Source: a virus. From it: a DNA stretch of 50,891 bases. Location: positions 1-50,891 of the IMG/VR virus record IMGVR_UViG_3300027733_000071. One strand, written 5' to 3'. The notes beneath the pieces were generated by a model. That model searched no databases, was not told the DNA's origin, and worked only from the letters and a program-made list of their open reading frames with translations. This document shows, one piece after another, positions 1-50,891 of the stretch (positions are counted from its first letter, which is position 1; each line of letters starts with the position of its first letter). Both the position numbers and the translations under genes were made by a program.

Positions 1-46
1 GTTGAATACCGGGTTGAATCTTTAAATTGACAACGTTTGCTGTCAA
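1..46 (-). CDS. Virion structural protein, N-terminal 15 codons only (cut by window edge)
   Basis: A TTG start at base 46 overlaps the TGA stop of the neighbouring gene (43-45). A very strong Shine-Dalgarno site, AAGGAGG, lies six bases upstream. The visible peptide reads MTANVVNLKIQPGIQ. From memory, the 'KIQPGIQ' start is typical of a large structural protein found after tail genes in many environmental short-tailed phages. Only the start is present, so the length and function cannot be judged. The TTG start is supported by the Shine-Dalgarno spacing rather than by any alternative ATG. Confidence 0.55.
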   Translation of the reverse strand, partial: MTANVVNLKIQPGIQ

Positions 47-1284
47 AACCCACCTCCTTGAATGCCATTTGAGAATACGCCTGTGCCTGCAATGGTTAAA
101 CCTGTTGCGTTGTAATACCCTCGTTGCACGTTAGAAAGCACAAACCCTACTTGGCCTGCTGCAGGTAAGTATAAGCCTGAGTTCAAGTCGCCTGAGAATT
201 TTAATGAAGGCACCGCAAGTGAGCCATTGCCTAGTGTTAGTGATGTAAGTGAGCTTGATGAGCCAGACGCGGCATTATATACATTGGTGCCGTCGCAAAT
301 AAGAACTAATGAGTCGCCTTGCGGAATGGTAACAGTAGTTCCCCCAAAAACTGCAGTCTTTACTGTTAGTGTGTACGCGCCAGTTGTGTTGTTAGTCACT
401 GTGTATAGCTGTACAGTTGAAGGCACTACAATAAGCTGATTACTTGTTAGTGCGCCTGTGTATATCTGTATGGTGTTAGCAGCTTGTGCGCTTGTTAATG
501 TGTAAGTACCACCTGTAACTGCTAATGCTAAAAGCGTGTACGCAAAAGTATTTGATCGACCGTACGCGTAGGTGTACCATGTAGAGCCGCTTGACACTAA
601 TACAAGCGACTCAGTTAGCTGTAATTGCTGACTTGCATTACCGTCAATCGTGTCAGCGCCTACAGGCGTAAGTGTTAGTATTCCTGTGCCGTCATTCTTA
701 AAGATAGTGAACCAGTTAGCGCCTACAGTAGCTGCTGACGGTAGTGTGAATGTGCCCACGCCACTAAGCCACACGTTCATCTGAGCACGAGCTGTGCTTG
801 TTAATGTTGTACTTGAATAGTATTGCTGAACTAAATATTGCTGATTAAGCGTGGCGCCAATTGCAACAAGCCCGTACCCTGCAAGATCAGATGCGTTTGC
901 TGCTGATGTACCTGCGCCAAACGTGATTGTAGTCCACGTACCTGCAGTGGTTGCGTTACTAGTTAGATAAATGTAATACGCAATGCTAGGCGCTGCTGAT
1001 ACAATTGTGCCGCCAGATGCATTCTTAATAATGACATTAATATTTGACGCGCTAGTATTTCTAATTAATACAGCTTGACCAACAGAGACCTGCTCAGCAG
1101 AAGGAAAGATTAATGCTAAACCGTTAGTCGAGGCGGTTACATCAATAATATTCGCAACAATGTCTGATGTATTGCCGTTTACCGGCCATTCCAGCGTTGT
1201 ATCTGCAGTGATACTTAACGATTCATAACCAACCTGAGAAGGCGATACGGTTTGATTTGTAAAGGGGTTTACGTAAGATGTCAT
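43..1284 (-). CDS. Putative tail/virion structural protein (413 aa)
   Basis: The protein is rich in Thr, Ser, Ala and Gly, with alternating beta-type sequence and almost no charged residues, as is usual for phage fibre or tail proteins. It contains several similar modules in which a short string of beta residues ends in a Gly-Thr-x-Val or Gly-Ser-x-x-Tyr turn, which suggests a repeated beta-sandwich. The C-terminus ends GGGF, like the 670-aa fibre encoded at 7602-9614. I chose the ATG at 1284, one base after the upstream stop. An in-frame start at 1320 would overlap the adaptor gene by 35 bases and adds residues that do not fit. The exact role is unknown. Confidence 0.6.
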   Translation of the reverse strand: MTSYVNPFTNQTVSPSQVGYESLSITADTTLEWPVNGNTSDIVANIIDVTASTNGLALIFPSAEQVSVGQAVLIRNTSASNINVIIKNASGGTIVSAAPSIAYYIYLTSNATTAGTWTTITFGAGTSAANASDLAGYGLVAIGATLNQQYLVQQYYSSTTLTSTARAQMNVWLSGVGTFTLPSAATVGANWFTIFKNDGTGILTLTPVGADTIDGNASQQLQLTESLVLVSSGSTWYTYAYGRSNTFAYTLLALAVTGGTYTLTSAQAANTIQIYTGALTSNQLIVVPSTVQLYTVTNNTTGAYTLTVKTAVFGGTTVTIPQGDSLVLICDGTNVYNAASGSSSSLTSLTLGNGSLAVPSLKFSGDLNSGLYLPAAGQVGFVLSNVQRGYYNATGLTIAGTGVFSNGIQGGGF

Positions 1285-1285
1285 A

Positions 1286-1921
1286 TTAAGAGTCCATTGC
1301 AACAGCTTGGCGATCAGCAATACGCAGTTGATCTTCTGCTTTTAAGACTGACATCGCTTCGCTATATTTTTGTTGAAAGATTTGACGTTGGTCATTCTTT
1401 AAAAATGGCATTGCTTGCAATAACGTGCCATATAACATAGCATTAGGTGCATTCTGTGTTAGCCAGTTTGTCTGATTTGAAGAATCGAGAGGCTGTAAGC
1501 GTTCATAAAACAACACTTGAAAGTTATACGCCTGATCCGGCGTTGGAGACACAAGCCAATGATCATAGTCATAATCGGCGTAATACAAGGGAAGGCCTGC
1601 AGTAGCGCCTGTATTGTAGTTGAGTAGATATTCATACTTTCTTAGAAGTACAGGCGAGGGCCCAACTGGTGCACTAGACGTTACATTAAATGATACTGTC
1701 TTACGCCATCTTGCAGGCTTAGGTATTATAGCATTATTTGCAACCATTGCGCTTTGCACAACCTGCTGCTGCCCTAAAGTCTTGATTTCTTGTGCAATCT
1801 CAAACTCGCATAACGTGATGAATGTAGGAATTTGATTAACAACCGCGGCGTCATTTCTCTCTAAGTACTGTTCGACAGCGCTAGTAAGCGAATTATAAGT
1901 CAGAACAAAAGACGCTGTCAT
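1286..1921 (-). CDS. Head-tail adaptor/connector-like protein (211 aa)
   Basis: The N-terminal half (residues 5-60) is helical and carries the pattern seen in short-tail phage adaptor proteins, with a Leu-Glu-Arg-Asn-Asp segment followed by a long helix. The middle has an aromatic region (YYADYDYDHW, about 120-130) and a 'PTPDQAYNFQVLFYERL' strand. The C-terminus is a helix of Gln, Lys and Glu. This matches my recollection of the SU10/VpV262-type adaptor family that docks on the portal. The 352-aa protein at 9991-11049 has the same overall plan with an added domain, so the phage appears to have two members. Function is inferred from pattern and context. Confidence 0.5.
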   Translation of the reverse strand: MTASFVLTYNSLTSAVEQYLERNDAAVVNQIPTFITLCEFEIAQEIKTLGQQQVVQSAMVANNAIIPKPARWRKTVSFNVTSSAPVGPSPVLLRKYEYLLNYNTGATAGLPLYYADYDYDHWLVSPTPDQAYNFQVLFYERLQPLDSSNQTNWLTQNAPNAMLYGTLLQAMPFLKNDQRQIFQQKYSEAMSVLKAEDQLRIADRQAVAMDS

Positions 1922-1977
1922 ATTTTCCCTATCGAGTTAGTTATCATTTTATACTTGTTCTTAAAGAATGAAAACCG

Positions 1978-2406
1978 TTAAGCATACAATCTAGTACCTG
2001 TTTTATCAATAATTAGAGCTTGTTTACGTGGCGCATTGTGAATTGAGTTTGGAATGCTAATATGCGTCCATCTGTCAAACTCACGAATAATCTGGTCATA
2101 TCCTAAATCTGATGCTATTACAGCTTTAACTACTTCATCAGGCGTCATGCTTGGAACTCTTATGTCCGCAGCGCAACCAACTCTGTGCTGACTAGTATCT
2201 TTAGAACCCACAGCATCATTAACCAATTTACTGCGGAAAGCGCTATTAACCATAATGGGTTTGCCCCCCAGTAATGTTTTAACTTGTTCCAGAAACTCTG
2301 CCAAGCGCGTAAGATTAGCAAGTTCAGCATCATTTGGAGTATTGTCAAATTGACGGTGATCTGTGTGCGTAAGTTCTTCAATTGTAAAGTGCTCCGTTAA
2401 GTTCAT
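1978..2406 (-). CDS. Endolysin, M15-family zinc peptidase (142 aa)
   Basis: The protein has the peptidase M15A layout. A SAFRS segment (55-59) precedes His74 and Asp81 in the HRVGCAAD motif, and the third ligand is His115 in WTHIS. These are the expected zinc ligands of a D-Ala-D-Ala or L-Ala-D-Glu peptidase. It would cut peptidoglycan cross-links to release virions. There is no signal peptide, so it should depend on the holin encoded just upstream, whose stop overlaps this start by four bases. The length is typical of compact M15 endolysins. The family assignment is firm; the exact bond cut is not known. Confidence 0.85.
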   Translation of the reverse strand: MNLTEHFTIEELTHTDHRQFDNTPNDAELANLTRLAEFLEQVKTLLGGKPIMVNSAFRSKLVNDAVGSKDTSQHRVGCAADIRVPSMTPDEVVKAVIASDLGYDQIIREFDRWTHISIPNSIHNAPRKQALIIDKTGTRLYA

Positions 2407-2801
2407 TTTTTAGCTTTCATATCCATGATTTTCTCAAGAGTCCTGCCGCCAAAGTAAAAGGACATTATGAGCATACCCCACTGCCCGAGCAACTCTACAT
2501 AGTTGTTGTTTACCTCAATATCCCATGCACTCATCATAGCAAAGGTTGTGTATGTCATTAGGATAAATACCAGCGTCATAGGTCGTATGTTCTTAGACAG
2601 CCAAGAGTCCGACATCATGTCGGCTTGTAATCGTTTAGTCAACTCTTGTTGCTCGCTTACATCTGCCTGTAACTGAGCCAGCTCACCGTTTTGGGCTAAT
2701 GTTGCTAGGTCTAACTGTGCCTTAGCTTTAGCCTCTGGATCAGGAATGAGTTTATCAATTAACTTACCACCTATATTAAGTATTGCATCAAGTCCTAACA
2801 T
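2403..2801 (-). CDS. Holin, three-transmembrane (GTA/3TM) type (132 aa)
   Basis: An amphipathic N-terminal helix with the turn 'KLIDKLIPDPEAKAKAQ' is followed by a Gln/Glu-rich linker and then two strong hydrophobic segments at about residues 75-95 and 105-120. The 'SWLSKNIRPMTL' motif just before the first of these is characteristic of the 3TM holin family, as I recall it. The C-terminus is basic. The gene sits directly upstream of the endolysin (four-base overlap). It would form the membrane lesion that lets the endolysin reach the cell wall and set lysis timing. Confidence 0.8.
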   Translation of the reverse strand: MLGLDAILNIGGKLIDKLIPDPEAKAKAQLDLATLAQNGELAQLQADVSEQQELTKRLQADMMSDSWLSKNIRPMTLVFILMTYTTFAMMSAWDIEVNNNYVELLGQWGMLIMSFYFGGRTLEKIMDMKAKK

Positions 2802-3064
2802 TATTTCCTCTTTTCACGTTCTTCAAGTAACTGCACTTTAACTTGTAGTTGATGGATGTCTTTATAAACTTCTTCTTTAAGTCTATGCCTTGCCTCGGCA
2901 GACAAAGGTGAGTCAGTCGGCACATTTTCTTTAGTAATTAGTGCTGGCATCTGCCCTTCAATCTTAGTCAGCCGTGTAGAGAAGTCTGATACTTGCCCAA
3001 GGAGCCATGCAAGACAGGCTACAACAATTGGCAATACCGCTTTTAGAACGTCTTGAATGTTCAT
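2801..3064 (-). CDS. Small membrane-anchored coiled-coil protein of the lysis cassette (87 aa)
   Basis: One N-terminal transmembrane helix (about residues 7-24, AVLPIVVACLAWLLGQ) is followed by a charged helical tail (about 60-87) with heptad-like spacing. This N-in, C-out single-pass plan fits an inner-membrane spanin or an antiholin-like regulator. The gene lies between two other lysis-region membrane protein genes and overlaps the holin start by one base and the upstream gene by four. No o-spanin partner with a lipobox was found in this cassette. The role in lysis is inferred from topology and place only. Confidence 0.5.
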   Translation of the reverse strand: MNIQDVLKAVLPIVVACLAWLLGQVSDFSTRLTKIEGQMPALITKENVPTDSPLSAEARHRLKEEVYKDIHQLQVKVQLLEEREKRK

Positions 3065-3267
3065 TTAATAGAAAAATAATGAGAGAAAAACCCTACCAAA
3101 GAACTTATTGCTGAGACAAAAAGCATCCCAGCCCATAAGCCGCCTTTAGATTTGTTAGCCATTGCTAAAAGCGTTTTAACATCATCACGCAATTCAGAAA
3201 CTTCTTTTTCCATAGTCTCTAATTTTTGCCACATAACGCCAACTTTCACAGGGTCTATCTCCGCCAT
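3061..3267 (-). CDS. XhlA-like coiled-coil membrane protein (68 aa)
   Basis: A coiled-coil N-terminus (about 10-42, with repeated Leu/Met/Val at heptad positions) leads into a single C-terminal transmembrane helix (about 43-62) and a short end. This is the plan of haemolysin XhlA-type proteins, which often accompany holins and endolysins. It is encoded first in the three membrane genes of the lysis cassette and overlaps the next gene by four bases. It could act as a holin accessory or a lysis timer. I see no catalytic motif. The family link is by topology. Confidence 0.5.
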   Translation of the reverse strand: MAEIDPVKVGVMWQKLETMEKEVSELRDDVKTLLAMANKSKGGLWAGMLFVSAISSLVGFFSHYFSIK

Positions 3268-3270
3268 ACG

Positions 3271-3480
3271 TTACTCTTTCTTAGCTAATGCTTCCTTTAG
3301 TAGAGTAATAAATGCGTTCTTACCAACAGATAATTGGTCAAGTTGGAACTGTGCAGAACCAATCTTTCTATCCAAATCAAGGCAGTGGTTAAAAAGATGT
3401 TGCTGTTCTTGCGTTAAGTCCTCATACGCATACTCTACATCGTCAATCGTGATTTGAGTTTTTTTCGTGTTTTCACTCAT
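3271..3480 (-). CDS. DUF6447-like small protein (69 aa)
   Basis: The sequence starts with a short disordered stretch, followed by 'ITIDDVEYAYEDLTQEQQ' and then a helical hairpin containing 'LDRKIGSAQFQLDQL' and a Lys-rich end. The combination of an ITIDG/D-x-EY strand with two helices matches my memory of DUF6447, a common small phage protein of unknown function that often lies near tail or lysis genes. It has no transmembrane segment. The start is preceded by a good ribosome site (AGGAGAATGAA). Confidence 0.5.
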   Translation of the reverse strand: MSENTKKTQITIDDVEYAYEDLTQEQQHLFNHCLDLDRKIGSAQFQLDQLSVGKNAFITLLKEALAKKE

Positions 3481-3514
3481 TTCATTCTCCTAGGTTGTAC
3501 TACGGTTTAAAAAT

Positions 3515-3835
3515 CTATACGGTTGCCCAAGGTAGCGGTGTATTTGCAGGGCTAACAGGTGGTGTAATTAGGCTGTCAATCTGCCCTTGTACACAAGACT
3601 GTGCGCTGTCTATTTGGTTCTCAGGAATCCAACTAATTACTAACGCCTCAGTTAGATTTGCATAAGGCACAAATGTAGTTTGGTCTGTAGAGTCAAATGT
3701 TGTGTTGCCACCAATAGATGCAGTATAAGTGCCGTCTACTCCTGTTACTTCCCATAGTGCGTTAATCACATAGTTGGGGTCAGGCTGTTGTACTGTGTAC
3801 ATTGCTGTGATGCGTGTTGTAAATACTGTTGCCAT
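3515..3835 (-). CDS. DUF7936-like phage protein (106 aa)
   Basis: The protein has an MATVFTTRITAMYTV start, a central beta-rich part (VDGTYTASIGGNTTF), and an 'LTEALVISWI' helix. It ends in a Pro-rich tail (PPVSPANTPLPW). This is a widespread small protein encoded just downstream of tail-fibre genes in environmental phages. The family label is from memory and the function is unknown; a fibre-associated or chaperone role would fit the position. A clear Shine-Dalgarno site (AAGGAGAATTAAA) precedes the ATG. Confidence 0.45.
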   Translation of the reverse strand: MATVFTTRITAMYTVQQPDPNYVINALWEVTGVDGTYTASIGGNTTFDSTDQTTFVPYANLTEALVISWIPENQIDSAQSCVQGQIDSLITPPVSPANTPLPWATV

Positions 3836-3850
3836 TTTAATTCTCCTTAA

Positions 3851-4162
3851 TTAAGGTTTAGGATATTTATCTTTTACTGCTTGAATTGTTGATTTCCAAA
3901 CGTCATATCCACCGTTATACAACAAGTCAAATTGGTCTTCAAACGAAGGATATTCTGCTCTACGTTTTTGTGCGTATGTAATAACAACTTCTGGTGGGTT
4001 TTGTCTACGCTTTTCATCTTCAATTGCAAATGCAACTAATCCATCAAGTTCGGATTCATCGTTTGCTACAACAAGATTGTATTTTTTTTCTACGCCATTA
4101 ACTTCAGTAGTGACCTCAAAAATATTATCACCAAAAGGTAGTTTTTTATGTGTGTATGCCAT
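3851..4162 (-). CDS. Putative tail-fibre-associated small protein, XkdW-like tail end (103 aa)
   Basis: The N-terminal half is a small beta domain (residues 1-50). The C-terminal half contains 'RRAEYPSFEDQFDLLYNGGYDVWKS' split over positions 67-91, followed by Val-Lys-x-Lys-Tyr-Pro-Lys-Pro at the end. The YPSxxDQFD...KYPKP pattern recurs in small phage proteins located beside fibre genes and in XkdW-like proteins. It sits directly downstream of the giant fibre, so a fibre-assembly or accessory role is plausible but unproven. Confidence 0.45.
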   Translation of the reverse strand: MAYTHKKLPFGDNIFEVTTEVNGVEKKYNLVVANDESELDGLVAFAIEDEKRRQNPPEVVITYAQKRRAEYPSFEDQFDLLYNGGYDVWKSTIQAVKDKYPKP

Positions 4163-4172
4163 TTATATTTCC

Positions 4173-7100
4173 TTATCCGTTTGTCCGTGTTCTAAAAGAC
4201 ATAAATGCAAAAGATGCCGATGAGCCATAATTATTTGTCCATACATAACCATTTACGGCTCCGCTATAAGCCAAAGTCCCAACTTGACTAGATGAATTGG
4301 CTACAACAGCAGTACTTCCAGCACCCATAATGTAAATTGTTGTGTGTCCACTAGTCCAATTAGTTACGTTAATTACACCTGAAAAATCTTGAAAATTAAT
4401 AGTTCCACCATTAGCAACAGTAACATAACCAAGTGTTGTATCTAAAGAATAGGCAGTACCACCGTTAGTTGCAGTAACTGCAAACGCACCCCCCGTACTA
4501 AACCAACCACGAGGGTTCCCATCGCCATCAGATAAGACGATGTTGTTACTTGCTGTACGGATGTCTAAGCCACCTTGATTGCCGCTGTATGAGCCAAGGA
4601 TGGTGTTCTTGGAGCCAGTAGTCATCGCCCTTCCACTACCTGTTCCATAAAAGGAATTTCCGCTTCCAGTGGTAACAAGTTCACCACACCCACCCCAAAC
4701 GCCAGACCAGTCATTTCCAACAAACGTATTTGCAAAACCTGTAATCAAACTTACGCCAGCGCCATACCCAATACCAATATTTGACGCTCCAGTAGTGTTG
4801 CTTTGAAGTGCGCCTCTTCCTATTGCTACGTTATTTGTACCAGTAGTGTTTGAATAAAGGGCTTGGAAACCAACTGCTACTAATCTAACTCCTGTCGTAT
4901 TGCTGTATGCCGCCTGATACCCTACAGCAACTTGCTCAGATGCGGTGGTGTTATTTCCCAATGCGCCCCCACCAATTGCCACATTATTTGCGCCAGTAGT
5001 GTTGTTATAAAAAGTACCTGAACCTATGGCAATGTTTTCCCCGCCAGTAGTATTTTTATACCCTGCTGACTGCCCTAAAAACACAAGTCCTACACCAGTA
5101 GTATTAGAATATCCTGCTGTATAACCTACTGCTACATTGTATGAGGCGGTGGTGTTTGATTGAAGTGAACCTACACCAAGTGCTGTGTTGTAGCCGCCAG
5201 AAGTGTTTGTATACAATGACGCTTGACCAATAGCAGTATTATAAATACCAGTAGTGTTTGCTTGTAGCGAATTACTACCAAACGCAGAATTTGCATAGCC
5301 ACTTGTAGTAGCCGTCATGGACAAATGACCAAATGCGCTATTGGAGTTTGTTGTGGATTGTGCCGCTAGTGCTTGATAACCAACAGCAGTAGAATTATAT
5401 CCAGTAGTGTTAGCAGTCATTGCTTGGTAGCCAACTGCCGTGTTACCTGTAGCGGTGGTGTTGTTAAAAAGTGCTTGATTTCCAACCGCTACGTTAGCAG
5501 CGCCTATAGTGTTAGCATACAGAGAGAAAAAACCAACACCCACGTTGTAGTTACCAGTTGTATTACTGGCAACTGAATTCCCACCACAACCAGTGTTGTA
5601 TTCCCCTGTTGTATTAAAAAACAGCGAATATGAACCAACGCCTGTGTTACTAGAACCAGTAGTAACAGCCAAAGCATTTGCGCCAAACGCAGTATTGTCC
5701 GTTCCTGTAGTGTTGGCATTAAGAGCAGACGCACCTGTTGCTGTATTACGAGTACCTGTCGTATTACTATAAAGTGCCGTATAACCTACTGCGGTGTTAC
5801 CTGCACCAGTTGTGTTTGAATACCCTGCTTGATAACCTACTGCTGTAAGAGCAGAACCTGTCGTGTTTGAGTATGCTGATTGATAACCTACGGCTGTGTT
5901 ATTAGAGGCGGTGGTGCTATATCGTAATGCTTGCATACCAAGGGCGGTATTACTAGAACCTGTGCTGTTTTGATAAAATGCTTCACTACCCAAGGCAGTG
6001 TTGTTAGCACCTGTCGTATTAGTACCCATACTAATATAACCAACTGCCGTATTATTACTTGCGGTATTGTTATATAAAGGACCCGGAAGGGAGCCAATTA
6101 TACCTGAGCCAATAGCAGTATTATTACTGCCTGTTTGATTTGTATATAACGATAAAGTTCCTATTGCTACGTTTGCAAATCCTGTAGTATTTAACTGTGA
6201 TGCGCCATACCCAACTGCTGTGTTGTTTGAGGCGGTGGTATTGTTGCTTAATGCATAGGTTCCTACACCAGTATTTCCAGAACCTGTTGTTGTGGCTGAT
6301 AAAGCAGTACGCCCAACCGCCACATTAAATTGCCCAGAAGTGCAACTTTGTAAAGCAGAGTCACCAACAGCAGTATGCTCACCACCAGTAGCAGCCCCCT
6401 GCATTGCATTAAAACCTATAGCAGTACAGTTTGCAGCGGTTACTAGATAACCTGCCCTGTGTCCAAAAAAAGCATTGGATGTTGAGGTAGTTCCGCTATA
6501 ACCTGCTTCGTATCCTACTGCTGTATTATTAGAGGCGGTGGTGTTACTTGCAAGTGCGGTATAACCAACAGCCGTGTTTTTTGTCCCAGTAGTATTTGCA
6601 GACAAAGCGGCTTGCCCAAAAGCAGTTATACTCCCTGTAGTATTACTATACCCAGCAGTTTGACCAAAAGCAGTTATAACCCCTGTTGTATTACTATATC
6701 CTGCTTGGTAGCCTACGGCTGTGTTATTAGAGGCGGTGGTGTTTGAGTTTAATGCGTTGTTACCAACAGCCACATTATAAGCACCTGTTGTATTGGTAAT
6801 CATTGCAGCATGACCAATAGCGGTATTGTAATCAGAAGTGGCTGCATTTAAAGCCTGTCTTCCAACGGCAGTATTAAAGTTTCCTGCTGTGTTTGTTCTT
6901 AATGCTGTATATCCTATTGCGGTATTGTATCCACCAGTAGTTGTTGAATATGCTGCTTGATACCCTAAAGCAGTATTATGTTCTCCTGTTGTTCCACTAT
7001 ACGATGCTTGGTAACCTACTGCCGTGTTAAGGCTACCAGTTGTATTAGCCGTTAATGCACTTGCACCAACCGCAGTATTACCGCTTACAGCACCAGCCCC

Positions 7101-7565
7101 ACGACCAACAGTAAGACCATAAACAGTTAAGTCAGTACCAGAGTATAAAAGGTTGGCTGAGTCTGTTAATAAACCCGCGGTGGTTGCGTAAGGTACACGA
7201 CCACTTGTTAGGCTAGAGAATGTAATCGAGCCTGATGATGTCAACCCTGTCAGCCCTGTCAGAATACCTGCATCGCTTAATATGCCAACTGAGTTCTGTA
7301 TTAACTTGCCTGTTGTTAAATCAAACCTTGCTAGGGCGTTGTCTGTAGCACTTGCTGGGCCAACCACATCACCTGATGCGCCTGAAGTTGAAGCAAGCAG
7401 TGTGACTACGCCTGAGTTATTCTTATAATAAAGCTTACCGTCGGTGTAGTTAATAGCAAGTTCTGCACCAGTAGTTGCGCTTGTGGTTAGATTAGCTGAA
7501 GATGGCACAGCAGCAGCTGTTCCACTAGCATAAATTAAAATTGGTGTGTATCCTGTAGCTGCCAT
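4173..7565 (-). CDS. Giant repeat tail fibre/adhesin (1130 aa)
   Basis: The N-terminal 160 residues contain fibre-type segments (DGKLYYKNNSG; DVVGPASATDNALARFD). About 48 tandem copies of a 17-residue unit, consensus NTAVGYQALYSNTTGxx, cover roughly residues 160-990. A C-terminal domain (about 1000-1130) contains a 'NGGTINFQDFSGVINVTNW' strand and ends in RTRTNG. The repeats resemble the left-handed beta-roll of trimeric adhesin heads (Gly, Asn and small residues at fixed steps), so I expect a long, stiff, trimeric shaft. It probably acts in receptor binding. It follows a second fibre gene, and two small accessory proteins are encoded downstream. There are no frameshifts. Confidence 0.8.
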   Translation of the reverse strand: MAATGYTPILIYASGTAAAVPSSANLTTSATTGAELAINYTDGKLYYKNNSGVVTLLASTSGASGDVVGPASATDNALARFDLTTGKLIQNSVGILSDAGILTGLTGLTSSGSITFSSLTSGRVPYATTAGLLTDSANLLYSGTDLTVYGLTVGRGAGAVSGNTAVGASALTANTTGSLNTAVGYQASYSGTTGEHNTALGYQAAYSTTTGGYNTAIGYTALRTNTAGNFNTAVGRQALNAATSDYNTAIGHAAMITNTTGAYNVAVGNNALNSNTTASNNTAVGYQAGYSNTTGVITAFGQTAGYSNTTGSITAFGQAALSANTTGTKNTAVGYTALASNTTASNNTAVGYEAGYSGTTSTSNAFFGHRAGYLVTAANCTAIGFNAMQGAATGGEHTAVGDSALQSCTSGQFNVAVGRTALSATTTGSGNTGVGTYALSNNTTASNNTAVGYGASQLNTTGFANVAIGTLSLYTNQTGSNNTAIGSGIIGSLPGPLYNNTASNNTAVGYISMGTNTTGANNTALGSEAFYQNSTGSSNTALGMQALRYSTTASNNTAVGYQSAYSNTTGSALTAVGYQAGYSNTTGAGNTAVGYTALYSNTTGTRNTATGASALNANTTGTDNTAFGANALAVTTGSSNTGVGSYSLFFNTTGEYNTGCGGNSVASNTTGNYNVGVGFFSLYANTIGAANVAVGNQALFNNTTATGNTAVGYQAMTANTTGYNSTAVGYQALAAQSTTNSNSAFGHLSMTATTSGYANSAFGSNSLQANTTGIYNTAIGQASLYTNTSGGYNTALGVGSLQSNTTASYNVAVGYTAGYSNTTGVGLVFLGQSAGYKNTTGGENIAIGSGTFYNNTTGANNVAIGGGALGNNTTASEQVAVGYQAAYSNTTGVRLVAVGFQALYSNTTGTNNVAIGRGALQSNTTGASNIGIGYGAGVSLITGFANTFVGNDWSGVWGGCGELVTTGSGNSFYGTGSGRAMTTGSKNTILGSYSGNQGGLDIRTASNNIVLSDGDGNPRGWFSTGGAFAVTATNGGTAYSLDTTLGYVTVANGGTINFQDFSGVINVTNWTSGHTTIYIMGAGSTAVVANSSSQVGTLAYSGAVNGYVWTNNYGSSASFAFMSFRTRTNG
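4590..7090 (-). repeat. Array of about 48 degenerate 51-bp coding repeats (17 aa each)
   Basis: The period of 17 codons can be followed directly from the recurring Asn-Thr-Ala-(Val/Ile)-Gly and Asn-Thr-Thr-Gly blocks in the translation. Some units are 16 or shorter, for example near NAATSDY, where one residue is missing. Subgroups share a longer pattern (NTTASNNTAVGY), which suggests recent multi-unit duplications. Boundaries are approximate. Confidence 0.8.
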
Positions 7566-7601
7566 ATCATATTCCTTTTAGCAAATTATATATTAAAAGC
7601 A

Positions 7602-9614
7602 CTAAAACCCACCGCCTGCTACACTACCAAATGTAGGTGCAGATGCCCCATTTGAGATCAAAACTTGTCCAGCAGTTCCTGCTGATGTAAATGCATATGC
7701 AGTACCTGTTCCATATGCCGCGCCACCTGCTGTAGGAGTTGCAGTAGCGTTGGTACCACCATTAGCAATTGGTAAAGTACCTGTCACGCCTGTTGTTAAT
7801 GGTAAACCCGTAGCGTTGGTTAAAGTGCCAGAACTTGGAGTACCAAGAGCGCCGCCGTTAACTACAACTGAGCCTGCCGTGCCTACGTTAACGCCTAGAG
7901 CAGTAGCAACGCCTGTTCCCAGACCTGTTATTGAGCCGACTGCTGGAGTCACAGTTGTATTACCTGCAAGTGTTAATTGGCCTTGCGCGTTAACTGTAAA
8001 AGTACCAACTTGTGTAGCAGAGCCGTAAGACGCTGCAGTTACTGCTGTGTTAGTAATACTAAAGACTGTGCCTGTAAGTGTTAAACCTGTGCCAGCAGTG
8101 TATGAGCCTACACCCGCAAACTGTACCCATGTAATAGCAGTAACGCCTATGGTGCCGCCTGCGTTGGATGTACATACCCAACCTGTATCGGCTTGTGTGG
8201 TTCCTTGCTCAATAAAAGTAAACGCCCCCGGTACTTCTGCCCAAGTGTCCATGTCCGTTGCGCGAGTCCAAGAACCTGCAGCCACCAAGTAAATACCATT
8301 ATTTGCCTGTGTTGTTTGGTCTTTAACTAAACACCTATCCCCTGCAATCAATGCTACACCGTCAATTGTTTGCGCTCCAGATAGCGTAATGTTTACCGTT
8401 GTTGCCGCCACGCAAGATGCCTTGGGGTCTAAGCCTTGAGCAACAGAATCCACATACAGCTTATTTGCTATCTCTGTATTTGACGTAGGCGTAGTAGATA
8501 TAGTGCCTGTAGTTAGCGCAACTGATGTAATATCTGTGTTTGCGCCTGATGCTGCAGCGCCTAAGCTTGTTCTTGCAGTTGGCGCCGTTGTAGCGTTTGT
8601 TCCGCCATTTGCAATAGGAAGTGTACCACTAACTTGAGTAGTTAAGACAATGCTTCCAACCAAATTAGCTGTTGTATAACCTGTAGCGTTAGTTAGTGTG
8701 CCAGAAGTAGGCGTACCTAAAATTGGAGTTACAAAAGTTGGTGATGTATTTAATACAACCGAGCCTGTACCTGTAGAAGTAACTACGCCAGTGCCGCCAC
8801 TTGCAACAGCAAGTGTGCCTGCTACAACTACTGCACCTGTAGATGAAGTTGAAGGTGTTAAGCCTGTAGAGCCAAAGCTGATTGAGCTTACACCTGCGCC
8901 ACTAACGATAGAACCCCATGCGCCATTGGCGTAGCCTTCAAAACTATTGGTTGTTGTGTTATACCTAAAGTTTCCGTTTGTTGAAGAGCCACGTTGCCCT
9001 GTTGTTCCGACTGGTACAACTAAGCCGCCAGAACCGGGTAATATAGGGTCACTAGATATTGCAACTGTAGGATTACCGCTAATGCCTGTACCATTCGTAA
9101 CAGCAATCTGATTAGCAGTACCTGTAATTGTTGCTGATGTAATTGCACCGGCAGTTGATAAAACAACTAAGCCGTTAAAGCTTGCGTTTGCTAAATTAAG
9201 CGGCGCGCCACTTAAAGTAATTGTAGGGTCGCCTGATACGCCACTTCCATTAGTAATTCCAAGACCATTACCGCTAACAGCTATTGATCGATTTGTAATT
9301 GTCGTTGCATTTGTCTTAACTTGAAATCCAGCGCTTGAATTAACTAATGACAATAAAGCGCCTGTTGAGCTAATATTAAAAAGACCTTGCGCACCGCCGT
9401 CTGTAATAACTAACCCGTTTGTAACGCCTACATACCTACTATTTGGAAGAGCAGGTTGCAGTGTAGCAGTTAAAAACGTTTGAGTTTGACTAGGCGACGC
9501 AGTAATCGCGCCTGTAGTTGTTTGTACAGTAACGCCGTTTTGCACAACAGGGACTAACTCTGACCCTGTAATAGTGCTTGCTGAAGGTAATTGAGATATT
9601 CGTATATTTGCCAT
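7602..9614 (-). CDS. Tail fibre protein with collar-type modules (670 aa)
   Basis: The MANIRISQLPSAS start and the 'GSELVPVVQNGVT' strand are typical of the virion-attached end of phage fibres. 'GTLPIANGGTNAT' occurs twice (about residues 335 and 612) and marks repeated fibre modules. Between them (about 385-505) is a compact domain with 'YVDSVAQGLDPKASC', 'DRCLVKDQTTQANNGIY' and 'DMDTWAEVPGAF', a domain I recall from many tail fibres and neck proteins. The C-terminus ends AGGGF. It is likely a side or tail fibre that connects to the virion and may work with the 1130-aa fibre encoded next. Receptor specificity cannot be read from the sequence. Confidence 0.75.
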   Translation of the reverse strand: MANIRISQLPSASTITGSELVPVVQNGVTVQTTTGAITASPSQTQTFLTATLQPALPNSRYVGVTNGLVITDGGAQGLFNISSTGALLSLVNSSAGFQVKTNATTITNRSIAVSGNGLGITNGSGVSGDPTITLSGAPLNLANASFNGLVVLSTAGAITSATITGTANQIAVTNGTGISGNPTVAISSDPILPGSGGLVVPVGTTGQRGSSTNGNFRYNTTTNSFEGYANGAWGSIVSGAGVSSISFGSTGLTPSTSSTGAVVVAGTLAVASGGTGVVTSTGTGSVVLNTSPTFVTPILGTPTSGTLTNATGYTTANLVGSIVLTTQVSGTLPIANGGTNATTAPTARTSLGAAASGANTDITSVALTTGTISTTPTSNTEIANKLYVDSVAQGLDPKASCVAATTVNITLSGAQTIDGVALIAGDRCLVKDQTTQANNGIYLVAAGSWTRATDMDTWAEVPGAFTFIEQGTTQADTGWVCTSNAGGTIGVTAITWVQFAGVGSYTAGTGLTLTGTVFSITNTAVTAASYGSATQVGTFTVNAQGQLTLAGNTTVTPAVGSITGLGTGVATALGVNVGTAGSVVVNGGALGTPSSGTLTNATGLPLTTGVTGTLPIANGGTNATATPTAGGAAYGTGTAYAFTSAGTAGQVLISNGASAPTFGSVAGGGF

Positions 9615-9622
9615 GGTTAACT

Positions 9623-9994
9623 TTAAGGGCTAAGGTTATCTAAATTGCCGTCAATATCATCTTCTGCAGTTTCAGGAGCAATACCAGCCTCGCCTTCTGT
9701 GGTATGCGTTACTGTTTGTGCTGGGTCTAGCGATATATTAGGGTCTGTGGTGATTGCATCATTAACAGCAGCAACATCAGCATCTGGTCTAGGAAATCTT
9801 AACGATATCTTTTCAGGCTGTCTAGCAGGTAGTCGGTATGGGTCACGTTCATCATTACAACCAAAAATGCATACGCGTAAGCCCGGAATATTTCGATCTT
9901 GGCTGATATCATCGTATGCACGTTTCATCTTACATCGATCACAAATGGCAATCGATAAAACTGTATTGCCCATGGTGTTTAGCCATTTGCTCAT
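9623..9994 (-). CDS. Zinc-knuckle phage protein (123 aa)
   Basis: Four cysteines are visible: Cys-x-x-Cys at about residues 18-21 (CDRCKMK), then a single Cys at about 42 and another at about 46 (VCIFGC). They probably bind one zinc. A conserved-looking 'NDERDPYRLPARQPEKISL' segment follows, and the C-terminal third is acidic and likely disordered. The start overlaps the adaptor stop by four bases (ATGA). Small CxxC proteins in this position, between the head-tail adaptor and fibre genes, are common in related environmental phages. The role is unknown; an internal ATG seven codons in is an alternative start. Confidence 0.55.
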   Translation of the reverse strand: MSKWLNTMGNTVLSIAICDRCKMKRAYDDISQDRNIPGLRVCIFGCNDERDPYRLPARQPEKISLRFPRPDADVAAVNDAITTDPNISLDPAQTVTHTTEGEAGIAPETAEDDIDGNLDNLSP

Positions 9995-11049
9995 CTTGTG
10001 TATGGGCTTATGTTAGGCGCAAAGTAAATTGGCGATTTATCGCGTTCTTCTTGCTCTGCTTGAAACCAGTACTTCTCAGCTTGCTGTTCACAATAAGCTA
10101 TACGAGCTGGGTCAACTTGTGGAAGTTCCATAGCCATTTGGTGCGCAAGCATATTCTGAATGGCCAGATACCACCTCTGAGGTATTTGAATTGAGCCTGA
10201 TAATTTACCTACATCCTGTACATAATATGAACACCAGGCCACAATCTGAGGTGCGTATGTGTTAGGCGACGGCCATAAATACATAGCAGGCTGATCAATC
10301 GTGCGGTCAAACCAGTACTGTAATGGGTAAGCACTTGTGAAATTCTTATTAGGCAAGTTGGTATAGTCATCACGATTTAACCTAGCAATAGGTATTTCAG
10401 TGGCGTTTGAACCAAAAACTACCTGATAAACACCCATGTTTGCACCAGCAGTTTGCTTAACTCTCCAATACGGAGCGCTTGCAGATGGGTCTAAATCATA
10501 ATATAACCATGTTCCAGCAACCCAAGTAACTGCGCCAGGGCTCTCAACTGTAACCCATGTGGTGTTATCCATTGAGTACTGTAACTGAACTGTTACACTG
10601 CCACTGATTGCAGGTAGTATACCAATTGTTCCCATGTACACATTATTACCAGAGCCCATGTTAATGCCAATAGAGCCGGTGTTATTTGTTAACTGACAGA
10701 TATTTGTGTATATACCATCAAAGGCGTTTGCTGCAACGCCTGACGAGCTATTGCCGCCTGTTGTGTTTTGTGTAACTGTTCTATAGTTAGAGTTTAGTAC
10801 ATCATTCACGCCTACTGGTAGATAATAGATATAGTGGTCAGGCACTAAGCCATAGACCACTTTTTGAATGCACCAGTACTGAATACCGCGATTAACTAAA
10901 TTTGAAAGTAAGTAATATAGACTTTGCTTTGAAGCTTGTACTTGCTCAACAGTTAACTCTTCTGCTAATTTTCCAGCACGCCTAGCACCGCTGTCAATCA
11001 GATTTTGAACTGTTATAACTGTTTGTCCAACGGTACCTGAAGTACTCAT
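9991..11049 (-). CDS. Head-tail adaptor with an inserted F5/8C-like (discoidin) domain (352 aa)
   Basis: Residues 1-85 (LIDSGARRAGKLAEEL..., ending near LPVGVNDVLN) and residues 216-352 (IPIARLNRDDYTNLPNKNF..., then a long helix with EQQAEKYWFQAEQEERD) form the usual adaptor of short-tailed phages. Between them, about 86-215 form a separate beta domain with 'AFDGIYTNICQL', 'GINMGSGNNVYMGTIGIL', 'LQYSMDNTTW' and 'PYWRVKQT'. This is the strand order of an F5/8 type C galactose-binding-like domain. The insert would decorate the collar and might bind a sugar. The adaptor call comes from family pattern and position; the insert fold is inferred. Confidence 0.65.
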   Translation of the reverse strand: MSTSGTVGQTVITVQNLIDSGARRAGKLAEELTVEQVQASKQSLYYLLSNLVNRGIQYWCIQKVVYGLVPDHYIYYLPVGVNDVLNSNYRTVTQNTTGGNSSSGVAANAFDGIYTNICQLTNNTGSIGINMGSGNNVYMGTIGILPAISGSVTVQLQYSMDNTTWVTVESPGAVTWVAGTWLYYDLDPSASAPYWRVKQTAGANMGVYQVVFGSNATEIPIARLNRDDYTNLPNKNFTSAYPLQYWFDRTIDQPAMYLWPSPNTYAPQIVAWCSYYVQDVGKLSGSIQIPQRWYLAIQNMLAHQMAMELPQVDPARIAYCEQQAEKYWFQAEQEERDKSPIYFAPNISPYTR

Positions 11050-11050
11050 A

Positions 11051-11599
11051 TCACCACCCTGGGCAATTCCAACGTTTTAAACTTGCAGCCTTACGAGTTG
11101 GCCGACCTTTTTCATCTTTTGCAGGGCCTTTCATACCAGACATTCTAGCACAAAAACTAGCTTTACGACCCTTATCTGCTTCTGTTTTAGGGTGCGGAGC
11201 TGGTGCTTTTAAGTTAGAACCTGTAGCTCGATTAACTTTATCTCGACCTTTTTGCGTTAAGCCTGCGCCTTGACTTGTTGGTAGTTTTTCACCTCGACTT
11301 ACTGAGAGTCTCGGGGCGCCGCCTTTCGCCATTTTTCCAGCTGCTGTTTTAAAGTCATTAGCAGTTGGCGCGCCTTTGCTCCCAGGTTTACGCATCCGTT
11401 CACCAGAGCCTTCTTCAATTCTTTTACGTTTTGCATGTATGTTATCCCATAGTCCAATTTTGCCGCCTTCTTTTTGTGGGGCGGCACGTTTAACAGAGTA
11501 CGCAATCGCCGCTGCTTGCTTAGGCGGCTTACCCGCTTTAATCTCAGCAGCAATATTCTTACCAAAAGCTTTGTCTGATTTGCTTTTAATTAAGGGCAT
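11051..11599 (-). CDS. Basic DUF6321-like virion-region protein (182 aa)
   Basis: The protein is very Lys/Arg/Gly-rich. The N-terminus (MPLIKSKSDKAFGKNIAAE) and the motif AGKPPKQAAAIAYSV are a common phage signature. The C-terminal 75 residues carry 'GLTQKGRDKVNRATGSNLK' and 'FCARMSGMKGP', ending RWNCPGW, which matches DUF6321 as I recall it. Two Cys and a Trp-rich end may form a small fold. The charge suggests contact with DNA inside or entering the head. I prefer the ATG at 11599; a GTG at 11608 overlaps the previous stop (GTGA) and is the alternative. Confidence 0.6.
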   Translation of the reverse strand: MPLIKSKSDKAFGKNIAAEIKAGKPPKQAAAIAYSVKRAAPQKEGGKIGLWDNIHAKRKRIEEGSGERMRKPGSKGAPTANDFKTAAGKMAKGGAPRLSVSRGEKLPTSQGAGLTQKGRDKVNRATGSNLKAPAPHPKTEADKGRKASFCARMSGMKGPAKDEKGRPTRKAASLKRWNCPGW

Positions 11600-11604
11600 A
11601 GTTA

Positions 11605-12012
11605 TCACGCGTAATGTTTTTGCATTTCTAAAATAATCGTGTACGTATCGCCTGCAGAACCATCAAATGTTGTAAACGAAATTACACCTGTTTTACCTGC
11701 GCCTGCATTATTCCACAGCCCTCCAAATCCTGAGAAATCTTGAGTATAGTTGGTGTTTTGTGGGACTGTGCAAATAACAACGTTTGCAGTCGCATTCCAA
11801 TTTAGTTGCACTTCTAACCCGTGTGTAAGTGCATACATCTTTAGAATCGTTACTGAATCGCATGCGCCACCTGCTGCTGAAGCAGTAAGTGCAGAAGGCG
11901 TTACTTTAGCAACGGCAGACTCATTTTCAGTCGTGCTCATTGTTGCATAAAACTTCATAATAGCAACTCGCTCACCGTCAAATAATGTTTGTGACGTAGC
12001 CGTAATAGTCAT
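11605..12012 (-). CDS. Small virion protein, jelly-roll-like (135 aa)
   Basis: The sequence is mostly beta: 'LFDGERVAIMKFYA', 'VTILKMYALTHGLEVQLNW', 'YTQDFSGFGGLWNNAGAGKTG' and 'TYTIILEMQK'. It belongs to a small protein type that I recall from many short-tailed environmental phages, encoded between the capsid and adaptor genes. It could be a head decoration or head-completion protein. There are no catalytic motifs. The start has a good Shine-Dalgarno site (TTAGGAGA), and a terminator-like hairpin lies just upstream between this gene and the 193-aa gene. Confidence 0.55.
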   Translation of the reverse strand: MTITATSQTLFDGERVAIMKFYATMSTTENESAVAKVTPSALTASAAGGACDSVTILKMYALTHGLEVQLNWNATANVVICTVPQNTNYTQDFSGFGGLWNNAGAGKTGVISFTTFDGSAGDTYTIILEMQKHYA

Positions 12013-12031
12013 ACTAATCTCCTAAGGTAAA

Positions 12032-12055
12032 GGCAGGGGGCCGAAGCCCCTAGCC
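12032..12055 (-). terminator. Intrinsic terminator or processing hairpin
   Basis: On the minus strand a 10-bp stem with one mismatch closes on a TTCG tetraloop (core GGGGC-TTCG-GCCCC). It lies between the stop of the 193-aa gene at 12060 and the start of the 135-aa gene at 12012. The T-run behind it is weak (CTGCCTTTA), so it may act as a partial terminator or an mRNA end-protecting hairpin inside the late operon. Confidence 0.6.
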
Positions 12056-12059
12056 GATT

Positions 12060-12641
12060 TTAGCACTTTGCCATTTTCTTCATTGTAGTATAGCCACCTT
12101 CAGCTTTACAAGCCATTGCTACGTGACCGCCGTCTTTATAGCCACGTATCACACCGCCTGTTTTCATCTTGCCTTTGCCGTCAGCCGCAAAAGCAGGGAC
12201 AGACTTTCCGTCTTTCTCAACCATAGGCATACCGCCGTCTTTGTAACCGCCTTGACCGTTGATTACGCCGCCAGTGGCAAACTTCTTCATGCCGCCTCTC
12301 TTTAGTTTCAAAGAAGTGCCTTTGCCGCCCTTGTGCTCTTGCATATCATGCTGTTTAAAGGCTTTTTTGATCATGGCCTTGTCTTGCGACTTGTCCATCT
12401 TGCCGCCTTCTTTACGCATCATCATAGGCGATTGCTCTGCTGCTGCCATTGGTGGGCGAGCCATCATTGCACGTTTCTTCATTGCTGCCATCATACGAGG
12501 ATCTTGCTGAGCAGGCATTGCTGCCATTCTAGGATCTCCGCCCATAGCCATTTTCTTAGCTTTGCCGCCTTTTTTCATCTTAACTTCGTCAACTGAAGGC
12601 TCAGTTGTCTTCATTTTAGGCATGCGAGTAAATTTTCCCAT
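12060..12641 (-). CDS. KGG-type basic Met-rich protein (193 aa)
   Basis: Low-complexity protein with about ten Lys/Gly blocks (KKGGK, KEGGK, HKGGK, YKDGG, KTGG), long Met/Ala/Pro stretches (about 36-75) and a strongly basic charge. Similar KGG blocks occur in the 113-aa protein encoded at 17354-17695 and at the very C-terminus of the 1617-aa protein. It is likely disordered. Its place between capsid and adaptor genes suggests a virion or DNA-packaging accessory role; nucleic-acid binding is an inference from charge. The Shine-Dalgarno site AAGGAGAC precedes the ATG. Confidence 0.6.
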   Translation of the reverse strand: MGKFTRMPKMKTTEPSVDEVKMKKGGKAKKMAMGGDPRMAAMPAQQDPRMMAAMKKRAMMARPPMAAAEQSPMMMRKEGGKMDKSQDKAMIKKAFKQHDMQEHKGGKGTSLKLKRGGMKKFATGGVINGQGGYKDGGMPMVEKDGKSVPAFAADGKGKMKTGGVIRGYKDGGHVAMACKAEGGYTTMKKMAKC

Positions 12642-12651
12642 GTTCGTCTCC

Positions 12652-13620
12652 TTAAGATACTAAGTTTTGGTTAACGCCCAATGCGCCAACACGAGTTGCA
12701 TTTGGACCAACCGCAATGCCGGGTAATAGTATCCCCATTACTGTGCGAACAAGTCCATCAGACGCAGTAGCAGGGGCATAAGTACCTCGAACATCGCCTG
12801 TAGTAGTGCTAGCTGTTGCTGTATCTGCAGCCACAAAAGTACCAGCATCTTGCGCCAACGTATCGTTACTCTTAACACTTGCAACGTAAGCAACGTTAGT
12901 CACACGAACAGGAATACCTAATTTATCACTTGTACCAATTACAACAGCAGTTGCTGAGCCGGCAATTGTTGCACTAGTGATTTGATAAAATGCTTTTTTA
13001 CCTGTTACTGCAGTACTTGCAACAGCCACAGTAATTGTCTCACTCATTGGTTGACCGTAATAGTCGTAACCTGTAACTGTGAATGCACGAGCTGTTGTTG
13101 CGCAATTCACTTTAACTGCGCGAGGCATATCTAATTGAAGAACTGTGCCGTTTGGCGTTACAACAGATTTTACTGAAGTGCCTGCAGTAAGTGTGACCGC
13201 ACCGGCGCCAGCAGCTGTTTGTGACGCAGCAATGTTATTAGTTACAGCAGCTTGTGGAACTACGTCCCATACATAAATACGACCAAGTGGCCCAATACCT
13301 AAATCCATTGGTGATGGGTTATCAAACGCAATGTTGCCATGCGCTGTCATTGCAGTGCTAGAAGCTGTAACTGATTGATTAATTGTGTAAGTTCCTGTAC
13401 CACCGGCGCCAGTACCAAATGCGGTAATGTAAGTTCCGTCAGTAACACTTGTGCCATCGACGTACATACCAACAACGATTGGTGCGCCAAAGCCTAATGC
13501 AGTAACTGTTAATGTTGTTCCAGACATTGAGCCTGTGAATGTAGTACTGTAATTACGAATACCCGTGCCAATATAAGTTTGCGCAGGGCCTAAAAATAGA
13601 TCATCTGAAAATTGAGGCAT
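12652..13620 (-). CDS. Virion structural protein with an inserted beta module (322 aa)
   Basis: The outer parts (MPQFSDDLFLGPAQTYIGTG at 1-20 and 'GNIAFDNPSPMDLGIGPLGR' from about 95) read like one continuous virion protein. A 70-residue module (about 27-96) interrupts it: 'GSMSGTTLTVTA...GTYITAFGTGAGGTGTYTINQ'. This Gly/Thr-rich module recurs in many unrelated phage structural proteins as I recall. The rest is beta-rich (IYVWDVVP; DYYGQPMSETITVAV; GILLPG). The gene follows the major capsid gene and precedes the adaptors, so a head decoration, neck or tail role fits. The role is not resolved further. Confidence 0.6.
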   Translation of the reverse strand: MPQFSDDLFLGPAQTYIGTGIRNYSTTFTGSMSGTTLTVTALGFGAPIVVGMYVDGTSVTDGTYITAFGTGAGGTGTYTINQSVTASSTAMTAHGNIAFDNPSPMDLGIGPLGRIYVWDVVPQAAVTNNIAASQTAAGAGAVTLTAGTSVKSVVTPNGTVLQLDMPRAVKVNCATTARAFTVTGYDYYGQPMSETITVAVASTAVTGKKAFYQITSATIAGSATAVVIGTSDKLGIPVRVTNVAYVASVKSNDTLAQDAGTFVAADTATASTTTGDVRGTYAPATASDGLVRTVMGILLPGIAVGPNATRVGALGVNQNLVS

Positions 13621-13654
13621 GTGTCTTTCTCCTTGAAAAGCATAGACAAATAAA

Positions 13655-13675
13655 TGGGGGATTAAGGTTCCCCCA
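13655..13675 (-). terminator. Terminator after the major capsid gene
   Basis: A perfect 7-bp stem (TGGGGGA / TCCCCCA, loop of seven) lies 16 bases past the major capsid stop on the minus strand and is followed by ATTTATTTG. It would reduce read-through, so that capsid protein is made in excess over the downstream structural genes. Confidence 0.65.
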
Positions 13676-13690
13676 AATAACCTTTACAAA

Positions 13691-14605
13691 TTAAACGCCT
13701 GGCGTACCAAACATTGCGCGTGGATCAGTCCAACCTGGAATATAACGTTCTGTTGCCTTATAGCGCATGCTATCGGTTTCAAAATCGCCTTCCATAGTCT
13801 TCTCTAAAGCACGACGCATTAGAAGTTTCATACCTTCAGGTGCATCAGTTTGTACCCACCAGTTAGTTGCTGAAGTTAAACGACTAATTACTGAACAACC
13901 TTCTGGCAACAATCCGATTGACTTAACCGGGTTGATGTCATTGTTTGCTGTTCCAGCACGTAGTACAGATTTCAACAGAACTTCTGCTTGGAATACATTA
14001 CCCGGTGCAACAACCAATTTAATTGGCTGTAGACGGATTTTCTTACCGTTGTTGTCAACAGCTTGGCGAACTTGAATTAACATTTGCTCAAGTGATGTTT
14101 GTGATAAGTTTGCAGCAGTTGCTAACTGGTTGCTAAATGTACCATTTACAATCGGGTGAGCTGTGTTAATTAAAGATACGCCGTCACCGCCGGTGTATGA
14201 GCTATTGAATGCACGGTTTAATATGTTAGCGCATAACAATTCTTTAGTTTCTACTAAAGATTGTGCTAAGTGCTTAGCATATACTTGGCCGATACGAATG
14301 TGGTCACCGTCTTCAACTAAAACTTTAGTTAAAGCAAACGCCAAACCGTAGACGTTATATACATAACGTTGCAAGAATAACACACCACCCTGTTGATACG
14401 TTACAGGCGTGCCGTCAGGTAACTGAGGTGCAGCACCGAAACCGTATAATACAGGCTCTTCGTGGTAATTACGTGGGATACCAGCTTGTTCACGGAATAC
14501 TGTAGACCATTCGTCGGAACGTTGGTCATATACTCCATCAAAAGCTTCATTAAGGATTGGCTCTACGATTGAGCGGAAATCCGTACTTCTCATTGGGGCT
14601 GCCAT
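13691..14605 (-). CDS. Major capsid protein (304 aa)
   Basis: A soluble 304-aa protein with an HK97-type layout. The N-arm (STDFRSIVEPILNEAF) is followed by a long loop with a QQGGVLFLQRYVYN strand, a spine helix (ETKELLCANILNRAF, about 124-138) and P-domain strands (IRLQPIKLVVAPGN; WWVQTDAPEG). The C-terminus has 'MRYKATERYIPGWTDPRAMFG'. The AHPIVNGTFSNQ segment recurs in Mu-gpT-like and environmental phage capsids. The scaffold and decoration genes lie immediately upstream, and a strong terminator follows. It assembles the icosahedral head. Shine-Dalgarno AAGGAGGGA. Confidence 0.85.
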   Translation of the reverse strand: MAAPMRSTDFRSIVEPILNEAFDGVYDQRSDEWSTVFREQAGIPRNYHEEPVLYGFGAAPQLPDGTPVTYQQGGVLFLQRYVYNVYGLAFALTKVLVEDGDHIRIGQVYAKHLAQSLVETKELLCANILNRAFNSSYTGGDGVSLINTAHPIVNGTFSNQLATAANLSQTSLEQMLIQVRQAVDNNGKKIRLQPIKLVVAPGNVFQAEVLLKSVLRAGTANNDINPVKSIGLLPEGCSVISRLTSATNWWVQTDAPEGMKLLMRRALEKTMEGDFETDSMRYKATERYIPGWTDPRAMFGTPGV

Positions 14606-14618
14606 AGTCTATCCCTCC

Positions 14619-15185
14619 TTATATGGCGTTAATAGTAGCAACGTACTGACTACGTGAGATTTGTACTTGCACAACTGTGTAAGCATCACCCCAAGCATTG
14701 TCAACACCTGGATATAAACCAATAATACGCATATCACCAACAGCACTTGATCCAGCTAAAGAAGTTGAAATTGTGCATGCTGATAAACCAGTCGTTGTAG
14801 AACCGGCAGCAATATTTGTAAAGTTGGCTTGGTCACCAATGGATGTTTGCGCTAAAGAACCGTCAGCCTGAATATCATAAACGATATTAGGATCAGAGTA
14901 ATAGTAAGCAACAATATCTGTACCTGTTGTTGAAGCGGGCCAATAGTTCGATACTCTGCGTCGACCTGTTGTGTCAGTAAACTCAACACCTGCAAAAGCG
15001 CCTTGATAAGCACTGCCTGCAGTTGCAATAATAATTGCACCAGATGAGTTTAACGCGACAGGTTGACCCTTAAGAATGTTTGAACCATAAGCCGAAGTAA
15101 TACCGTTCGGGAGTGCCACCGCACGATCCAACCCAGATGGGTGGAAGGAAGGGCGCAAGCCAAACGGAGCGTTTATAGAAGACAT
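14619..15185 (-). CDS. Capsid decoration-like protein (188 aa)
   Basis: The start 'MSSINAPFGLRPSFHPSG' and the motif FTDTTGRRRVSNYWPA (about 69-84) are signatures of a head protein that lies directly beside the major capsid gene in many environmental phages. The second half is beta-rich and ends 'AYTVVQVQISRSQYVATI'. There is no enzyme motif. It is encoded just before the capsid protein in the same operon, as expected for a decoration or cement protein that stabilises the expanded shell. The assignment is from pattern plus position. Confidence 0.65.
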   Translation of the reverse strand: MSSINAPFGLRPSFHPSGLDRAVALPNGITSAYGSNILKGQPVALNSSGAIIIATAGSAYQGAFAGVEFTDTTGRRRVSNYWPASTTGTDIVAYYYSDPNIVYDIQADGSLAQTSIGDQANFTNIAAGSTTTGLSACTISTSLAGSSAVGDMRIIGLYPGVDNAWGDAYTVVQVQISRSQYVATINAI

Positions 15186-15205
15186 ATATAACTCCTTATG
15201 TTGGA

Positions 15206-15739
15206 CTACCTGAAAACAGGTTCGTCTCTAGTTTGGTCAAATTTCATGCCTTCACCTTCGATCTGCACTAAAGCACGGCCGTTGCTATCTTTAGCACCAA
15301 GAAGTTGTTCTTGTTGCACTAAGATCTTCTCTTGTTCGTCTAACGGTGCGTAATGGTGCATTTCTGCCATTATGTCCTGATAAACGTCCATTGGAAGCTT
15401 ATAAAGAAGCATCTCATTCACGGCTACAAAGCCTTCATGCTCACCGGACTTAACTTTTAAGTGCTCAAAGCCTGGAATTTCTTCGGCTTTAACGGGTACA
15501 TAACCTAAACGTAGGCGCTTGTGAATGGGGTCGTACTGGCTTGTTGAAGATAACCAGCATAAGTGAAAGCCCGGAATCTCAGGCGGGGTCGGAAGTGCCT
15601 CTTGGAGCCACTCCGAACGGAATGCTCTACGGCGTTCCTCGGAAGATACGAATTTCTCTTCAGGACCACGTCTGGACAAATCGTCTGCACTACGATTTTC
15701 GCGGCCTGCTCTTATGTTTTTCTTTAATCTGTCGTCCAT
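15206..15739 (-). CDS. Conserved head-region protein (177 aa)
   Basis: A basic N-terminus with Arg-rich segments (about 8-45) is followed by a compact part with 'PEIPGFHLCWLSSTSQYDP', 'RLRLGYVPVKAEEIPGF' and 'GFVAVNEMLLYKLP'. The end is Gln/Glu-rich and helical (EQEKILVQQEQLL). It lies between scaffold and decoration genes, a place where many short-tailed phages carry a protein of this kind with unknown role; a capsid maturation or assembly role is possible. Two ATGs are adjacent. I took the second because its spacing to AGGAG is six bases. Confidence 0.5.
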   Translation of the reverse strand: MDDRLKKNIRAGRENRSADDLSRRGPEEKFVSSEERRRAFRSEWLQEALPTPPEIPGFHLCWLSSTSQYDPIHKRLRLGYVPVKAEEIPGFEHLKVKSGEHEGFVAVNEMLLYKLPMDVYQDIMAEMHHYAPLDEQEKILVQQEQLLGAKDSNGRALVQIEGEGMKFDQTRDEPVFR

Positions 15740-15741
15740 CA

Positions 15742-16740
15742 TTAACTCCTAGTCTTGTTTTGGCGGTCCCACTCGGCGTATTTGCGAATGGCATTTTGTC
15801 GTAAATCGGGCTTATCCCACAGCCCGGCTTCTTTCATTGCAGCAACGCGGTCAGGGCTTAATCTAAATTCATTAGATTTAGTTGTTCCCATCGATTCACG
15901 TCCTGAACTTGTCACAACAGACCTCGGTTTCTGATTTCTAACACTTGAATTATTATAACCACGATTTTGCTGATGTGGTATATATTTATGCAACCGATCA
16001 TCAAGTTCTTCCCAATAGTCTTCAGATGATGGGTCGAAACCTTCTTCTGTTAACTTTTTATCAATAACTTGAGCAATCTGAGATTCTTCATTCTTACCGT
16101 GCGGGTCATACCAGTTATTACGTTCCATCCAATCTGCCGCTAGGCGTTGTACACTAGGATCAGGCACTTGAATGTTCTGCTTTTGCTGAGCGCCTTGTCT
16201 AGTAGCTTGTTGCTTCATATTTTGAAGAGATTCAAGTTTGCGTTGAGCTTCATACCACATTTCCTGTGCACGAGTAACTCCATCGCCATCTTGATGAGAA
16301 ACAGACTCCTTCATCTTCATTTTAGCGTATTCTACTTGCACGCCTGCGTCTTCAATCGCCTTATCAACACGAGCCCATTCTGCGCCTGAAGTTTTACGTT
16401 CAATAATTGACAGTCTTTCTGCCAAATCTTGATTTTGTTTCTTCAGTGCACTAATTAAGTGACTTGACTCCTTGGTTTTTTCACGATAAAGCTGCTTTTT
16501 TAGCCTTCGTTCTTCTCTACGAGCAGCTCGAATGGCTTCGCGGTCAGGATCGTCCTCCAAACCGTCATTTTGTGTGCTTTGTTGTGGGTTACCACCCATC
16601 CCCTCATCATCGAGGGCCTCAGAACCGCCTTCTACCACTAGATTTTCATCAGGTGTAGGTATATCAGGCGGTAGATTGACAATAGCGCCACCATCTTTGG
16701 CTTCGTCAACCTGCATTTCCATCTTTTCAGTTGAGTTCAT
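15742..16740 (-). CDS. Scaffolding protein (332 aa)
   Basis: Highly charged and helical. An acidic N-terminal 65 residues (DEAKDGG, EALDDEGMGG) leads to a long coiled coil at about 65-190 (AARREERRLKKQLYREKTKE; LEEAQ-type repeats) and a Gln-rich patch. A second part contains 'RLAADWMERNNWYDPHGKN' and 'DYWEELDDRLHKY'. The C-terminus is basic (about 260-332), which in scaffolds binds the capsid shell. Length, charge and position before the capsid genes all fit an internal head scaffold that leaves before packaging. Confidence 0.75.
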   Translation of the reverse strand: MNSTEKMEMQVDEAKDGGAIVNLPPDIPTPDENLVVEGGSEALDDEGMGGNPQQSTQNDGLEDDPDREAIRAARREERRLKKQLYREKTKESSHLISALKKQNQDLAERLSIIERKTSGAEWARVDKAIEDAGVQVEYAKMKMKESVSHQDGDGVTRAQEMWYEAQRKLESLQNMKQQATRQGAQQKQNIQVPDPSVQRLAADWMERNNWYDPHGKNEESQIAQVIDKKLTEEGFDPSSEDYWEELDDRLHKYIPHQQNRGYNNSSVRNQKPRSVVTSSGRESMGTTKSNEFRLSPDRVAAMKEAGLWDKPDLRQNAIRKYAEWDRQNKTRS

Positions 16741-16759
16741 ACAGTTTTCCTTTCAAAAC

Positions 16760-17179
16760 TTAAATAAACGCTTTAATTGAGCGAGGATCACCGGTAACTT
16801 TGCCAATGAGTTCATGGTCATTAAAGAAAGTAAACAGCGCTTTACCTTTTAAACCGTTATCTTCAAAGTCAATTTCCCATCGATCGCCACCCCACTTGGG
16901 TACTCGTACAAAATCACCTACAGCTGCCCATGCCCCTTCAGGCCAAGCGTCCATAGTATCTCTTTTTCTAAAAGCTAAAGGCCCGATAGCAATAACCTTA
17001 CCAATCATTGTGTTCCACTTCTCGGTTTCTTTTGTCTCTTCAGGCAGTACTATACCTGCACTCGTCACTCTTTCTTTAACAGCTCTTAATTGTACAAGAA
17101 CTCTTGCACCATACGGCGCCATTAAAGGGTCCAACACTGGAAACGCTTCTTCAAGCGTCTGTTCGATATCATTTGACAT
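16760..17179 (-). CDS. GroES-like co-chaperonin (139 aa)
   Basis: The first strand 'MAPYGARVLVQLRAVKERV' is followed by the typical co-chaperonin order: SAGIVLPEETKE (mobile-loop region, 40s), 'GKVIAIGPLAF', an insert, 'VGDFVRVPKWGG' and 'FNDHELIGKV' at the end. This is the Cpn10 pattern, with an extra loop as in T4 gp31. It would work with the host GroEL to fold the capsid protein. The gene lies among head genes, between portal and scaffold. I start at the ATG at 17179, which has AGGAAAG nine bases upstream, rather than at the ATG six codons earlier. Confidence 0.75.
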   Translation of the reverse strand: MSNDIEQTLEEAFPVLDPLMAPYGARVLVQLRAVKERVTSAGIVLPEETKETEKWNTMIGKVIAIGPLAFRKRDTMDAWPEGAWAAVGDFVRVPKWGGDRWEIDFEDNGLKGKALFTFFNDHELIGKVTGDPRSIKAFI

Positions 17180-17354
17180 CTTTTCTTTCCTCATCAAGTA
17201 AGTTATTAATCATCTGCAAAGCTTCTGCCAAGCCTAGTGATTGACCGACTAAACGCTGGTAACTTTCAAAATTAGCACAATTTCCATTTACCAAACCTTC
17301 AGCAATTTCTTGCCGACGTTGTTTAATCAGTGTAATGAGAGCACTAATTTGCAT
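17169..17354 (-). CDS. Small helical protein (61 aa)
   Basis: Two predicted helices with a 'NCANFESYQRLVGQSLGL' turn, ending in an acidic-basic tail (NNLLDEERKDVK). Similar 60-aa proteins are encoded beside portal genes in environmental phages as I recall, with unknown role. The start overlaps the upstream stop by one base and the stop overlaps the GroES-like gene by 11 bases, so it is part of the head operon. Confidence 0.55.
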   Translation of the reverse strand: MQISALITLIKQRRQEIAEGLVNGNCANFESYQRLVGQSLGLAEALQMINNLLDEERKDVK

Positions 17355-17695
17355 TAACGCCCTCTAGCTGCAGGTTTCTTACCCATAGATACAACAATCA
17401 TTAGACCGGGTTTCTTTGCAGCCATACCACCTTTTTTCAACGTGGCAATTTTGCCAGTTGGCTTAACAAACGGCAGCTTTTGACTGCTGTTGTTAATCAG
17501 CGTTTGAGCTTTTGACTCTGGTACTGCACCAATTCGGTTACGTTCCGCGCCCTTAGGCTCGTTATACATTACGTCAGCCGGCTTTTTAACTGAGCCGCCT
17601 CTTGCGTACTTAGCTACTTTACCGCCTTTTTTCATGACATTGCCCTCTGTCATTCCCATTGCCATTTTTTTGTGGGCACTAATTGCTTCAGACAT
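17354..17695 (-). CDS. KGG-type basic protein (113 aa)
   Basis: Low-complexity, basic protein: 'VMKKGGKVAKYARGGSVKK' at about 21-39, KKGGMAAKKPG near 88-98, and KKPAARGR at the end. It shares the KKGGK block with the 193-aa protein of 12060-12641. The start at 17695 has Shine-Dalgarno AAGGAGCAGGAA and overlaps the portal stop by eight bases; longer in-frame starts lie inside the portal gene and give an unnatural Asn/His/Lys-rich peptide. Probably a virion accessory or DNA-condensing protein; the function is unproven. Confidence 0.6.
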   Translation of the reverse strand: MSEAISAHKKMAMGMTEGNVMKKGGKVAKYARGGSVKKPADVMYNEPKGAERNRIGAVPESKAQTLINNSSQKLPFVKPTGKIATLKKGGMAAKKPGLMIVVSMGKKPAARGR

Positions 17696-20291
17696 TTCCT
17701 GCTCCTTGTGGTGGTGGTTGTGGTTGCTGAGGCGGTTGTTGCGCCGCCTGTGCTTGTTGCTGTGCTGCTTGCTGTTGTTGCATTTGCTGCTGCATCTGAC
17801 GCTCATGCTGCGCTTGCTGCTCTTCTGCTGCAAACTGTCTTTCTAAAGTCATGGTGTTAATATCATGCGTAATTTCTGCTGCTTTAATCTGCTGATCTGC
17901 AACAATCTGATCTTGTTTTTCTTGGTTCATAATTTGCATATCTTGCATCTTATATTGCATATCAGCTTGATCTTTAGCAGCCTTACGTTGTGTCTCCGCC
18001 ATTTGTGTCTGTGTCAATGCATCAATCTGCATCTTAATACTTGGATCGATTTGCTGATGATCTTGCTGCATTTTCTTCATCATGTCAAGCATCTGCGCAA
18101 TAGTCTTACCAACTTCACTTAATACTTCTTTGCTATCCATATGCACGTGCTGCAATGATACCGCTAGCAACTTCTGAGCTTCGCGCATTGTAGGTTGTAT
18201 TTTTAGAATGTTGTAAGGCTTACCTAACGCTTCACTAGTGTAGCGATCAGCTTGGCCTAAGTACCATAATGTTAAGTGCTGCTTTAAATGCTCTAAACAT
18301 GCAGGTATAAACGCCGGCGCTATAATAGGGTTGCCACCAAAGATCGGATCTTGCGCAAACTGAATATGGCTAATAAAGTGCGCCAAATGATCTTGCGCAG
18401 GGAACGCGCCAACTGGCTTACCAAGTGTCATAGACACATTCTCAAGAGCTGGGTTCATGTCTTTCACATCTTGTGGGTCCGGTAATACTTCATTAATATC
18501 AGGCAACTTAATCTGCTTTAAGATTCGTTTCTCAACAGCAAGGCGATTGTACAAGTCAGGATTTTTTTCAGCTCGCGATGCAAGCGTTTGAATCTGCGCG
18601 TAACGTTGCGACTCAGCAAAGATATGCGGGTCAGATACTGGAATAATATCAGAGTTAGTAATAAAATCGTCAGGCGTAACTTGTAAATCTTGTACAACTT
18701 CTGTTTTACGTTGATCATCTAAATACCAGCGATTCAACCTTCCTAGAACCTTAAAGACACGTCGCTGTGAATCATGCAGTCGAGAATGAATGGAACTAAA
18801 GACTGCAGCGCCTTGTTCAATCAGTGCTTGTGTAGTGCCTACTGGCGCATTGCTTGTTACATCAGCAATCTTTTCTTCAGAAGTAGTAACAACACCTTTG
18901 CCTTGCTCAGTTAACCAGCCCATTAACTCAAATAATACTGGGCTTGGCGGATTAAATGGCACAGGCATTGCAATCTTACGTACATCATCTACGCCGGGTG
19001 CGCCTTCTATCTCAGCAACTTGCGTAGGCTCAATAACCGTACTTTGTCCAGAAATCTTAGCCCCTTTGAGCTTAAGCATTGTAGGCGCGTTGTTGATATG
19101 CGCTGAATCGAGTAAAGCCCTAAGTGTACCAGTGAGAGCAGCAGAGATACCACCAATAAGATGAGGCAGACCAATAGCATATGCACCGCGCCAAGGAATG
19201 AATTTAAACTCGATGATCCAATCCAGTTTTGTATACGTCTCATCACCATCTTCCCAGTTCCTATATAAACCTACAACAGCGCTTTCATTCTCATCAATCA
19301 TGAGGATATACGGCGCACGCTCACCTTTAGTGATGTTATCTTCTTCTAGCTCAAGCCATGTTTGAATATGGAACACACGACGGATGCCGTCAATGTTCTC
19401 ACCACTATCTTTTCTACCTTCTACCTTGTCATTAGCTTTTTGTGCTTTACTTTCCTTAGGCTCTTCAGACGACCGGTAAATTCCTAAGTCGATGTACAAG
19501 CCACTTGACACACGAAGCTCAAATTGCTCTTGCGTAATGTCTTGCACCTCAGTAACTCGCATTGCAGTGTAGAAGTTAACAGCCGCAAATGGAAGATAGA
19601 TATTATCAATAGGCACAAACTCTGCGCATGGTCGGCGCTTTTGCTCATCCCACCACATCTTCATGTACTGTGAGCCGCCAAGTGGTAATTGCGTAAGCAT
19701 TTGCTCCTGCTCATCACGATACTCTTCGATCTGCTCAGTTAGCTGCCAGTTCATATAGTCGCGCTTACGCTCAGCTCTGGCTGTCTTCTCTTCAGTTACC
19801 TCGCCAATGATTTTAGTCTTAACGGGTCCATCAGCAGGAAATAGCTCTTTAATCGCGCGAGCTGCAAAGTCTACGCAGGACTCAGCCATGATTGGGTGGA
19901 CTACTTTAGAAGCACCCATAAACTGAGCTCCACCGGGAGCGTCATGCCCTAAACCTGTTCTACGAATACCTTCTTCATATTGCTTATCACGATCTTCTCG
20001 AGCTTCTTTATCTTTTTCAATCAGGTCAAGATACTTTAGCGCGACTGAGTTAAGGTCATAGCTATCAATAGAATCAGCTAAGTTTTCATAAAAGTCCGGA
20101 TTATCATCTGGCCCTTTAAGATCTTCAAGCTTAACAATTGCTGACCCGTCAGGTAGTTCTTCTACATCTGCTTCGTCTTGACTTAGTATTGCGTTAATCG
20201 ACTCATCGTCCATCTCATTATCAAGCAAGCCGTTATTATCATCGCCATTAATAAAGCGATTATAGTCTTGCGGTATTGGCATTTCAGGCAT
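17688..20291 (-). CDS. Portal protein (867 aa)
   Basis: Large portal of the short-tailed-phage type. Residues 90-250 hold 'YEEGIRRTGLGHDAPGGAQ', 'SKVVHPIMAESCVDFAARAI', 'QLTEQIEEYRDEQEQMLTQ' and 'LPLGGSQYMKMWWDE', a portal pattern I recall. The middle ('GLPHLIGGISAALTGTLRALLDS', split over about 378-400) fits the stem and hinge. The C-terminus is a long Gln-rich helical barrel that ends in a Pro/Gln tail (about 825-867). It forms the dodecameric ring at the vertex where DNA is pumped in. It is encoded downstream of the terminase in the late operon. An acidic N-terminus (residues 15-65) may be flexible. Confidence 0.8.
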   Translation of the reverse strand: MPEMPIPQDYNRFINGDDNNGLLDNEMDDESINAILSQDEADVEELPDGSAIVKLEDLKGPDDNPDFYENLADSIDSYDLNSVALKYLDLIEKDKEAREDRDKQYEEGIRRTGLGHDAPGGAQFMGASKVVHPIMAESCVDFAARAIKELFPADGPVKTKIIGEVTEEKTARAERKRDYMNWQLTEQIEEYRDEQEQMLTQLPLGGSQYMKMWWDEQKRRPCAEFVPIDNIYLPFAAVNFYTAMRVTEVQDITQEQFELRVSSGLYIDLGIYRSSEEPKESKAQKANDKVEGRKDSGENIDGIRRVFHIQTWLELEEDNITKGERAPYILMIDENESAVVGLYRNWEDGDETYTKLDWIIEFKFIPWRGAYAIGLPHLIGGISAALTGTLRALLDSAHINNAPTMLKLKGAKISGQSTVIEPTQVAEIEGAPGVDDVRKIAMPVPFNPPSPVLFELMGWLTEQGKGVVTTSEEKIADVTSNAPVGTTQALIEQGAAVFSSIHSRLHDSQRRVFKVLGRLNRWYLDDQRKTEVVQDLQVTPDDFITNSDIIPVSDPHIFAESQRYAQIQTLASRAEKNPDLYNRLAVEKRILKQIKLPDINEVLPDPQDVKDMNPALENVSMTLGKPVGAFPAQDHLAHFISHIQFAQDPIFGGNPIIAPAFIPACLEHLKQHLTLWYLGQADRYTSEALGKPYNILKIQPTMREAQKLLAVSLQHVHMDSKEVLSEVGKTIAQMLDMMKKMQQDHQQIDPSIKMQIDALTQTQMAETQRKAAKDQADMQYKMQDMQIMNQEKQDQIVADQQIKAAEITHDINTMTLERQFAAEEQQAQHERQMQQQMQQQQAAQQQAQAAQQPPQQPQPPPQGAGNV

Positions 20292-23200
20292 TATTTATTC
20301 CTCATTAAGGCGTACTTCATTGCGTCTATTGATACTGGCCCACCGTCAGCCATACGAATTATACCACCATCTTTACGTCCTGCGGGTGGCTCATTAAGTC
20401 TGGGTAATAAGTCAGGATTAATAATTGCATACTCTGTGCCTACGCCACCTACATTGCGTATCTTTAGCACATCAAGGTTTTGCTCTTCAGCGTATTGTCG
20501 TAAATACCGCCCAATGTTAAGAGGCGTGTCATCTGCGTATCTTGGTACAAGATCAAATATATTATTTATTTCGCCTATGCGTGAGCCTCTAGGGATTCGA
20601 AGAGTAAATTGTCTAGGCCCCCATACCGCGTCAGGTCGATACGACGCAGATACAGAATTAGGAATTAAGCGCCCTTCCTGAGTACTCATCATTGGCCTGT
20701 TAGCAGTAGTTGCGTGGTATACAGTTTGATTACGCTGAGTCTCATAAATGCGCACAGCCTCATATACAGGCGGATATACTACATCATTAAACCCTGTAAC
20801 TTCACGAGGCGCTTGTACTCTTGCAGGTGCGGCAGGCGGTTGCTCTGCAGGAGGCGCATTAAGCTGACGGGCGTAGTTACGCAACAGCTCGTCAAGCTCT
20901 TGAATTTGCTCAGGCGTAAAATTTTGTAGATGAAGACTTTCACGTAAATTTGGACGCTGTATAAACTGTAAAAGTGTTTGCAATGTTGATTGGCCATCAG
21001 GCCCTTCAAACTGGTCATTGGCGTTAACAAAAGTTACAAACGCTTCATTAGGCGTTGCATAAGGGCGCGGGCCTTCGTCTTCGTTCATCATAGCAGCATT
21101 ATCTTCTATTCCTCGAAGAGTATTGCGCAATCTTGCAATTAATGATTGTACTAAAGCGGGCGGTATTTCGCCATTAATTTCAAAGTCCTGTGTTGCAAAG
21201 CCTAAAACATCTTCAATATTATCTTCTTCTAAACTTCGTATAAGGGAACGAATTGTAGCAGGCTCAATGTTATTAAAGTCATATTGATCATCAAGCGCAT
21301 ACATAATATCTTCAGCCATGCCTTCAATCTCTTGGTCTAGCATGTCAGCGCGTACTTCATCAGGCACTTGCTCTTCAGGTATCAACTGACCTGGGAAAAC
21401 TTCACGTTGTCTACCCATTTCACGCTCTATACGTGTAATAGTCGCAAGAAACGCATCTAAAAGTTGGTGTGCTTGCCCGCTTGTACGTAGCCCATACGCT
21501 CTGAGAATGTCGCGATCTACAACGCCATTTGGGCGTAATGGCGCAATTTCTGCAATGTAATCGCGCAATGATCCAAGTAACGTCTGTGGCGTATCGCCAT
21601 ATAAATTAACTAGGTTACCCATAGCTGATTCGTATGCGTCACGAACTAGAGGCCCAGGCCTTTCATTGTCCATTATATCTTCTGTAACTGAAACATAGTC
21701 AATTTGAACTGGGTTAAGTTCATTTATAACATTGCGTCTAAGCGCAAATATTGCACGAGTAAGATCTGGGTCTTCCATAGGGTCATCCACCCAACGCGCG
21801 TGCAAAGCATCTATAAACTCACGAGGGTGTGTTTCCGGGTTGTGCTCTTCTGCTGCGCTTCGATATAGTCTATTAAAGTTGTCTACCAATTCTTGTGTAT
21901 GCTCAGGGTTAGGCATATCAAGCGCGCTTAGTGCGTTTTCATATTCTGAAAACATAAACGCAGCCATTGCTGGATCAAGCGCAGGTCGTTGCGCAACGGG
22001 CATACGCTGTTCAGGCTCAGCTTCCCAAGCGTTAGGGTCAAACACCTCATTCTGAATACCAAAGTCGTTTAATCTTTCTTCTATCATTAGCCCCAAAGCA
22101 TGTAACTGTCGAATAGCAGGAAGCTCAATCTCTTCATTTGCTATAAGGCCATGCAACTCAGAGATGAGATCAAATGGGCCGTCAGCAACTGGGTTATTTT
22201 GTAGTACCTCCGTAAGAAGATCTTGAAAAATTTGTCTTGCACGCCCTGTACGTGTAGGATTATCCAATACTATATTGCTTGCTAATATATTACGCTCACT
22301 TTCAACTAAGTCACGAAGCACTTGCCCAATCTGTGGCGTAATGTTAGGTGCAAATATGTCAGGCAATCTACGAGGGCGTTGCTGGCCTTGCTCAGCAATC
22401 TGCTGCTCAACGCGTGCTATCTCTCTATCAAACTCGTCAACTTGTTGCTGCACAGTATTAATCTCGTCAGCATCTGCGTAGTACCCATTGCTTATACGAT
22501 CTTGCAACTCATTTTTTTGTAAGCGTAAGCTTTCTAAATCGCCTTGGTAACTAACAGCAGCTGCTTGTGTAGGTATTAGCGCTTTAATATCTTCTTTTGT
22601 AAAGAAGCGAGGCAACTCACTTTGTATTACGCTATTAGGAATTGCGTCACGCGGCTTACCAATTTTGTCTAGCGCTGCTGTTACGCTAGATCTGCTCTTT
22701 GCGTCATACAATGCTATGTTATCTGTTAAGTGCGGACCTGCACTTATAATCTCAGAAGCGCGTGAGTTTAAGTAATCTTTAATTGCTACTTGGTATTCGG
22801 GCTTAATTGCTTGATTGTGATAGCCTGACACGTAATTTATGTTATACTTTGGTGTAGAAGCAGTTGTTGAGCCTATTTTATTAAACTCAATTTGTGCAAC
22901 TACATGCCCTGTATTTATGTCATGTATATCCGAAATCTTATCGCCTCTTTGCACATTACTGCTATATGTTCGTCGCTCAACGCCTGTAGAACCTTGAAAC
23001 GTCTCGCCTGTTATATAGTCAAGTATTGGAGTGTACCTACGCGGCTTGCCTGTAAGAAAATGTAGCTTTGCGTTTCCACCACTACCGTCTTCGCCTGTGC
23101 AAACATCAAGAAACTCAGTAGCAAGTGAAAAGTTACGCAATCTTTCTATTCTGGGCATGTCTTTAGTAACTTCAATAACACCTACATTGCCAAAGCGTAG

Positions 23201-25144
23201 ATCGTTAGGTATTGTATTTACAGTATTAGGCAAAGCATTATCAAGCGTCTCAAGTCTTACAGTGCTATTACGTCTTTCTGCCTTTTCTTGTGCAATACGC
23301 GGCGCAACAGCTTTTTTGAGAAACTTAGCTAACGACATATTGTTAACCTGATTCGGCGGAATCTCGCCTTTCATGATTGCGTTAATGTATTGCTGCCCTA
23401 AGACTGGTAAACCTGTAAGCTCAAAGCGAATACGATCAATGTCAAACATAGGCGCATCAGAAGGGGTTCTTGTATCTTGCAATTGCGGAAAGAATTGTCG
23501 ATATCTTGGATCAATTATAGACGCAAAATTTGAAGCTGCGCCTTTTTTAACACTTAAATCAGACGCTATCTCGTATGCTCTTGCAATTTGAATGTTTTGA
23601 TTATTTTCTTGTTCACGCTCCAACGCAGTAATTGCGTCATTACGAAGATTTGTTGTTACTCTGTTAGCTTCTGAGTCTGGTGCAGTAGCCATGCGCCTTT
23701 GAGTAATCTCATCAACTTTAGCTTTTAATTCCGCAATCCTTGCGTTTGAGTCAGCTAATTCTTTTGCGTATTCGCCTAAGGGTTCTCGACCTTGAGGGTA
23801 TTGCGGTGAAACTGCACTTGCACGAGCTTTTGCTGCAATATTTGCATCACCCATTACGCTTTCTGTTAGCAAGTTATTAGGTGAGTAGACTGTAACCCCT
23901 TGTCGCGCTGCTTGTAAAAGCGGATCTTCTGCTGTACCTGCGTACTTTGCAATTTGCTGTGTAAATGGACCTGACTTAAAACTTTCAGCCGCTTTTACTC
24001 GATCAGTAAATTCTGCAAGCGTAGGTAATTGAGAATTTTCAGACGCAGCAAGCGCCTGAGCTTCAGGTGTTTGCGTGAACTCGTCAAGCCATTTTACTCG
24101 ATTTTGTGCTTGACGCTCTGGACTTGTACCCATATTATACGCTTTATACGCCCCAGTCACGTCATCAATGTACGGGTACATTTCAAATACTTTGTTTCGT
24201 ACGTAATCATTGTACGCACCCATTACAGCAGGCGCAACAATGCCTGAATACGCTTCTATTATTGCAGTAGGGTTATCAAGGTTAACCGTTTCTAATTTAC
24301 TGAGAACTTTTGCAATCCCAGGCATTGACCGTGTAGTATCACCTTCTGTTGCATTTGCTAATGTACGTGATTCTGTATCAACGGGTCGTAGCAACTGGCC
24401 TTCATTCACATTGCGCACAGCGTTTAGCTTTGTCTCAGGCACCAGATTAGCACCAAGGATTGAAACAATAGGCTTGCCACGCTCTTTTTGCCGTTGCGCA
24501 TAGTTGCCTAACTCATCAGCCATTTGTTGAATAGACACGCCATACGTAGGCTTGCCTTCAGCAGTCATAGCTTTAAGCCTTTGCTGCGCATTAATAAAGT
24601 CTGCTGGGATATCTGCTATCTCTTTGCCTGTAGCCGCGGCTTGAGCTCTAAGAACTCGTGCATCTGTAGAACGAGGCCTAAAAGCACCTGCAGTTGGGAT
24701 GTATGCAGGCATACCTTTAAACGTCTCGCCTAAATCCTCAAGCATCTGGTTTGTGTAAGGGTTGTCCGATTGGTACTGCAACGCTGCAGATCGAGCTTGA
24801 GCTTCGTCATACGCAGACCTAGGAGAACCGGGTGGTACATACCCATATGAAAACGCAGCAGGCACACTTGTTGCCAATGATATAGGCACCTCAGCAAGTG
24901 GCTGCACAGCTTTGACTGCAGGAATCTGGCTCACAAGTTTCTTTAGGTTTGTAAGCCCAAGTCTTTGCTCGTAGTCTTTTAGGTTGCCAAGAAAGTTGGA
25001 GCCCATCTCACTGATGGACATCTGTGGCTGCGTACTCTTCTTTGCCAGCTCAAACTTCATGGCGTCAACATCAGGCCGTGTAGGAATATCAGGTGTGCTG
25101 TCATCACCAATGACATTGCCAAGTTCGTCGTAAACTAGCGCCAT
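20291..25144 (-). CDS. Giant virion-region protein with PcfJ-like and ADP-ribosyltransferase-like segments (1617 aa)
   Basis: A 1617-aa hydrophilic protein without transmembrane segments, typical of an injected internal protein. Residues about 680-796 (VCTGEDGSGG..., 'DIHDINTGHVVAQIEFNKI', then 'PEYQVAIKDYLNSR') match the order of a PcfJ-like polyvalent-protein domain. At about 1473-1590, 'TVYHATT', 'FTLRIPRGSRIGEIN' and 'GTEYAIINPDLLPRL' resemble the core of polyvalent-protein ADP-ribosyltransferases. The last 40 residues have KDGG/ADGG motifs shared with the KGG proteins. A coiled coil covers about 450-500. It lies between the portal and a 327-aa protein. It may be ejected into the host to modify targets. 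Domain calls are by eye. Confidence 0.5.
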   Translation of the reverse strand: MALVYDELGNVIGDDSTPDIPTRPDVDAMKFELAKKSTQPQMSISEMGSNFLGNLKDYEQRLGLTNLKKLVSQIPAVKAVQPLAEVPISLATSVPAAFSYGYVPPGSPRSAYDEAQARSAALQYQSDNPYTNQMLEDLGETFKGMPAYIPTAGAFRPRSTDARVLRAQAAATGKEIADIPADFINAQQRLKAMTAEGKPTYGVSIQQMADELGNYAQRQKERGKPIVSILGANLVPETKLNAVRNVNEGQLLRPVDTESRTLANATEGDTTRSMPGIAKVLSKLETVNLDNPTAIIEAYSGIVAPAVMGAYNDYVRNKVFEMYPYIDDVTGAYKAYNMGTSPERQAQNRVKWLDEFTQTPEAQALAASENSQLPTLAEFTDRVKAAESFKSGPFTQQIAKYAGTAEDPLLQAARQGVTVYSPNNLLTESVMGDANIAAKARASAVSPQYPQGREPLGEYAKELADSNARIAELKAKVDEITQRRMATAPDSEANRVTTNLRNDAITALEREQENNQNIQIARAYEIASDLSVKKGAASNFASIIDPRYRQFFPQLQDTRTPSDAPMFDIDRIRFELTGLPVLGQQYINAIMKGEIPPNQVNNMSLAKFLKKAVAPRIAQEKAERRNSTVRLETLDNALPNTVNTIPNDLRFGNVGVIEVTKDMPRIERLRNFSLATEFLDVCTGEDGSGGNAKLHFLTGKPRRYTPILDYITGETFQGSTGVERRTYSSNVQRGDKISDIHDINTGHVVAQIEFNKIGSTTASTPKYNINYVSGYHNQAIKPEYQVAIKDYLNSRASEIISAGPHLTDNIALYDAKSRSSVTAALDKIGKPRDAIPNSVIQSELPRFFTKEDIKALIPTQAAAVSYQGDLESLRLQKNELQDRISNGYYADADEINTVQQQVDEFDREIARVEQQIAEQGQQRPRRLPDIFAPNITPQIGQVLRDLVESERNILASNIVLDNPTRTGRARQIFQDLLTEVLQNNPVADGPFDLISELHGLIANEEIELPAIRQLHALGLMIEERLNDFGIQNEVFDPNAWEAEPEQRMPVAQRPALDPAMAAFMFSEYENALSALDMPNPEHTQELVDNFNRLYRSAAEEHNPETHPREFIDALHARWVDDPMEDPDLTRAIFALRRNVINELNPVQIDYVSVTEDIMDNERPGPLVRDAYESAMGNLVNLYGDTPQTLLGSLRDYIAEIAPLRPNGVVDRDILRAYGLRTSGQAHQLLDAFLATITRIEREMGRQREVFPGQLIPEEQVPDEVRADMLDQEIEGMAEDIMYALDDQYDFNNIEPATIRSLIRSLEEDNIEDVLGFATQDFEINGEIPPALVQSLIARLRNTLRGIEDNAAMMNEDEGPRPYATPNEAFVTFVNANDQFEGPDGQSTLQTLLQFIQRPNLRESLHLQNFTPEQIQELDELLRNYARQLNAPPAEQPPAAPARVQAPREVTGFNDVVYPPVYEAVRIYETQRNQTVYHATTANRPMMSTQEGRLIPNSVSASYRPDAVWGPRQFTLRIPRGSRIGEINNIFDLVPRYADDTPLNIGRYLRQYAEEQNLDVLKIRNVGGVGTEYAIINPDLLPRLNEPPAGRKDGGIIRMADGGPVSIDAMKYALMRNK

Positions 25145-26127
25145 CAGTCTTCACCAAACCCTTCATATCGTTTTAAGTTGTCGCCAAAAAAGTGCTGTAA
25201 ATACTCATCAATTTGACCTTCTGTAAAGTCAAAATCTTCTAACATACTTTTCATATACGCAGGCTCATCAACCGTGCGAGTAAACTCTGTGCCGCCTAGG
25301 AAGTCTTCCATTGGCACGTAATCCAAGTACTTACCAAAGAGATCGCCAAACTTTTTTACTGTGTTGTAGTGCGACTTTGTAGGCTCTGCGCCCTCAAAGA
25401 TTTTCTCATACGAATTTGATAAATACGTTGAGTATTTATCAAGCTTCTCTAAATCTTTAGTGGGTATCTTATCTTTTAAGTGATGTCGCACATCGTCATA
25501 AAAGCCATACGCAGAGCCTGCACCCCAGTCATCACTATTCATTTGCTCAACAACGCTATCAAGCATACTCTCTCTAAAAAACTTATCAATCAAAGGTATT
25601 GTTGGAGAAATCGTAGGCGCAACGCTTCTTACAACTTCAGGCGCAATCTCAGGCACGACTTCAGGTATAGCTTTAGGCGCAATGGTACCTACAGCTTGCT
25701 TACCTATACGTGACACTGCAGCGTTAGCAGGTATCTCCATGAACTTACGCCTTGACATAGGCATCTTAGCAAGCGCGGTTAATGGGTTAACAGGTTCTGC
25801 AGGTGCTTGTGCTTGTGCTTGTGGGCCCATAGGCGATTGTGGCAATGCAGACGGCTGCGCGGCAATAGGGCCTCCGGGTGGAAGCTTTGCCAAAGGGTCT
25901 ATCACGGCAGGCAATTGATCGGGCATCTGCGTAGGAATGTTTAGGCCCATCGTGCGTCGTGATAGATTCGGAGTTACAACAGGCTTAGGCTTTGCTTTAC
26001 CAAAGAGCCCGACCTGTTGCATAAAAGGACTGCGTTGTAATTGGCTTGCACCATCGTCGTAACGATTGAAGTCAACTGCTGCTTGCATTCTAGCTAGATC
26101 AGTTGGGTCAATATCGTCATACGGCAT
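25144..26127 (-). CDS. Virion-region protein, unknown (327 aa)
   Basis: The N-terminal half is Pro/Ala/Gln-rich and disordered (about 45-180, with repeats such as PEVVPEIAPEVV). The C-terminal half (about 185-327) is helical and acidic, with 'FDFTEGQIDEYLQHFFGDN' near the end. The start at 26127 has GGAGAG nine bases upstream and overlaps the terminase stop by 11 bases; a start ten codons earlier is unlikely. Its position between terminase and the giant protein suggests a second internal or ejection protein. I recognise no family. Confidence 0.5.
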   Translation of the reverse strand: MPYDDIDPTDLARMQAAVDFNRYDDGASQLQRSPFMQQVGLFGKAKPKPVVTPNLSRRTMGLNIPTQMPDQLPAVIDPLAKLPPGGPIAAQPSALPQSPMGPQAQAQAPAEPVNPLTALAKMPMSRRKFMEIPANAAVSRIGKQAVGTIAPKAIPEVVPEIAPEVVRSVAPTISPTIPLIDKFFRESMLDSVVEQMNSDDWGAGSAYGFYDDVRHHLKDKIPTKDLEKLDKYSTYLSNSYEKIFEGAEPTKSHYNTVKKFGDLFGKYLDYVPMEDFLGGTEFTRTVDEPAYMKSMLEDFDFTEGQIDEYLQHFFGDNLKRYEGFGED

Positions 26128-27547
26128 ATGGGTTGACTCTCCGCGGTTGAGTGTCATCTACGTAAATATCAGAATCATTATACACATAATCAAGCACAAG
26201 GAAACCTTGATCGCGTAATAAACGTAGTGCTTGTGTGGTAGCATCCACCAAGTCGTCATGTCGTACCTCGGGGAAGGCGCATAGCTGGCTGATGAGTGGC
26301 TCTACCCAATCTCGTGCTGCGCCTTCACGCACACTGGACTCAGGCACGTAGATCAAGCCGCGTTGGATGATAGGTGCAACCAAGTTGAGACGTTGTGTCT
26401 TGTCTGCCATGCCCGGGTTATACGCTCTTACGTTCAGGCCAGCACGTTGCAAGTCTTGGATGAGGGAGATACCGGCGCTCTTATCCTCAATCAGAATCAT
26501 GTCAACCTTCTTTCCGTTACCGAATTCATTGTCGTCGCCGTAAATCGACGTAGCTTCTTCGACAACACGAGGTCGCAGGTCAGGGTATTGCAGGTGTTCT
26601 TCCCAGCAGTCAATGACCATGGCTGACAGAGGCTTATCGTCGCTAGGTTTAAAGATGCCGAACACAACGCAAGCAGTCGGGTCGTTTTTAGTCTTGTCAG
26701 ATGTGGCGCAGTCATAGCTTTGCACCACGAATTGAAACTTAGGCAGTGGCTTCTCATGGGGCCAGAGCTTGAACCATTCACGTTTCACGATACCAGACTC
26801 TTCGGGGTCGATGATCTCGGCGTAGATTTCTTGGCGCCCTATCTTTGTACCCTCGTATTGCAGGATTTGCTTTTGGAAGTTAGGAGCAAGGTTCTGAATG
26901 TTGTCGAACGTGGTTGCTGTGGTGTAACATACATCATCACCATCGCGATTCACGAGATCCACTATCAAGGGCTTAGGCTTAGGAGTCGTAGTGCATATCA
27001 GCTTTGGGTGTTGGCCAAGTCGCATGCCGAATTGCAGCATGTCCCAAGCATCGTCAAGGTAGTCCCAGGCTGCGAGCTCGTCAAGCCAGCCACCATGGAA
27101 CTGCGGACCTCGAAAGCGATCAGGCTCAGAAGCTGCGATTCCTTTAATCATGCTCCCATTCACGAGTTTGATCTCATGTAGCGACTTAATGTAGTCCTTG
27201 ATGAGAATGTTGGGCACTACGTTAAGCAGTCCGGACTCTCCCTCAAAGCAGACATCACGCACATCGCCACTTGTAGGCGCGGAGACTAGCCAACGCGTGT
27301 TAGGCTGAGTCCAAGCCTCCCACCACACCCACTCAGCAGCGCAGCGTGTCTTACCGGCTCCTCGACCTGCCAAGAGTAACCAGATCGACCACCAGTCACC
27401 ACTTGGCGTGATTTGATGGTCATTGGCAATAGACAACCACTTGGTTCGAGCTTTAAGTGCACCACGCCACTCTGGCGTAGCTTTGTTGAGATCGGGGCCA
27501 GACTGAATGCGCTTGGTTAAGCGCTCACTTGTCGCTTGACTCAGCAT
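26117..27547 (-). CDS. terL: Terminase large subunit (476 aa)
   Basis: Packaging motor ATPase plus nuclease. The Walker A motif GRGAGKT is at about 61-67. The Walker B-like strand is 'FHGGWLDELAAW' (about 150-161). A coupling-type 'CTTTPKPKPLI' (about 185-195) follows. The C-terminal nuclease has acidic residues in SYDCATSDK, ILIEDKSAG and HDDLVDATTQALRLL. The C-terminal part looks like the GTA/terminase-6 type. It cuts concatemers and pumps DNA through the portal. I start at the ATG at 27547; a TTG fifteen codons earlier overlaps the small subunit more. The length is normal. Confidence 0.9.
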   Translation of the reverse strand: MLSQATSERLTKRIQSGPDLNKATPEWRGALKARTKWLSIANDHQITPSGDWWSIWLLLAGRGAGKTRCAAEWVWWEAWTQPNTRWLVSAPTSGDVRDVCFEGESGLLNVVPNILIKDYIKSLHEIKLVNGSMIKGIAASEPDRFRGPQFHGGWLDELAAWDYLDDAWDMLQFGMRLGQHPKLICTTTPKPKPLIVDLVNRDGDDVCYTTATTFDNIQNLAPNFQKQILQYEGTKIGRQEIYAEIIDPEESGIVKREWFKLWPHEKPLPKFQFVVQSYDCATSDKTKNDPTACVVFGIFKPSDDKPLSAMVIDCWEEHLQYPDLRPRVVEEATSIYGDDNEFGNGKKVDMILIEDKSAGISLIQDLQRAGLNVRAYNPGMADKTQRLNLVAPIIQRGLIYVPESSVREGAARDWVEPLISQLCAFPEVRHDDLVDATTQALRLLRDQGFLVLDYVYNDSDIYVDDTQPRRVNPYAV

Positions 27548-27992
27548 CCGCTTGTCTTGCAGCGAGGAGATCCGACATGAGCTCTTGTGCAAAGTCGTGA
27601 ATTACGTCGACTTGAATTGCGCCGCCGTTGTTGCCTGACACTTCAACCTTGGAGTTTTCACGATACTCATTGGGGAACCGCGCAGCCATCGAGCGAGACC
27701 AGAGTCCTGTGTTTAGCTTGGGCGCACCAGGCGTCTCAATCAGGTGATTTTCAGCCAAAAGCTCCCAGTATGCAAGCGCATCTTGTCTTGCAATGTGCAA
27801 GGCTTCGCGAAAATCGTCGTGCACTTGTTCCCAGTTCATGAGATTGCTAGGCGTGATACCCAGTATCGAAGCGATCGCCCAACGTGATTTGCCGAGCTTG
27901 CCAAGCTCAATCACTTGTTCGCAATAAGCGGAGTCGTACTTGCTTGGACGTCCTAAGAACTTTCCGTTCTTTGATGGTGTTTTTGTCGTCAT
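27525..27992 (-). CDS. terS: Terminase small subunit (155 aa)
   Basis: A helix-turn-helix region at the N-terminus (GRPSKYDSAYCEQVIELG then RWAIASILGIT, about 14-45) is the DNA-recognition part of many small terminase subunits. A helical middle (HDDFREALHIARQDALAYW) would form the oligomer ring. The gene overlaps the large subunit start by about 23 bases. The start is the ATG at 27992; a TTG six codons before is less likely. It recognises the packaging site. The promoter region upstream is the AT-rich repeat cluster. Confidence 0.75.
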   Translation of the reverse strand: MTTKTPSKNGKFLGRPSKYDSAYCEQVIELGKLGKSRWAIASILGITPSNLMNWEQVHDDFREALHIARQDALAYWELLAENHLIETPGAPKLNTGLWSRSMAARFPNEYRENSKVEVSGNNGGAIQVDVIHDFAQELMSDLLAARQADAESSDK

Positions 27993-28045
27993 AAAATGAT
28001 TGTATCTCAAAAGTTAAAAAATGTGTAGATTTTTTGCAAAAATGG

Positions 28046-28340
28046 ACAGGTTACACAGGTTACACAGGTTACACAGGTCGAAAACTATATAGGAAATGTG
28101 TATATCTATATATATTTATCTATTATTATATATATTATATTATTACTGTAACCTACTGTAACCTTGTAACTTTACAATAAATAAAAGGCCCTCGTAGGTT
28201 ACACAAAGGTTACAAGGTTACACTAAAAAGTAGTTTGTTGCACCACCTCTCGTGATATCGCTTCAGCAGTTTTTCTTGCAACCTCAGCGTAACTCGTGAT
28301 TTCACTCTTTTCGGGCATTTTGGTTACATCCGCTGTAACC
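28046..28340. repeat. GGTTAC iteron cluster with AT-rich core: candidate replication origin
   Basis: Three tandem 9-bp copies of ACAGGTTAC start at 28046. An almost pure A/T stretch covers 28085-28144. Two tandem copies of ACTGTAACCT follow at 28145-28164, then three AGGTTACA copies at 28196, 28207 and 28215. A perfect 14-bp inverted repeat (28157-28170 with 28209-28222) spans the right half. A further GGTTACA-tccgc-TGTAACC palindrome lies inside the primase gene at 28322-28340. Iterons beside an AT-rich unwinding stretch and a primase-helicase gene fit an origin; an operator or packaging-site role is also possible. Confidence 0.55.
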
Positions 28341-30346
28341 TGAAAAATTGTGTGTCGAACAGTCTTCCCTTCAATCTTTATCGCCTTATTTAGCTCGATT
28401 TCGCCACATGCGCTCATCGCTTTGCGTAAATATTGTTGATTCACTTTGTTGCCATTTCCCCACGATTCGCTTAAAATGTCAAGCTGTTGAGTCGTGAAAG
28501 CTGCCACGCCTTCAAGCTGATCGACCACCCATTCACGTAACTCGTTGGCAAAGCTTTCTAATGGCGTCTTGCTTAATTGTATTGCTTTATCACGAGACTT
28601 GGTCAGCGGAGCAGCTTTGCGAGCGTCAAAATTAGAGATGTCTCTTTCATAATACCAGTTAAGTACATCACCAAAGCCCCCAGAACGAGCCCACTTCATG
28701 AGTTCAGATACTTTGGGGTGCGTCTCAGTATTAGTTAACGTGACTGGACTGTAAATAGCTTCTCGCCTCGCAGTATTTCCCATATGAGTAACATAAGGCT
28801 TATTAGTGGTAAAGACAAAATTCAGGTAGTTTGTCACACTATATTGCGCGCCGTACTTATTATTGATGGCAATCTCGTTGGACGTGATGTAGTTTTTAAG
28901 CTTGGCAGAGTGATCGTCTCTGTCGGATGATGGTTCATTCACAACCACAAACAGTTTGTTCTTCAGCATGCCGTTAAAGTTGCCAAAGAGCTCATCTGGC
29001 CCTACGATAGCAGCGGGACTGTTTTCACCTGTGCCCATCATCTCAGCGATAAACTCAGCGATTGCAGATTTGCCAATACCTTCCTTGGCGGATGCAAACT
29101 GTGGAGTTGTGTAGTTGCGCCGACTAGGTATTTGAATGATGTTAGCCACCCAGTCGTGCCAGTACTCAGCAAAGTCAGGCTCATCACGAAAGAAGTATGT
29201 ACAAAAGTCTAGGTATAGTTGTGGACTATCTGTAGTAGGTTCATATGACCAAGCGTTCAGATAGTTGTAGCAGCCGTCAGGTGTGATACGAATACCTTGG
29301 TACTGTGGAAATACACCAACTTTGCGGATATCGCAGCGGCGTGTCCATTTTTTGTACTCTTCAAGCATAGGAACTTCTTTGCTGATAACTCTAGGTGGTC
29401 CGCCATTTCTGCTCGGGACAGTGTTTGTTTGTATGAAGATATGCTGCGCGCTGTCAATCTTAGCTTTTTGAAAGTTCATGATGTGGCCATCGCCTAAACG
29501 AATCACATCGCCGTTATATAGCGCGTAACGTGTAGAGAACTCGTGAAGCTTTACATCAAGCGTGTCTACACCGTTCATGACGATGCTGGTTGTGGTAAGT
29601 ACCTCACCAAGACTTCCACCAGCCATGAGATGGTCATCGATTGCGTACTTTTTGCCAACGCCAGAGCTAAACCGGCCAACTCTGCACAGGTGTACCTCAG
29701 CGCCTAAGCCTCTTAACGTGATGGCCAACTTTGTTTCAGCTAATGCAACCTGTTCATTAGGCTCGCCTTCTTCCTTAGCGCCGTCATAATCAAATACAAT
29801 GTAGACTTTGCGGCTCTTGGACTCAAAGCTGGTCTTTTTACGCCACATGACTTGCATTAAGTCCTTATGTAGGTGGAGCCCATTCTTGTCGGTCCAAGAA
29901 GTGACTCCAGCCAACCCGATGCAGGCGTACAATAGGTTATCCTTAACTAATGTTTTGGTAATGGCCCAGGCCTTGAACTCCCCTTCGGTGATGATGATAG
30001 GGATTTCCACATCCTTGATAACTTTACTCCAATTCGTGCGTGGGGGAAAGTAGATATGTGAGCCTGAAGCACGTGCTTGGCTGTATTTCATCTTACTCTT
30101 AGGAATAAGAAGCCTTACGCGGTGGAAGTTGGTAGCAATACCATCGACTCCGTAATACGGCAGTTTAACTGACCACTCATAAGTGTGGCCAATTAGCGCC
30201 TTGGTTTGGTCTGGAGATAAGAGCTCCAACCCTAAGAGAGCAATGTCAGTATCGTCAAATTGCCGGTCAAGCAGAAACTTTGTGTATAATTGTTCAGGTG
30301 TGATAACACTTGCGCCAAACCCTGATGGCACAGTTTGTTGTTGCAT
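28223..30346 (-). CDS. Primase-helicase fusion, DUF3854/DUF5906-like (707 aa)
   Basis: The N-terminal half has a TOPRIM-like core. ITEGEFKA (Glu121, Glu123) and VFDYDG (Asp186, Asp188) give the metal-binding acidic residues of the DUF3854 type. The C-terminal half is a superfamily 3-like helicase: Walker A KEGIGKSA (421-428), Walker B-like LFVVVNEPSS (466-474), and a sensor-like NFVFTTNKP. This is the DUF5906/D5 arrangement found in phage replication proteins. It primes and unwinds DNA for the phage polymerase. It is the only replication gene on the minus strand, driven by the divergent promoter region; its leader holds two micro-ORFs and a hairpin. Confidence 0.75.
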   Translation of the reverse strand: MQQQTVPSGFGASVITPEQLYTKFLLDRQFDDTDIALLGLELLSPDQTKALIGHTYEWSVKLPYYGVDGIATNFHRVRLLIPKSKMKYSQARASGSHIYFPPRTNWSKVIKDVEIPIIITEGEFKAWAITKTLVKDNLLYACIGLAGVTSWTDKNGLHLHKDLMQVMWRKKTSFESKSRKVYIVFDYDGAKEEGEPNEQVALAETKLAITLRGLGAEVHLCRVGRFSSGVGKKYAIDDHLMAGGSLGEVLTTTSIVMNGVDTLDVKLHEFSTRYALYNGDVIRLGDGHIMNFQKAKIDSAQHIFIQTNTVPSRNGGPPRVISKEVPMLEEYKKWTRRCDIRKVGVFPQYQGIRITPDGCYNYLNAWSYEPTTDSPQLYLDFCTYFFRDEPDFAEYWHDWVANIIQIPSRRNYTTPQFASAKEGIGKSAIAEFIAEMMGTGENSPAAIVGPDELFGNFNGMLKNKLFVVVNEPSSDRDDHSAKLKNYITSNEIAINNKYGAQYSVTNYLNFVFTTNKPYVTHMGNTARREAIYSPVTLTNTETHPKVSELMKWARSGGFGDVLNWYYERDISNFDARKAAPLTKSRDKAIQLSKTPLESFANELREWVVDQLEGVAAFTTQQLDILSESWGNGNKVNQQYLRKAMSACGEIELNKAIKIEGKTVRHTIFQVTADVTKMPEKSEITSYAEVARKTAEAISREVVQQTTF

Positions 30347-30371
30347 ATATGTCCTCTTTATTCAGATAACG

Positions 30372-30402
30372 AACGCCTAGATGTTTACTCCACCTAGGCG
30401 TT
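30372..30402 (-). promoter_or_regulatory. Hairpin in the leader of the primase mRNA
   Basis: A 9-bp perfect stem (AACGCCTAG / CTAGGCGTT) with a 13-base loop sits 26 bases before the primase start on the minus strand. The second micro-ORF ends inside it. It could protect the mRNA end or link translation of the micro-ORFs to primase expression. On the plus strand a T-rich stretch follows it, so it might also stop transcription running the other way. Confidence 0.5.
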
Positions 30403-30409
30403 TGTTCAT
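30377..30409 (-). CDS. Micro-ORF, 10 aa, in the primase leader
   Basis: Reads MNKRLGGVNI and starts with an ATGA overlap at the stop of the 23-aa ORF, so it could be translationally coupled. The stop TAG lies in the loop-proximal end of the leader hairpin. It could be a chance ORF; the strict overlap is the only support. Confidence 0.25.
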   Translation of the reverse strand: MNKRLGGVNI

Positions 30410-30477
30410 TTTAATTCATTCTTTTGTGATAGCACTAAATTTATACTATCTTGCTGTATGAGTTGTGTGTCTCGCAT
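30406..30477 (-). CDS. Micro-ORF, 23 aa, in the primase leader
   Basis: Reads MRDTQLIQQDSINLVLSQKN plus ELK. The start is preceded by TTGAAAGGAG, the same ribosome site used by several early genes of this phage, at a good distance. It lies about 40 bases downstream of the predicted minus-strand promoter. It could be a leader peptide or a real microprotein. The polar, helix-forming sequence offers no function. Confidence 0.45.
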   Translation of the reverse strand: MRDTQLIQQDSINLVLSQKNELK

Positions 30478-30512
30478 GTACTCTCCTTTCAATGATCAAT
30501 TAGCGGTTCCAT

Positions 30513-30539
30513 TACTACAATAACATATTACACCATTTC
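30513..30539 (-). promoter_or_regulatory. Minus-strand early promoter, arm 1 of the mirror-image pair
   Basis: On the minus strand the -10 box TAATAT is at 30528-30523. It is followed three bases later by ATTGTAGTA, around the expected start site. The region equals the plus-strand promoter arm at 30619-30645 in 23 of 27 positions. The -35 box is poor (TTGGTA with a 19-base spacer), which hints at an activator or a phage-specific factor. It would drive the micro-ORFs and the primase. Confidence 0.55.
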
Positions 30540-30560
30540 TAATTATTTATACCAATAATC

Positions 30561-30600
30561 TTAAGTATTTCACGATATGAAATAAATGCAAATACTTTAA
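30561..30600. promoter_or_regulatory. Palindromic operator candidate between the divergent promoters
   Basis: An outer inverted repeat (TTAAGTATTT at 30561 with AAATACTTTAA at 30590) surrounds an inner one, TTTCACGATATGAAA (30568-30582). The 13-mer TTTCACGATATGA is repeated exactly at 33324-33336, upstream of another early promoter. Its centre nearly coincides with the centre of the promoter pair. It is probably a binding site for a dimeric regulator. Confidence 0.55.
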
Positions 30601-30606
30601 AAATGT

Positions 30607-30645
30607 TGTATTATTTTCTAGAAATGATGTAATATTCAATTGTAG
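30607..30645 (+). promoter_or_regulatory. Plus-strand early promoter
   Basis: TTGTAT (30607-30612), 17-base spacer, TAATAT (30630-30635), then ATTGTAGTA at 30639-30647 around the predicted start site. It would drive the first early genes from 30680. The conserved ATTGTAGTA block also follows the -10 boxes of the minus-strand promoter and of the promoter at 33375-33402. Confidence 0.65.
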
Positions 30646-30679
30646 TACAAATTAACTGACTATTGAAAGGTAACAAAAT

Positions 30680-30967
30680 ATGAAAACTTTAGACATCCAA
30701 CTAACCAATGTTGATAACCTAGGCTTATTACTTGCACAGGTTGCTGATCTTAACGAGCAGGTCGAAGCTTTAAAAGATGAGTTGAAAAACCAAGGTGAAG
30801 GTAAGTATGCAGGCAACCTATACAACGCCACTATTACGTTGTCGCAGCGTAACACAATCGATTACAAAAAGATTTGTGAAGATCACAAGATTCAGTTAAG
30901 CGCTGAGCAGATTGCTGCGTACACAAAAACAACAGCTTCAATTACTTGCAAAGTAACATCCCGTTAA
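30680..30967 (+). CDS. Early protein, coiled coil plus small domain (95 aa)
   Basis: The first half is a leucine-rich coiled coil (LLLAQVADLNEQVEALKDEL, about 16-35). The second half has 'YNATITLSQRNTIDYKKI' and ends 'TTASITCKVTSR'. This plan recalls Gp157-type and similar small early phage proteins, but no function is known. It is the first plus-strand gene after the divergent promoter, has the TTGAAAGG ribosome site, and is followed by a strong hairpin, so it should be highly expressed on its own short transcript. Confidence 0.6.
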   Translation: MKTLDIQLTNVDNLGLLLAQVADLNEQVEALKDELKNQGEGKYAGNLYNATITLSQRNTIDYKKICEDHKIQLSAEQIAAYTKTTASITCKVTSR

Positions 30968-30972
30968 TAACC

Positions 30973-30989
30973 AGCCCCCTTCGGGGGCT
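30973..30989 (+). terminator. Terminator after the first early gene
   Basis: A perfect 7-bp G+C-rich stem (AGCCCCC / GGGGGCT, three-base loop) lies six bases after the stop. The T-run is short (TTACC), so termination is probably partial and the following genes are still transcribed at a lower level. Confidence 0.65.
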
Positions 30990-31008
30990 TACCTTGAAAG
31001 AATATACA

Positions 31009-31305
31009 ATGAAAACTTTTGACTCTTGGCTTACAACAGATACACAGTATGACACTAATGACTTACACCAGTGCATGATTGATGACCGCGTTAACGAGCT
31101 CATGAATACTACTTACAAGCCAGCTGAGATGCTGATTGACGCTATGTCTGAGTTGTCTGTTGCTGATAACGAAAAGATGGTTGAGTATGTCAATGAGAAT
31201 AACATGGCAGGCCTTGGCAAGTTTATCTACTTGAAGGCTTATGATCTTGCAACCATGTTGGCAGAAAAGCAAGCTGCAGAAGAAATTACGCCGGGAGATC
31301 TATAA
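31009..31305 (+). CDS. Hypothetical early protein (98 aa)
   Basis: Acidic helical protein (MKTFDSWLTTDTQYDTND at the start, many Glu, Asp and Met, ending EEITPGDL). The start at 31009 has TTGAAAGAAT just upstream. No family recognised. The next ORF starts on the last base of its stop codon. Confidence 0.55.
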   Translation: MKTFDSWLTTDTQYDTNDLHQCMIDDRVNELMNTTYKPAEMLIDAMSELSVADNEKMVEYVNENNMAGLGKFIYLKAYDLATMLAEKQAAEEITPGDL

Positions 31306-31406
31306 TGCGTGATGATCGTGACCCGCCCTTGTGGCAAATTGTAGGCATGGGCCTGATTGGCGCCATTACGTTGTATTTTATGTTGGTATTAGCTTTTTTA
31401 ATTTAA
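31305..31406 (+). CDS. Small single-pass membrane protein (33 aa)
   Basis: Reads MRDDRDPPLWQIVGMGLIGA followed by ITLYFMLVLAFLI. A charged N-terminus is followed by one long hydrophobic helix (about 12-33) that ends the protein. It starts at the stop of the previous gene (TAATG), and the following gene begins nine bases after its stop. The strict spacing and clean membrane pattern support a real gene. Such early microproteins often alter the host membrane or a host enzyme; no specific role can be given. Confidence 0.5.
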   Translation: MRDDRDPPLWQIVGMGLIGAITLYFMLVLAFLI

Positions 31407-31415
31407 GGAGAAAGT

Positions 31416-31694
31416 ATGAAGCCTTTAGACTGGCACAAGAAGCGTAACGCTTCCGGTATGCCTGCAGTTGCGGAGTTGGTATTGAATGTGATACATAATG
31501 AGGGACCATTGACTGTGATGGACGCGATGGGGTCCTCGCACTCCAAGTGTATTGCCTCAATGACAACCATTCATGGTGGATTAAAATGGCTACGTGAGTT
31601 TTCTTACATCAAGATTCAAACTGACAAAGAAGATTCTCGTACTAAAATGTGCCAACTAACGGCAAAGGGAACTAAATACTTGGAGGTCGTATGA
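31416..31694 (+). CDS. Winged-helix DNA-binding-like protein (92 aa)
   Basis: The sequence 'VAELVLNVIHNEGPLTVMDA', then SSHSKCIASMTTIHGGLKWL (recognition-helix-like), and a wing 'YIKIQTDKEDSRTKMCQLT' with 'KGTKYLEVV' form a winged-helix pattern of MarR/PadR type. It could be the regulator that binds the palindromic sites near 30575 and 33330, but the sequence does not show which sites it uses. Shine-Dalgarno AAGGAGAAAG. Confidence 0.55.
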   Translation: MKPLDWHKKRNASGMPAVAELVLNVIHNEGPLTVMDAMGSSHSKCIASMTTIHGGLKWLREFSYIKIQTDKEDSRTKMCQLTAKGTKYLEVV

Positions 31695-31897
31695 AAGAGC
31701 AATGGGAAGTAGCGTATGAAGAGTGGGCGCTTCTGTTAGATCGTGCTAACGCTAAAGGGTTACTCAAAGACCCTAAAGCTGTGTGGGATGAGGCGTGGCG
31801 GCAAGCTGCCATGGTTACTATTGGAATACTTGAAGTAAATCCCGAGTCCACTAGCGAGCAACTGACGCAATTCATTGAAAAAAGACTACTCAAATGA
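31691..31897 (+). CDS. Hypothetical early protein (68 aa)
   Basis: Helical, with 'EQWEVAYEEWALLLDRANAK' and many Trp and Ala, then 'EQLTQFIEKRLLK'. The start overlaps the previous stop by four bases (ATGA). No family recognised. Confidence 0.5.
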   Translation: MKEQWEVAYEEWALLLDRANAKGLLKDPKAVWDEAWRQAAMVTIGILEVNPESTSEQLTQFIEKRLLK

Positions 31898-32094
31898 AAC
31901 CGCACATGTGGTGGGCTATAGCCATGTGGATTGTGTTTTGTGGTTGCATTATCTATTTGACTGAAGTGAGTCGAAGAGAGGAAGTCTATAAACTGAACTG
32001 TGATTTACTGCTTGGCGGTTGGCATCCCGATGTGCCTAAAGACTACGCAAAATTATGTGAAGAAGCTAAACGAACAATGAGGAGCGATAGATGA
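31894..32094 (+). CDS. Small membrane protein (66 aa)
   Basis: An N-terminal transmembrane segment (MWWAIAMWIVFCGCIIYL, about 5-22) is followed by a charged soluble tail with two Cys (C38 and C55 region). It is encoded with four-base overlaps on both sides. It may be a membrane-anchored early accessory protein; no function can be assigned. Confidence 0.5.
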   Translation: MKPHMWWAIAMWIVFCGCIIYLTEVSRREEVYKLNCDLLLGGWHPDVPKDYAKLCEEAKRTMRSDR

Positions 32095-32333
32095 AAGCAT
32101 TTCCAAGTAGGGAATCGATTTACGGAAGTGATGTAATTGGTGTTAAAGAAAATAGCGGTATGGACTTGAGGGATTACTTTGCTGGGCAGGCAATGCCTGC
32201 ACTTGTAATTAATAAAGAAGTTCATAAAGTTATTTTTTCAATAGCTTCACAAGAAAATGAAACGCCTGAGCATTGTTTAGCTGTAATGGCGTATCATATA
32301 GCTGATGAAATGATGAAAACGCGAGAAAAATGA
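32091..32333 (+). CDS. Conserved small phage protein (80 aa)
   Basis: The 'MDLRDYFAGQAMPALVINK' stretch (about 24-42) and the C-terminal 'AYHIADEMMKTREK' are a pattern I recall from many small phage and prophage proteins of unknown function. The start at 32091 follows AGGAG; an internal Met at residue 24 is a weaker alternative. Confidence 0.5.
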   Translation: MKAFPSRESIYGSDVIGVKENSGMDLRDYFAGQAMPALVINKEVHKVIFSIASQENETPEHCLAVMAYHIADEMMKTREK

Positions 32334-32644
32334 AAAGATATTCAGACGAATGGTGGCAAGGTGTAAAAGACTTTAACAATTCGTTTCCAATTAACATATT
32401 TAAAAAGGATAAAGAAATGAATAAAGAAATTATTATGAACCCTGATATATTGCCTACACAAAAAGAGTGGAGATTAATTTGCAAGATGGTTAAGCAACAA
32501 CGTGAGTTAACCGATGAGGAAATAGAACATATTGCACAGCAACATTTGACTGTACACGTTCAATTTATAGGCGCTGGTGACTGTACTATCGAAGGTGAAA
32601 TTGAATTTGCAAGAGCAATACTAAAGAAAGCGAGTGAGAAATGA
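32330..32644 (+). CDS. Small early protein with the 'ELTDEEI...FARAI' domain (104 aa)
   Basis: The C-terminal part ('RELTDEEIEHIAQQH', then 'EIEFARAILKKASEK') is a short helical domain that recurs in small phage proteins. The next gene has the same domain (FARAMLQKASEK), so the two are paralogues. An internal ATG at 32417 has a good ribosome site (AAGGATAAAG) and could be the true start. Confidence 0.5.
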   Translation: MKRYSDEWWQGVKDFNNSFPINIFKKDKEMNKEIIMNPDILPTQKEWRLICKMVKQQRELTDEEIEHIAQQHLTVHVQFIGAGDCTIEGEIEFARAILKKASEK

Positions 32645-32832
32645 ACCAAAATATTTTTTGTAGCAAATGCCACAGAGTACCTAGTCAATGTTGTTGTTCG
32701 TCAGCAAAAGAACTAACCAATGAGGAAATTCTAGACATAGCTAAAACAATGCCAACCATAGATGGTGCAACGATGGAAGAGGCCTATATATTATTTGCAA
32801 GAGCAATGCTACAGAAAGCGAGTGAGAAATGA
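32641..32832 (+). CDS. Small zinc-knuckle paralogue with the 'FARAM' domain (63 aa)
   Basis: The N-terminus has CSKC (about 7-10) and a CCC cluster (about 17-19) that could hold zinc. The C-terminal 40 residues (KELTNEEILDIAKTM..., FARAMLQKASEK) match the previous protein. It therefore looks like a duplicated domain with a different head. Starts with a four-base overlap; function unknown. Confidence 0.5.
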   Translation: MNQNIFCSKCHRVPSQCCCSSAKELTNEEILDIAKTMPTIDGATMEEAYILFARAMLQKASEK

Positions 32833-33128
32833 AAGAGTTTATTGGTGAAGAAGCAAATAGCAAGTTAGATGAAAAAGAAAAGATTGCGCGTGTACGTAAA
32901 GTTAAAGAAGGCGCAGACGCACCATTAACTGAGCAAATCAATATGATATCGCCAGTGCGGCAGCCATTAGACATTGATGTGCTGCCTGAATCAACAGGTG
33001 TGTGGCAAGGCGATATGGACCCACTGCAACGATTCATCAACATGTATCAACCGGGTGAGTTAGTTTTGCGTGTTAATTTTCGTAAACATCTATTGCAAAT
33101 CCTTGAAGATTGGAAACATAAAAAATGA
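32829..33128 (+). CDS. Hypothetical early protein (99 aa)
   Basis: Charged N-terminus (ANSKLDEKEKIARVRKVK) then 'GVWQGDMDPLQRFINMYQPG' and a basic C-terminal helix (FRKHLLQILEDWKHKK). No family recognised. Overlaps both neighbours by four bases. Confidence 0.45.
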   Translation: MKEFIGEEANSKLDEKEKIARVRKVKEGADAPLTEQINMISPVRQPLDIDVLPESTGVWQGDMDPLQRFINMYQPGELVLRVNFRKHLLQILEDWKHKK

Positions 33129-33310
33129 TTTGCCCTACATGTGAATCAAAATCCAAGGTTTGGGACGTGCGTACGTATAAAACTGAAGAGCAAGATGGGT
33201 ATGCCTACGTGCAAAGACGCCATGAATGCCTATCTTGCGGCAACAGATACAGTAGTATACAGGTTACTGCAGAAGTTTGGGCTACACTAACTAATGGTTC
33301 TGAGGGTTAA
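33125..33310 (+). CDS. Zinc-ribbon protein, NrdR-like (61 aa)
   Basis: Cys-x-x-Cys at positions 3-6 (CPTC) and a second knuckle CLSCG (about 35-39) frame a four-Cys zinc ribbon with a Tyr- and Arg-rich hairpin between ('GYAYVQRRHECL'). This is the layout of NrdR-type and Ogr-like zinc ribbons, which bind nucleic acid. As a single-domain protein it could be a small transcriptional regulator. It is the last gene before the next promoter. Confidence 0.6.
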   Translation: MICPTCESKSKVWDVRTYKTEEQDGYAYVQRRHECLSCGNRYSSIQVTAEVWATLTNGSEG

Positions 33311-33465
33311 AATGCTGATTTCTTTTCACGATATGATAAACTTCAATTATTTTGAACTATTTTGCATAAAACTGTTTACAAACTCTGGAAACACATTAGA
33401 ATTGAAATTGTAGTAACTTAGTTAATTTTCTCTTGTTAAATAAATGTTAATTGAAAGGATTTAAA
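33311..33465 (+). promoter_or_regulatory. Second early promoter with shared operator
   Basis: TTTACA (33375-33380), 16-base spacer, TAGAAT (33397-33402), then ATTGTAGTA (33407-33415) around the start site, as in the divergent promoters. The exact 13-mer TTTCACGATATGA lies at 33324-33336, upstream of the -35 box. The region otherwise holds no gene. It drives the DUF932 gene from 33466. Confidence 0.6.
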
Positions 33466-34419
33466 ATGTCACACGAAATCGCAAAAACAGCAGCAGGTAA
33501 AAACGCAATGGCCTACGTTGGCGCAACTCCATGGCACGGCCTCGGTCAGGTATTAACTGCCGATGCTCCCTTAGAAGTTTGGGCTCAAGAATCTGGCTTA
33601 GATTTCTCATTAGCAACAACTGATGTAGAGTTTACAACGCCCGGCTTTGCAGGTTCTAAAATACATAGCAAATATGCAGGTCGTAAAGTAATGTATCGTA
33701 CTGACAGCGCAATGCCCTTAGGCTTAGTATCTGACAAATACAAAATTGTACAGCCGATCGAAGTTCTTGAATTCTTCCGCGATATCGTTGGCACAATTGC
33801 TAATCTAGAAACAGCCGGTGTTTTACGTGACGGTGCTCATTACTGGGCATTGGCTAAGATGAACGGCGAGTTCTCTCTTGCAGGCGATCGTGTTAATCAA
33901 TATCTTCTATTAGCTTCATCAGCTGATGGTTCCCTTGCCACTCAAGCACGTCTTACTAGTGTCCGAGTTGTTTGCAACAACACATTGCAATTAGCTACAG
34001 CAGGTAAAAAAGCTGATGTTAGTGTGCGTCATAACTCAGTATTTAAAGCAGCTGATGTTAAGAATCAATTAGCTAACTTTGATAGCAGCTTCAAAATGTT
34101 TAAAGATACAGCCGAAGCTCTGGCTCGTATCAAAGTATCATCAGCTCGAGCTAATTTTATCTTTGCTAAGATTCTTGGTGGCGATGAGAACAAGCCAAGC
34201 CGCGCTGCTGTTCGTGCATTAGAGTTATACCAAGGCGCTGGTATCGGTGCTGATCTTGAATCAGCCAAGGGTACAGCATGGGGTGCTTTAAACGCTGTGA
34301 CTCAGTTACTTGATTGGGAAACAGCTCGTACATCCGATGCAAGACTTGCTAATGCTTGGTTTGGCGGTGGCGTTAATGTTAAGCAACAAGTTGTTACTGC
34401 TTTAATGGCTTTAGCGTAA
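33466..34419 (+). CDS. DUF932 family phage/plasmid-like protein (317 aa)
   Basis: The motif 'MAYVGATPWHGLGQVL' near the start and the order 'SDKYKIVQPIEVLEFF', 'GAHYWALAKMNGEF', 'SVRVVCNNTLQLA' and 'VSVRHN' match DUF932 (TIGR03299), a phage and plasmid family of unknown function. It may be linked to recombination or replication, judged by the genes that usually surround it. It has its own promoter and a strong terminator, so it is a separate transcription unit and probably highly expressed. The ATG at 33466 follows TTGAAAGG. Confidence 0.8.
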   Translation: MSHEIAKTAAGKNAMAYVGATPWHGLGQVLTADAPLEVWAQESGLDFSLATTDVEFTTPGFAGSKIHSKYAGRKVMYRTDSAMPLGLVSDKYKIVQPIEVLEFFRDIVGTIANLETAGVLRDGAHYWALAKMNGEFSLAGDRVNQYLLLASSADGSLATQARLTSVRVVCNNTLQLATAGKKADVSVRHNSVFKAADVKNQLANFDSSFKMFKDTAEALARIKVSSARANFIFAKILGGDENKPSRAAVRALELYQGAGIGADLESAKGTAWGALNAVTQLLDWETARTSDARLANAWFGGGVNVKQQVVTALMALA

Positions 34420-34425
34420 AAAATT

Positions 34426-34448
34426 GGGGCCACGGCCCCTCTTTTATT
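34426..34448 (+). terminator. Terminator after the DUF932 gene
   Basis: GGGGCC-AC-GGCCCC stem followed by TCTTTTATT, with an A-rich stretch before the stem. A classic intrinsic terminator, six bases after the stop. Confidence 0.8.
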
Positions 34449-34508
34449 GTATAATTATTTTGTTGTCTCTTGTTACTAGTTTACTTATTGATCTTTGAAA
34501 GGTATTGT

Positions 34509-35030
34509 ATGAACATCTTCTATCTCCACCCCGTAGCACAAATTGCAGCAACTATGCATTGCGATAAACATGTTGGCAAAATGCTAATCGAATCCTGTCA
34601 ACTCCTAGCCACTGCGCATCACCACTATGGCAATGGCGCCAATGTTACCTATAAACCTACACACAAAAATCATCCTAGTGCTGTCTGGGTTCGTCAGTCT
34701 GTATTACATTACAATTACCTTGTCGATTTAGCTTGTGGCTTAGGCGCCGAGTTCTATAAACGTTATGGCAAACGCCATAAGTCACACGAGGTTCTTGTTG
34801 CTGAATTACTACTTGCGCCTAAAGATATGCACGATATCCCTTACCGTTGGCAAACACCACCCTTGGCAATGCCTGATGCTTACAAAAGCGATAACGCACT
34901 TACATCATATCGTCGCTATTACGCCAGCAAAATTGCAACAATGCCATTAGTGTATTACAAAGGCAAAGCACCAAGGCCGTATTGGCTTCAAGAATTATTA
35001 TGGTCACAAGACTTTAGGAGCGCAGCGTAA
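34509..35030 (+). CDS. Conserved phage protein with HCDKH motif (173 aa)
   Basis: The start 'MNIFYLHPVAQIAATMHCDK' with HVGKMLIES and CQLL, then 'YKPTHKNHPSAVWVRQS', 'YGKRHKSHE' and 'PPLAMPDAYK' is a recurring phage protein pattern of unknown function. The many conserved His, Cys and Asp suggest a metal-binding or nuclease-like enzyme. I do not recognise an established activity. The ATG at 34509 follows TTGAAAGG. The next gene starts on its stop (TAATG), so the pair may act together. Confidence 0.55.
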   Translation: MNIFYLHPVAQIAATMHCDKHVGKMLIESCQLLATAHHHYGNGANVTYKPTHKNHPSAVWVRQSVLHYNYLVDLACGLGAEFYKRYGKRHKSHEVLVAELLLAPKDMHDIPYRWQTPPLAMPDAYKSDNALTSYRRYYASKIATMPLVYYKGKAPRPYWLQELLWSQDFRSAA

Positions 35031-35428
35031 TGTTTAAATCTGTTGGAATATTTAGAGAGAAGATGGGCCTGCCTATTGGGACTGTACCTAAGTTATTAAG
35101 CGCTGAGGAGACATCATACTTCGCACGCTTTATTATGGAGGAGCTCTCTGAGTATCTTAAAGCCAATGAGGAGCATGATTTAATAGGCGCTGCTGATGCG
35201 ATCGCTGATTTAGTGTATGTATCCTTAGGCTGTGCACACGCGATGGGTCTACCATTTGAAGAGATCTTTGAAGCTGTGCACACAGCCAACATGCAAAAAG
35301 AACCTGCAGGTCCGTATACTCGATCGTTGCGAGGCTCACAATATGATGTTGTCAAGCCTTCTGGGTGGATGCCCCCTGAGCCTGCAATACAAAACGCAAT
35401 TCACCGTAAATCATCCGGAGCAAATTAA
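35030..35428 (+). CDS. MazG/all-alpha NTP pyrophosphohydrolase-like (132 aa)
   Basis: The core 'FIMEELSEYLKANEEHDLIG' and 'AADAIADLVYVSLGCAHAMG' (about 34-75) carries the EExxE...ExxD/DxxxD pattern of all-alpha NTP pyrophosphatases. Metal-binding acidic residues are Glu37, Glu38, Glu41 and the Asp residues of ADAIADLVY. The family hydrolyses dNTPs to dNMP and pyrophosphate; T4 gp56 dCTPase is a member of the same superfamily. A dCTPase role would fit the modification genes downstream, but specificity cannot be read. Confidence 0.7.
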   Translation: MFKSVGIFREKMGLPIGTVPKLLSAEETSYFARFIMEELSEYLKANEEHDLIGAADAIADLVYVSLGCAHAMGLPFEEIFEAVHTANMQKEPAGPYTRSLRGSQYDVVKPSGWMPPEPAIQNAIHRKSSGAN

Positions 35429-35796
35429 TGAATATTAATGATTTGATTAATGAGTTTGTTGAGACTAAAGCTTTAAAAGAAGGCTTTGCTGAGCAAATTA
35501 AAAGTTGTAATGAAAAGTTAGCCAGAATTGAAGCTGATATTATGGAGCAAATGGCTAATGCAGGCATCAGTAAAGCAGCGTCTGATAAGGCGTCATGCAC
35601 CATGCGTCAGGTTACACACCCCGCCATTGAAGATTGGGACGCGTTCTATAAGCATGTTGCATCAACTGGTGAGTTTGAGCTTTTACACAAGCGTTTGTCT
35701 TCAGCTGCCTTTAAGGAACGATGGGAAGCTGGAGAGGTTGTGCCTGGGACGTCATCATCGTCGGTCTGGGAATTATCAGTCGTTCGTCGCAAGTAA
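35428..35796 (+). CDS. Conserved early phage protein (122 aa)
   Basis: A coiled-coil N-terminal half (about 1-55, 'KSCNEKLARIEADIMEQMAN') precedes a small domain with 'TMRQVTHPAIEDWDAFYKHV' and 'LLHKRLSSAAFKERWEAGE', ending in VVRRK. The second part is a pattern I recall from many small phage proteins encoded near replication genes. Possibly a DNA- or nuclease-associated accessory protein; not established. Confidence 0.5.
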   Translation: MNINDLINEFVETKALKEGFAEQIKSCNEKLARIEADIMEQMANAGISKAASDKASCTMRQVTHPAIEDWDAFYKHVASTGEFELLHKRLSSAAFKERWEAGEVVPGTSSSSVWELSVVRRK

Positions 35797-35822
35797 CTTG
35801 TCAACTCGTAAAGGAAATTACC

Positions 35823-36581
35823 ATGGCAAAAGCACCAGCAGTAGCATCAAATCAAATAGCATTGTTTGAAGACCAGTTAGCCAGCATGGCAGCTGAGTCA
35901 CTTAAAGCTGAGCAATCATCTTTACAAACAACATTTTTATCAACCAAGGGTGGCATACTAACTTACCGTGGTGACCCTGTTGCAGGCAATAAATTGGAAT
36001 GCGTTATCATTGCAGCTCCTATTGAGCGTTTGTACTATGCATCAAGGTATGACCCTACAAAGATTGTGCCGCCTGATTGCTTTAGCATTGACTCATCAGC
36101 TATTGGCATGAAACCTAATAGTGCATCACCTGCTCCGCAACATGCAACATGTGAAGGTTGTCCTAAGAATGAATGGGGCTCATCACCAACTGGTGGAAAG
36201 GGTAAAGCTTGTCGTGAAACACGTCGACTATTAGTTATACCTGTTGATGCTTTAACCAGTGCTGATAAGATTAAAGGCGCAGAAGTAGCAGCATTACGTC
36301 CACCTGTAACTAGCCTAAAGAACTACGCTACATATGTGCAAACAATCGCTGCAACATTACGTCGTCCACCATTGGCTGTTGTAACTGAAATATCTGTACT
36401 GCCTGATGCTAAGACTCAGTTCAAGGTTGCTTTCAGTATGACACGTACAATTGAGGATCAAGATATTTTGCAGGCTCTAATTGCTAGAAGCAAAGAAGAA
36501 GTTAGTAACGCAATCGCCTCGGCTGGCGTAGTAACTGAAGTAGAAGCTGAAGCTCCTGCAATACAATCAGATCGTTTCTAA
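35823..36581 (+). CDS. Conserved phage protein, possibly ssDNA-binding (252 aa)
   Basis: The central part has CEGCPKNEWGSS and 'GKGKACRETRRLLV' (about 107-140), a three- or four-Cys knuckle (CxxC plus AC). Strands such as 'LECVIIAAPIERLYYA' and 'PPVTSLKNYATYVQTIAATL' form the rest. This is a recurrent phage family next to polymerase and nuclease genes, sometimes annotated as ssDNA-binding or recombination protein. The C-terminus is acidic (EVEAEAPAIQS), as in many ssDNA-binding proteins. The start at 35823 follows AAGGAAATTACC. Confidence 0.55.
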   Translation: MAKAPAVASNQIALFEDQLASMAAESLKAEQSSLQTTFLSTKGGILTYRGDPVAGNKLECVIIAAPIERLYYASRYDPTKIVPPDCFSIDSSAIGMKPNSASPAPQHATCEGCPKNEWGSSPTGGKGKACRETRRLLVIPVDALTSADKIKGAEVAALRPPVTSLKNYATYVQTIAATLRRPPLAVVTEISVLPDAKTQFKVAFSMTRTIEDQDILQALIARSKEEVSNAIASAGVVTEVEAEAPAIQSDRF

Positions 36582-36636
36582 GGAGTTAACCTGAAGGGTG
36601 AACGCAAAAGCTAGTAGCCCATTTTGAAAGGAATGT

Positions 36637-36918
36637 ATGCGTAATATTATCTATGTATTACCAATCATATTGGCGGCGTGTGCAGCATCTGCACCACCCG
36701 TACAGCAGGTAGCTTCCTATGGCCCACCACATGTTCAATTACTCTATGACGGAAAAGTACAACAAATGAGCAGAAATGAAGTGATTAACGCTATTCAAGA
36801 ATGCGAGGCTAATCGTATGCGAGCTGTGCCTATGCTTACAAAACGTATGATTTCAGGTATGATGTCTGATATTATTGTTGATGTGCAATGCATGCCGAGG
36901 TTTACACCCATATGGTAA
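36637..36918 (+). CDS. Early lipoprotein (93 aa)
   Basis: Short positively charged start (MRN), a hydrophobic segment and a lipobox, 'YVLPIILAAC' followed by AASAPP: signal peptidase II would cleave before Cys15. The mature part is 79 residues with 'YGPPHVQLLYDGKVQQMSRN' and two Cys. It would be anchored in the cell envelope. Lipoproteins made early in infection often block superinfection (as Llp or Cor do); that role is inferred from type and timing. The ribosome site is TTGAAAGGAATG. Confidence 0.6.
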   Translation: MRNIIYVLPIILAACAASAPPVQQVASYGPPHVQLLYDGKVQQMSRNEVINAIQECEANRMRAVPMLTKRMISGMMSDIIVDVQCMPRFTPIW

Positions 36919-38735
36919 AGCAACCTGTATTTCTCGACTTTGAAACAGAAGGCATTGAAGCTCGCCCTAAGTATCCACCTAAGCCTGTAGGCTTGGCGGT
37001 GTATGACCCTGAAGGTGTCTACCCAGATGGGTATCATTCATTTGACCACCTGCATAATAATAGCACTTCATTCAGCTTTGTTCGTGATATGCTAATGGAC
37101 ATTTGGGCAAGTGATCGCGCTGTCTGTTTCCATAATGCAATGTTTGATCTAGATGTTATTGAGACCCACTTTGATTTAGCAATACCTAATCCATTGAGGA
37201 TTCATGATACGTTAATTCTAGCCTTTCTGCATGACCCCCATGTCAGGTCTTTGTCACTAAAAGACTTAGTGGTTGAATGGGGATTGGCTGAGCCTAATGA
37301 ACGTGATGAATTAAAGGAATGGATTGTTACTAACGTACCTGAAGCTAAGAAAAAGAAATCCACATGGGGTGCTTACATCAGCAAAGGCCCAACTGAGTTA
37401 GTTGGCCGTTATGCTAAAGCTGACGTGCGGCTTACTTCTTTGTTGTATGACTTTTTGGCTTTGCAAGTTTTACCTGATCAGCAGATTGCTTATACACGTG
37501 AAATGGAATTAATTCCAGTGTTACTTGAAAACTCACGGCTTGGAGTTCGAGTTGACCGTGAAGGTTTACTTGCTGCAAAAGAGCAAGCAATATCAGACAT
37601 TGAAAAAAGTACTGTTTGGGTTCGTGCATTGTTAAATTCTCCTGAGTTAAATGTTGACAGCGATCAGCAGCTGGTTGAATGTATTTATCAGTCTGAGCAT
37701 TGGGATAAAAATAAAAAGTGGCCATCAACAGACAAAGGCCAATTACAGGCTACCAAGGAAGCATTTGAAGAGATGCTAACCAATGAATACCTTAGGGATG
37801 TTCTACGTTACCGCGCCAATCTATCTACTTGTTTATCCACGTTTATCGAGCCTTGGTTATGCGCATCTGAATCAACTGGCAGAATCTTTACTAATTGGAA
37901 TAGCGTAAGAGGTGAACGGGGTGGTACACGTACAGGTCGGCTATCTTCTACACCTAACTTTCAAAACGCGCCTATTCGTTATCCTAAAGTAAGCATTCCA
38001 CCTGACTTAGATGTTACGCCTCTACCACTTATTCGTAGCTTTATTTTACCGGATGAGGGGCATAAGTTAATTGCGTGTGACTTTAACGCACAGGAGCTAA
38101 GAATCTTTGCTCACTTTGAAGGTGGTAACCTTATGCGTCAGTATCAGAATGATGCAAGGGCTGATTTACATACCTACGCAGCTGAGATGATGACCAAGGC
38201 TTCAGGTAGAGAGGTTAGTCGTACATACTCAAAAGGTGTATCATTTGCTATTCTGTATGGCGCTGGCCCTAAAAAAATTAGTGAAATGCTTGAGGTAGAT
38301 TATGAGATGGCTAAAACATTGATGGACGCTTATACAACCGCTGTGGCGCCAGGTCTTAAAGATATGCAATCCACCATGCGCACTCGGTATAAGTTAAATC
38401 AGCCTATTAAAACAATTGGAGGTAGATTAGTTAAGATGGAACCACCTAAGGTTATACTAGGAAGACTAAGAGAGTTTGACTATAAAGGCGTTAACTTATT
38501 AATTCAAGGCTCCGCTGCTGATCAAGCTAAGCAAGCCATGTTAGATTATCAAAAGCTACGTAACGGTAGTCGGTTATTATTAAGTGTGCACGATGAGTTG
38601 GTTATTAGCGCGCCAATAGAGCATACTGAACGTGAGGCTAATTGCCTAATGAACGCTATGTGTAACGCTGTTGCAATGGATGTCCCTATGGTAAGTGATT
38701 ACAAAGTAGGTGACACGTATCAGGAGACAAAATGA
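36912..38735 (+). CDS. Family A DNA polymerase with 3'-5' exonuclease (607 aa)
   Basis: The exonuclease motifs are DFETEG (Asp9, Glu11), HNAMFD (Asp79) and YAKAD (Asp171). The polymerase motifs are motif A ACDFNAQELR (Asp390, Glu395), the O-helix RTYSKGVSFAILYG (437-450, with Lys441, Phe445, Tyr449), and motif C LSVHDE (His558, Asp559, Glu560). No 5'-3' exonuclease domain. All catalytic residues are present. It is the replicative enzyme of the phage and works with the primase-helicase. Phe at the position matching E. coli Pol I Phe762 is the bacterial-type residue. The start overlaps the lipoprotein stop by seven bases. Confidence 0.9.
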   Translation: MVKQPVFLDFETEGIEARPKYPPKPVGLAVYDPEGVYPDGYHSFDHLHNNSTSFSFVRDMLMDIWASDRAVCFHNAMFDLDVIETHFDLAIPNPLRIHDTLILAFLHDPHVRSLSLKDLVVEWGLAEPNERDELKEWIVTNVPEAKKKKSTWGAYISKGPTELVGRYAKADVRLTSLLYDFLALQVLPDQQIAYTREMELIPVLLENSRLGVRVDREGLLAAKEQAISDIEKSTVWVRALLNSPELNVDSDQQLVECIYQSEHWDKNKKWPSTDKGQLQATKEAFEEMLTNEYLRDVLRYRANLSTCLSTFIEPWLCASESTGRIFTNWNSVRGERGGTRTGRLSSTPNFQNAPIRYPKVSIPPDLDVTPLPLIRSFILPDEGHKLIACDFNAQELRIFAHFEGGNLMRQYQNDARADLHTYAAEMMTKASGREVSRTYSKGVSFAILYGAGPKKISEMLEVDYEMAKTLMDAYTTAVAPGLKDMQSTMRTRYKLNQPIKTIGGRLVKMEPPKVILGRLREFDYKGVNLLIQGSAADQAKQAMLDYQKLRNGSRLLLSVHDELVISAPIEHTEREANCLMNAMCNAVAMDVPMVSDYKVGDTYQETK

Positions 38736-38881
38736 TATTACAACCAAGGTATCCTAAAACGCGTATGGCATCAAGACGTCGTGCGCATCTAAGGAAGTGG
38801 ACTAAATTCAATGCATTGCAATGCTTTAAAATACGTATAAAATACGGTCGTCGTAAGAACATTCACTGGTGGAGAACATGA
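38732..38881 (+). CDS. Small strongly basic protein (49 aa)
   Basis: Reads MILQPRYPKTRMASRRRAHL then a stretch with Lys-Trp, Lys-Tyr-Gly-Arg-Arg and the end WWRT. Starts with an ATGA overlap at the polymerase stop and ends with an ATGA overlap at the nuclease start. The two perfect overlaps are strong evidence for a real gene. The basic, aromatic sequence suggests nucleic-acid binding; no function is known. Confidence 0.6.
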   Translation: MILQPRYPKTRMASRRRAHLRKWTKFNALQCFKIRIKYGRRKNIHWWRT

Positions 38882-39516
38882 GTTATTCAAATTCAAGCAT
38901 TAAAACATACGAGCAATGCCCTTTCAAATATAAACTAACACGTATTGAACATCGACAAGAGCCAACAGGTGACGCCGCAACACGAGGTAAAGCAATTCAC
39001 AGTGAGTTTGAAGACTTATTAAAAGATGGCTTGCCTTTGTACACTGAAGCAACTGCGCACTGGGAAACATACGTAAATGAATTAAAAGCTAAAGGCGCTA
39101 AATCTGAGGTAGAGCTTGGCTTTACTAAAGATTGGAATGTATGTGGCTTTTCAGAGAGTATAGTATGGCTTCGTGGAATTATAGATATCCTAGTTATTGA
39201 TCATACCACAGCCTATGTTGCTGATTGGAAAACTGGCAAAGAACGTGATTATGAAGAGCAATTAAAACTCTACGCCGTTATGATCTTTGCAGCACACCCT
39301 GAAGTAACTAAAGTTGACATGGAGATTATCTATACTGATTTAAAGAAAAAAGTAAAGTACACAGCCATAGAGCGTAAGGACTTTGAGGCACTAAAACTAT
39401 GGGTAGACAACCGCATTAGTCGTATTGAACGTGATGATATTTACGCGCCTAAGCCTAGTTTTGGCTGTAGGTGGTGCCACTTTAGAAAAGATAATGGTGG
39501 CCCTTGTAGATGGTAA
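38878..39516 (+). CDS. PD-(D/E)XK nuclease, Cas4/RecB-like (212 aa)
   Basis: The motif 'SYSNSSIKTYEQCPFKYKL' at the start, 'RGKAIHSEFEDLL' (His), then 'GIIDILV' and 'VADWKTGKERDYEEQLKLY' give the RecB-family nuclease core: Asp, Asp and Lys in the D-(x)n-DWK motif. Four Cys (one near the N-terminus and three near the end in CRWC...C) can hold a 4Fe-4S cluster as in Cas4 and AddB. It would degrade or trim DNA ends during replication or recombination. Confidence 0.8.
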   Translation: MSYSNSSIKTYEQCPFKYKLTRIEHRQEPTGDAATRGKAIHSEFEDLLKDGLPLYTEATAHWETYVNELKAKGAKSEVELGFTKDWNVCGFSESIVWLRGIIDILVIDHTTAYVADWKTGKERDYEEQLKLYAVMIFAAHPEVTKVDMEIIYTDLKKKVKYTAIERKDFEALKLWVDNRISRIERDDIYAPKPSFGCRWCHFRKDNGGPCRW

Positions 39517-39797
39517 CCAGAGTTATTCTAGAACGAGATCTCGAAGGTTACTTTGCTAGGCAGTGTAAGAAAAAAGGCCTAATGACTTTAAAGTTGAATG
39601 TTCGATTTTCTCGTGGTTGGCCTGATCGTATTGTGGTATTGAAAGATGGTAAAGTTATGTGGGTTGAGTTAAAAAGACCTGGCGCTAAACTGTTGCCATT
39701 GCAAGTTAAAGTACACTTTGAGCTTAATAAGTGGAACCAAGAAGTATACGTAATAGATTCTAAAGAAGGGATAGATAATGTTTTGGCAACCGCATGA
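39510..39797 (+). CDS. VRR-NUC nuclease (95 aa)
   Basis: Short stand-alone VRR-NUC: an N-terminal helix (LERDLEGYFARQCKKKG), then 'RGWPDRIVVLKDGKVMWVEL' with KRPGA (Asp, Glu and Lys of the PD-ExK core), and 'LLPLQVKVHFEL'. The family cuts branched or flapped DNA. It lies between the RecB-like nuclease and the SNF2-type helicase, overlapping both. Confidence 0.85.
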   Translation: MVTRVILERDLEGYFARQCKKKGLMTLKLNVRFSRGWPDRIVVLKDGKVMWVELKRPGAKLLPLQVKVHFELNKWNQEVYVIDSKEGIDNVLATA

Positions 39798-41157
39798 ATA
39801 CCAAAAAGAAGCTGTTAAGTTTCTAGTAGAACGAGGCTCAGGTGGTTTATGGCTTGACCCGGGCTTAGGTAAAACTGCTATCGTTTTATCGGCGTTTAAA
39901 GTATTACGCGCCAAAGGGCTTGCAAGTAAGATGCTAGTGTTAGCGCCTCTACGACCTGTGTATGGCGTTTGGCCTGTAGAAGCACAAAAGTGGGAGCAAT
40001 TTGAGCATTACTCAGTTGGTGTACTCCATGGCAACAAAAAGAATAAAGTCATTAAGCAAAACCACGATATCTACGTTATGAACTACGAAGGGTTGCAATG
40101 GCTTTCAAGCACATTAAATGGTAAAGAATGGCCTTTTGATATTTTAGTTGTCGATGAGATTTCTTATTTAAAAAATACGCAGACGCAACGATTTAAAACA
40201 TTGAAGCCAGCTTTAAACAAGTTTGAACGTCGCTGGGGCCTCACTGGTTCACCTGCGCCAAATAGCCTATTAGACATATTTGGCCCACAGCTTGTGATTG
40301 ACCAGGGTGCTACATTTGGCGCCTACATATCAAGATTTCGCACTGAATACTTTTATCCTAGCGGATACAACGGCTATGAATGGAAGTTGCAAGCTGATGG
40401 CGAGGCTAGAATACAAGCAAAGTTAGAAGGCAAGGTATTACGCATGGCAGCTTTAGACCATCTAGACTTGCCTGAGCTGGGGTATAACAACGTTATGGTA
40501 GTACTACCTCCTGCTGCCAGAAAAATGTATGACGCCTTTGAAAAAGCTTTGACCATTCAAATAGAGCAAGGCGATATCACTGCGGTTAACGCAGCTGTGG
40601 CTGTTATGAAAGGGCAACAGATAGCCAATGGTGGTTCTTATTTAGATGGTGAAGATAAAACCAGCGTGCATATACATGACGCAAAGACTGAAGCTGTATT
40701 AGAACTTGTAGAAGAATTATCGGGTCAGCCTTGCATTATCGGGTACCACTTTCAGCATGACTTAGAAAGACTTAAGCTAGCGTTTCCTAATGCGCCTGTT
40801 ATTGGCTCAGGCGTTATAGGTAATAAGCTCGATACGATCATTGAAGCTTGGAATACTGGTGAAGTGCCTGTCTTACTTGCGCACCCAATGTCAGCAGGTC
40901 ATGGCCTTAATCTACAAGGCGCAGGGCACGCAGTTATATGGTATTCATTAACTTGGTCATTAGAAGTCTATGAGCAATTCATTCGCAGACTCTGGAGGCA
41001 AGGCCAAAAGAACCATATTATGGTGCATCACATGATTGCAAAAGATACAGTTGATGAAGCTATCCTACAAGCTGTGCGGAAAAAAGACAAAACGCAACAA
41101 AATTTATTAAACGCTGTAAAAGACTATGTACAACGTGATAAAATAACTATTACTTGA
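39778..41157 (+). CDS. SNF2-type superfamily 2 helicase/translocase (459 aa)
   Basis: Motif I is DPGLGKT (27-33), motif II VVDEIS (124-129), motif III GLTGSPAPN, and the C-terminal lobe ends with 'EQFIRRLWRQGQKNHIMVHH' (motif VI) and 'KDTVDEAIL'. It is the compact phage SNF2/DEAD type without extra domains. It probably moves on DNA to assist replication or recombination with the two nucleases encoded directly upstream. Confidence 0.85.
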   Translation: MFWQPHEYQKEAVKFLVERGSGGLWLDPGLGKTAIVLSAFKVLRAKGLASKMLVLAPLRPVYGVWPVEAQKWEQFEHYSVGVLHGNKKNKVIKQNHDIYVMNYEGLQWLSSTLNGKEWPFDILVVDEISYLKNTQTQRFKTLKPALNKFERRWGLTGSPAPNSLLDIFGPQLVIDQGATFGAYISRFRTEYFYPSGYNGYEWKLQADGEARIQAKLEGKVLRMAALDHLDLPELGYNNVMVVLPPAARKMYDAFEKALTIQIEQGDITAVNAAVAVMKGQQIANGGSYLDGEDKTSVHIHDAKTEAVLELVEELSGQPCIIGYHFQHDLERLKLAFPNAPVIGSGVIGNKLDTIIEAWNTGEVPVLLAHPMSAGHGLNLQGAGHAVIWYSLTWSLEVYEQFIRRLWRQGQKNHIMVHHMIAKDTVDEAILQAVRKKDKTQQNLLNAVKDYVQRDKITIT

Positions 41158-41175
41158 TTATTGAAAGGAATTGTA

Positions 41176-41454
41176 ATGGATATTACAACTGTAGCACCCT
41201 CATTTATTTCTCAACCACCTCAGGAGCAACCTATGCCCGCAAATAAGCGCATGCACGTCAAGAAAACTGCCACTATTACATTGTTGGCAACAGAAAACCC
41301 AAAGCGAAAGAATACACTAAGCTTTACAAGGTTTGCTTTATATAAAAATGGTATGACTGTTGGCGATTACATTGCAGCAGGCGGTCGTTCTGGTGACGTT
41401 AATTACGACGTTGAAAATGGTTATATCAGCATCAGTCATGGGCAAGAGCAATGA
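41176..41454 (+). CDS. Conserved small phage protein (92 aa)
   Basis: The part 'TENPKRKNTLSFTRFALYKN' then 'GMTVGDYIAAGGRSGDVNYD' (about 38-77) is a recurring small phage protein pattern with unknown function. The first 20 residues are likely disordered. The ATG at 41176 follows TTGAAAGG, and a second possible start is at 41233. It is the first gene of the modification block. Confidence 0.5.
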   Translation: MDITTVAPSFISQPPQEQPMPANKRMHVKKTATITLLATENPKRKNTLSFTRFALYKNGMTVGDYIAAGGRSGDVNYDVENGYISISHGQEQ

Positions 41455-42338
41455 ACATACTAATAACAGGCGTTACTGAAACGCATACAAATCATCCAAA
41501 TAGAGCAAGCTCTACAAAGTTTATCTCTATTCCTGAAATGATGGCTACCGCTTACACAAAGCTAGGCTATAGTGTTGACCATCGCGCTATTGAAATGGGA
41601 GAAGACCTCTCCATATACGATACAGTCTTTGTATACGTATACCCCTTGGACCATAATGCAATTGATCCCGAAGGTGCCATCTATGCACTGCAACAACGGA
41701 CTGATGCATACATTTGCCTTGATGATTGGTCATTTCAAAAGATCTTACCAACGTGGGAAAGCAAAATTGATTTAATGCATTTAATGAATCGTACGTGGCT
41801 TGCACCGCTATTCCCTTGGGGTGATATTGATAAGATGAAATTACCTGTAGCAAACATTATTGCATGGGACCCATCACCATTATATGAAATGCCACCTGTG
41901 CACCAATTGTCATGGCAGCAACGTAAGCAAGAATGGTATAACGCATCACTCTCAAAAGACGCGCATGAATGGGCAACAAAGCAACAGCTACAGTGGCCTG
42001 TATATTCCATTGGCGGTAAAGCATTAGGGCAGCCTAGAATTTTGGAGTCAGATGTTGTATGGCAATATGGCTCTTACAAAGGTGTGCTATGCCCTACATA
42101 CGCACATGCAGGCTCTGGCTGGTGGAGAGTACGTTATTTACACGCTGCAGCTGCAGGTTGTGTGCTTGGTGGTAACCCATTGGAATTAAACATGATTGGG
42201 CCTGCGTATAGTTATGCATTAGCCGGCTTAGAAATGATGCACGATGATGACTTACGGCACATTGCAATATTACAAGCAAGAGAGTTATGCCCTGCAACTT
42301 TAAAAGAAACAATGTATATTTTAGAAAGATTGCTATGA
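41451..42338 (+). CDS. Putative DNA glycosyltransferase, GT-B-like (295 aa)
   Basis: The N-terminal half is Rossmann-like: MNILITGVTE, 'FISIPEMMATAYTKLGYSVD', 'LSIYDTVFVYVYPLDHN' and 'AYICLDDWSFQKI'. The C-terminal half has 'YGSYKGVLCPTYAHAGSG' and 'WWRVRYLHAAAAGCVLGGNP', then a helical end. The layout recalls T4 beta-glucosyltransferase (start, LGxxVD strand, central Asp strand, RVxx-helix-AxxLI strand), but similarity is low and by memory. Its neighbours are a dNMP kinase and a dCMP-hydroxymethylase-like enzyme, so transfer of sugar to hydroxymethylcytosine DNA is the best guess. Overlaps neighbours by four bases on each side. Confidence 0.45.
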   Translation: MNILITGVTETHTNHPNRASSTKFISIPEMMATAYTKLGYSVDHRAIEMGEDLSIYDTVFVYVYPLDHNAIDPEGAIYALQQRTDAYICLDDWSFQKILPTWESKIDLMHLMNRTWLAPLFPWGDIDKMKLPVANIIAWDPSPLYEMPPVHQLSWQQRKQEWYNASLSKDAHEWATKQQLQWPVYSIGGKALGQPRILESDVVWQYGSYKGVLCPTYAHAGSGWWRVRYLHAAAAGCVLGGNPLELNMIGPAYSYALAGLEMMHDDDLRHIAILQARELCPATLKETMYILERLL

Positions 42339-43282
42339 TTGTAATACTTGAAGGACCTGACGGCGCCGGCAAGACAACGCTATCAGATACATTACGTCAA
42401 CAGTTGCAAAATGGTAAGATGGTGCACGTTGTTAAGCATGGCCCATACACTGATGTAGAGGCAGAGCACTTATGCAAAATCTACTTTAGAGCAATGACAC
42501 CTGCATTAACATTTGATGACCACGTTATTATGGATCGTTCTTGGCTGTCAGAGCCTATTTACGGTAATACTTATCGCAATGGTCAAAATCGTATTGACAT
42601 GCCACGTAAACGCATGCTTGAGCGTGCTGCTTTATCTCGTGGAGGTATAGTTATCCATTGCCAGCCTGATTTTGAAGTTTGTGCTAAAACATTTTCACGT
42701 CGTACTGATGAAGAATACTTAGATACCTTACTGCAATTGGAAGCTGTGTATGATGAGTATGAAGCTTTAGGGCTAATGACAGCATTGCCAACAATCCACT
42801 ATGACTATACGCGTGACACTATTGATGAGTTAATAAGTAAGATTGATTACATTTACGCGTCAAGGCAAAACAAAGCAAGTGGCGGTGGCTGCTTCAAGGA
42901 AGGTAACATCCTTATGTTGTGCGATAAGGGCCCTAGAACCAACGTAAAAGAATCTGCAGTAGTTATACCTTTCATTAACTTTAATGATGATGACGGCCCT
43001 AGTCGTATGCTTGCAACCGCATTACAGAATGAAGGCGTCATGGAAAATGAAGTCTATTGGATTAATACGCAAACTTATACCGGCTTGCCAACTGACCCAA
43101 GCTTTATTGCAAAACTAAAACCTAAGAGAATTTTTGCGTTAGGCAACAATGCGTATACATGGGCTTTACAACATCAAATCAAAGCTGTAAAATTACCACC
43201 ACCTTTGCATCACATGCAAAATTATCCCGATCAACCGTATCACATCACAGAGATTAATTATGGAAATTTCAACACTGTATAA
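42335..43282 (+). CDS. dNMP kinase fused to a UDG-like domain (315 aa)
   Basis: Residues 1-180 form a thymidylate-kinase-like P-loop enzyme: EGPDGAGKTT (6-15), an MDRSWLSEPIYG motif, 'RTDEEYLDTLLQLEAVYDEY' lid-like helix. Residues 190-315 form a second domain: 'NILMLCDKGPRTNVKES', 'PSRMLATALQNEGV', 'VYWINT', 'LKPKRIFALGNNAYTWAL' and 'PPLHHMQNYPD'. This is the strand-helix order of a uracil-DNA-glycosylase fold, though its usual Asp-Pro motif is missing. The kinase could make hydroxymethyl-dCDP from the monophosphate. The second domain may bind the modified base. The fusion is unusual. The next gene overlaps by 23 bases. Confidence 0.7.
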   Translation: MIVILEGPDGAGKTTLSDTLRQQLQNGKMVHVVKHGPYTDVEAEHLCKIYFRAMTPALTFDDHVIMDRSWLSEPIYGNTYRNGQNRIDMPRKRMLERAALSRGGIVIHCQPDFEVCAKTFSRRTDEEYLDTLLQLEAVYDEYEALGLMTALPTIHYDYTRDTIDELISKIDYIYASRQNKASGGGCFKEGNILMLCDKGPRTNVKESAVVIPFINFNDDDGPSRMLATALQNEGVMENEVYWINTQTYTGLPTDPSFIAKLKPKRIFALGNNAYTWALQHQIKAVKLPPPLHHMQNYPDQPYHITEINYGNFNTV

Positions 43283-44045
43283 CGAGCATGACTTAATTCA
43301 GCTGTACCAATGCCTTAAAGAGTATGGGCACTGGACTACGCCTCGAGGTGAAAAGACTCTTGAGATTGAAAACTTTACTTACACAACGGGGCCGTATGTT
43401 CGATTCAATTCTTTCGCAGGTCGTAACTTTAATCTCAAGTATCTCAAGCGCGAAATGGCTTGGTATTTGCGTGCTGACCCTACAGATTTGTCTATTACTG
43501 AACATGCTGCGCAGTGGGGCAAGATCGTGGTTAATGGAAAGCTTAATAGTAATTATGGTTCTTACTGGTTTGGTAAGTTTGGTGTACGGCATGTTGTAAA
43601 CATTTTGCAAAACGACCCGATGAGTCGCCGTGCAGTCATACCGATGTATGGCACTGATGTTGACCACATGGATAAAGAAGCTAAAGATGTGCCTTGCACT
43701 ATTGCTATTGAGTTTAGATTGCGAAATGGTAGATTAAATACACGTGCCATCATGCGTTCTCAGGACATTCTTTGGGGCATGGCCAATGATCTACCCACAT
43801 TTAGTTTCCTACAGGAAATTGTAGCAACACTTTTAAACGTACAGTTAGGCACACTAACAGTTTCTGCAGGATCATTCCACGTATATGAATCTCGTATGGA
43901 GATGTTTAACGCAATCATTAGCAATAAAACATTAGAGCCAATTGTTGACAGGCCTCCACGTATTAATCGTTATGAGGCACACAATCTTATTGAAAAATCA
44001 ATTAACCCTACATTCGAGTTCTCAAAATGGCTAATGAACATATAA
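43260..44045 (+). CDS. dCMP hydroxymethylase-like (thymidylate synthase fold, 261 aa)
   Basis: Thymidylate-synthase-fold enzyme. Catalytic Glu65, Tyr99, SRR at 122-124, nucleophile Cys146 in VPCT, MRSQD at 165-169, Gly173, and GSFHVY (His207, Tyr209) are all present. The residue that reads the base, Asn177 in E. coli ThyA, is Asp177 here (MAND), as in T4 dCMP hydroxymethylase (FRND). Other T4 gp42-like features are KTLEI near residue 32, KREMAWY, LNSNYG and GSxHVY. It would turn dCMP into hydroxymethyl-dCMP using methylene-tetrahydrofolate. A dCMP methylase is the main alternative. No alignment was run; the comparison is from memory. Confidence 0.8.
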   Translation: MEISTLYNEHDLIQLYQCLKEYGHWTTPRGEKTLEIENFTYTTGPYVRFNSFAGRNFNLKYLKREMAWYLRADPTDLSITEHAAQWGKIVVNGKLNSNYGSYWFGKFGVRHVVNILQNDPMSRRAVIPMYGTDVDHMDKEAKDVPCTIAIEFRLRNGRLNTRAIMRSQDILWGMANDLPTFSFLQEIVATLLNVQLGTLTVSAGSFHVYESRMEMFNAIISNKTLEPIVDRPPRINRYEAHNLIEKSINPTFEFSKWLMNI

Positions 44046-44206
44046 CGTTGCAACTAGAAGCTGAATTTAGAGACGTTGCATTACGCATGTTGCGTGACGG
44101 TAATGGCATGAATAGTATTATTACCGCGTTGCAAGAAATTAAAGTAGAAATGGTAACAGCGTCGCGATACAATGATGCTATACGAGATGCGTTGTATAAA
44201 CCATAA
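44027..44206 (+). CDS. Small hypothetical protein (59 aa)
   Basis: Reads MANEHITLQLEAEFRDVALR, a helical charged peptide that continues to the end ALYKP. The start lies 19 bases inside the previous gene, and the terminator follows 4 bases after the stop, so it closes the early operon. No Cys, no motif; unknown. Confidence 0.5.
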   Translation: MANEHITLQLEAEFRDVALRMLRDGNGMNSIITALQEIKVEMVTASRYNDAIRDALYKP

Positions 44207-44229
44207 AAAAAGACCCCTTGCGGGGTCTT
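44205..44229. terminator. Bidirectional terminator between converging early and 89-aa genes
   Basis: AAGACCCC-TTGC-GGGGTCTT, a perfect 8-bp stem, with seven A residues on its left side. Read on the minus strand the stem is followed by TTTTTTT, a textbook terminator for the 89-aa gene; on the plus strand it ends the early operon with a shorter T-run. Confidence 0.85.
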
Positions 44230-44232
44230 ATG

Positions 44233-44502
44233 CTACACTACAACTTTGTCAACACGCATTAAAGGGATTTGCTCGTTAGTGTCTGTATCAAACACACCAC
44301 GGTAATCTGCATACCAGCCTTCATGTTTATTCATGTCATAAATGGAAACATTAAACTCTTGCTGTCGCTTGAATTTAAAATATGATTTCCAATCACGTTT
44401 ACAAAGCTTGGCAGCTTTTAATGAAGCCTCTTCTGGTGTAGTGCCCCATGCCCATGATGAGCCGCCGCCAATAAATACGATACCGCAAAAACGTGTTTCC
44501 AT
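44233..44502 (-). CDS. Hypothetical single-gene unit (89 aa)
   Basis: Small soluble protein: 'METRFCGIVFIGGGSSWAWG', then 'AAKLCKRDWKSYFKFKRQQE' and 'YADYRGVFDTDTNEQIP'. No family recognised. It is alone between its own strong promoter and a perfect terminator, so it is probably expressed at once after infection, and its operator suggests control. An early host-takeover protein is a reasonable guess. Confidence 0.55.
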   Translation of the reverse strand: METRFCGIVFIGGGSSWAWGTTPEEASLKAAKLCKRDWKSYFKFKRQQEFNVSIYDMNKHEGWYADYRGVFDTDTNEQIPLMRVDKVVV

Positions 44503-44540
44503 ACTGTATACCTTTCAATTGTCAATTTTTAAAGAACATA

Positions 44541-44590
44541 TATAGCCGTGGCTATAAGTATATTATACCACAAATTAGAAACTTTGTAAA
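44541..44590 (-). promoter_or_regulatory. Promoter with palindromic operator for the 89-aa gene
   Basis: Minus strand: TTTACA (44590-44585), 17-base spacer, TATAAT (44567-44562). At the start site a perfect inverted repeat TATAGCC-AC-GGCTATA occupies 44541-44556. The near-consensus boxes mark it as the strongest promoter in the window for the host polymerase. The palindrome would allow a regulator to shut it off. Confidence 0.75.
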
Positions 44591-44600
44591 CAATTGAATT

Positions 44601-45770
44601 TTATTCTTGTGGCGGTTTAGTCTTTGGTTGACTAAAATACTTGTATGCTTCATACGCCAGTGGAGGAACTGACATTGCAGCGCCTGCAATTTTAGCGTAA
44701 GGATTAGGGGCCATCATTAACGCACCGCCTGCGCCACCAAGCATGCCCATAGCGCCGGCAGTCTTATCGCCTCTTTGATATTGTTGCGCGCCTTCCATTA
44801 ACTGCGCGCCGCTTAATCCTCCGGCTAAAACATTTAAACCTGGGATTTTATTAATAGCGTAACCAGCCTTTTGCAGCATATTCATTTTTTCTGGCACAAA
44901 CTGCTCTGCTGTAGTTGCTGCACGTGTTACTGCGTCTTGTGCCGTAGCTAGTTTTCTGCCCGCTTCTCTCTCACCTGCGCTTACTGCACCGGGAGCACCA
45001 AGTGCGTCATACTTTAGTTTTGATTTAGCGGCGTTACTTTGCGCCTCTGCGTATGCTGCTTCTAACGCTGCGACTTTTGCAGCAGCAGCTCTATGCGCAG
45101 GTGACATGTAGTTTGGGTCAATGGTGTTAGGTATTAGCATACCTTGCCCCATTTTGTTTGTCACGTTAGTTACATTAAAGCGATTTGCTATTTCTGGCGG
45201 TAAAGCTTTTGATTGATTATACAGACGGGCGGACTCAGTTGACGAAGCACCTGCTGGTGATAGACCCCCCACTACTTTTTCATTCCATCTACCTCCACTT
45301 GATGCAGGGTCAATAGCTTTATTAATTGTCTCAGGTAAAAACTTTGCTTGCTCTAACTTAGCAGCTTCAAGTTGCTTGCCAATAGTTTCTAATTGACGCT
45401 GTGAGTTTAATAACTCATCCATCAAAGTATCAACGTTTGCTGTCTTTAATACTTCTTGAAAGTTTAATGCCTTACTTCTTTTGTCGGCAATTGCCTCAGC
45501 TGTTGTTTGCTTTGCAAGTAACGCATCGTATTTCTTTTGCGATGTTTGTGATGGCGCTGGAAGCGTAGGCGCTCTTGTACCGATTGCAGCGCCTGCCACT
45601 CCGCCAATAACATCACCTGTCAGTGTTTTACCGGACTCTGGCGTAGCTGCAGCAACTTCATTTAACGTAATAGGTGGCTCATTTAAGTCGCCAACTGTGA
45701 CTGTGCCTCTAGGCTCTTCTTTTACGTCAACAACAGGCGGGTCAAACAAATCATCTTTAGTCTTTGCCAT
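44601..45770 (-). CDS. Putative internal virion/ejection protein (389 aa)
   Basis: Ala/Gly-rich protein with long coiled-coil parts (about 80-140 and 220-300) and hydrophobic glycine-rich stretches (TGDVIGGVAGAAIG near 52-65; 'GAMGMLGGAGGALMMAPNP' near 340-358). Such helical, Gly-rich proteins often form the internal core that is ejected into the host envelope. It is encoded directly after the M23 peptidase protein in the same operon, which supports an ejection or tail-tip role. No known domain. Confidence 0.5.
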   Translation of the reverse strand: MAKTKDDLFDPPVVDVKEEPRGTVTVGDLNEPPITLNEVAAATPESGKTLTGDVIGGVAGAAIGTRAPTLPAPSQTSQKKYDALLAKQTTAEAIADKRSKALNFQEVLKTANVDTLMDELLNSQRQLETIGKQLEAAKLEQAKFLPETINKAIDPASSGGRWNEKVVGGLSPAGASSTESARLYNQSKALPPEIANRFNVTNVTNKMGQGMLIPNTIDPNYMSPAHRAAAAKVAALEAAYAEAQSNAAKSKLKYDALGAPGAVSAGEREAGRKLATAQDAVTRAATTAEQFVPEKMNMLQKAGYAINKIPGLNVLAGGLSGAQLMEGAQQYQRGDKTAGAMGMLGGAGGALMMAPNPYAKIAGAAMSVPPLAYEAYKYFSQPKTKPPQE

Positions 45771-45774
45771 ATGC

Positions 45775-47613
45775 TTACCTATATCCGAATGTAGTTGCTA
45801 GTTCATCTTTTTGTGTGCGGTGCCGCCCTAACGCATCAGTGTAACTTGAGTTGTCAAAGAATGAGCCTGGGTCTTTACCTTTGTTTGTCTTCTCCCAGTT
45901 ACGTAACGCAGTGTAATGCTCATTACGTAGTCTTGCGTCAAGGATTTGATTTCTTGCAAAGTAGTCAACGTTTTTAATTGTATTCTCAACAGTTGGCATT
46001 GGCGCGCGTAAGAGTATTGCGTCGTTGTTACTTGGATTAGCGCCCAATAAGCCTTTGTTTGCTTTTGCGTTCATTAAGAATTGCGTGCCTAAAATCTGAT
46101 ATGCGCGTTCAAAGTCATTCCAATCTTCTTTGGAGAAGTTCTTATACCTTGAATATACGTCAGTTGGTATTTTCAATTGCGCAGTGAAGATATTAGTAGT
46201 TAAGCCTACGCCTTCTTTTGCGGCAGCTGCTAAACCATTTAACAAGCTAGGCTCATTTTTAAAGATGCCAAACACTCTACGATCAGGATCTTTTTTGGTA
46301 GCATCACGCTTAAGTATACTACGTAAGTCAGTTAAATCACTAATTGAGTCATCATTGAATTTTGGTGGCGCTGCGTAAATTGCGCTTTGCATTTCAATAA
46401 AAGGCTTTTCAGTTTCTACAACTCGAGTCTTTTCAATTTCTCGTTCTTTTTCAATATCTTTAGCGCGTTGTTCATTTCTGCCTTTAATTGATAAACCTGA
46501 GTACTTATCGTTGCTAGCTAATAACGTAGGCGCATTGTCCGCTGCAGGTTGACGTCTGTTAAACATTGGCGTTGGGTCAATAGGTTTACCATCTTTACCA
46601 ATAATACCGAATTCTAGGTGAGGTCCAGTTGACTTGCCTGTTGAACCAAGTAGTCCAACAACTGTGCCATTATTAACAGGGTCGCCTTCTTTAACTGTCG
46701 CTGAGTTTAAATGCGCGTAATACGATTTTGAACCATCATTATGTTGCACTACAACTCTAGTGCCATAGCCATCACCCTTATCACCTGCCTGTATAACTTT
46801 ACCTGGGATACGCGCCTCAACCGGTGAGTCTATTGCGCCTACAAAATCAATGCCTGCGTGGAATTTTTGTGCTGTCTTATTAATAGGGTCAGGGCGCATT
46901 CCAAAGCCGCTAGAAACTTTAGCGTCTTTAACAGGGAAGTCTATGCCTAAGCCTTCTGTTGTTGGCGCGGCTGCTGGCGGTGGTGTTGTTGGCGCACCTG
47001 GCAATTTCATACCTTTTATTGATGAAGGCGATAGCAATGGCACAACGTCAGGCCCAAACTCTGCAATAGTGCCCGCAGCTTTATTTCGTTCAGTGTCTTG
47101 TTTATTTAGCAATTCTTCACGTTGTATGTCCATGCCAAACGCATCTTTTAACGCTGATGCTAGTTCGGGGTATGCCATACGAACTGATGTGTACACACCC
47201 GGAGTTAGCTTATTAATTAATGAAGGCTCAAGTGTGCCTGACTTAATATCCTCAGTTAATTGTGTAGGCTCCATGCCAAACGTTTGTGCAACCAAGTTTA
47301 ACGCCTTTGATTGATTAGACATTTGATATTTTTGACCGGCTAGTTGCGCACGCATCATAGCAATTCCTGGCTCTTGCTCAGTTCGACGTTGTTGTTGCGC
47401 GCCTAATGCAGTACTGGTACGACCAATGGCTTCACCTATGCCACCTGTTTTGCCTGGGTCAAGGAGTGATCCTGCCAACTCAAAATAGTTTGGCTGATTT
47501 CTTTGCTCTAATGACGCTAAAACTTTTTGAATAGCATCAGTATATTCTTGTTGCCCAGATGGGTCCAAGCTTATGCCGCCGGGCATTGCAGGTAGTGCTG
47601 TAGGTAGTGCCAT
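45775..47613 (-). CDS. Virion protein with M23 peptidase domain (612 aa)
   Basis: Residues 222-350 form a peptidase M23 domain: HAGID (His252, Asp256), AHLN (His301) and GPHLEFGI (His332, Glu334). The normal final motif is HxH; here the second His (a zinc ligand) is Glu334. Two helical parts surround the domain (about 1-200 and 380-612). It would make a local hole in the cell wall during DNA entry. Activity is uncertain because of the Glu. It is encoded between the 994-aa protein and the 389-aa protein. Confidence 0.75.
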   Translation of the reverse strand: MALPTALPAMPGGISLDPSGQQEYTDAIQKVLASLEQRNQPNYFELAGSLLDPGKTGGIGEAIGRTSTALGAQQQRRTEQEPGIAMMRAQLAGQKYQMSNQSKALNLVAQTFGMEPTQLTEDIKSGTLEPSLINKLTPGVYTSVRMAYPELASALKDAFGMDIQREELLNKQDTERNKAAGTIAEFGPDVVPLLSPSSIKGMKLPGAPTTPPPAAAPTTEGLGIDFPVKDAKVSSGFGMRPDPINKTAQKFHAGIDFVGAIDSPVEARIPGKVIQAGDKGDGYGTRVVVQHNDGSKSYYAHLNSATVKEGDPVNNGTVVGLLGSTGKSTGPHLEFGIIGKDGKPIDPTPMFNRRQPAADNAPTLLASNDKYSGLSIKGRNEQRAKDIEKEREIEKTRVVETEKPFIEMQSAIYAAPPKFNDDSISDLTDLRSILKRDATKKDPDRRVFGIFKNEPSLLNGLAAAAKEGVGLTTNIFTAQLKIPTDVYSRYKNFSKEDWNDFERAYQILGTQFLMNAKANKGLLGANPSNNDAILLRAPMPTVENTIKNVDYFARNQILDARLRNEHYTALRNWEKTNKGKDPGSFFDNSSYTDALGRHRTQKDELATTFGYR

Positions 47614-47625
47614 ATTATTTCCTTA

Positions 47626-50610
47626 TTAATCTCCAAACCAGCTGTTGTAAGTCTCGTCTGTCGGTATTGGTAGTGTTGTATCATTATAGTCAAAATTACC
47701 TGGGAAAGGCGTCTCATTATTACCGCCTGGGTCAGGGTATACGTACCCAGGTATTGGATTTCCATCTACACCAACAATTCTGCCGTCTGAAGTTGTATAA
47801 GAGCCGTCACCATTTGGCGTAGCAGTTACGCCATCAGGTGTTCTTATTGGCGGAAGATTAGTCTCATTAGTTGATGGAAGTGCTGTAGTACCACCAATGC
47901 CAAATATTTTTGATAAAGCAGCTTGAGCTGCTTTAGAAGCTGCATCGCCTGTACCAGTAAGCATGCCGCCTAGCGCATCACCTAGTTTTGTTTGACTAAT
48001 ACCTGCGCCTAACGCGCCAAGTCCTGCGATTTGCTGTAGTGGCGACGCTGCATATGCACCAGGGATCGGGCCTGTGTATGAGGAGCCGGTTGATGTAGGA
48101 ATTGTGTAGCCGCGTAGTAGCTGTGACTGGTTTGTTAATTGCTGCATTGGGAATAGCTGCTCGTTCTGTGCAATAGTTTGCTTTTGTCCACCCATCGTAG
48201 CTAGTGCGTTAATATCGCCAAGTCCGAGTTGTTGCGTTGTGCTTGCAAGGTTACCAAGTTGCTGCGCTGATGCAATTCTGTTTTGCATATCAGATGATGT
48301 TAACTGCCCTGCTGTTGCGCCGGATTGTAGTAATCTCGCTAGATCGCTAGTACTAAACTGCCCTGCTGATACGCCTGCTTGTAGCTGTCTTGCTAAATCG
48401 CTAGTGCTTAATTGTCCTGCAGTTGACCCTGCTTGTAGCTGCCTTGCCATATCTGCCTGCGCAGCCTGCATTGCGTTTTGATAACCTGTGTTTAAAGCTT
48501 GGCCTTGTGTAGCTAAAATGTTCTGGTTAGCATCACTGATTGTTTGACCAAGCGCTTGTGCACCGCGTTTAGAACCAAACTGACCTGAGCCTACAATACC
48601 TGCAGATGCTTGTGGTGCTAAATTTTGCTGAATCTGCCGTTGCCCCAGTGCACCAATCTGGTCCACTACGTTATTAACGTACGGGTTCATATAATTATTC
48701 ACTGAATTATATGCATTTTGACTGGCAGCATTTAAGTAAGGACTAGCTGCGTTTAATGCACTACCTGATGCAGCAGCTTGAATGTATGGGTTTGCTACGT
48801 CTAACGCGCTTCCTCTAGCAGCCCCTTGAATGTATGGATTGGCAACATTCGCAGCTGACATACCTCCTGCGTTCTGCGCTAAGTTAATTGCATTTTGTAG
48901 TGTAGGTTGATAGTTACCTACATTTTGAGATGTGCGATCAAACGCCTGATTTTGTAAGTCAGTAGCGCCTACGTACTGAGCGTTCTGTGCTGTACTAGCG
49001 CCTTGCTTTGCTAACTGATTTAAGTAGTCAGTATAGAATTCAGGCGCAGCAGTGACTTGCTGCTGAGTGGTAGTGATATTAGGCAGTGGCGCGCCTTGTG
49101 TGAACGAGCCTCCGCCTGAGCTTGCTGTGCCTACAACTGGTGCAGGCGTATACGCAGCTGTTTTAGCGACTGGGACTTGACTTAGAGGATTAGTAGCCAT
49201 AGGTGTTGTTCCTGTAGGTGTTGCTGTGGGTGTTAATGGGCTTGCTGGTGTACCTGTTACACCATTCAAAACTTGAGGTTGTTGCACAGGCATAGGTTCT
49301 TGCAATGCTATATCTCGTAAAGTAGTCCCATCAGGCTGAGGTTGTTGCTCAGGTAAGGGTTGGTCGCCTATTTGAGGTGGATTTGGTTGACCTAAAGTAT
49401 TAAAACCGTTTGTATACCGCCTATATGGCGAAAAATCAATTTCTTCACCACTTCCTAGTTTATTCATAACATCTAGTGGTATGTCAGTCATTCCTAAGTA
49501 TTGACGTTCCCCAGGTCTTGGATTTTGCCCCCAACCTGCCCCTTGGTTAAACATTCCTGTCTGTGTATCATAAGAAAACTGCCCTGCATCTTGTGCACCT
49601 GACATCATTTTAAGATGGTCTAAAGCAGTTTGTGATAAACCTATCTGTGAATAATCGGTTTTGTCATTACCAAATGACATATATCTTGGTTTTGTAAATG
49701 AAGTATATTTATCGGTAATGCCAGAAAAATCACCACGACTTGAAGCATCTTGATACATATCATTAGGCACACCTCGATACCCTATGTATTGGGGATTCCA
49801 ATCTTGTTCACGCTGATTATAAGGGGACATGTTTGGTGTGTTATATGACCATGTATTGTCCGCCTCTTGCTGCCACCCAGGCTTGTAGCCTAAATAGTTT
49901 AATTTAGGTATTTCTACATCATTGCCTAAATTTCCCACTTGTGGCATAGCAAAAGGTTCTTGTTCTATAGGTTGTCTTGGTGGCATATTGCCTTGAGGTT
50001 GTTGCCCTATAAATTCACCTAATTGATTGTAGCCTTGAGGAGGTGTAAAACCTGTTTCTTCAGCATAAAAACCACCCATTCCAGTAGGTTTTACCCCTCC
50101 ATATCCTGATGCGTTAAATGGATTACCACCCATAAAAGAATCACCTTGAGGTTGTTGCCCATTAGGAATATTAAAATTAACGCCTGCACCACCGTATGGA
50201 CTGCTTGACTGAGACATTCCTAGAGGCTGTTCCATAGGGGGCATACCTAAAGGTAAAGCACTAGTGCCTTGAGGCATAAATGGAGGAGGGCTAGGCTGAT
50301 AATTCATTGGAGGACCGCCATACACTTGTGAATTAGCCCAATCACCATATTGTTGAGTAGCACCGCCTGCCAAAGTTTGTTGACCTGCGTATCTTTGATA
50401 TGCATTTTCTGACACATCAGGTGCGGATGGTTCATTCCTCCACATCGTGTATTGTGGCTGATTAGCTTGCCCACCCAACCCTGAAAACCCTGTATTTTGC
50501 ATAGCAAATGAAGACGTTGGCAAAGCACCTTGCGCAGGGGCAGACGCATCGTTGCCCATAGTTTGACTTGGGTTTACTGATGCGCTTGCAAATGATGGGT
50601 TAAGTGCCAT
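47626..50610 (-). CDS. Repeat-containing virion protein (994 aa)
   Basis: The N-terminal half (1-530) is Pro/Gln/Gly/Tyr-rich and disordered in appearance. The C-terminal half is helical with Asn/Gln/Ala repeats. Three to four 18-residue units (consensus ARQLQAGSTAGQLSTSDL, about 720-775) and repeats of 'NPYIQAAASGSALNAA' (about 580-630) are visible. The segment with 'GIVGSGQFGSKRGAQALGQT' (about 668-687) is a landmark of a structural protein I recall from many environmental short-tailed phages. It is probably a tail or internal core protein; the exact role is unknown. Confidence 0.55.
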   Translation of the reverse strand: MALNPSFASASVNPSQTMGNDASAPAQGALPTSSFAMQNTGFSGLGGQANQPQYTMWRNEPSAPDVSENAYQRYAGQQTLAGGATQQYGDWANSQVYGGPPMNYQPSPPPFMPQGTSALPLGMPPMEQPLGMSQSSSPYGGAGVNFNIPNGQQPQGDSFMGGNPFNASGYGGVKPTGMGGFYAEETGFTPPQGYNQLGEFIGQQPQGNMPPRQPIEQEPFAMPQVGNLGNDVEIPKLNYLGYKPGWQQEADNTWSYNTPNMSPYNQREQDWNPQYIGYRGVPNDMYQDASSRGDFSGITDKYTSFTKPRYMSFGNDKTDYSQIGLSQTALDHLKMMSGAQDAGQFSYDTQTGMFNQGAGWGQNPRPGERQYLGMTDIPLDVMNKLGSGEEIDFSPYRRYTNGFNTLGQPNPPQIGDQPLPEQQPQPDGTTLRDIALQEPMPVQQPQVLNGVTGTPASPLTPTATPTGTTPMATNPLSQVPVAKTAAYTPAPVVGTASSGGGSFTQGAPLPNITTTQQQVTAAPEFYTDYLNQLAKQGASTAQNAQYVGATDLQNQAFDRTSQNVGNYQPTLQNAINLAQNAGGMSAANVANPYIQGAARGSALDVANPYIQAAASGSALNAASPYLNAASQNAYNSVNNYMNPYVNNVVDQIGALGQRQIQQNLAPQASAGIVGSGQFGSKRGAQALGQTISDANQNILATQGQALNTGYQNAMQAAQADMARQLQAGSTAGQLSTSDLARQLQAGVSAGQFSTSDLARLLQSGATAGQLTSSDMQNRIASAQQLGNLASTTQQLGLGDINALATMGGQKQTIAQNEQLFPMQQLTNQSQLLRGYTIPTSTGSSYTGPIPGAYAASPLQQIAGLGALGAGISQTKLGDALGGMLTGTGDAASKAAQAALSKIFGIGGTTALPSTNETNLPPIRTPDGVTATPNGDGSYTTSDGRIVGVDGNPIPGYVYPDPGGNNETPFPGNFDYNDTTLPIPTDETYNSWFGD
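48299..48450 (-). repeat. Tandem 54-bp coding repeats (18 aa units)
   Basis: Three consecutive units and a partial fourth in the 994-aa gene differ by only a few residues (QAGSTAGQLSTS, QAGVSAGQFSTS, QSGATAGQLTSS). DNA identity is high, so copy number may vary between isolates. Boundaries approximate. Confidence 0.7.
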
Positions 50611-50611
50611 A

Positions 50612-50890
50612 TTATCCTCTAGCGTGACGTTTTAGTGCTTCTTTCATATACGCCAATGGTGATGCTTTAGGCGGTATCTTATCAACTGGTGCTGACCGTT
50701 TATGCTCTCTTGCAGCTTCTCTAAAGTGGTCGAGGAGCTGAGCACCTGCATCAGATGAGCCATTCCCTAATGAAGCCACAGTATCAGCGTCAAAAACATA
50801 CTCACCATCAGCGAGCATAGCAGGAATATCATCAGACTGTCCATCACCAGCACCTTTCACGTAATGCCCTGTTGTTCCTGTTTTAAACTC
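50612..50890 (-). CDS. Virion-region protein, 5' part missing at window edge (C-terminal 92 codons)
   Basis: The open frame runs to the edge with no start needed: EFKTGTTGHYVKGAGDGQSD, then IPAMLADGEYVFDADTV and ASLGNGSS. 'DGQSDDIPAMLADGEYV' is a landmark of a small structural protein in many environmental phages, as I recall. A GTG at 50860 is in frame but is unlikely to be the true start because the similar pattern continues upstream. The gene opens this block of the late region. Confidence 0.6.
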   Translation of the reverse strand, partial: EFKTGTTGHYVKGAGDGQSDDIPAMLADGEYVFDADTVASLGNGSSDAGAQLLDHFREAAREHKRSAPVDKIPPKASPLAYMKEALKRHARG

Positions 50891-50891
50891 A

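Follow-up and report, generated by a model that had tools for sequence, protein, structure and literature searches.

Here, we found that three co-directional genes of a freshwater virus of bacteria form what we read, with a probability of about 80%, as a cytosine-hypermodification operon, in which a hydroxymethyl group would be placed on cytosine and subsequently capped with a sugar. The block (41451-44045, plus strand, no gaps between the genes) lies in a virus record of 50,891 bases (IMGVR_UViG_3300027733_000071), which we call the window over its whole length. Folds, residues, conservation and linkage were computed, and from these we infer the hydroxymethyl group, the DNA acceptor, the sugar and the role of the kinase tail. 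In the proposed pathway, the thymidylate-synthase (TS)-fold enzyme would convert dCMP to hm-dCMP, the kinase would phosphorylate hm-dCMP to hm-dCDP, from which the host would make hm-dCTP, with a MazG-type enzyme encoded elsewhere in the genome probably removing dCTP. A phage PolA-type polymerase would build DNA containing hydroxymethylcytosine (hmC), and the GT-B protein would then transfer a sugar from a nucleotide-sugar donor onto the hmC of that DNA, in the manner of T4 beta-glucosyltransferase (BGT). The chemistry of glycosylated-hmC pathways has been established in T4 and related phages.

The original prediction for the block is largely supported, with two corrections, on T4 gene order and on how widespread the kinase fusion is. 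The three open reading frames lie where it had placed them, at 41451-42338 (295 aa), 42335-43282 (315 aa) and 43260-44045 (261 aa). The kinase frame can be opened from 42287, and because homologs align only from the methionine encoded by the ATG at 42335, we set the start there; this conserved start yields the two overlaps that had been described, 4 bases (ATGA) between glycosyltransferase and kinase and 23 bases between kinase and TS homolog. Searching IMG/VR with either the TS protein or the glycosyltransferase gave 56 loci per query, and gene order and spacing are kept in nearly all fetched related freshwater viral contigs that span the block, the exceptions being contig ends. The block genes of these relatives are 61-99% identical to those of the window and are under purifying selection, with dN/dS of 0.04-0.19 where dS is unsaturated, in a set that leaves out the L003 KIN row (wrong frame). 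Besides terminase, head and tail genes, the window encodes an SNF2 helicase, a PD-(D/E)XK nuclease, a 615-aa frame whose sequence reads as a PolA-type polymerase, and a MazG-like enzyme that is a candidate dCTPase. Indeed, a gene of this MazG/PRA-PH type adjoins kinase and TS in Stenotrophomonas phage AXL3, Pseudoxanthomonas phage PW916, Xp15 and Manatee phage ctUtU524.

Table 1. Features of the block and of the MazG-type gene, in window positions.
Feature	Position	Strand	Basis
MazG / PRA-PH-type nucleotide pyrophosphohydrolase, candidate dCTPase (T4 gp56 step)	35030..35428	+	Pfam PRA-PH 3.5e-15
Predicted hmC-DNA glycosyltransferase (GT-B) of 295 aa, from an essentially viral family without a name	41451..42338	+	AlphaFold2 and structure search
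Asp92 codon, candidate catalytic base	41724..41726	+	Asp at this site in all 58 family sequences
Kinase domain, residues 1-186 of 315	42335..42892	+	Pfam Thymidylate_kin 2.2e-6; phrog_761 thymidylate kinase 7e-23
Degenerate UDG-like C-terminal domain, residues about 187-315	42893..43282	+	same fusion in phage G gp315
Pro-Pro-Pro, residues 288-290, at UDG HP-motif site	43196..43204	+	alignment, profile comparison
dCMP hydroxymethylase-type thymidylate-synthase homolog, 261 aa	43260..44045	+	Pfam Thymidylat_synt 8.7e-20
Thr147 codon (Thr in T4 gp42, His in canonical ThyA)	43698..43700	+	alignment
Asp177 codon (cytosine specificity)	43788..43790	+	34/34 close homologs; every GT-linked TS homolog examined

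The substrate of the first step is indicated by the 261-aa protein, whose top PDB sequence matches are the CMP hydroxymethylase 5b6d (2.5e-15) and E. coli ThyA, with T4 gp42 (1b49) matched at 4e-11. The thymidylate-synthase catalytic set is present and conserved (Cys146, Arg166, Asp169, His207 and Tyr209). Asp177 aligns with Asn177 of E. coli ThyA and with the Asp of T4 gp42, and both Asp177 and Thr147 are invariant in 34 close homologs. At positions 147/177 the window enzyme thus carries the T/D pair of gp42, in contrast to H147/N177 in E. coli ThyA and N147/N177 in the SPO1 dUMP hydroxymethylase; these two positions are the best discriminators between TS homologs on contigs of modified and of unmodified DNA (PMC8670742). 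The alignment and its conservation bear out the cytosine-type Asp177 of the original prediction, and a grouping with dUMP-type enzymes, named beforehand as the contrary outcome, was not what we found: D177 and T147 are both of the cytosine type. Judged by its sequence, the enzyme is a strong candidate for acting on a cytosine substrate. By analogy, its product would be hydroxymethyl rather than methyl, because of the similarity to gp42 and the glycosyltransferase partner. A different product is conceivable, since the single exchange N177D turns ThyA towards 5mdCMP (cited in PMC8670742) and D177 is also found in dCMP methylases; the TS homolog could then be a dCMP methylase, as in the Xp12-type 5mC phages, and the glycosyltransferase would act elsewhere, e.g. 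on a protein or a cell-envelope glycan.

The 295-aa protein has no Pfam match and no PDB sequence match, falls in phrog_14998, a PHROG without a named function, and was placed by structure prediction only. From an alignment of 58 sequences (window and viral contigs), AlphaFold2 gave a confident model (pLDDT 89.7, pTM 0.88), for which VIA-align ranked T4 BGT (1nzd) first (Z 17.2, rmsd 4.0, 279/295 residues aligned), with SenB (8jjn) tied at Z 16.6 and T4 AGT (1y8z) at Z 15.6; Foldseek placed T4 BGT at rank 3 (E 1.5e-5). On the strength of this model and these matches, we assign the protein to the GT-B fold, so that the glycosyltransferase-like protein of the original prediction indeed falls within the glycosyltransferase folds rather than outside them. 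The structural ranking with T4 BGT on top suggests that the acceptor may be DNA.

GT-B folds use many acceptors, and SenB stands level with BGT in score. At the sequence level, the family profile leaves T4 BGT undetected (2.3 bits), hhalign against BGT alone gave nothing useful, and Pfam T4-Gluco-transf (PF09198) finds no member in the window genome, with T4 itself as positive control at 328 bits. Ten residues are invariant in all 58 sequences: Asp92, Trp93, Gly188, Glu199, His219, Trp224, Trp225, Arg226, Arg228 and Glu245. Asp92 is a candidate equivalent of Asp100, the catalytic residue in the N-terminal domain of T4 BGT, with which it lines up by motif only (YICLDD / YYLFTD).

Is the association of this family with a cytosine-type TS homolog peculiar to the window? 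The family is almost confined to viruses, with 1 locus across 84,980 species genomes of bacteria and archaea in a scan that used one exact peptide pattern, so that "virus-only" is meant within that pattern. Its distant members, 24-33% identical, neighbour TS homologs, dCMP deaminase, MazG and often a UDP-galactopyranose mutase. A TS homolog is present in 19 of the 20 records of at least 20 kb that carry a distant member (15/15 and 4/5 in two sets) and in 0/17 controls, i.e. contigs of similar size with chance DNA-pattern matches and no such glycosyltransferase in the stretch examined (Fisher p 1.1e-9, an optimistic value as the contigs are partly related). The linked TS sequences, some of which come from the same record, have Asp177 in 40/40 and Thr147 in 38/40 cases. 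One record of 350 kb is a clean internal control for the link to D177: its glycosyltransferase lies about 7-8 kb from the gene of a D177/T147 enzyme, and a canonical ThyA with N177/H147 is encoded elsewhere.

The family also reaches cultured T4-like phages. Gene 42 without any known glucosyltransferase has been noted in Aeromonas phages 44RR, 31 and 25 (PMC2993671). Phage 25 carries a family member (181 bits) beside a UDP-galactopyranose mutase; phages 44RR and 31 have neither a glycosyltransferase of the window family nor the mutase. The same pair is found in phage Aes508 and Erwinia phage FBB1, where Pfam BGT is absent, and the scores across phages 25, Aes508 and FBB1 range from 181 to 191 bits. 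The TS homolog of FBB1 is of the D177/T147 type; Aes508 encodes a divergent second TS. In these three phages the glycosyltransferase directly adjoins the mutase, unlike in the window clade, where the mutase is absent from 13/13 records searched. We regard the family as a possible source of the transferase that phage 25 and its relatives are reported to lack.

Taken together with the linkage, this distribution makes the methylase reading improbable. It gains from the fact that GT-B enzymes with other acceptors score near BGT; however, the family is linked to TS homologs of the D177 type in very different phages, is nearly absent from bacterial genomes and occurs in T4-like phages without Pfam BGT, and a methyl group would offer a glycosyltransferase nothing to attack. 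The hydroxymethyl reading can be extended to the sugar. We propose tentatively, and at slightly under even odds, that the 295-aa family consists of undescribed, essentially virus-only hmC-DNA glycosyltransferases, that the many members with a neighbouring UDP-galactopyranose mutase, including those of phage 25 and FBB1, would for that reason decorate hmC with a furanose such as galactofuranose or a similar sugar, and that in the window clade the donor would be a host nucleotide sugar. The open-access literature held nothing relevant on galactofuranosylated hmC or on a UDP-galactopyranose mutase linked to phage DNA. If the proposal is true, furanosyl-hmC is predicted in the mutase-bearing relatives.

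The middle gene joins a kinase to a second domain. The predicted dNMP kinase is well supported by its Pfam match, by a P-loop (GPDGAGKTT) that fits GxDGxGK[ST] and by a TMPK fold, with YorR (3kb2) as the structural match at Z 18.1 and thymidylate kinases at about 15-16. For the C-terminal domain the picture is mixed: the Pfam UDG match of the window tail is weak (E 0.064), and the clear match comes from the equivalent fusion protein of Bacillus phage G, gp315 (E 1.5e-12, residues 189-318), so that the foreseen UDG fusion holds through its phage G counterpart more than through the window's own sequence. The fusion is not unique to the window: phage G, AXL3, PW916 and others carry a kinase-UDG protein. 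AXL3, PW916 and ctUtU524 are relatives over the full length of kinase and tail, and with gp315 of phage G the likeness is one of fold and fusion. A PDB search with the C-terminal domain returned noise only, a fold search that used the complete kinase model gave almost exclusively matches to the kinase domain and barely covered residues 187-315, and hhalign paired the tail with gp315 at a low probability of 11% although with the right motif aligned. At the HP-motif site, the window clade has PPP, phage G HPAY and AXL3 and PW916 HPQY; P288-P289-P290 is invariant in 31 clade members, which lack the catalytic-type histidine there. The tail is nevertheless as constrained as the kinase domain (dN/dS, three usable comparisons).

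In our reading, the tail is probably a UDG-derived, non-catalytic module which, given the loss of the catalytic-type histidine, most likely serves base recognition or structure, base recognition being a guess. It could also be argued that the fusion acts on DNA, the UDG-like domain flipping hmC and the kinase phosphorylating its hydroxyl, so that the final base would go beyond glycosyl-hmC. UDG folds do flip bases, the tail is conserved as strongly as the kinase, and 5hmU DNA kinases in other phages belong to the P-loop class. Nonetheless, we consider a DNA kinase very improbable: the kinase domain best matches dTMP-type kinases of free nucleotides, T4 requires a nucleotide kinase of this sort (gp1), and Xp15 and an Acinetobacter phage keep a tailless kinase of 160-165 aa beside the TS homolog, as expected of a nucleotide kinase. 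That the tail is an active glycosylase removing unmodified or wrong bases or nucleotides, as the clear UDG match and HP motif of phage G gp315 might suggest, is the most doubtful reading of all, since proline replaces the histidine in 31/31 aligned clade members and the motif-1 region of the window clade is divergent.

The predicted hmC-glycosylation pathway appears here as a compact operon in freshwater phages of about 50 kb. The new element is the glycosyltransferase family, named by neither Pfam nor PHROGs, which gives a concrete candidate for the question left by an earlier study (PMC2993671), namely that of gene 42 phages without a known glucosyltransferase. The enzymes of the block could serve as reagents for 5hmC labelling or protection.

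How does the block compare with known systems? The hmC pathway of T4 (gp42, gp1, gp56 and the alpha- and beta-glucosyltransferases) comprises the same steps, and the likeness extends to a D177/T147 TS homolog, a GT-B transferase and the proximity of the two genes. The T4 counterparts had been described as lying in other locations; this is right for gene 1, which is distant (74649-75374), but not for b-gt (24400-25455), which directly adjoins gene 42 (25479-26219). The window differs from T4 in that its kinase lies in the same operon and is fused to a UDG-like domain, and in that its glycosyltransferase has no detectable sequence similarity to BGT. Bacillus phage G shares with the window the kinase-UDG protein gp315 and a D177/T147 TS homolog, gp319, within gp313-gp319, close to gp313, annotated as alpha-glucosyltransferase; in contrast to the window, gp313 lies outside the glycosyltransferase family described here (0.8 bits) and the phage has gp317, a putative dCMP deaminase. 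RB69, a T4-like phage, likewise has its hmC DNA decorated by a GT-B candidate, the sugar being arabinose and the candidate, ORF003c, being distinct from the T4 alpha- and beta-glucosyltransferases (PMC6024577); neither ORF003c nor anything else in the whole RB69 genome matched our family profile.

Two further systems resemble the window in the genes for the earlier steps. In phage AXL3, MazG, kinase-UDG, TS and dCMP deaminase stand in one row, and its DNA is cut by 2/37 enzymes, both with A/T-only sites (PMC7504290). This pattern fits a cytosine modification produced by the kinase-UDG and TS enzymes that AXL3 has in common with the window, and would also fit a modified guanine; because the window glycosyltransferase family was not found in AXL3, the resistance supports the first pathway steps only. 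Xp15 and Acinetobacter phage MD-2021a have a D177/T147 TS homolog, a nucleotide kinase and PRA-PH/MazG in one block as well, but the place of the glycosyltransferase is taken by a carbamoyltransferase of the NodU type, encoded upstream of MazG, kinase and TS; a dCMP deaminase also lies inside the block, and the kinase lacks the UDG-like tail. A phage carbamoyltransferase of the NodU kind modifies hmC (5-hydroxymethylcytosine carbamoyltransferase, MetaGPA, PMC8670742). A kinase-TS core shared by these loci, with a glycosyltransferase in one case and a carbamoyltransferase in the other, therefore appears to be combined with differing finishing enzymes.

A second thymidylate-synthase homolog (TS) was found in a jumbo phage record of 349,660 bases (G084, loci L362 and L363), where one of the two TS genes is canonical and the other is of the cytosine type, the latter lying close to a gene of the GT family, i.e. 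the family of the 295-aa protein of the window, and to a UDP-galactopyranose mutase (UGM) gene. Among T4-like phages, the adjoining GT-UGM pair is present in three genomes (see table), and the genomes compared with these, 44RR, 31, RB69, JS98 and T4, carry neither a GT-family member nor a UGM.

Paired neighbouring GT-family genes, diverged, were observed at many distant loci (L246, L326, L250, L239, L302 and others), and it is possible that such pairs place two sugars on each base. Most relatives carry a gene of ~230-240 aa 3' of TS, which is absent from the window; one representative searched had no PHROG match.

Positions of features in the window and in other loci
Locus	Feature	Position	Match or remark
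Aeromonas phage 25 (L384)	GT-UGM pair	3932-6113	
Aes508 (L372)	GT-UGM pair	3319-5501	
Erwinia FBB1 (L371)	GT-UGM pair	4937-7062	
Actinomycetia phage DSL-LC01 (L345)	hypothetical protein 3' of GT-UGM pair	10148-11137	diverged GT-family member (69 bits)
Clade member (L014)	gene 3' of TS	8824-9543	equivalents in clade members
Window	186-aa protein	34470-35030	phrog_624 DNA-binding, 5.6e-48; pyrimidine-dimer glycosylase match weak
Window	DUF932 protein	33451-34419	DUF932, 2.3e-51

In Bacillus phage G (L369), a single stretch, gp313-gp319, encodes an annotated alpha-glucosyltransferase, a kinase-UDG fusion, a putative dCMP deaminase and a D177/T147 TS, a gene set that makes this phage a further candidate for glycosylated hydroxymethylcytosine DNA.
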